A stretch of DNA of 33,265 nt from Caldilineales bacterium (GTDB lineage Bacteria; Chloroflexota; Anaerolineae; J102): NCBI GenBank assembly GCA_013360575.1, contig JABWBG010000010.1, positions 1 through 33,265 on the forward strand, written 5' to 3'. Below the pieces are notes generated by a model. That model had not been told where the DNA came from, searched no databases, and saw nothing but the letters and a program-made list of their open reading frames with translations. The translations under genes and the position numbers were made by a program. How positions within the stretch are numbered: the stretch's first letter is position 1; every line of letters begins with the position of its first letter. Below, piece by piece: positions 1-33,265 of the stretch.

Positions 1-826
1 GAGCGGGGGGGTGGGTCAGGGCGAAGCCCTGGTTGAAGGCAGCGCGGGCCACCAGGTGGAACTTGAAATACCAGCCGCCCGCCGCCGCCAACAGCCCGGC
101 CAGGGCCGCCAGCAGGGCCGCGGCCGCGGGCAGCGCCAGCGCGGCCAACAGCAAGACCAGGGGCGCGATGTGACCGACGAGGATGAACAGGCGGCGGGTC
201 GCGGTCAGAACCTCCACACTGCGCACCGGGGCCGCGCCGGCAGCGCTGATCTTCTGGAAATAGCGGTTCCAGGACAGCCAGCGCGCCGCGATCAGCAGCA
301 GCAGCGCCGCCGTCGTCCAGGTCGCGGCGCCGCCGAAGACCACAGCCGCCAGCGCGAAGAAGCCCCCGCCCTCGACCAGCCCGGTCAAAAAGAGCAGGGG
401 CACAACCGCTGGCTCGCGCCAGACCGGGATGCCGAGCGAAGTCTTGAACATCTGCGCCTGCGAGAAGAGATAGCCCAGGCCGAAGATCGCCGCAACTAGG
501 GCCAGGGGCGCCGATGCCAACAGGATGCCCGCCAGCGCCAGCAGCCCCATCGCGCCCGAAAAGAACGCCTCGCGCGACATCCACGAGGTGCGGGGATTCA
601 GGAAGACATACAGCGCCCGCCACCGGCGGCCCAGCTTGATCCAGACGAAGAACAAGCCCAGGCCGACGAAAACCAGGGCCAGCAATCCCCCGCGCCACAG
701 CCAGGCGGGGTCGGCCAGGCTGCTGAGGGCGGTGAACAGCAACAGCCCCGCGCCCGCGCCCCCGCAGATGAACTGCATCGCCGCGCGCCAGTCCCAGGGT
801 GATTGATGGGTGGGACCAGGGTTCAT
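1..826 (-). CDS. padD-like: Polytopic membrane subunit of molybdenum oxidoreductase (PadD/DmsC/NrfD-like), truncated at window edge
   Basis: Not in the ORF track because no stop lies in the window. Manual reverse-strand translation from ATG at 826 gives MNPGPTHQSPWDWRAAMQFICGGAGAGLLLFTALSSLADPAWLWRGGLLALVFVGLGLFFVWIKLG... through ...WYFKFHLVARAAFNQGFALTHPPA, open to base 1, with several hydrophobic helices. ATGA overlap with the upstream Fe-S subunit. Confidence 0.78.
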   Translation of the reverse strand, partial: MNPGPTHQSPWDWRAAMQFICGGAGAGLLLFTALSSLADPAWLWRGGLLALVFVGLGLFFVWIKLGRRWRALYVFLNPRTSWMSREAFFSGAMGLLALAGILLASAPLALVAAIFGLGYLFSQAQMFKTSLGIPVWREPAVVPLLFLTGLVEGGGFFALAAVVFGGAATWTTAALLLLIAARWLSWNRYFQKISAAGAAPVRSVEVLTATRRLFILVGHIAPLVLLLAALALPAAAALLAALAGLLAAAGGWYFKFHLVARAAFNQGFALTHPPA

Positions 827-1488
827 TTCGCCTCTCCTTTGCCGGCGGCCCGATCCCAGAGGTAATAGAACCCCGGATCCGCGCCCAACTCGGCATGCAT
901 TTGGAAGGATTCGTTCTCACGCAGCAGCGCCGACACATTGCTCTCCGGGTCTTCGATGTCGCCGAAGTGCAGGGCAAAGGCGATGCAGGAATTGACGCAG
1001 GCAGGCGTCGCCTCCGGATCGACGCCCGGTTTCAGGCCGGCGGCGATGCCGGCGTCGATGCGGTCGATGCAGAAGGTGCACTTGGTGGCCACGCCATCCC
1101 GCCGGGCGTCGCGCAGCGCGATCTCGTTGTCGATCGGCGTGCCGTAGGCGTAGGAGGGCTTGTAGTATTTGAAGCGCGCCTGGTAGGGGCAGGCAACGAT
1201 GCAATAACCGCAGCCGATGCACAGATCGTAGTCGATCGTCACCAACCCATCCGCGCGCTGGCGGGTGGCGGTGGTGGGGCAGACGAACATGCAGGGCGGG
1301 TGGGAGCAGTGCTGGCAGCCGACCGGGATGAAGGTGCGCAACACGTCGGGGTACTCGCCCGATTCGAGATCGAGCACCGAGCGCCACTGCACGCCGGGCG
1401 GGGTGCCGTTCATCTGCCGGCAGGCCGCGGTGCAGGTCTGGCAGCCCACACAGCGGCGCAAGTCTGCGATCATGACGTAGCGGGTCAT
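823..1488 (-). CDS. padC-like: Four-cluster [4Fe-4S] ferredoxin-type electron-transfer subunit of molybdenum oxidoreductase (PadC-like)
   Basis: MTRYVMIADLRRCVGCQTCTAACR...CQHCSHPPCMFVCPTTAT...CIGCGYCIVACPYQAR...CTFCIDRIDAG...ACVNSCI; typical DmsB/PhsB-like Cys pattern. ATGA overlap with PadB-like gene. Confidence 0.88.
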   Translation of the reverse strand: MTRYVMIADLRRCVGCQTCTAACRQMNGTPPGVQWRSVLDLESGEYPDVLRTFIPVGCQHCSHPPCMFVCPTTATRQRADGLVTIDYDLCIGCGYCIVACPYQARFKYYKPSYAYGTPIDNEIALRDARRDGVATKCTFCIDRIDAGIAAGLKPGVDPEATPACVNSCIAFALHFGDIEDPESNVSALLRENESFQMHAELGADPGFYYLWDRAAGKGEAK

Positions 1489-4223
1489 CGCCCACCTCCT
1501 AGCTTCTTGATGGCCACAGGCACGACATCCGCGCCTGAGCCGGTGGCGTCGGTCAGCTCCAGCAGCATGGGGGCGATGGTGTTGATGCTGGGCATCTCGA
1601 AATCCTTGGCAAAGGGCGTCACCCAATGGTCGAACTGCCCCATCATCAGCAGGGTGTCGGGGCGGATGCCCTGGCGCAGCACCGCGTGGCCGCGCGTGGC
1701 CCGCACAGCCGAGCGCACTTCGATCAGGTCGCCATCCTCGATGCCCATTTCCTTCGCCTTGCCGGTATTGATGACCACGCCGTTGTGCCCTTTGATGTTG
1801 TCGGCCACTTCTTTCATGATCTGGATGCCCACGTTGCTGCCCCATGAGTATTGCATGCTGCGGGCCGTCACCAGCCAGAAGGGGTAGGAGGCGGCGTCGT
1901 TTCCATAGTGCCTGGCAATGCCCTGCCGGATCATCTCCGGGAAGTTGTGCCAGGTGGGCAGGGGGTCGTATTCCGTCAACTGCGTGTCCCACCAATCGAT
2001 GCCCCGTTCGTGCAGGCGGTTGCCCAATTCCTTGCCCTTGCGATACAGGCGCTCCTGGTAGGGCAGTTCATAGCGCAGGCCCATGTCCTCCAGGGTGGGG
2101 AAGAGGTACCATTTCAGGCGGGAGTAGGGCCGGACTTTGAACCCATGTTCCTTGTACCACTCCAGCCCATCGGTTTCGGCGCCATCGCTCACTTCGGCGC
2201 TGGCCCCGCGGCAGACCGCATCCCAGATCTCCTCCACCGAGTGGGTTTTGGAAGGATCGAGGCTGAAATCATAGGTGTCGCCCTTGAGGGTCGGCCCGGC
2301 CGCGCCGCGGTTGATCGCTTTGTTGTAGCTTTCCAGCAGGCCGCAGCGCCGCGCCAGTTCGGTGGAGATCCAGGTGAAATCGCGGGTGTCGCCCTGCTTC
2401 TCCACGGCCGGCTGGCGGAGCGCAAATCCCTGGTAATCCCAGAACTGCTCCATGTATTTCGTGCCCCCGATCCGCATGAGCTGGAGGCTTTCCAGGTCGG
2501 TGGCTTCGGGCAGGATCACGTCCGCCATCCAGTTGGTTTCGTCCATGGTGTAGGCAAAGGCCACGACGAAGGGGAAGGTCGCCATGGTCTTGCTCACATT
2601 GGGCGTATCCCAGAAGGAGATGGCGGGGTTGGTGCGGTACACGAACCAGATATCGGGCACGGTGGGATCGGGCCAGTTGGCGAATTTTTCGCGTTGCTGC
2701 ATCCAGGCCAGGTGCGTCGGCCCCAGGGCCTGGCTCCAGGGCGAGTCGGCAGCCAGGGGCACCAGGGTGCTGTGGGCGTGGCGGACGCTTGGTCTCGCCA
2801 TCCAGTTCACCCGGTCGGTGGGGTTCCAGGGGTATTCCATGAACCCATCCGGGTTGGGCGCCACGCTGCCCTGGCGGTCGCGAGCCGGGCGGTTGAGACG
2901 CACCGCCGTGCCGATCAGCCCGCCGGGCACATCCAGGCCCCCGACCAGGCAGGCCATGAGGGTGCGGCCCCAGGCGCAATCGTAGCCGCCCCAGCCGTTG
3001 CTCACCGTTTTGCCCAGGACGACGGCCACCGGGCGGAAGGGCAGGACGCGGCCTTCGATTTCGATCGTTTTTCCGATCTCGGCGTGTTCCAAGAACTCTT
3101 TGGCGATGCGGCGGATGGTCTCTGCCGGGGCGTCGCAGATGGCGGCGGCCCATTCTGGGGTGTGGGGGGCCTCGAATTCGAGCAATTTCTGGAAGGCCGT
3201 GGGGCAGGCGACGGCTTCGTGGGGCCACATTTCATCGTCCGCGCCGATCTCGATGCCGCTGACGGTGAAGGACCCTTCCAGCGCCGGATCGGCGCCGGGC
3301 GTGTCCCAGGGCACGGCGCGGCCCTGGTTGGTGTCCCAGAGCAGGGGTTTGTGGGTCTCTGGGTCGCGCAGGTAGAAGCCGTTGGGCGCCACCAGGTAGG
3401 GGGAGCTGGTCATCTGCTTGATAAAGGGCACATCCAGCGCCTCACGCGGGGTTTCAAAAAGCAAGACGTGGATCATGCCGTGGAGGAAGGCGGCGTCCGT
3501 TTTGGGTTTGATCGGCACCCATTCTGCCGAACTCCCGCCCGTGACCGAGAGGTGCGGCTCGATCTGCACCCGCTTCATCCCGCGCACCCGCGCCTCGGCA
3601 TGCCGCCACACCCCGCACACGCCCCCAGAGGCTTCGAGATTGGCGCCGAAAGAGATGACGTAGTTCGTGAGCGGGGTGTCGGAGCAGACGGTGAAGGCCC
3701 GGTGCCAGAGTTCGCCGTAGAGATGTTCGGAGTGATAGCACTTGACGCCCTGACCGCTGCCGAAGCTCATGTCGATCGGCCCGCGCCAGGCGGAGAGGAA
3801 GGCGGAGAAGGTGCCCATGTAGTGCGGCGCGATGCCGGCGCCGCCCAGGCTGACCGCCACACGCGGGTAGCCCGATTCATCCACCAGGCCCTTGCCCCGG
3901 ATCTCCTTGAGCTTGTCCGCCACCATGTCCAGGGCCTCGTCCCAGGAGATGGGCGTGAAGCCGGGGTCTTCGTCGCGGCCTTTCTTGGGGTTGGTGCGCT
4001 TCATCGGGGTCAGGATGCGGTGGGGGTTGTAGATTTTCTGCACCAGGCCATAGGCCTTGACGCAGACCGTGCCCCCGCCGGGGTGGACATTGGCGGCGCT
4101 GAAATTCGGCTCGACCATGGTGGCCACGCCATCCTTCACCCGCACCGTCAGCAGGTCAGGCCCGGCCACGCATTGGTAGCAATAGGTGGGGATTGATTGT
4201 GCTTGTGAGGTCATTTTGTTCAT
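1485..4223 (-). CDS. padB-like: Molybdopterin oxidoreductase catalytic subunit, DMSO-reductase family, likely phenylacetyl-CoA:acceptor oxidoreductase (PadB-like)
   Basis: 912 aa; N-terminal CYQC...VCVKAYGLVQKIYNPHRILTPMKRTNPKKGRDEDPGFTPISWDEALDMVADKL, typical of the Moco family; followed by Fe-S and membrane subunits; substrate assignment from context (PaaK-like ligase, PaaX, benzoyl-CoA genes). An alternative ATG lies at 4214. Confidence 0.75.
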   Translation of the reverse strand: MNKMTSQAQSIPTYCYQCVAGPDLLTVRVKDGVATMVEPNFSAANVHPGGGTVCVKAYGLVQKIYNPHRILTPMKRTNPKKGRDEDPGFTPISWDEALDMVADKLKEIRGKGLVDESGYPRVAVSLGGAGIAPHYMGTFSAFLSAWRGPIDMSFGSGQGVKCYHSEHLYGELWHRAFTVCSDTPLTNYVISFGANLEASGGVCGVWRHAEARVRGMKRVQIEPHLSVTGGSSAEWVPIKPKTDAAFLHGMIHVLLFETPREALDVPFIKQMTSSPYLVAPNGFYLRDPETHKPLLWDTNQGRAVPWDTPGADPALEGSFTVSGIEIGADDEMWPHEAVACPTAFQKLLEFEAPHTPEWAAAICDAPAETIRRIAKEFLEHAEIGKTIEIEGRVLPFRPVAVVLGKTVSNGWGGYDCAWGRTLMACLVGGLDVPGGLIGTAVRLNRPARDRQGSVAPNPDGFMEYPWNPTDRVNWMARPSVRHAHSTLVPLAADSPWSQALGPTHLAWMQQREKFANWPDPTVPDIWFVYRTNPAISFWDTPNVSKTMATFPFVVAFAYTMDETNWMADVILPEATDLESLQLMRIGGTKYMEQFWDYQGFALRQPAVEKQGDTRDFTWISTELARRCGLLESYNKAINRGAAGPTLKGDTYDFSLDPSKTHSVEEIWDAVCRGASAEVSDGAETDGLEWYKEHGFKVRPYSRLKWYLFPTLEDMGLRYELPYQERLYRKGKELGNRLHERGIDWWDTQLTEYDPLPTWHNFPEMIRQGIARHYGNDAASYPFWLVTARSMQYSWGSNVGIQIMKEVADNIKGHNGVVINTGKAKEMGIEDGDLIEVRSAVRATRGHAVLRQGIRPDTLLMMGQFDHWVTPFAKDFEMPSINTIAPMLLELTDATGSGADVVPVAIKKLGGGR

Positions 4224-4230
4224 ATGTTGG

Positions 4231-4399
<169 letters not shown>

Positions 4400-4402
<3 letters not shown>

Positions 4403-4792
4403 ATTTATCTTTTTCTTCAGACGCGCCAATGTTTTGTTGACATCGACGATGAAGCGGGCGTGGGCGGCGCGGGCGACCGGCTCCACCGGGTCGTGGGCGC
4501 TGATCTCGAAGTGAGCGCGGCGGCCATCCAGCGCCGCCAGTGTGGCCGTGATCTCCACCCACATGCCCAAGGGCGTGGCCGCGGTGTGGTCGAGTTCGAC
4601 GCGGATGCCGACCGAGTCCTCGCCGGCGTCCAGGTGGGGGAGGAGGAGGTTGCGGCAGGTGTTTTCGATATCGCGCACCAGCTCGGGCGTGGCATACACA
4701 CGGCCTTCCTCGCCCATGAAGCCGATCACACGGCGTTCATCGATTTCATAGCGCACGGTAGCCGTCAGGCCGGGGAGAAGGGTGTCTTTCAT
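4400..4792 (-). CDS. Hotdog-fold thioesterase, fluoroacetyl-CoA thioesterase (FlK)-like
   Basis: MKDTLLPGLTATVRYEIDERRVIGFMGEEGRVYATPELVRDIENTCRNLLLPHLDAGEDSVGIRVELDHTAATPLGMWVEITA...; Shine-Dalgarno AAGGAG upstream of ATG 4792. Confidence 0.75.
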
Positions 4793-4815
4793 AAACAAAA
4801 ACTCCTTTTTGATAA

Positions 4816-4972
4816 GTGATGCGTGATGCGTGATGCTTGGGGCATAAAACGTAAAACGTAAAACGTAAAATGTAAAACGTTAACTATAGCGATACCTTCA
4901 CCAATCTACCAATCTACCAATCTACCAACCAACTAACCAACCAACCAACCAACCAACCAACCAACCAACCTA
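4816..4972. repeat. Composite tandem array: (GTGATGC)3 - (GTAAAAC)5 - (ACCAATCT)3 - (AACC/AACT)n
   Basis: Direct reading; ends on the CTA (reverse TAG) stop codon of livF at 4970-4972. Confidence 0.95.
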
Positions 4973-5710
4973 CCTCCCCTGCTTCCCCAAATACGCCTGT
5001 TGAATGGCGGGGTCGGCGGCGAGGTCGGCGGCGGGGCCTGCCATGACGATGCGGCCGGTTTCGAGAACGTAACCGCGGTCCGCAACGCGCAGCGCGGCGC
5101 GGGCGTTCTGCTCGACCAGCAGGATGATGGTGTCGATCTCGCGCAGGCAGTTGATGATCTCGAAAATATCGCGCACGATCAGCGGCGCCAGGCCCAACGA
5201 AGGCTCATCGAGCAACAGCACCTTGGGCCGCCCCATCAGGCTGCGGCCAATGGCCAGCATCTGCTGCTCGCCGCCCGAAAGCGTGCCCGCCAACTGCTTC
5301 TCCCGCTGCTTGAGGATGGGAAACATGGCGTAGATGGTCTCGATATCCAGATGCAGGGTCTTGCGATCCTTGATCGGCGGCTCGCCCCGCCCGCGCATAC
5401 GCGTGTACGCGCCCAGGGTCAGGTTGTCGCGCACACTCAGCGTGGCGAAGACTTGCCGCCGCTCCGGCACCTGACAGACGCCCAGGTTGACGATCTTCTC
5501 CGGGCTGAGCCGGGTGATCTCGACGCCGTTGAGCAGGATCTGGCCGCTGCGGGCCGGCGTCATGCCCGAGATGGTGTTCAGCAGCGTGGTCTTGCCCGCG
5601 CCGTTGGCGCCGATCAGCGAGACGATCTCGCCCGGGTGGGCGGCCATCGAAACCCCGCGCAGGGCCTCGACATGGCCATACGAGGTGGAAACGTTCTTGA
5701 TTTCAAGCAT
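4970..5710 (-). CDS. livF: Branched-chain amino acid-type ABC transporter ATPase LivF
   Basis: [22 protein letters not shown]...[11 protein letters not shown]...[33 protein letters not shown]. Confidence 0.92.
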
Positions 5711-6506
5711 CAGCAGCCTCCCGCCGCGGCGGCGCGGCCCAATCATCGCCGAGATAGGCCGCGATCACATCGGGATTGGCCTGCACCTGCGCCGGCGAGC
5801 CTTCGGCGATCTTGCTGCCGTAGTGCAACACCACCACATGGTCGGCGATGGCCATCACCAGGTTCATGTCATGCTCGACCAGCAACACCGAGATGCCCTG
5901 GTCGCGGATGCGCAGGATCAGGCGGTCGAGTTCTTCAGTCTCGGTGCGATTCAGCCCAGCCGCAGGTTCATCCAGCAGCAGCAACTGCGGCTGCACCGCC
6001 AGGCCGCGGGCGATCTCCACCAGCCGCTGCTGGCCAAAGGGCAGGGATCCGGCGGGGTCGTGGGCCCGTTCGGCCAGCCCAGTCTGTTCCAGATAGGACA
6101 TGGCCTGGCCGCGCATTCGCTTCTCCTCGGCCCCGGCTTTGGGCAGGCGCAGGGCCGCGGCCAGGAACCCGGCCGTGCCTTGCAGATGGCAGCCCGCCAT
6201 CACATTCTCCAGCACCGTCATCTCGCCAAAGATCTGTAAGTTTTGGAAGGTGCGCGCCAGGCCCTGCTGCGCGATCTGGCTGGGGCGCGAGCCGGAAATG
6301 CGCCGGTCTCTGAAGATCACCTCCCCCTGATCCGGCCCGTGTGTGCCGGAGATGAGGTTGAAGGTGGTGGTCTTGCCCGCGCCATTTGGGCCGATCAGGG
6401 CCAGGATCTGCCCTTCCTGGACAGCGAAGCTGACGTCGTTGACGGCCATCACGCCGCCAAAACGCTTGAACAGGCGGCTGGCGCGCAGGAGAGGAGTGTC
6501 GCTCAT
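5703..6506 (-). CDS. livG: Branched-chain amino acid-type ABC transporter ATPase LivG
   Basis: GPNGAGKTTTFNLISG...SLPFGQQRLVEIARGLAVQPQLLLLDEPAAGLN...LVEHDMNLVMAIADHVVVLHYG. Confidence 0.92.
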   Translation of the reverse strand: MSDTPLLRASRLFKRFGGVMAVNDVSFAVQEGQILALIGPNGAGKTTTFNLISGTHGPDQGEVIFRDRRISGSRPSQIAQQGLARTFQNLQIFGEMTVLENVMAGCHLQGTAGFLAAALRLPKAGAEEKRMRGQAMSYLEQTGLAERAHDPAGSLPFGQQRLVEIARGLAVQPQLLLLDEPAAGLNRTETEELDRLILRIRDQGISVLLVEHDMNLVMAIADHVVVLHYGSKIAEGSPAQVQANPDVIAAYLGDDWAAPPRREAADA

Positions 6507-7795
6507 GCCGTGTGCCTCCGGTCGATCACCCGCACAGCTTTGCCCGGAGGGCGTTCGATGCTGCCCACCGGCGTCAGCTCGATCCGCGCCCGCAGCCCCA
6601 GTTGATCGTAGAGTTTGTCGCTCAGCCGGCTTGCCAGCGCCCGGCTGGATGCAGTCTCCGCCGCCAGCGGCGATTCCACCAAAATGTGCACTTCATCCTT
6701 GCCCCCCACCCGCTGCAAATGGATTTGATAATCGTTAGCCACCTGTTCGTGCTCCATCAAAATCGTTTCCACCTGTTTGGGGTAAAAATTGATGCCTTTG
6801 ATCTTGAGCATGTCATCGCTGCGGCAGGCGATGCGGTCCACCCGCAGCCCGGTGCGCCCGCAGGCGCAGGCCTCACGGCTGAGGATGCGGGTGATGTCCC
6901 GCGTGCGGAAGCGGATCAGGGGCAGGGCCTCGCGCGTCAGAGTGGTGACGACCATCTCGCCCCACTCGCCATCCGCCACCGGTTGCTCGCTCTCCGGGTC
7001 GATGATCTCGACCAGATAATGGTCTTCCCAGACGTGGATGCCGCTGTGCGCGGGGCAGTCGATGCCCATGCCCACGCCGCCGGTCTCGGTCATGCCGATG
7101 ATGTCGAAGGTCTCGATCCCCATCGTCATTTCCACCCGGCGGCGGAGTTCATCGCTCCACACCTCGGCCCCGAAGATGCCCACACGCAGCCGCGTTTGGG
7201 TGTGGAAATCGAAGCCTTCTTCTGCCGCGACTTCGATCAATCGCAGGGGATAGCTGGCCACCGCGGCCAGGGCCGTGACATTCAGATCCCGCAGAAATTG
7301 TAATTGCAAGCCGGTGCGGCCCGCGCCGATGGGGATGATCATCGTCTCCAGGGTGCTGGCCCCGTAATGAAAGCCGAAGCCGCCGTTGAAGAGGCCAAAA
7401 GAGGGCGTGATCTGGATCACGTCCTCCCGCCCCACCCCCGCCGCGGCCAGGCAGCGGGCCGAGATCTCGCCCCACTGCCGCACGTCGTTGGCCGTGTGTG
7501 GGCAGATGATCGGCGTGCCGGTGGTGCCCGAACTCATCTGCATGCGCACCATCTCGGTTTGCGGCACGCAGGCGAGCTGGAAGGGATAGGCATGGCGCAA
7601 GTCATTTTTGGTGATGAAGGGCAGATGGCGGATCTGCTCCAGGCTCTGCACGGTGGGGAGGGAGGCGAAGCGGCCGGCATAGGCCGGGTTGCCGGCGGCG
7701 ATGTGGGCCAGCGTGTGGCGCAATCGCTCCAGTTGCAAAGCCTCCAGGTCGGGGCGGGGCAGGGTTTCCAGGTCGGGTTGGTACATGGCGGGCAT
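6503..7795 (-). CDS. paaK-like: Phenylacetate/benzoate-CoA ligase family (PaaK-like AMP-forming ligase)
   Basis: MPAMYQPDLETLPRPDLEALQLERLRHTLAHIAAGNPAYAGRF...MSSGTTGTPIICPHT...GMTETGGVGMGIDC...LIRFRTRDITRI...CACGRTGLRVDRIACRSDDMLKIKGINFYPKQVE. Start chosen at ATG 7795; the ORF-track N-terminus is an unrelated in-frame extension. Confidence 0.9.
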   Translation of the reverse strand: MPAMYQPDLETLPRPDLEALQLERLRHTLAHIAAGNPAYAGRFASLPTVQSLEQIRHLPFITKNDLRHAYPFQLACVPQTEMVRMQMSSGTTGTPIICPHTANDVRQWGEISARCLAAAGVGREDVIQITPSFGLFNGGFGFHYGASTLETMIIPIGAGRTGLQLQFLRDLNVTALAAVASYPLRLIEVAAEEGFDFHTQTRLRVGIFGAEVWSDELRRRVEMTMGIETFDIIGMTETGGVGMGIDCPAHSGIHVWEDHYLVEIIDPESEQPVADGEWGEMVVTTLTREALPLIRFRTRDITRILSREACACGRTGLRVDRIACRSDDMLKIKGINFYPKQVETILMEHEQVANDYQIHLQRVGGKDEVHILVESPLAAETASSRALASRLSDKLYDQLGLRARIELTPVGSIERPPGKAVRVIDRRHTA

Positions 7796-7797
7796 GG

Positions 7798-8823
7798 TCA
7801 ACCTCCTGCCGGTTGAGCGCGTTCCGGCTTGCGCCGGGCGATGCGGGCGCGCAGGGCCTTGCCCGCGCCGGTGACCAGACCCTCCGGCATGAAGATCATG
7901 ATCAGCATCAGGATCAAGCCGAAGGCGATGATCTCCTGTTCGCCTGACGCGCCCGGCACCAGGGATTTGATGGCAGTGCGCAGCCACTGCTCGATCACCA
8001 GAATGGCTGCGGCCCCAAAGGTGGCGCCCCAGATGCTGGAAAGCCCACCCACCACCGCCATCAACACAATCTTGATGGAGGCGTTGATGGTGAAGGAGGA
8101 GGGGCTGATGAATCCCAAAAAGGAGGCATAGAGCCCCCCGGCCAGGGCGCTGTAGGCTGCGCTGAGCGCAAACACTTGCAATTTGAAGCGGCCGGTGTCG
8201 ATGCCCAGCGTTTCTGCCGCGATCTCGCTGCTGTGCAAGGCCCGCATCGCCCGCCCCACCCGCGAGTTGACAATGTTCAGGGAGAGGGCGATGGTGATCA
8301 GAGCGAAGAACCAGATCAGGTAATAATAGTGGGTGTCGGTGCTCAAGGTCATGCCGCCGATGCTGAGATCGGGCACGCCCCGGAATCCGGAGGGGCCGCC
8401 GGTCCAATCCACCTGCTGCGTCAGGATCAGATACAAGATGATGTTCATGCCCAGGGTGGCCATGGCCAAATAGTGCCCGTGCAGCCGGAAGATCAGCATG
8501 CCCAGCAGATAGGCCACGCCGCCGGCCAGGATCATGCCCGCCAGCAGCGACAGCCAGGGCGAGAGACCGAGACGGGTGGAGAAGATGGCCATGCTGTAGG
8601 CGCCGATGCCGAAGAAAGTGGCCTGACCCAGGGAGATCTGGCCGGCATAGCCCATCAGCAGTGAGAGGCCGATGGTGAGCATGGTGAACAGAGCGATGAT
8701 GGTCAGCACTGTGATGATGTAGTTGTTATCGATGAATACCGGCGCCGCGGCCAGGCCCAGAGCCATGATCAGGAAGGCGATCAGGTTCGGCGACCCTAGC
8801 CGGGCAATGAGCAAGCGTTTCAT
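7798..8823 (-). CDS. livM: Branched-chain amino acid-type ABC transporter permease LivM
   Basis: Polytopic; LLMGYAGQISLGQATFFGIGAYSMA...LRLHGHYLAMATLG...SSIWGATFGAAAILVIEQWL. Confidence 0.92.
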   Translation of the reverse strand: MKRLLIARLGSPNLIAFLIMALGLAAAPVFIDNNYIITVLTIIALFTMLTIGLSLLMGYAGQISLGQATFFGIGAYSMAIFSTRLGLSPWLSLLAGMILAGGVAYLLGMLIFRLHGHYLAMATLGMNIILYLILTQQVDWTGGPSGFRGVPDLSIGGMTLSTDTHYYYLIWFFALITIALSLNIVNSRVGRAMRALHSSEIAAETLGIDTGRFKLQVFALSAAYSALAGGLYASFLGFISPSSFTINASIKIVLMAVVGGLSSIWGATFGAAAILVIEQWLRTAIKSLVPGASGEQEIIAFGLILMLIMIFMPEGLVTGAGKALRARIARRKPERAQPAGG

Positions 8824-9749
8824 AAGCCTGCACGCTCCCCGGCGCTGCCCCGGCGGCGCAGGAAGCCGCCCAGCCGCACCGCCAATACGATGAAGAGGAC
8901 GATGAAGGAGATGGCATCCTTGTAGCCAGAGGAAAGATAGCCGGCGCCGAAGGATTCCAGCACCCCCAGCGAGATGCCCCCCAGCACCGCGCCGGCGGGG
9001 TTGGATAGCCCCCCCACGATGGCGGCGACAAAGCCCTTGAGCGAGAGGGTCAGCCCCCGGTCATAGGTCATGAAGGTGGAGGGCACGATCACAATGCCGG
9101 CAATGGCCGTGACCGCAGAACTGATGCCAAAGGCCAGCAGCGCCATCCGTTGAGGGCTGATGCCCATCAACTGCGCTGCCTTGGGGTTGTCGGCGCAGGC
9201 TTGCAGGGTCTTGCCGGTCAGCGTGCGGTTGAAGAACCAGTACAGGATCACCAGCAACACTGCCGTGACCGCGATCACCCACACGCTTTGGCGGGTGAGG
9301 ATGGCGCCGAAGATTTTCAGCGGCGGGCCTGGCGTGAACACGGGCAAGCGATAGGGGTCGGTGCCCCACAGCAGCAGCGCGGCCCCACGCATCACGAAGG
9401 CGGCGCCGATGGTGATGATGATCATGCTCAGGATCGAGGCTCGCCGCGCCGGCTGGATGGCCAGCCGATAGAGCAAGATCCCCACCAGGGTGGTGATGAC
9501 CACACCGACCAGGGCGGCTGCTGGCAGCGGCCACTCCAGCGCCACCTGCCAATTCCCGCTCAACAGGCGGCTTTTCTGAAAGGCTGTGATGGCAATGAAC
9601 GCGCCATAGACGGCAAATTCGCCCTGGGCGAAGTTGATGATGCCGGTGACGTTGTAGATTGTGACGAATCCCAACGCGATCAGCGCGTAAATACTGCCCA
9701 CAGTAATGCCGGCGAGCAGGAATTGGATGATCTCGGTCTGAAGACTCAT
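8820..9749 (-). CDS. livH: Branched-chain amino acid-type ABC transporter permease LivH
   Basis: FLLAGITVGSIYALIALGFVTIYNVTGIINFAQGEFAVYGAF...; ATGA overlap with livM. Confidence 0.92.
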   Translation of the reverse strand: MSLQTEIIQFLLAGITVGSIYALIALGFVTIYNVTGIINFAQGEFAVYGAFIAITAFQKSRLLSGNWQVALEWPLPAAALVGVVITTLVGILLYRLAIQPARRASILSMIIITIGAAFVMRGAALLLWGTDPYRLPVFTPGPPLKIFGAILTRQSVWVIAVTAVLLVILYWFFNRTLTGKTLQACADNPKAAQLMGISPQRMALLAFGISSAVTAIAGIVIVPSTFMTYDRGLTLSLKGFVAAIVGGLSNPAGAVLGGISLGVLESFGAGYLSSGYKDAISFIVLFIVLAVRLGGFLRRRGSAGERAGL

Positions 9750-9756
9750 TCGTTAG

Positions 9757-9898
9757 TCGGTTGGGTATTGGGTATTAGGTATTCGATACTGGTATCTTGC
9801 GAGCAATATCCAATATCCAGTATCCAGTATCCAATATGCAGTGAATGACACGAGATCGCCCACCACATACTGAATACTGAATACTGAATACTGAACTA
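9757..9898. repeat. Heptamer-type intergenic repeats: (GGGTATT-like)n, (TATCCAA/TATCCAG)n, (CTGAATA)3+
   Basis: Direct reading; the CTGAATA run degenerates into the SBP stop codon at 9896-9898. Confidence 0.9.
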
Positions 9899-12322
9899 CG
9901 GCGTGTCGGTGTAGGTTTCGGGCGCGACGTAGGCCCAACCGCCATCTTTGATCTGCACCATCACCAACGATTCTTTGCCGATGCCGTTGTGATCCTGCGC
10001 TGACAGATTGAAGATGCCGGAGATGCCCACGAAGTTCTGGATGCTTTCCAGGTAATCGCGGATGCCGGCGGGGTCCGGCCCAACGACTTGCAGGGCCGAG
10101 AAGGCCATTTGCATGGCATCCCAGGCGTGGCCGCCGAAGGTGCTGGGCTTGGATCCGCCGGTGTAGGCGGCGTAGTCCTCGATGTAGCGCAGCAGGGTGG
10201 CTTTCTGCGGGTCGGTGTCGGGCAGGCCCTCGGCCACCAGCAGCTTGCCGATGGGGAAGAGCACGCCTTCGGCCGCGGCGCCGGCCAGATCGATGAAGGC
10301 CTGGTTGCCGATGCCGTGGTTGTGCACGATCGGCATCTCCAATCCCAGGTCGCGGAACTGCACGGTCAGGGGTGCGCCCTCGCCGGGGGTGGCGTGGACG
10401 ATGAGCACTTCGGCGCCGGAGCCGGCGATGCGCGTGAGTTGGGCGGTGAAGTCGGTGTCGCCCGGCTCGAAGGTGCCTTCCCAGAGGATCTCAAGGCCGC
10501 GGGCGGCTGCCACGCGTTGCAGCGCGGCCATCGAGTCGGCGCCGAAGCCGTTGTTGACGCCAAAGGAAGCGATCTTGGTGATGCCGCGCGCTTGCATCCA
10601 GTCGGCCTGCACTTCGGCCACGGGGTCGTTCTGCTGCGGGGTCTTGAAGACCCAGTGGCGTTCTTCCACCGGCTGGATGATGGAGCCGGCGGAGGCGTTG
10701 GAAATGAAGGGCACCTGCGCTTCGGCGATGGTGTCGAGCACGGCCATGCTGACGCCGCTGGTGGTGCCGCCCACGAGGATGGGGGCGCCTTCTTCGAGCA
10801 GGCGCTTGACGATCAACACGCCTTCGGTGGCGTTCGATTGATCATCTTCGAAGATGCCTTCGATCGGATGCAGCTTGCCATCGGGGCCGAGCAGGCCGCC
10901 GCGGCCGTTGATCTGGTCGATCAACATCATGGCGGTGTCGCGCTCTGGTACGCCCAGGGAGGAGCCGGGGCCGGTGACGGAGAAGAAGAGGCCGATCTTG
11001 TAGGGATCGCCGGTCTCGCGCAGGCCGCGGGTGGGGGCGTTGGCATACAGGGCCGGCGGCACATATTGCCAGCCGCCATCGATGATCTCGACCATCACCA
11101 ACGATTCTTTGCCGATGCCGTTGTGATCCTGCGCCGACAGGTTGAAGATGCCGGAGATGCCCACGAAGTTCTGGATGCTTTCCAGGTAATCGCGGATGCC
11201 GGCGGGGTCGGGGCCGGCCGCTTGCAGGGCCATGATCGTCATCTGCATGGCATCCCAGGCGTGGCCGCCGAAGGTGCTGGGCTTGGATCCGCCGGTGTAG
11301 GCGGCGTAATCGGTGACGTATTGGGTGAGCACGCCTTTTTGCGGGTCGGTGACGGGCAGGTCTTCATGCACCAGCAGCTTGCCGATGGGGAAGAGCACGC
11401 CTTCGGCCGCGGCGCCGGCCAGATCGATGAAGGCCTGGTTGCCGATGCCGTGGTTGTGGACGATGGGGATGTTCAGCCCCAGGTCGCGGAATTGCACGGT
11501 CAGGGGCGCGCCCTCGCCGGGGGTGGCGTGGACGATCAGCGCCTCGGCGCCGGAGCTGCCAATGCGTGTGAGCTGGGCGGTGAAGTCGGTGTCGCCCGGT
11601 TCGAAGGTGCCTTCCCAGAGGATCTCAAGGCCGCGAGCCGCCGCGACGCGTTTCAGCGCGGCCATCGAGTCGGCGCCGAAGCCGTTGTTGACGCCAAAGG
11701 AAGCGATCTTGGTGATGCCTTTGGCTGCCATCCAGTCGGCCTGCACTTCGGCCACGGGGTCGTTCTGCTGCGGGGTCTTGAAGACCCAGTAGCGTTCTTC
11801 CACCGGCTGGATGATGGAGCCGGCAGAGGCGTTGGAAATGAAGGGCACCTGCGCTTCGGCGATGGTGTCGAGCACGGCCATGCTGACGCCGCTGGTGGTG
11901 CCGCCCACGAGGATGGGGACGCCTTCTTCGAGCAGGCGTTTGACGATCAGCACGCCTTCGGTGGCGTTCGATTGATCATCTTCGAAGATGCCTTCGAGCA
12001 AGTGCAGTTTGCCATCGGGGCCTTCGATGCCGCCGGCGGCGTTGACTTGCTCGATCATCATCATGGCGGTGTCTCGTTCCGGCACGCCCAGAGAGGAGCC
12101 GGGGCCGGTGACGGAGAAGAAGAGGCCGATCTTGTAGGGGTCGCCCTGGACGGGGCCGGCAGGCACAGGCGTGGCCGCGGGGGCAGAGGTGGCGGTCGCC
12201 GCGGGCGGCTGCGTGGGCGGTACAGGTGTGGCTGTGGGCGCTGCGGGGGTGGCGCCTCCGCAGGCGGCCAGCACAAGCGCCAGCAGTGTCAGAAGTAGCA
12301 GCAATCGAAAGTGGGTACGCAT
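9896..12322 (-). CDS. ABC transporter substrate-binding lipoprotein, internal tandem duplication of a Leu/Ile/Val-binding (Peripla_BP_6-like) domain
   Basis: Lipoprotein signal MRTHFRLLLLLTLLALVLAACGG; two consecutive nearly identical GDPYKIGLFFSVTGPGSSLGVPERDTAMM...IKDGGWAYV modules; SD GAGGAG upstream of ATG 12322. Confidence 0.9.
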   Translation of the reverse strand: MRTHFRLLLLLTLLALVLAACGGATPAAPTATPVPPTQPPAATATSAPAATPVPAGPVQGDPYKIGLFFSVTGPGSSLGVPERDTAMMMIEQVNAAGGIEGPDGKLHLLEGIFEDDQSNATEGVLIVKRLLEEGVPILVGGTTSGVSMAVLDTIAEAQVPFISNASAGSIIQPVEERYWVFKTPQQNDPVAEVQADWMAAKGITKIASFGVNNGFGADSMAALKRVAAARGLEILWEGTFEPGDTDFTAQLTRIGSSGAEALIVHATPGEGAPLTVQFRDLGLNIPIVHNHGIGNQAFIDLAGAAAEGVLFPIGKLLVHEDLPVTDPQKGVLTQYVTDYAAYTGGSKPSTFGGHAWDAMQMTIMALQAAGPDPAGIRDYLESIQNFVGISGIFNLSAQDHNGIGKESLVMVEIIDGGWQYVPPALYANAPTRGLRETGDPYKIGLFFSVTGPGSSLGVPERDTAMMLIDQINGRGGLLGPDGKLHPIEGIFEDDQSNATEGVLIVKRLLEEGAPILVGGTTSGVSMAVLDTIAEAQVPFISNASAGSIIQPVEERHWVFKTPQQNDPVAEVQADWMQARGITKIASFGVNNGFGADSMAALQRVAAARGLEILWEGTFEPGDTDFTAQLTRIAGSGAEVLIVHATPGEGAPLTVQFRDLGLEMPIVHNHGIGNQAFIDLAGAAAEGVLFPIGKLLVAEGLPDTDPQKATLLRYIEDYAAYTGGSKPSTFGGHAWDAMQMAFSALQVVGPDPAGIRDYLESIQNFVGISGIFNLSAQDHNGIGKESLVMVQIKDGGWAYVAPETYTDTP

Positions 12323-12460
12323 GTCATCTCTCCTCGGTAATGGAAGGTGTGCGGTGGTTGCGGCGCAGCGCATGCGCCTGGGGGGTGTTCAAGTCGAGGG
12401 GCTATCTTTTCTGTCTGCCTCCTTTGCCTGCTGGCATGTGATGTCCCGGGGTGGGCTGGA

Positions 12461-13348
12461 TCAGGAAGTGAGACCCAGAAGCCGGGCGGCGTTGTCGTGC
12501 AGAATGGCTTGTTTGCTTGTCTCTGCCAGTGGCAGGGCCTGGATGGCGGCGATGTTGCGGCTCAGGTCGGGGTTGCCGGGCCAGTCGGAGCCGTAGATGG
12601 CTTTGTGAGCCAGCATTTCCAGCCGGGGGAAGGTGGTCAGCAGGTTTTTGGCCGGCAGGCCGGAAAGCTCCAAGTAGACGTTGTCGTGGCGGCGGGCCAT
12701 CCAAAAGGCTTGTTCGTACCAGAAGGGCCGTCCGCAATGCGCCATCAGGATGTTGAGTTTGGGGAAGTCGATGGCCACATCGTCCAGGAGCAGGGGGTCG
12801 CCATATTTGATGCGGGCGCCTTTGAAGATGGAGGAGCCGGTATGCACCAGCATGGGCAGGCCCAGTTCTTCGGCTTTGGCATAGAGCGGGTACATGCGGG
12901 CGTCGTTGGGGTAGTGGTGCTGATAGACCGGGTAGACTTTGATCGCCCGCACGCCGTAGACCTGCACCAGCCGCTCCAGCTCGGCCCCCAGGTCGTTTTC
13001 GATGAAGGGGTTGAGGCTGGCGCAGGGCAGCAAGCGCCCTCGTGGGCCTTCTGCGGGGTCGGGCAGGGCGTTGGCTGCCTGACAGAACTCGCCCATGTAG
13101 TCGTTCGTTGTCCAGCCGGTGGTGATCGGTGTGGGATCGGCCAGTCCCACGGCCCAATCGATGCCGTTTGCCTGTAAAAGAGCACGAATGCCTGCCGGCG
13201 TCAGCATGGCGTCGATGTAGGCATCGACATCCAGCCCGCTGGCCGCCAGCGGCCCGGCAAAGTCCTGCTCGAAGTTCTGGCGATACCAGTCTCGCACCCA
13301 GGGCCGCAGGTGGCTGGCATGGCTGATGTGGATGTGGAAGTCGATCAT
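12461..13348 (-). CDS. Amidohydrolase-2 / ACMSD-like metal-dependent hydrolase or decarboxylase
   Basis: [14 protein letters not shown]...[12 protein letters not shown]...[32 protein letters not shown]...[16 protein letters not shown]; HxH and GSDWP motifs. Confidence 0.78.
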
Positions 13349-14364
13349 GGCATGACGACCGAGCGGATGCCCTCGCCCCCGCGCACATGGTCGAGGGCGG
13401 GGTTGATCTGATCCAGGGGGAAGCGGGCCGTGACCAGTTCGGCGATCTTGATCTTGCCGCTGCTGGCCAGGGCCAGCACCCGCGGGTAGTCCACCGCCCG
13501 GCAGCCCAAGGAGCCGATCAATTCCATTTCCCGGTACATCACCCGGCCGGAGTTGAGGGTCATGGGCTTGGGAGAGTAGCCGACCATGACGAAACGCCCG
13601 CCGTTGCGCACCGAGGCAAAGGTCTGCTCCTGCGTGATCGGGTTGCCGATGGCCTCGAAACCGATGGCCGCGCCGCCGCCAGTGAGGGCCCGCACTTCTT
13701 TGTCCGCCCGTTCCACGTTTTTGGCGTTGACTACGGCCTGCGCGCCCAGTTTCCTGGCCATCTCCAGCTTTTCGTCGGCGATGTCCACGGCCACCACGTG
13801 CGCGCCCAGGGCGGCGGCGATCTGGACGATGTTGATGCCCACCCCGCCGCAGCCGAAGACGACGACGCTATCCCCCGGCTTCACCTGGCCGCGGTTGACC
13901 ACGGCATGGTAGGGGGTGGTCACGGCGTCGGCGATGATGGCGCCTTCGATCAGGGGCAGATCTGCCGGCAGGGCCACCACATCTTTGGCCGGGGCCAGCA
14001 TGTATTCGGCGTAGCCGCCATCGACATTGTTGCCAAACATGACCATGCGCTCGCAGATGTTCTCGCGCCCGGTGCGGCACATCTGGCATTGGCCGCAGCC
14101 ATACACCGCCGGAACCAGCACGCGGTCACCCTCGCGCCAGGCCGCGCCCGCGCCCACGGCTGCGATCAGCCCCGAGACTTCGTGGCCCAGCACCAGCGGC
14201 GGCTTTTTGAAGGTGGGCACGCCGTGGTCGATGTAGGAGAGGTCGGTGTGGCACAGCCCGCAGGCCGCGACCTTGACCAGCACCTCCCCAGGCCCCGGCG
14301 TGGGCGTGGCGATCTCTTCGATTTGCAGTGGTTGGTGAGGAGCGTAGAAGATGGCTGCTTTCAT
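13345..14364 (-). CDS. had: Zinc-dependent medium-chain alcohol dehydrogenase, likely 6-hydroxycyclohex-1-ene-1-carbonyl-CoA dehydrogenase (Had)
   Basis: [13 protein letters not shown]...[13 protein letters not shown]...[15 protein letters not shown]...[12 protein letters not shown]...[13 protein letters not shown]; assignment to Had rests on the Dch/Oah/BCR context. Confidence 0.78.
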
Positions 14365-14484
14365 GGTAAATTGGTAAATTGGTAAATTGGTAAATTGGTA
14401 AATTGGTAAATTGGTAAATTCGAGACTATTTGTTACTGACCACTGACCACTGAATACTGAATACTGACTACTGACTACTGACTA
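14365..14484. repeat. Composite tandem array: (GGTAAATT)7 then (CTGACCA)2(CTGAATA)2(CTGACTA)3
   Basis: GGTAAATT units 14365-14420 start immediately after the had start codon; CTGAxxA units 14436-14484 end exactly on the thiolase stop. Confidence 0.97.
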
Positions 14485-15678
14485 TCCATCCACATGAATC
14501 ACAATCGCGGCGGCGGTGTCGCCGGCGGCGCAGCCGCTGAAGAGGCCGTAGCCGCCGCCCAGCAGGGCCAGTTCTTCGATCAACTCGATCAGCAAGCGCA
14601 TGCCGGTCGGCGCCTGGGGATGGCCCCAGATCAGCGAGCAGCCGAAGTTGTTCATGCCCGTGGCGGGGATGCCCAGCTCGCGGCTGAGATAGCAATCGTT
14701 GACGGCAAAGGGGTTGTGGGTCTTGATCGCCTTCACATCGGCCAGGGTGATGCCGGCGCGGTCGAGGACGCGGCGGATGGCGGGGACATTGGCCGCGGGC
14801 ATGAAGCCTTTGCGCTCGCGGCCCTCGGCAAAGGCGATGAGGCGGATCTCGATCCCCGGCTCGCGGCTCAGCTCACGCGCCTGCTGGCGCCCGGCCAGGA
14901 TCATGCCGGCGTTGCCGTCGGCGGGGTAGGTCTGGCCGCCGTAGGTGACGGATCCGCCCGGCAGCACCGGTTTCAGCCGGGCCAAGCCCGCGGGGGTGCT
15001 GGGGAACACGCCCTCGTCATCCTGCACGGTCGCCATGACTTTGCGCCCGCTGGGGTTGATCTCGATGGGCATGACCATGTAGCGGCGGTGGAAGGCGGCG
15101 GCGTCGGCCAGGGCCTGCTGGTACTGCTCGTAGCGCAGCAGAGTCACTTCGTGCTGCTCGGCGGTGGAGATGCCTGCTTCCCGCGCCACGTTTTCGGCGG
15201 TTTCGACCATGCTCAGCCCGGCGAAGGGGTCGCAGTTGAAGTTGTCCCACACCCAATCCTCGGCGTCGCCGCGGGCGCCGGGGGCCAGCGGGTTGGGGTA
15301 GAGGATGTGCGGGCCGTTGGAGGTGCGGTCGGCGGTGAGGCAGAGCAGAGGCCCGGCGCCGCTATTTGTGATCTCGAAGGCGGCGCTGGCGATCACGCGG
15401 GCGGAGGTGGCGCAGGCCTGGCTCAGGGTCGGCCCGGTGATCTCGCCGGCTCCGAGCATCCCGGCCACCCAGGGCGCGGCGTAGAACGCGCCCTGACTGG
15501 GCACCGTCGCGCCCAGAAAGAGGCCGCTGAAGACCTGGGGCGAGATGGCGCGCTCGGCCAGCGCCCGTGTGGCCGTCTCCGCCGCGAATTTGAGCGGATG
15601 CAGGTTGGCATACGCCCCTTGCCATTTCACAAAAGGCGTGCACCAATAACCTCCATAAGGAATGTAACAATCAAGCAT
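14482..15678 (-). CDS. Thiolase-family acyl-CoA acyltransferase
   Basis: SQACATSARVIASAAFEI (nucleophile Cys), GMNNFGCSLIWGHPQAPTGMR (His motif), GLFSGCAAGDTAAAIVI. Confidence 0.82.
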   Translation of the reverse strand: MLDCYIPYGGYWCTPFVKWQGAYANLHPLKFAAETATRALAERAISPQVFSGLFLGATVPSQGAFYAAPWVAGMLGAGEITGPTLSQACATSARVIASAAFEITNSGAGPLLCLTADRTSNGPHILYPNPLAPGARGDAEDWVWDNFNCDPFAGLSMVETAENVAREAGISTAEQHEVTLLRYEQYQQALADAAAFHRRYMVMPIEINPSGRKVMATVQDDEGVFPSTPAGLARLKPVLPGGSVTYGGQTYPADGNAGMILAGRQQARELSREPGIEIRLIAFAEGRERKGFMPAANVPAIRRVLDRAGITLADVKAIKTHNPFAVNDCYLSRELGIPATGMNNFGCSLIWGHPQAPTGMRLLIELIEELALLGGGYGLFSGCAAGDTAAAIVIHVDG

Positions 15679-15693
15679 CTTACTCGCTCTCTC

Positions 15694-15730
15694 TAATCGT
15701 TAATCATTAATAATTGATGATTAACGATTA
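15694..15730. repeat. Near-perfect 16-bp inverted repeat (hairpin) upstream of thiolase
   Basis: TAATCGTTAATCATTA - ATAAT - TGATGATTAACGATTA, one mismatch. Confidence 0.9.
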
Positions 15731-15754
15731 AAACGCAATACAAAATACCAAATA

Positions 15755-16516
15755 TCAAACCTTAAGCCCGCCATCGACAAAGATCGTCTGGCCGGTGATG
15801 TAGGAGGCCATGTCCGAGCAGAGGAAGGCGTGCACCGAGGCGATCTCTTCCGGCTCGGCCAGGCGACCGAAGGGGATCTCGTGCAGCAGTTCTTGCATGA
15901 TCGGGTCGGGGATGGCGGCGGTCATCTGGGTTTTGACGCCGCCGGGCGCGATGCAGTTGACGGCGATGTTGTAGCGCGCCCATTCTTTGGCCAGCGCCCG
16001 CGTCAGCCCGATCACACCTGCCTTGGAAGCGGAGTAGTTGGCCTGGCCGATGTTGCCCAGGGCCGAGACCGAGGCGGTGTTGACGATGCGGCCCGACCGT
16101 TGCGCCATCATCGGCACGGCCGCCAGCTGGGCGCACAGCCAGACGCCCTTGAGATTGACATCGAGCACCGCGTCCCACTGCTCTTCGCTCATCAGCTTGA
16201 CCTGGCCATCTTTGACGCGGGTGGTGAGGGCGTCTCGGGTGATGCCGGCGTTGTTGATCAGGATGTCGAGCCGGCCGAAGCGCTGCACGGCCGTATCGAC
16301 CATGCGCTGCACATCCTCGCGCACGCTGACATTGCCCACGGCCGTAGCCACCGCGCCCCCCGCAGCAACGACTTCTTCGCACACAGTCTCCAGCGCTGCT
16401 GCTGCGAGATCGGCAATGACAACCTGAGCGCCCGCGCGAGCAAAATAAAGCGCTGTAGCCCGGCCGATGCCATTGGCCCCGCCGGTAATCAATGCAACTT
16501 TGTTTTCTAATAACAT
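15755..16516 (-). CDS. SDR-family 3-oxoacyl reductase / 3-hydroxyacyl-CoA dehydrogenase (FabG-like)
   Basis: [20 protein letters not shown]...NNAG...[26 protein letters not shown] upstream. Confidence 0.88.
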
Positions 16517-16525
16517 GTGAATCTC

Positions 16526-16651
<126 letters not shown>

Positions 16652-16654
<3 letters not shown>

Positions 16655-17098
16655 CCCATTCCGCATCAAAAGCGTCCATTCGCCATCGATGACGGTTTCC
16701 TGGCGGTGGTTGAGGACGCGGGCGGCGAAGCGAACCACCCCGCGGTCAGGTTTGGAGGTCGGCTTCTTCTCCAGCACTTCCAACTCCAGGTGCACGGTAT
16801 CGCCGAAGCGCACCGCGCCTTTGTAGCGGATGATCTGCTCCATCAGGGCCAGGGTGGTGCCTTCGAACACGCCAGTCCAGTTGGCCATGCCGGTGGCCAT
16901 GGCCGCGATCAACATGCCGTGGGCGATGCGCTCGCCAAAAGGCGTCTGGCGGCCGAACTCGGCGTCGGTGTGGAGGGGGTTGAAATCGCCTGAAAGCCCG
17001 GCGAAGGCCACGACATCCGCTTCCGTCACTGTACGGCTTTGAGAAACGAAGCGATCGCCGAGGGCGAACTGGTCGAAGGTGAGGCCGCGTGTGGGCAT
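16652..17098 (-). CDS. MaoC-like (R)-hydratase
   Basis: RGLTFDQFALGDRFVSQSRTVTEADVVAFAGLSGDFNPLHTDAEFGRQTPFGERIAHGMLIAAM; SD AAGGAG. Confidence 0.87.
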
Positions 17099-17120
17099 GG
17101 GGGGCAGCTCCTTGTCAGCT

Positions 17121-17885
17121 TTAGTGGTGGCGCCAGAGGGGGGCGCGTTTTTCCAGGAAGGCGGTCAGGCCCTCGTGGGCGTCGGCGGTGGCCATCAGTT
17201 CTTGCAGATAGACCTGCTCGATGGCAGGCAGGCGGGCGGCCCAGTCGCCGTAGCCCAGCAGCAGCGAGCGCTTGAGCAGGTGCATGGCCGCGCGGCTCAT
17301 GGCGGCAAAGACGGCAGCCTTTGCCCGCGCCCAGTCTTGCACCTCGGCCGCGGGCAGGACAGCATTGACCACTCCCATCTGCAACGCTTCCGCGGCGCCG
17401 AGGCTGCGCCCGCTGAACATCAGATCCGCAGCCGCGCGGTATCCGACCAGATAGGGCAGGCGCAGGGCGGCGATGGGCGCGAAGGAGGCCAGTTGGATCT
17501 CCGGCTGGCCGATTTTGGCGTGTTCGGCCAGCACGGCCAGATCGCAGCAAAGCACCAGCTCGCAGCCGCCGCCCAGGGCGTGGCCCTGCACCGCGGCCAC
17601 CGTGGGCGTGGGAAATTCGGCCAGGGCCTGGCACACGCGGTCGAAGAGGGGGATCATCTCTCCCACCTTGTCCGCGGTATGGTCGGCCACATCCACCCCG
17701 GCCGAAAACAGTTTGCCCGCGGCCTGCACGATGAGCGCGCGCACGCCTTCATCCTCGGCCAGCGCTGCCAGCGCCGCATCCAACTCGCGCAGCATCGGCA
17801 GATGCAGGACATTGACCGGCGGCCGGTTCAACGTCAGCACCGCCACACCGTCAGTGATTTCGATAGTTAGAAATGAATCAGACAT
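17121..17885 (-). CDS. dch: Enoyl-CoA hydratase family, likely cyclohexa-1,5-diene-1-carbonyl-CoA hydratase (Dch)
   Basis: Crotonase fold: LIVQAAGKLFSAGVDVADHT...VAAVQGHALGGGCELVLCCDLAV...; located between Oah and the beta-oxidation genes. Confidence 0.8.
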   Translation of the reverse strand: MSDSFLTIEITDGVAVLTLNRPPVNVLHLPMLRELDAALAALAEDEGVRALIVQAAGKLFSAGVDVADHTADKVGEMIPLFDRVCQALAEFPTPTVAAVQGHALGGGCELVLCCDLAVLAEHAKIGQPEIQLASFAPIAALRLPYLVGYRAAADLMFSGRSLGAAEALQMGVVNAVLPAAEVQDWARAKAAVFAAMSRAAMHLLKRSLLLGYGDWAARLPAIEQVYLQELMATADAHEGLTAFLEKRAPLWRHH

Positions 17886-17903
17886 GGTGTGTTGTTATGG
17901 GTA

Positions 17904-17974
17904 TTGCGTAAAACGTAAAACGTAATAGGAAACGCAAATTACGCATTACGTTTTACGTATTACGTTTTACGCAA
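17904..17974. repeat. GTAAAAC heptamers arranged as an inverted repeat (hairpin)
   Basis: Arm TTGCGTAAAACGTAAAACGTAAT (17904-17926) pairs with 17952-17974 at 21 of 23 positions; abuts the oah stop at 17975. Confidence 0.92.
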
Positions 17975-19108
17975 CTATCGCTCGATCGGCTGGGGTAGGA
18001 CTTGGGCGAAGAGTTCGTCGCCTGCCTCGACGCCCTGGGCCAGCAGTTGGCGGTAACGGATGAAATCGATCGTGTCCTTGCCGGTGAGCTTGCGGTTGTT
18101 GAAGGCGGTGAAGCCGAGAAAAGCCTCGTTGGTCATGTTGGCGGCCAGCCAGTGGCGATAATAATCCTTGGCCGCGTCCCAGAAGAACTTCTTCTTGGCT
18201 CGAATACCGTCGATCGACATCTGCAGGCAGTGCGGGAAGAGATTGGTGAAGGTCCACAGCACCTCATCCACAGCCTGATCCAGCAGACTGAGGTCGATGA
18301 CAGCGGTTTTTTGCAGATCGCGGGCGGCGGCCAGGGCGGCGCCGCTCTTCATCTCGCCGTAGACGATGGCCCCATCCTGCACATAGTCCTCGGTGATCAC
18401 ACTGGGGTTGCGCAGCCAGACGCCCTCTTGGCGCAACACCGGCACAACCTTGCTGATGTAGCCCTTGCGGTGCATCTTGTACGCGCTCCACATCTCGCAG
18501 GAGATGCAATTCCACATGGCATCTTCGATGGTGAGATACCAGGGCAGAAAATCGGTGGAGCCGCCGACCGGGGCGGAGCCATGCCGCGGCCCCGCCTGCC
18601 CAAACACGGCCAGATCCGAGGCAATGGCAATGTCGCAGGCCCCGCCGATCTCCTGCCCCCCGGCCACGCGCATCCCGTTCACCCGGCTGATCACCGGTTT
18701 CTTGGCGTTGAGGATGCTGTCGACCATGGCGTTGAAGAGGTCCATGTACAGGGCGTATTCGGTGGGGCGGCGGCTGTAGTATTCGGCGTACTCTTTGGTA
18801 TTGCCGCCGGTGCAAAATGCCTTGTCGCCCACGCCGGTGAAGACGATGGCCACCACGCTGCGATCCATCGACGCCCGTTTCATGCCCGCGATCACGCCCT
18901 TGACCATGTCGGTGGTGTAGGAATTGTATTGGGCGGGGTTGTTCAGCCACACCCAGGCCGAGTACAACCCTTCGACCGGGTGGCCTTGCGGGTCGCGGAT
19001 CGGTTTCTTCTCATAGATCACACTGGGCGGTTCGGCGCGGAAATACGCGTCGCCGCCGAGATCGTGGTCGACAAGCGTATCCGTGCGGGGCAGCCAATCG
19101 AGAGACAT
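17975..19108 (-). CDS. oah: 6-oxocyclohex-1-ene-1-carbonyl-CoA hydrolase (Oah/BamA-like)
   Basis: MSLDWLPRTDTLVDHDLGGDAYFRAEPPSVIYEKKPIRDPQGHPVEGLYSAWVWLNNPAQYNSYTTDMVKGVIAGMKRAS...FCTGGNTKEYAEYYSRRPTEYALYMDLFNAMVD; ring-opening hydrolase signature. Start set at ATG 19108 (SD AAGGAGC) rather than 19153. Confidence 0.92.
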   Translation of the reverse strand: MSLDWLPRTDTLVDHDLGGDAYFRAEPPSVIYEKKPIRDPQGHPVEGLYSAWVWLNNPAQYNSYTTDMVKGVIAGMKRASMDRSVVAIVFTGVGDKAFCTGGNTKEYAEYYSRRPTEYALYMDLFNAMVDSILNAKKPVISRVNGMRVAGGQEIGGACDIAIASDLAVFGQAGPRHGSAPVGGSTDFLPWYLTIEDAMWNCISCEMWSAYKMHRKGYISKVVPVLRQEGVWLRNPSVITEDYVQDGAIVYGEMKSGAALAAARDLQKTAVIDLSLLDQAVDEVLWTFTNLFPHCLQMSIDGIRAKKKFFWDAAKDYYRHWLAANMTNEAFLGFTAFNNRKLTGKDTIDFIRYRQLLAQGVEAGDELFAQVLPQPIER

Positions 19109-19157
19109 GCCTTTGCTCCTTGCGGGTGGTGCGGGGGGCGTATTGCGTGACATCCGT

Positions 19158-20024
19158 TTACCGGTCTGCTGCGCCGGCCTCGTTCATGATTGCGCGAATG
19201 AACTTATTGGCAGGGGTATTCAGGTGGTCGCGGTAATCGCTGACCAACCGGCGAGCGGTAAAGCCGATCCAATCCGGCGGCAGTAACTGTGTGGGCAGGT
19301 TGGGGTCGCGCAGGGGCAGGGCCTGGAACTCGTGCGTGATCCAGAAACGGCGAATGAAGCACTCCTGCGCGTTGGCGCACATCTCCTGCGGCGATAGACC
19401 GGCGAAATGTTCGTATTCAGGTTGGTAGCGAGCGACGAAATCCTGGTACTGCTTTTCCAGATCCTGCAAATCCCAGCAGCGCTTGACCAGTTCCTGCCCG
19501 GTCGAAGGCCCCAGATGCACGCCGGAGAACTGCTCGGCAAAGGCTTCGATCCGTAGATCATGAAACAGATCGGCCAGCTCGCGTTGGCGGTTGTGCGGCG
19601 AAATCCAGGTGCCGGGAGCAAGACGGCCAAACCCCAGCCAACTGAGCTGTTTGCGCAATTCGTGCCGGGTCTTGCGTCTCCGTTCCGGCAGCGAAAAGGC
19701 CACCAGATGCCAGGTCTCATCCCAATCGGTGAAGATCGGTTCGAAAATGCGTTCATATCCGGCCTGTAACAGCGCCTGGCCGCGGGGGGTGATGGTGTAT
19801 CGGCTGCGCCGCCCGTGCTTTCGGGCCGATATCCAGCCTTTGCGCGTCATGCGCGAGAGGGTGGAGCGCACGGCCCGCTCGCTCACGTCTAGCGGGCCCA
19901 TCAGCGAAAGTATATCGCTTGTCCAGATTTTACCGCCATTAGGCAAGATATAATCACCTAACAGCGTGAAAAAGATGAACTGGGTGCGGACGGGCAAGGA
20001 AGCTGAGTTTTCGATCCCGTTCAT
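19158..20024 (-). CDS. paaX-like: PaaX-family transcriptional regulator
   Basis: RTQFIFFTLLGDYILPNGGKIWTSDILSLMGPLDVSERAVRSTLSRMTRKGWISARKHGRRSRYTITPRG...WHLVAFSLPERRRKTRHELRKQLSWLGFGRLAPGTWISP. Confidence 0.9.
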   Translation of the reverse strand: MNGIENSASLPVRTQFIFFTLLGDYILPNGGKIWTSDILSLMGPLDVSERAVRSTLSRMTRKGWISARKHGRRSRYTITPRGQALLQAGYERIFEPIFTDWDETWHLVAFSLPERRRKTRHELRKQLSWLGFGRLAPGTWISPHNRQRELADLFHDLRIEAFAEQFSGVHLGPSTGQELVKRCWDLQDLEKQYQDFVARYQPEYEHFAGLSPQEMCANAQECFIRRFWITHEFQALPLRDPNLPTQLLPPDWIGFTARRLVSDYRDHLNTPANKFIRAIMNEAGAADR

Positions 20025-20039
20025 AGCAGCGTGTCGATC

Positions 20040-20297
20040 TCACGAAAATTGTTCAGGTTTCGGTTTCCTCTTGCGGGTGTAAAGGGTTACGAAGAAATTC
20101 GTGGCCAGGGTGCAACCCTGGCATTCCTCACTCAGGTCGGAGGCAAGGATCGGTTCCAGATGCACCTCGTAGCCCATGGCGGCGTACAACTCCGTGGCCT
20201 CCTTGGCCCGGCCCGCTCCGGCCATGAAGCGGCGTTCCCAGCCCTGGGCGACCAGTTCCGGTTTGGGCGGATGCTCCGTGTCTGGCGCGAGGTACAT
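20040..20297 (-). CDS. Small CxxC-containing protein of unknown function
   Basis: 85 aa MYLAPDTEHPPKPELVAQGWERRFMAGAGRAKEATELYAAMGYEVHLEPILASDLSEECQGCTLATNFFVTLYTRKRKPKPEQFS; tightly packed between the reductase ATPase gene and paaX. Confidence 0.65.
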   Translation of the reverse strand: MYLAPDTEHPPKPELVAQGWERRFMAGAGRAKEATELYAAMGYEVHLEPILASDLSEECQGCTLATNFFVTLYTRKRKPKPEQFS

Positions 20298-20306
20298 GAG
20301 GATGGG

Positions 20307-21140
20307 TCAGGCCAACGCCGGGGCCGTTTCCAGGTCTGCTGGCTGGCTTTCGATCTTGTGCAAGCGAACATGCCCCAGGATGGCCGCGCCAAACGCGGTG
20401 GTGAATTGCACCAGTTCGCCCGCGGGCACGTTGACCTCGCTGCTGAGCTCTCGTCGCACCACCGCGGCCATGCTGGGGAAGCGGAGAATGCCGCCGATCA
20501 GGGTAAACTCCGGCTCCATCTGCACCCGTTTCATCAGCTGCACCGAGCGATCGACCAGGGAGGAGATGGCCCCGAACATGATGTCGGAGGGGGCCGCGCC
20601 CAGCGAGAGATGGTTGATCACCTCCGATTCGGCGAACACGGCGCAGACGCCGGAAATGGGCACCGCGCCTTTGGAGGTGGCCGCCAGCGGCCCGATCTCC
20701 TCGGTGGAGAAGCCCATGTAGCGGGCGGTTTTTTCCAGGAACGCGCCTGTGCCCGCGGCGCATTTGTCGTTCAGGCGGAACGATTTCACCTTGGTCTCGT
20801 CGTCCAGACGGATTGCCTTCATCGTCTGGCCGCCCACATCGAGGATGGTGCGGGTGTGGGGGAAGAGGGTGGAGACGCCCCTGGCGCTGGCGGTCAAGTC
20901 GGTGGCCGTGACATCGGCAAAGGGGATCTGATGGCGGCCAAAGCCGGTGGCCACAGTGTAGGCCAGTTGGGCAGCGCCGATGCCGGCCTGGGCCAGCGCT
21001 TGATCCAGAGCCGTACGCGCGGCCTGGGCCAATTGGAAGCCGGTGTTGGTCATCGCCTTGCCGGCGATGCGGTTTTCCTGGTCGATCACGACAACCTTGG
21101 TGTAGGTCGAACCCACATCGATGCCTGCAGTGTACGTCAT
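20307..21140 (-). CDS. bzdQ: Benzoyl-CoA reductase ATPase/activator subunit (BzdQ/BcrD-like, BadF/BcrA/HgdC family)
   Basis: GIDVGSTYTKVVVID...DVGGQTMKAIRLDD...[21 protein letters not shown]...CAVFAESEVINHLSLG. Confidence 0.87.
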   Translation of the reverse strand: MTYTAGIDVGSTYTKVVVIDQENRIAGKAMTNTGFQLAQAARTALDQALAQAGIGAAQLAYTVATGFGRHQIPFADVTATDLTASARGVSTLFPHTRTILDVGGQTMKAIRLDDETKVKSFRLNDKCAAGTGAFLEKTARYMGFSTEEIGPLAATSKGAVPISGVCAVFAESEVINHLSLGAAPSDIMFGAISSLVDRSVQLMKRVQMEPEFTLIGGILRFPSMAAVVRRELSSEVNVPAGELVQFTTAFGAAILGHVRLHKIESQPADLETAPALA

Positions 21141-21143
21141 AGT

Positions 21144-21956
21144 TTATGCCTCCGTAGCGGGCAAGGGAGCGCGACTGTTCACAATCGCATCCATGGCAAA
21201 GAGGGCCGCGCCCAGCGCGCCCATGAAATGCGAATCGTCGCTGACATTGAGTTGGATGCCCAGATTGTCCTGCAGGGCGTAGATCATGCCGATATTCTTG
21301 GCCACGCCGCCGGTGAAGGTGACTTGATCCTCGATCCCGACCCGGCGCAGCAGCCCGATCGAACGCTTGGCGATCGATTGGTGCACGCCCATCAGGATGT
21401 CCTCGATCTTCTTGCCCTTGCCCAGCCAGGAAAGCACCTCCGACTCGGCGAAAACGGTGCAGGTGGTGCTGATGCGCACCGGCCGCTCGGCTTGCATGGC
21501 CCGCGACCCCAAATCGGGCAGGGGGATGGCCAGGGCCGATGCCGCCGCGCCCAGAAAACGCCCGGTGCCTGCCGCGCATTTGTCGTTCATGCAAAAGTCG
21601 ATGATCTCGCCGTTTGGCCCCACGCGGATCGCCTTGGTATCCTGGCCGCCCATGTCGAGCACGGTGCGGGTGGCGGGGAACATGTGCGCGGCCCCGCGGG
21701 CATGGCAACTGATCTCCGTCACCTGCGTGTTGCCAAAGGTGACTTTGTAGCGGCCATAGCCGGTGCCGATCACATACTCCACCTCTTCTTCGCGGATGCC
21801 GCCATCCTCCAGCGCCTGCGTATACGCGTTTTCCGCCGCCTGGATCACGTTGGCGCCGGTGTCGATCAAGGCCCGGCCCACGATCTCGCGCGCTTCATTG
21901 ATTACGATGGCTTTGGTTTGAGTCGATCCGACATCCACGCCGGCTGAAAAGCTCAT
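21144..21956 (-). CDS. bzdP: Benzoyl-CoA reductase ATPase/activator subunit (BzdP/BcrA-like)
   Basis: [16 protein letters not shown]...[12 protein letters not shown]...[20 protein letters not shown]...[16 protein letters not shown]. Confidence 0.87.
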
Positions 21957-21994
21957 ACTGATTCTCCTTGCAGTGCAGTGTGTGCGATTGATCC

Positions 21995-23278
21995 TCAGGC
22001 GGCGGCCCGGCGGGCAGCCAACCCTTCGAAATAGGCGTCGATACGGTTCTTCAGCTGCGCCTCCGACACCACCCGGCGGTCCATCATGTCCGACTCGATG
22101 AACAGGGTGGGGATGTCGCGCGACGCCATCACCGCCCGGCGGTTGTCGGCCAGGCCGGTGGAGACGGTGCGGCAGCTCTTGATCGGATGGTAGATGATGC
22201 CGTCCGCTTCAAATTCGTCCACCATGCCGGCCAGCACCTGATCTTGATAGAACATGCTGTCCATGGCATCACGTACGCTGATCAGGATGCCCTCGGCCAG
22301 GCTTTCCAGGGGATCGTTCAAATTGTACTCGAAGCCACGGTTCGTGCCGCCGGATGCAAACCAAAGATAGGTGGAATTGATAAAGGTGCCGCCCCATTGC
22401 GTGAACATCTCGTTGAAGCGGCGGAAGATGGGGTAGCAGGGCACACCGACGAAGAGCAGCCGGTATTTTTCATCGGTCAGGGTGCCGATGCCATGCGCCG
22501 CCTTGTATTCCATCTCCTCCACCAGCCGGTCGAAGAAGATCGCGCCCTCGGCCCGCCCGCGGAAGCCATTGGCCACGCCCAGATAGACGGTGCCATCGGT
22601 GAGGGCGTTGAAGAGGGAGGGGCGGCTGCGGTTCAGTTCCAGCACCCGCGACCACCCGCGGCTCATCACATTGGCGTGGCCCAGCACCTCGCGCAGGCGG
22701 TCGATGTCGAAGGGAATGCCGGTCACCTGCTCGCACAGAGCGATCAATTCCTTCAGTTGGGCAGCGACATATTTGCGATCGTTCTCGAAATCGGGGTCGC
22801 CTCGCCAGGTCTGCATCCGCGCCTGGCGCGTCCCCGGCACGTCGAGGGTGAAAATCGGGATCTTGTACATCCGCTCCCAGATCTCCGCCCATTTGATGTA
22901 GGTGTTGCAGGCGTTGGTGTACACCGCCAGCGAGGGCGTGGGGATCTGCCCCATGGGATGGGCGCCTTTGCGCAACTGAACAGCCACATCTGCCTTGACA
23001 TAGCCGCAGATGTCGGGCGAATAGCCGTAATCCTCGGCCTCGTTGAGATATTCGTGGGCCACGCGGCGCACGGCCGTCTGCAACGAGTTGATCTCCGGGA
23101 AAACGGTGGGCAGGTCGAACACGCGCAGCACCTCGGCAATGCTGCCCATCACGAACACATAGGCCGATTGCCCGCCCTGCTCTGCCGTCGCGCTTAACTC
23201 CTCGAACCAGGAGCGGAAGAGGTCGGCCCCTTCCCGGTTGCCCCGGCCAACAAGTTCCGTGTGTTGATCTGTGGTCAT
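21995..23278 (-). CDS. bzdO: Benzoyl-CoA reductase ring-reducing subunit (BzdO/BcrB-like)
   Basis: 2-hydroxyacyl-CoA dehydratase-family protein, 427 aa: [31 protein letters not shown]...[15 protein letters not shown]...[32 protein letters not shown]...[23 protein letters not shown]. Confidence 0.88.
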
Positions 23279-23310
23279 GATAACTTACCTTGAGAAGGGA
23301 AATGTGTTTG

Positions 23311-23337
23311 GTGCGTGGTGCGTTTTACGTTTTACGC
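23311..23337. repeat. Short composite array (GGTGCGT)2 - (GTTTTAC)2 between bzdN and bzdO
   Basis: ggtgcgtggtgcgttttacgttttacg read directly. Confidence 0.85.
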
Positions 23338-23340
23338 TCC

Positions 23341-24552
23341 TTACGCAAACAGCAAACTCTCTACAAATGTCTCCAACTGGATCTCCAGATGGTCGAAACT
23401 CGTCATATTCTCTTCGAATTCGCTGACGAAATAGGGGATGCCGTGGGCGTCGAGGGTGTGGGTGTAGGCCACCTGCTCTTCCAGGCCCGGCTCACACATC
23501 TTGGCCGCGGTGACGACCGCGGCCGACGCCTGCGCGCCGTGGATGCGTTGCAACAGCATCTCTTCCTTCGGCTTGCGCAGGTCATGCTGCACTGGGCTGT
23601 ACGACGACTTCTCCAGATACGCCTCCGCCAGGTTGTAAAGAGGGTCGCCGGCGGTGGGCACATCCTCCAGGATCCAGCGCAGCCCGATCAGCAGGTCGTC
23701 GTCCACCACATAGGTGGATTGCGACAGCGCCCGCAGCATGTCCAGCGGCGGCTGCTCACAGAACCCGCCCTCGTACACCACCCGGATCTTGTCCTGCTTT
23801 TTGGCCGGGCGCGCCCGCAGCAGGGGCAGCGCCGTCTCCAACAATTCGTTGTGCTCCTCACGTGGGATCATCCCCCCCACCGCCAGCAGCAGATAGGCTT
23901 CGTAGCCCGAAACCTGCCACGGCGTCTCCCGTTTCAGCGCGTACAGATCGCGCAGCAAGGCCCGATTGTGGTTGTAGATCGCCAGCGACCGCCTTAAATC
24001 CGCATCCGTCACCTCGCGCCCCACGATCTGCTCGATCTCACGGCGCAGGCGATCGTATTCATTGCGCAGATAGGTGGCAGCGAAGCCGGAGTTGGCGTTC
24101 TGCGGCAGATAGAGGATCTGGCAGGGATAGTCGAAATTCCGCCCCCACACCGCCGCCAGATTGCGGGCCGCGTCGCAGATGGGATGCGTGACGAACATTT
24201 CCATCGTCACCCGTTTGCTCAGGGCCAGCTCCAGCGAAGTTTTGAGGATGGAACAGAGATAGGAACCGAAACGAGAGTCCGCTTGCATCGGCTCCAGCGG
24301 CGCGCCGCGCACTTTGAACGGCAACATGCCGGCGGCGTGGGCGATCTCCTCGGGGAAATAGACCTGGAAATGCCCCAACACCTTGCCCCCCGCCGCGCGC
24401 CAGCGCTTGACGGTGGGAAAATCGGTGTCTTCCAGCAGTTCGCGGCAATGATACAGGATTTCTTCGAGGGGTTGGTTGCGCCATTCGGGGAAGGTCAGTG
24501 GGGCCACGGCATATGCTCCATTAATATTAGCATCGTCAGAAAACTGCGTCAT
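23341..24552 (-). CDS. bzdN: Benzoyl-CoA reductase ring-reducing subunit (BzdN/BcrC-like)
   Basis: WRAAGGKVLGHFQVYFPEEIAHAAGMLPFKVRGAPLEPMQADSRFGSYLCSILKTSLELALSKR...AAKMCEPGLEEQVAYTHTLDAHGIPYFVSEFEENMTSFDHLEIQLETF. Start ambiguous: ATG 24552 or GTG 24507 (GGAG 8 nt upstream). Confidence 0.88.
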   Translation of the reverse strand: MTQFSDDANINGAYAVAPLTFPEWRNQPLEEILYHCRELLEDTDFPTVKRWRAAGGKVLGHFQVYFPEEIAHAAGMLPFKVRGAPLEPMQADSRFGSYLCSILKTSLELALSKRVTMEMFVTHPICDAARNLAAVWGRNFDYPCQILYLPQNANSGFAATYLRNEYDRLRREIEQIVGREVTDADLRRSLAIYNHNRALLRDLYALKRETPWQVSGYEAYLLLAVGGMIPREEHNELLETALPLLRARPAKKQDKIRVVYEGGFCEQPPLDMLRALSQSTYVVDDDLLIGLRWILEDVPTAGDPLYNLAEAYLEKSSYSPVQHDLRKPKEEMLLQRIHGAQASAAVVTAAKMCEPGLEEQVAYTHTLDAHGIPYFVSEFEENMTSFDHLEIQLETFVESLLFA

Positions 24553-24556
24553 ATTT

Positions 24557-24584
24557 AGTATACAGAAAACTCGCCGGCTGTCAA
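24557..24584 (-). promoter_or_regulatory. Sigma70-like promoter for bzdN operon segment
   Basis: On the minus strand TTGACA (24584-24579), 16-nt spacer, TATACT (24562-24557), then AAAT and ATG at 24552. Confidence 0.72.
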
Positions 24585-24598
24585 CAAGGTGATTTTTT

Positions 24599-25150
24599 TC
24601 ACACCCCGGCGATGTCCATCTCTTCGAACCGGCTCGCGATTTCTTCCAGCGTCACCCCATCGAGCAGGTTGTGGGCCATGGGGAAGAGGATATGTTCCTC
24701 CTTCCCGAAGTGTGAATTCAGCAGGTCGGTGATCTCTTCGCCGGCCTGGCGCAGGGTGGCGGCGCTGCCCCCTGTGGCTGCCAGGGCGCGCAGTTTTGCC
24801 GCGCCCGCTTCGATGGCCGGATGTTGGATCTCGTTCAATTCGTACAGGGTTTGGCGCAGCAGCACGCCTTGGGCGTGGATTTGCTGGTGCTCGATGCGCA
24901 TGACGCTGGTGGGGCCAAATTGCCCGATCACCGCTTCGATGGCAGGAAAGAAGACTTGATCCTCCTTTTGTCGGTGCAATTCCAGCTTGGTGGCCATCAT
25001 TTCGGCGAAGGCGGCGAAGAGGGGCAGGGCGTCGGCCACGGCTGCTTCGCCTTCGACCGTCAGCCGCTGCACCATCTGGCGCAGGCCGCCGGCTTCGGCC
25101 ATGATCTCGGCATGTTCGCGCAGGAGGGTCTTGATCGGATGCTGGGGCAT
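24599..25150 (-). CDS. Hemerythrin HHE cation-binding domain protein
   Basis: LLREHAEIMAEAGG...LELHRQKEDQVFFPAIEAVI...RIEHQQIH...LNSHFGKEEHILFPMAHNLL. Confidence 0.85.
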   Translation of the reverse strand: MPQHPIKTLLREHAEIMAEAGGLRQMVQRLTVEGEAAVADALPLFAAFAEMMATKLELHRQKEDQVFFPAIEAVIGQFGPTSVMRIEHQQIHAQGVLLRQTLYELNEIQHPAIEAGAAKLRALAATGGSAATLRQAGEEITDLLNSHFGKEEHILFPMAHNLLDGVTLEEIASRFEEMDIAGV

Positions 25151-25183
25151 GAGGGGTGTGGTTCCTTTGAATGTGGGAGATCA

Positions 25184-25214
25184 GCGGTCGGAGCGCTCGC
25201 AGCGCTCCGACCGC
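25184..25214. other. Perfect GC-rich hairpin: 14-bp stem, 3-nt loop
   Basis: GCGGTCGGAGCGCT-CGC-AGCGCTCCGACCGC, with a third GCGGTC copy at 25221-25226 able to pair with GACCGC. Confidence 0.9.
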
Positions 25215-25224
25215 TTGCGTGCGG

Positions 25225-25566
25225 TCAGGGCAGGGGTGGGTTGAAGATGGAGAGGGCTTCCGCCGGTTCGGGGCCGGGGTTGCGAATCTGATGTTCGACG
25301 CCGGGCGGCGCGAAGCCGATCTGGCCGCGGCGCAACAGGCGTTCTTCGTCGCCGACTCGACATAAAACAGCGCCGGCCAGAACGAAGAAGGTCTCGGTGC
25401 TGGCGGGGTGGCTGTGCGGGGGCAACTCGCCGCCCGGCAGCAGCCGCACCTGCGCCAGGGTCAGCCCTGGATTCTGCGCCGGCGTGATCAAAGGACGCAC
25501 GCTGGCCCCATCGAAGCGGGGATGGGGCTGCCAGGCGATGTCTTGCGGGTCGAACAGGTAGGGCAT
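25225..25566 (-). CDS. Small cupin-domain protein
   Basis: PGLTLAQVRLLPGGELPPHSHPASTETFFVLAGAVLCRVGDEERLLRRGQIGFAPPGVEHQIRNPGPEPAEALSIFNPPLP; cupin motifs. Confidence 0.85.
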   Translation of the reverse strand: MPYLFDPQDIAWQPHPRFDGASVRPLITPAQNPGLTLAQVRLLPGGELPPHSHPASTETFFVLAGAVLCRVGDEERLLRRGQIGFAPPGVEHQIRNPGPEPAEALSIFNPPLP

Positions 25567-25579
25567 GGCGGCTCCGGGG

Positions 25580-26401
25580 TTACAGTCCCAAGCTGGCGGC
25601 CAGGCTGTGCAGGCCGTTCAGGATCAGGTCTTGCTTGAGCAGGGCGGAAGCGAGCGCCACCGCCAGCAGCAGGCCGCAGAAGGCCAGGAACAGCCAACTG
25701 GCAGTCGAGGGGGTGTCGAATTCGATGGAAAAACGCCGCCGTGAAAAGCCGCGAATCTCCAGCACCTTGCCGATGGTGTCGGCGCGGTCGACGGCGTTGA
25801 GGGTGAGGGGCACGAAGATGGGGATCATGCCTCGCATCTTGCCCAGCGCGCCTTTGTCCATCAGCGAATGGGCGCGGGCGCGTTGCGCGTCGGCGATGCG
25901 GCCCATTTCGTCGATGTAGAGGGGTACGAAGTTGAGCGCCAGCACGATCATCAGGGCGAATTCCATCGGCATGCGCAGGAACATGAACGCGCGCAGCATG
26001 TCGGAGTTGCTGGTGGTGGCCACCATCAGCAGCACCGGCAGCACGAAGACGAACATGCGCAGCACCGAGATGATGCCTAAAATCGTGCCTTCGCGGCTGA
26101 CGGCCAGGCTGCCGCCGATCCAGGGCACCCAGGTCGGGATCAGATAGAACCAGGTTTCGCCGCCCACGGTCAGGCTGAAAATGAGGCCGATCACGATCAC
26201 GATCAGCCACAGGCCCTTGAGTTTGACCACCACGGGGATGAAGACGCGCCCGAAGATGGCCACCGCGGCGATGGTGGCCAGCACGACCAGCAGCGAGGGG
26301 ATGGAGGTGTAGACCACGCCGGCGACAAAGGTCGCCAACAACCAGGCCAGTTTGACGCGGGCATCGATGCCGCGCAGGGGGCCGAAAAGCTCGGTGATCA
26401 T
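25580..26401 (-). CDS. ecfT: ECF transporter T component (EcfT-like)
   Basis: MITELFGPLRGIDARVKLAWLLATFVAGVVYTS...LALNFVPLYIDEMGRIADAQRARAHSL...PIFVPLTLNAVDRADTIGKVLEIRGFSRRRFS; ATGA overlap with the ATPase gene. Confidence 0.87.
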   Translation of the reverse strand: MITELFGPLRGIDARVKLAWLLATFVAGVVYTSIPSLLVVLATIAAVAIFGRVFIPVVVKLKGLWLIVIVIGLIFSLTVGGETWFYLIPTWVPWIGGSLAVSREGTILGIISVLRMFVFVLPVLLMVATTSNSDMLRAFMFLRMPMEFALMIVLALNFVPLYIDEMGRIADAQRARAHSLMDKGALGKMRGMIPIFVPLTLNAVDRADTIGKVLEIRGFSRRRFSIEFDTPSTASWLFLAFCGLLLAVALASALLKQDLILNGLHSLAASLGL

Positions 26402-27240
26402 GTCGTTGCCTGCCTTTGGTCGAGCCAATGCGCCATCTGCGTGGCCATCTCCTGCACCTTCAGCGCCGGGCGGAAGCCCAACGGCTGCAGGGCCAGCCCC
26501 AGCCGCGTGATCTGCGGCGGCACCAGGCTGCACGATTGCATCAGCGCCTGGTCGGCCAGCACTTCCAGTGTGGCCGCGCTCTTCACCAGCACGCCATCGT
26601 TCAGCAGGATCACCCGGCGGGCGTACTGGGCCACGTTGGGCATGTCGTGCGTCACCAGCAGCACGGTGATGCCCCTGGCGTTCAGGGTCTCGGCCAGCTC
26701 CATGATCTTGCGGCTGTCGCGGTGATCCTGGCCGGTGGTCGGCTCGTCCAACAAGATGATCTGGGGGTGCATGGCCACGATGGCGGCGATACAGACCTTT
26801 TGTTTGTCGCCGCGGGCCAGGAAGCGGGGGAAGACCTGGCGCAGCGGCTGCAAACCGAACAGATCGAGGGTTTCGTTCACCCGTTTTTCGATCTCCGTCT
26901 CCGCCAACTGCAGGTTGCGCAGGCCAAAACGGATCTCTTCCTCCACCGAGTTGGCGAACAACTGCTCGTTCGGCTCCTGGAAGATGAAGCCGATGCGCCG
27001 GGCCATGTCCGAGACTTTGGCCGTGCGGGTGTCGATGCCGCCGACGATGATGCGGCCCTGCGTGGGCTTCAGCAGGCCCAGGATCAGCTTCATCAGCGTG
27101 CTCTTGCCAGAGCCGTTGTTGCCGATGATGGCGGTGAATTCGCCCGGTTCGATGGCGATGTCGATGTCGTGGATCACGTTGACGCCGGGCCGGTAGGCAA
27201 AGCTCATTTTTTCCACGCGGATCAGGGGTTCAGTGGTCAC
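26398..27240 (-). CDS. ecfA2: ECF transporter ATPase
   Basis: GNNGSGKSTLMKLILGLLKPTQG...GFIFQEPNEQLFANSVEEEIRFGLRNL...ILLDEPTTGQD; GTG start at 27240 assumed. Confidence 0.87.
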   Translation of the reverse strand: MTTEPLIRVEKMSFAYRPGVNVIHDIDIAIEPGEFTAIIGNNGSGKSTLMKLILGLLKPTQGRIIVGGIDTRTAKVSDMARRIGFIFQEPNEQLFANSVEEEIRFGLRNLQLAETEIEKRVNETLDLFGLQPLRQVFPRFLARGDKQKVCIAAIVAMHPQIILLDEPTTGQDHRDSRKIMELAETLNARGITVLLVTHDMPNVAQYARRVILLNDGVLVKSAATLEVLADQALMQSCSLVPPQITRLGLALQPLGFRPALKVQEMATQMAHWLDQRQATT

Positions 27241-28087
27241 CGCTGCCTCCTTCGATGAGTTGCTGCGCTTCTGCCACACTCAGGGGCAGCGTTTCCGTGG
27301 CCAGGCGGGGGCCTAGGCTCTGCACCAGCTCGGTGACTTGCGGCAGCCGCACGCCCACACGCTGAAAAGTCTCGGCCTGCTGAAAGACCTGGCGGGGCGG
27401 GCCTTGCAACAGCACCTGCCCGGCGTCGAAGAGCACGATGCGGTCGGCATACTGCGAGAGCAATTCCATCTCGTGCGTGACCAGGACGATGGTTTCGCCC
27501 TGCTCGTTCAGTTCCTGGCACAGATCGAAGATGCGATGCACGGTCAGCGAATCCAGCTCGGAGGTGGCTTCGTCCAGCACCAGGATCTTGGGGCGCATGA
27601 CCATGACCGCAGCAATGGCCGCGCGCTGTTTTTGGCCGCCAGAAAGGGCGTAGGGCGGGCGCTCGGCCAGGTGGGGGATGCCGATCTTCTCCAACATGTG
27701 CCGGGCTTTGTCGCGCGCTTGCCGGCCCGGCATGCCGCGCATGGTCAGCCCCAGCATCACTTCTTCCAACACCGACGACATGACCAACTGCGCGTCCGCA
27801 TCTTGAAAGACCACGCCCACCGTGCCCGAAAGGCTGGCGACGTCGCTTTCGCTGGTGTCTTTGCCTTCGACCAGCACGCGGCCGCTGAAGGTTCCCAGGG
27901 TGTAATGCGGGATCAGGCCGTTGAAACACTGGCACAGGGTGGTTTTGCCGGCGCTGGTCGTGCCCACCAGCCCCAGGAATTCCCCGCGATAGATCTCCAG
28001 GTTCACGCCCCGCAGCACCCAATCCTGGCTGGTGGGGTATTTGTAGTACACCTCTTCGAGGGTGATGACGGCTTCTTGAGCAGGCAT
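27230..28087 (-). CDS. ecfA1: ECF transporter ATPase
   Basis: MPAQEAVITLEEVYYKYPTSQDWVLRGVNLEIYRGEFLGLVGTTSAGKTTLCQCFNGLIP...GVVFQDADAQLVMSSVLEEVMLGL...LSGGQKQRAAIAAVMVMRPKILVLDEATSELD. Confidence 0.88.
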   Translation of the reverse strand: MPAQEAVITLEEVYYKYPTSQDWVLRGVNLEIYRGEFLGLVGTTSAGKTTLCQCFNGLIPHYTLGTFSGRVLVEGKDTSESDVASLSGTVGVVFQDADAQLVMSSVLEEVMLGLTMRGMPGRQARDKARHMLEKIGIPHLAERPPYALSGGQKQRAAIAAVMVMRPKILVLDEATSELDSLTVHRIFDLCQELNEQGETIVLVTHEMELLSQYADRIVLFDAGQVLLQGPPRQVFQQAETFQRVGVRLPQVTELVQSLGPRLATETLPLSVAEAQQLIEGGSGDH

Positions 28088-28105
28088 GACAGTTCCTTCG
28101 GGCAA

Positions 28106-28140
28106 GGGTGCGCCCCGGCCAAGCCGGCCGGGGCGCACCC
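28106..28140. other. Perfect GC-rich hairpin: 15-bp stem, 5-nt loop
   Basis: GGGTGCGCCCCGGCC-AAGCC-GGCCGGGGCGCACCC in the spacer between the S-component stop and the ATPase start. Confidence 0.92.
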
Positions 28141-28148
28141 AGGGGGGG

Positions 28149-28736
28149 TCAACCGAGCATGCCCTGGCGGACGAGTGCAGGACGCACCGCCCGGTAGAGG
28201 ATGGGCAGGATGATGGCCCCGAAGATCCAGGTGGGGATGACGACGCCGACGAAGCCGAACAGGAACCAGGCAAAGAAGCCGCTGCCGAAGGTCATGCCCA
28301 TGCGTTCGAAGTTGCGTTCCTGGAAGCCGGAGGCCGGGTTGATGCCGACCCAGGTGAAGACGGCGAAAAGCACCCAGGCGACGTTGGTGGCCACGGCCAG
28401 GATGATTTGCTGCGAACCAAGCCCCAGCGCCTCTTTCGGTTTCACGAAGCGTTTGGCCAGATAGGCAGCGACGAGGAAGCCGCCGCCATGACCGGGGATG
28501 TTGGCCCAGGGCACCGGGCTGGAGGTGGCCAGCATGGTGAGGATGCCCACGCCCAGGGCGATGCCGGCCAGCGGCCCCCACCCCATCGAGGGCGCCAGCA
28601 ACAGGGCCATGAGCGTGTAGACGGCGATGCTGAGCGCGATCTGGGCGCCGCCGATCTGCGCAAAGCGGCCGGCGGCATGGGCGAGGAAGACCAGGGCCAG
28701 CAAGGCCGCGGCCAGTGCGATCTGTCGAGTGTTCAT
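28149..28736 (-). CDS. Putative ECF transporter S (substrate-binding) component, multi-spanning membrane protein
   Basis: MNTRQIALAAALLALVFLAHAAGRFAQIGGAQIALSIAVYTLMALLLAPSMGWGPLAGIALG...VPWANIPGHGGGFLVAAYLAKRF; SD GGGAGG; adjacent to EcfAAT. Confidence 0.75.
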   Translation of the reverse strand: MNTRQIALAAALLALVFLAHAAGRFAQIGGAQIALSIAVYTLMALLLAPSMGWGPLAGIALGVGILTMLATSSPVPWANIPGHGGGFLVAAYLAKRFVKPKEALGLGSQQIILAVATNVAWVLFAVFTWVGINPASGFQERNFERMGMTFGSGFFAWFLFGFVGVVIPTWIFGAIILPILYRAVRPALVRQGMLG

Positions 28737-28929
28737 TGCGTTACCTCCCAAGGCAAGATGAGTGAATGGATAAAGGATTGGGGCGGTATGAGGGTGTGGC
28801 AGGGTGCTTTGTCGATAGGCAGCCTCCTTTTCATAGGTGAGAGGTCGGGTCCGGATCGTATCTCCTGAGGGTGGCGTGCGCTGCGAAGCGGGCGCTCCGT
28901 CTCTAGGCCGGCAGATGGGGTGAGGATGG

Positions 28930-30597
28930 CTATGATGATGGTGAAACACCGAAGCCGTGGTTTTGCCGCGCCGCTTCGATGGTGATCTTCCCTTCGCGCA
29001 GGTCTTTGGCGATCAACTCTGGCGGGCGCCGTCGCGGATCGCCGTAGCCGCCGCCGCCCGCGCCTTCCAGCGTCACCACGTCGCCCGGCTGCAAGCGCGT
29101 CAGGCCGTAGGGATTGGCGGGGACGCCGTTGACCAGGAAGCGGGCGCAACTGCCCGGCTGCCCGCCCGCCAGTCCTTCCGGCGGCAGGCGGAAGCGGCCC
29201 GATTGCACGCCCAAGTGCACCGGCGGCAGGGGCGCGGTCTCGTCGGCGGGCACGCGGATCACCGCCCGCCGGCCCAAGGCCCCGCGGAATTCGCCCGCCC
29301 CGCCCGAATCGGGGATCAGTTCCCGCCGCTCGAAGAGCAGAGGCGTGTCGCTTTCCAGGATCTCCACCGGGGTGTTGGCGCCGTTGGCCGGGAAGATGAA
29401 ACAGCCGGCGCCATCTCCGCGGGCGCTGGCGCCCATCCCCCCGCCCCGGATCAGCACGGTGTGGAAGGGGCGGCTATCGGCGCGGCGGCCATAGAAGACG
29501 GTCATCGTCGCCGGCGTGCCGCCGCTGGCCGCGATCACCCGCTGTGGCAGGGCCGGGGCCAGGGCGCGGTAGATGATCTCGGTGAGGAAATGGCCGATCT
29601 GCATGCGCGCGGCCACGGCCGCGGGGAAACGGCAGTTGACCACCGTGCCTTCGGGCGCGGTGAGGTGGATGACGGCGGCGGCGCCATCGTTGTTGGGCAG
29701 GTCGGGGTCGAACATGCTCTTGATGGCCATGTGCACGTAGGCGAAGGTGAAATTGTAGACCACATTGCCCCCCCAATCCACCTGCGCCGAGGAGCCGCTG
29801 AGATCGACGAAGAGATCGCTGCCCCGCACCTCCACCGCCGCCCGGATCACCAGATCCTCCCGGCCTGCCATCTGTTCGATCCGCCCTTCGGCCCGGTAGA
29901 TGCCGGGCGGCGTCTGGGCGATGGCGCCGCGGATGCTGGCCTCGCTGCGGGCGATGATCTCCTCCGCCAGCTCGTCCATCCCCTCCAGGTGATACTCCTC
30001 CAGCATTCGCGTGGCCTGCTGCGCGCAGACATGGTTGGCCGCGATCTGCGAGCGGATGTCGCCGATCACATTTTCGGGCGTGCGCACATTCCAGCGGATC
30101 AGCTCCAGCACGGCCTGGTTCAGCGCGCCGGCGTCGTAGAGCTTGACCAAGGGGATGAACAGCCCCTCTTCGAACACATCGTGGTTGTCCGAAGCCACGC
30201 GGCCGCCGATGTCGGCATGGTGCAGCACGCAGGCGGTGAAGGCGGTGAGCCGGCCGCGGTGGAAGATGGGGCTGAAGACGCAGATGTCGTTCAGATGCCC
30301 CGCCAGCATCCAGGGGTCGTTGGTGATGAGCACATCCCCCTCGGCGAAGGCAGCCGCGGGCAGGCTTTGCACCAGTTTTTTCACGCCCAGGGCCATGGCG
30401 CCAGACTGGCCAGGCGTGGCAAAGGTGCCCTGCACCAGCTCGCGGCCCTGGCGGTCGGTGAAGATGCAGGTGTAGTCGTGGGCGTCGCGCAGCAGGCTGG
30501 AAAAGGCCGTGCGGGCCACGGCCGCGTCTGCCTCATCGACGATGGAGATCAGCCGGCGCCAGAGGATTTCGAGGGTGATGGGGTCGAAGGAGGGCAT
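28930..30597 (-). CDS. hyuB: Hydantoinase B / oxoprolinase beta-type subunit (HyuB family)
   Basis: MPSFDPITLEILWRRLISIVDEADAAVARTAFSSLLRDAHDYTCIFTDRQGRELVQGTFATPGQSGAMALGVKK...ITNDPWMLAGHLNDICVFSPIFHRGRLTAF. Confidence 0.92.
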   Translation of the reverse strand: MPSFDPITLEILWRRLISIVDEADAAVARTAFSSLLRDAHDYTCIFTDRQGRELVQGTFATPGQSGAMALGVKKLVQSLPAAAFAEGDVLITNDPWMLAGHLNDICVFSPIFHRGRLTAFTACVLHHADIGGRVASDNHDVFEEGLFIPLVKLYDAGALNQAVLELIRWNVRTPENVIGDIRSQIAANHVCAQQATRMLEEYHLEGMDELAEEIIARSEASIRGAIAQTPPGIYRAEGRIEQMAGREDLVIRAAVEVRGSDLFVDLSGSSAQVDWGGNVVYNFTFAYVHMAIKSMFDPDLPNNDGAAAVIHLTAPEGTVVNCRFPAAVAARMQIGHFLTEIIYRALAPALPQRVIAASGGTPATMTVFYGRRADSRPFHTVLIRGGGMGASARGDGAGCFIFPANGANTPVEILESDTPLLFERRELIPDSGGAGEFRGALGRRAVIRVPADETAPLPPVHLGVQSGRFRLPPEGLAGGQPGSCARFLVNGVPANPYGLTRLQPGDVVTLEGAGGGGYGDPRRRPPELIAKDLREGKITIEAARQNHGFGVSPSS

Positions 30598-30602
30598 GGG
30601 GG

Positions 30603-30637
30603 CAGTATTCAGTGGTCAGTATTCAGTGGTCAGTATT
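30603..30637. repeat. 14-bp (2x7) tandem repeat CAGTATTCAGTGGT filling the hyuA-hyuB junction
   Basis: CAGTATTCAGTGGT CAGTATTCAGTGGT CAGTATTC; provides the hyuA stop codon and its last codons. Confidence 0.92.
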
Positions 30638-32735
30638 CGGTGGGCAGCGGGCGTCCGTCGGTTTGGTGCTGCAGATGGATCCAGAGAAAGCCGTAGTCGT
30701 CGATGCTGAAGGAGGCGTCCTCGCCCACAATCACGGTGGATTCCCGTTCTTCGATGATGGCGGGGCCGGGGAAGGCCGCGCCGGGCGGGAGCAGGTAGCG
30801 ATCGTAGACGGTGAAGGGGATGAAATCTTGCGCCAGGCCAGAGAAGGCCGGCCGCACGCCTTTGCGCGCGGCGTGGGCGTCGCCGCCGCCCGGCAGCCGC
30901 GGCAGTTCGAGCAGTTTGACCGGCAGGCTGGCCCGCACCCGAAAGTTGACGAATTCCACCGGGATCTCGGGGTAGGTGCGGCCGTACAGCCGCTCGTAGG
31001 CGGCGTGGAACTGCTGGCGCAGATCCGCCGCTGCCAGCGTGCTGAAATCCTGCGCCGGCAGGGGCAGCGTCGTCTCTGACCCCTGGCCGACGAAGCGGGC
31101 GTCGACCGAGCGGCTGAAGCTGATCTCGCCCACCGCGCCTGCCTGCCGCAGCGCCCGCACGCCTTCCACCTCGATGGCGCGGAAAAGCTGCTCGATCTGG
31201 CTGAAATCGGCCGTTTCCAGCCCGATCTTGTGGCTGCGCACCAGGTCGAAGGCCCGCGGCGCGGTGAAGAAGCCCAGCGCCGACCCCACCCCGGCGTTGG
31301 GCGGGACGACGACGCGCGGCGCGCCCAGCTTGCGCGCCAGCCCATAGGCATGCACCGGCCCTGCCCCGCCAAACGCAGCCACCGTCAGCTGGTGGGGATT
31401 GCCCCCCCGCTCGGCGATGTGCGTCTTGGCTGCCGCGGCCATGGTCTCGTTGATCAGGTCATGGATGCCCCACACCGCCTGCAAATAGGAGACACCCAGC
31501 GGCCCGGCGATCTGCGCTTCGATCCCACGGCGGGCGGCGTCTGCGTCCAACGGCATGGCCCCGCCCAGGAAGTAATCGGCGTCCAGATAGCCCAGCAGCA
31601 GGTCGGCGTCGGTGACGGTGGGGCGGCTGCCCCCGCGGCCATAGCAGATGGGGCCGGGCGCGGCGCTGGCGCTCTCCGGGCCGACCTGGAGGGTGCCCAG
31701 CCGGCTGATGTGGGCGATGCTGCCGCCGCCGGCGCCGATCTCCATCAGATCCACCACCGGCACCTGGATGGTGAGGCCGCTGCCCTTCATGAAGCGCTGC
31801 ACGCGGCCCACCTCGAAGGTGGGGGCCACCTCGGCCCGGCCGTTCTGGATCAGGCAGGATTTGGCGGTGGTGCCGCCCATGTCGAAGCAGAACATCTCGG
31901 GCAGCCCGAACAGCCGGCTGAAGTATTCGCCGGCGATGACGGCAGCGGTGGGGCCAGATTCGATGATCCGCACCGGGAACTCGGCGGCGGTCTCGACCGA
32001 GGTGACGCCGCCGCTGGAGAGCATGATGAACAGCCGCCCGTCGAACCCCAGCCCGGTCAGGCGATGGGAGAGGCGGCGCAGGTAACGCTCGACCAATGGC
32101 TTGACATAAGCGTTGGCGACGGTGGTGCTGGTGCGCTCGTACTCCCGGATCTGCGGCAGCACCTCGTAGGAGATGGAGAGGGAGACGCCCGGCAGTTCTT
32201 CCTGGATGATCTGTTTGAGCAGCAGTTCGTGGGCCGGGTTCTCGAAGGAATTGAGCAGGCAGACAGCCACCGATTCCACGCCCAGGTCGGGCAGCGAGCG
32301 CACCACGGCCCGCGCCTCCTCCGCGGCCAGGGGGATCAACGTCTTGCCATCGGCCCGCACCCGCTCCTGCACCTCCAGCCGGCGGTGACGGGGGACGAGG
32401 GGTTCGGGGAAGGCGGCGAAGAGATCGTAGGGCGCGTAGCGGATCTCGCGGCCCAGTTCCAGCACATCGCGGAAGCCTGCGGTCGTGAGCAGGGCAGTGG
32501 CGGCGCCTTTGCGTTCGATGATGGCGTTGATCACCAGGGTGGTGCCGTGGATGACCTCTTGCAGCCGGGCGGCCAGGTTGGGGACGCGGCCGGCCAGGGC
32601 TTGCACGCCTTCCTCCACCGCGTCCGAGGGGTCGCCGGGCGTGGTCAGGCATTTATAGACGTGCATCTCGCCGGCGTCGTCGTCCAGCAACACGAAATCG
32701 GTGAAGGTGCCGCCGATGTCACAGCCGAGGCGCAT
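30630..32735 (-). CDS. hyuA: Hydantoinase A / oxoprolinase alpha-type subunit (HyuA family)
   Basis: MRLGCDIGGTFTDFVLLDDDAGEMHVYKCLTTPGDPSDAVEEGVQAL...HGTTLVINAIIERKGAATALLTTAGFRDVLELGRE...MGGTTAKSCLIQ. Confidence 0.92.
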   Translation of the reverse strand: MRLGCDIGGTFTDFVLLDDDAGEMHVYKCLTTPGDPSDAVEEGVQALAGRVPNLAARLQEVIHGTTLVINAIIERKGAATALLTTAGFRDVLELGREIRYAPYDLFAAFPEPLVPRHRRLEVQERVRADGKTLIPLAAEEARAVVRSLPDLGVESVAVCLLNSFENPAHELLLKQIIQEELPGVSLSISYEVLPQIREYERTSTTVANAYVKPLVERYLRRLSHRLTGLGFDGRLFIMLSSGGVTSVETAAEFPVRIIESGPTAAVIAGEYFSRLFGLPEMFCFDMGGTTAKSCLIQNGRAEVAPTFEVGRVQRFMKGSGLTIQVPVVDLMEIGAGGGSIAHISRLGTLQVGPESASAAPGPICYGRGGSRPTVTDADLLLGYLDADYFLGGAMPLDADAARRGIEAQIAGPLGVSYLQAVWGIHDLINETMAAAAKTHIAERGGNPHQLTVAAFGGAGPVHAYGLARKLGAPRVVVPPNAGVGSALGFFTAPRAFDLVRSHKIGLETADFSQIEQLFRAIEVEGVRALRQAGAVGEISFSRSVDARFVGQGSETTLPLPAQDFSTLAAADLRQQFHAAYERLYGRTYPEIPVEFVNFRVRASLPVKLLELPRLPGGGDAHAARKGVRPAFSGLAQDFIPFTVYDRYLLPPGAAFPGPAIIEERESTVIVGEDASFSIDDYGFLWIHLQHQTDGRPLPTEY

Positions 32736-32914
32736 GAAGGTCTCCGTGGGGGTGCAGTTGGCTGACGAGGAGAAACATGGTATGCTTGGTGAAACGCTGA
32801 GTCAGGCGGTCGGGCCTGTTGCCAGGCTTTCCACTGCCGACGCTTGGCCTGCTATTCAGCGATCCAACTGCGGATAGATCGTTTTGAATGAAGTCAAACA
32901 CGTGGAGGTGAAAT

Positions 32915-33163
32915 ATGCCAACAGTCGCACTCAAACGCCAATTGATCACAGATGTTACAGGAAATACAATTGGCGTTATTCTGCCTTTAGATGAATACAG
33001 ATTAATTGAAAGATTTTTAGAAAAAAGTGTTTTAGATGAGGATAATGAGAAGCTTAGACGACTAGAGATAGCTGCGCACGATCCTTTGTTTTTGCAGGAT
33101 CTCTACGAAAATATGCAGGCGTTTGCTGCTGCTGATGGCGAATGGTGGGAAATGCCGCAATGA
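32915..33163 (+). CDS. Small antitoxin-like protein of unknown function
   Basis: 82 aa MPTVALKRQLITDVTGNTIGVILPLDEYRLIERFLEKSVLDEDNEKL...; SD GGAGGTG; locally AT-richer than the rest of the window. Confidence 0.65.
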   Translation: MPTVALKRQLITDVTGNTIGVILPLDEYRLIERFLEKSVLDEDNEKLRRLEIAAHDPLFLQDLYENMQAFAAADGEWWEMPQ

Positions 33164-33265
33164 AATATCAATAGAGTCGTTGCTGAATAGCGGAGGAGGA
33201 TAGAGTTCCCCTACCCCAGCGAGTTGTTATGCGGCCGCAGCCCGAAGCACTCGTTTCTGGATGCG

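Follow-up and report, generated by a model that had tools for sequence, protein, structure and literature searches.

Why a translocator should be served by several binding domains is a mechanistic question that has been studied mainly in the importers GlnPQ and OpuA of Lactococcus lactis. In OpuA, each of two copies of a fusion between a substrate-binding domain (SBD) and a TMD contributes one member of the SBD pair. These SBDs interact transiently (PMC11065425). GlnPQ has two tandem SBDs (SBD1-SBD2) in one membrane-anchored chain, which bind ligand independently of each other and use a common translocator (PMC8025302). This chain also includes the transmembrane subunit, and its two SBDs have different specificities. 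Substrate-binding proteins (SBPs) of the HAAT type are known from Rhodopseudomonas palustris, where very few of the COG0683 proteins annotated for branched-chain amino acids shifted with these ligands and where such proteins bound other amino acids as well as hydrophobic compounds such as aromatics (PMC3223731).

The window analysed here, a stretch of 33,265 nucleotides from the draft genome of a Caldilineales bacterium (Chloroflexota; contig JABWBG010000010.1), carries a gene for a HAAT-type lipoprotein with two binding domains in tandem (Table 1). The minus-strand frame is open from 12373 to 9896 (825 aa), and the likely start is the ATG at 12322 (3' of GAGGAGAGATGAC), which is preceded by a Shine-Dalgarno-like GAGGAGA. 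Searches with the Pfam model Peripla_BP_6 returned two full stretches in the tandem frame, with 366 bits against a gathering cutoff of 31.7, in agreement with a preliminary description of two Leu/Ile/Val-binding-type domains; the range given there, 9896-12145, covers both repeats but leaves out the signal peptide and the Pro/Ala/Thr-rich linker. The inter-domain linker is short, as in GlnPQ (~10 residues versus 14 aa). Unlike GlnPQ, however, the window encodes a separate lipoprotein with two near-identical HAAT-type domains and no fusion to a transmembrane subunit: the lipoprotein frame ends at 9896, and LivH is a gene of its own. With OpuA the locus shares the provision of two SBDs for one translocator, but the OpuA pair does not derive from a tandem lipoprotein. 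Searches of the open-access literature for free-standing tandem SBP lipoproteins and for tandem SBPs in Chloroflexi gave mainly papers on GlnPQ or on unrelated subjects and, judging by titles and abstracts, no lipoprotein of this kind, which is weak evidence of absence.

Table 1. Positions in the window of the tandem SBP gene, its parts and its neighbours
Feature	Position	Strand	Basis or remark
Tandem HAAT-type substrate-binding lipoprotein gene	9896..12322	-	808 aa from likely ATG 12322; longer ORF from 12373
Signal peptide with lipobox LVLAAC	12260..12322	-	sequence; acylated Cys codon 12262-12260
Pro/Ala/Thr-rich linker, anchor Cys to domain 1	12146..12259	-	sequence
Repeat 1: Peripla_BP_6 domain and ~10-residue linker	11012..12145	-	repeat spacing, Pfam, identity; single-domain AF2 model pLDDT 96.3
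Repeat 2: Peripla_BP_6 domain	9899..11011	-	repeat spacing, Pfam, identity
Patch A, repeat-specific (in repeat 1)	11996..12037	-	columns 35-48, lobe 1; repeat 2 counterpart 10862-10903
Patch B, repeat-specific (in repeat 1)	11315..11362	-	columns 261-276, lobe-1 loop and helix; repeat 2 counterpart 10181-10228
Patch C, repeat-specific (in repeat 1)	11231..11236	-	columns 303-304, lobe-1 helix; repeat 2 counterpart 10097-10102
Patch D, repeat-specific (in repeat 1)	11036..11089	-	columns 353-370, C-terminus and linker; repeat 2 counterpart 9902-9955
Lobe 2 of repeat 1, homogenised part	11399..11782	-	columns 121-248; repeat 2 counterpart 10265-10648
LivH-type permease	8820..9749	-	family-model score
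LivM-type permease	7798..8823	-	family-model score
PaaK-like aryl-CoA ligase within transporter operon	6503..7810	-	family models; same place in G017, JALUPA, G249, G298
LivG-type ATPase	5703..6506	-	family-model score
LivF-type ATPase	4970..5746	-	family-model score
Benzoyl-CoA-type pathway catabolic genes	12461..24552	-	upstream of SBP, same strand

The two halves of the gene are direct repeats 1134 bp apart that share 89% of their amino acids and 90% of their nucleotides. Their 115 nucleotide differences are clustered (run-length P = 2e-4), so that the period, the identical stretches and the clustering noted earlier were all reproduced. Both peptides quoted in the preliminary description are identical across the repeats, and the residue that follows differs in each case: V in repeat 1 (EEGVPILVGG) and A in repeat 2 (EEGAPILVGG) after the first, Y (EERY) and H (EERH), respectively, after the second. 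The genome is a 403-contig draft, and the possibility that an assembler had duplicated one domain had been raised. We rejected this explanation as virtually impossible, because the same architecture recurs with different sequence in four other assemblies, giving five independent assemblies with the tandem, and because of the 115 differences between the copies, whose longest identical stretch is 93 nt and which ordinary 150-nt reads are therefore able to separate.

Full-length tandem orthologs with 78-85% identity are present in four other genomes, all of them, like the window's, drafts and few in number: G017 from the window's own family (84%), G298 (79%), G249 (78%) and an Ardenticatenaceae MAG (JALUPA010000572.1, 78%; JALUPA hereafter). 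The lipobox Cys is likewise visible in these four, and the gene order SBP-LivH-LivM-PaaK-like ligase-LivG-LivF is common to all five. The nearest single-domain proteins, in G219 and G237, are 73-80% identical per domain, and no remnant of a second domain was found beside them in gaps of 1.1 kb and 0.6 kb; these proteins could have arisen secondarily, through collapse of a tandem. The two genomes (L077 3880-5100, L078 8780-9500) also encode a small membrane-anchored protein with a helix-hairpin-like motif, 'IEGIGPKI', placed between LivH and the single-domain SBP; no counterpart was seen in the corresponding interval of the window.

Sequence comparison indicates that one shared ancestral duplication, rather than a recent one as first proposed, gave rise to these proteins and that it predates the divergence of the five genomes, the majority of them close to synonymous-site saturation. 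We judged the duplication to be shared on the basis that 12 alignment columns distinguish the two repeats in every one of the five species and that sites with a positional pattern (shared by the same repeat across species) greatly outnumber crossed sites. Positional, concerted and crossed sites numbered 18/37/1 between the window and G017 and 12/45/1 between the window and G249, and the positional to crossed ratios across comparisons were 18:1, 13:1, 12:1 and 8:0; the window-G017 ratio corresponds to a binomial P of 8e-5, yet the columns are clustered. At the 18 columns the single-domain sisters agree with repeat 1 in 19 cells and with repeat 2 in 7, so it is mostly repeat 2 that is derived. 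In trees, the repeats pair within species for the window and for G017, whereas those of JALUPA, G298 and G249 form repeat-1 and repeat-2 clades, both in the protein tree of the whole domain and in the codon tree of lobe 1 (support 95 and 98 in the latter).

The pairing of repeats within the window and within G017, the close single-domain homologs in G219 and G237, and the occurrence in the window's family of other tandem SBPs (distant subfamilies, probably of separate origin) could also be accounted for if each lineage had recently duplicated a single-domain ancestor on its own, without gene conversion. We consider this unlikely given the excess of positional over crossed sites and the recurrence of the same 12 columns in five species, and because G017 and JALUPA show sharp identical tracts beside divergent lobe-1 segments, their divergence not being uniform.

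If a duplication is shared and its copies evolve independently, orthologous repeats are expected to be closer to each other than the repeats within one protein. The reverse holds at synonymous sites for the window, G017 and JALUPA: within-protein dS is 0.24 in the window and 0.16 in G017, compared to ~0.46 between the two, and 0.60 in JALUPA, which lies more than 1.2 from all others; ortholog dS ranges overall from 0.46 to >1. Within-protein dS is 0.84 in G298. The relation fails for G249, whose repeats (within-protein dS 1.50) gave no sign of homogenisation. In G017 a tract of 446 nt is identical between the repeats (P 2e-4), and a test on the longest run of identical third positions gave P values of 1e-4 for G017, 2e-4 for JALUPA and 0.058 for the window; conversion in the window therefore rests on its lower within-protein dS together with the clustering of its differences.

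Homogenisation is uneven along the domain. In columns 121-248, which we take to be lobe 2 from the LivJ lobe boundaries, dS is lower than in lobe 1 (0.02 versus 0.25 in G017 and 0.16 versus 1.02 in JALUPA), and dN in G017 is 0.000 versus 0.091. The window shows little contrast in dS (0.21 versus 0.26) and a larger one in dN (0.041 versus 0.092). None of the columns that distinguish the repeats in all five species falls in lobe 2; they lie in lobe 1 or at the C-terminus, and half of them sit at positions that vary among single-domain homologs, which leaves room for part of the retained differences to be neutral. The evidence points to an old duplication followed by repeated, lineage-specific and tract-limited gene conversion, strongest in lobe 2, consistent with the ongoing conversion that had been suspected from the window alone. 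Long-lasting concerted evolution has been described for 26 prokaryotic paralog genes, which recurrent gene conversion likewise keeps more alike within than between species (PMC6053082); those paralogs are separate genes, whereas the window holds two domains of one gene that are homogenised unevenly by lobe.

To place the domain structurally, we used a confident single-domain AF2 model made from 35 homologs (pLDDT 96.3); a model of the whole tandem from 8 sequences was poor (pLDDT 64.5, pTM 0.42), and domain packing is not readable from it. The best structure match of the single-domain model was 4dqd, a 3-phenylpyruvate binder (TM 0.88, E 2.5e-34), which together with the model itself supports a type I periplasmic-binding-protein fold. 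Further solved matches were 3sg0, 4f8j/4eyo (p-coumarate) and 4eyq (caffeate), and sequence searches also led to 4dqd and 3sg0. The closest structures are thus aromatic-acid-binding HAAT SBPs of R. palustris (4dqd, 3sg0, 4f8j, 4eyq, 4evq), which have the same fold, are ~28% identical to the window domain and differ in having one matched stretch per chain.

The genes for LivH, LivM, the PaaK-like ligase, LivG and LivF follow downstream of the tandem SBP on the same strand, so that the full set of LivH, LivM, LivG and LivF partners of a HAAT SBP is present. In each of the five tandem operons the gene for this ligase separates LivM from LivG, which suggests that import is coupled to CoA trapping. 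Upstream lie genes for an amidohydrolase, a Had-like dehydrogenase, a thiolase-like protein, an SDR, a MaoC hydratase, an enoyl-CoA hydratase, PaaX, Oah (6-oxocyclohex-1-ene-1-carbonyl-CoA hydrolase; 17975-19153, above the equivalog cutoff of TIGR03200) and four benzoyl-CoA-reductase-like subunits (20307-24552, minus strand). The last four score well under the Bcr and Bzd equivalog cutoffs and possibly represent a divergent class of aryl-CoA reductases in Chloroflexota. Farther out, beyond an ECF-type transporter (25580-28273), we observed a hydantoinase A and B (oxoprolinase-type) gene pair (28930-32735, minus strand).

The gene context and the structural matches suggest that the tandem SBP takes up aromatic acids and, with the R. 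palustris data, point to import with subsequent CoA trapping by the PaaK-like ligase. That the importer serves branched-chain amino acids instead is improbable: the permeases and ATPases do score best with the LivH, LivM, LivG and LivF models, but all scores are far under the equivalog cutoffs, the best structural matches of the SBP are aromatic-acid binders, and a PaaK-like CoA ligase stands in the operon with the Oah and reductase-like genes adjoining. The E. coli LivJ/LivK-type model NF011933 gave 101.4 bits, below its curated cutoff of 477. Moreover, the motif that should align with what we take to be the amino-group-binding Glu of LivJ reads NHG in the window and THG in 3sg0.

The three pocket-region motifs that we compared (columns 78-92, 98-112 and 228-240) are identical between the window repeats, which argues for two equal binding sites and goes against the earlier proposal of two ligands. 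Conservation of repeat-specific residues across large synonymous distances implies that the repeats are not interchangeable, as they would not be if the domains had specialised for different ligands in the manner of GlnPQ. We nevertheless hold such specialisation to be unlikely, because the pocket-region motifs compared are the same in both repeats and because the repeat-specific sites fall in lobe 1 and at the C-terminus, where half of them occupy variable positions. By analogy, independent binding and one shared translocator, as in GlnPQ, would be the likeliest working model for the putative aromatic-acid importer, and the greater local ligand capture initially put forward for the tandem is plausible.

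We then asked how widespread such proteins are, using Pfam PF13458 at E <= 1e-20. In the window's family (20 genomes), at least 15 two-domain frames occur among 109 listed matches (~94 frames), in at least 10 of the 20 genomes. Among the matches listed for 43 genomes of the class outside this family we found at least three two-domain frames, in two genomes, and among those listed for a 40-genome sample of the phylum none. Tandem HAAT lipoproteins are concentrated in the window's family, an excess that is descriptive since genomes are not independent; the architecture, first described as unusual for HAAT importers, is so for Chloroflexota generally but not for this family. At least four separate tandem subfamilies exist there (~20-40% identity between them, 66-100% within proteins), and several of the other tandem SBPs, belonging to distant subfamilies, probably arose separately. 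Two of the 15 frames, L095 (G014:C217; 896 aa) and L096 (G005:C93; 833 aa), have two Peripla_BP_6 matches with no BLASTP similarity detectable between the halves and are, as judged from these matches, heterotypic tandem SBPs. In L039 (G014:C281), L045 (G014:C347) and L046 (G017:C10) the repeats differ by 0, 3 and 2 nt over ~1.1 kb, reflecting either very recent homogenisation or assembly; they were kept out of the evidence, because in draft genomes an assembler may itself produce identical repeats of 1.1 kb.

Taken together, we favour, with a probability of roughly 70%, an old tandem duplication followed by tract-wise conversion in the lipoprotein of an aromatic-acid Liv/HAAT importer with two equivalent sites. 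The protein would be the membrane-anchored SBP of an ABC importer that feeds aromatic carboxylic acids into a benzoyl-CoA-type pathway. Its binding domain would have been duplicated once in tandem, ahead of the five-genome split, and in several lineages, each on its own, short tracts would then have been transferred from one half to the other through gene conversion or equivalent RecA-type recombination, keeping most of the domain, and lobe 2 above all, alike. Selection or exclusion from conversion may keep ~12 lobe-1 and C-terminal residues repeat-specific. With two equivalent sites on a single lipid anchor, both would supply the same ligand to one LivHM translocator and capture near the membrane would rise, as is thought for the two SBDs of GlnPQ; the distinct lobe-1 faces may determine which of the repeats docks or how the two pack together. 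More tentatively, and with considerable doubt, conversion could act as maintenance at the level of the lobe that leaves the lobe-1 docking or packing faces distinct, such that equal traps engage the translocator differently, in a family that would have evolved tandem HAAT lipoproteins on several occasions.

The matching transporter operons of the single-domain sisters, of two homogenised tandems (window, G017) and of a tandem that is not homogenised (G249) form a natural series in which the effect of domain number can be told apart from the effect of domain specificity. The locus is also a clear example of conversion between two domains of the same bacterial gene, with a visible boundary between equalised and non-equalised parts. 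The tandem binding protein is real, old, shared among the five genomes and under partial concerted evolution.
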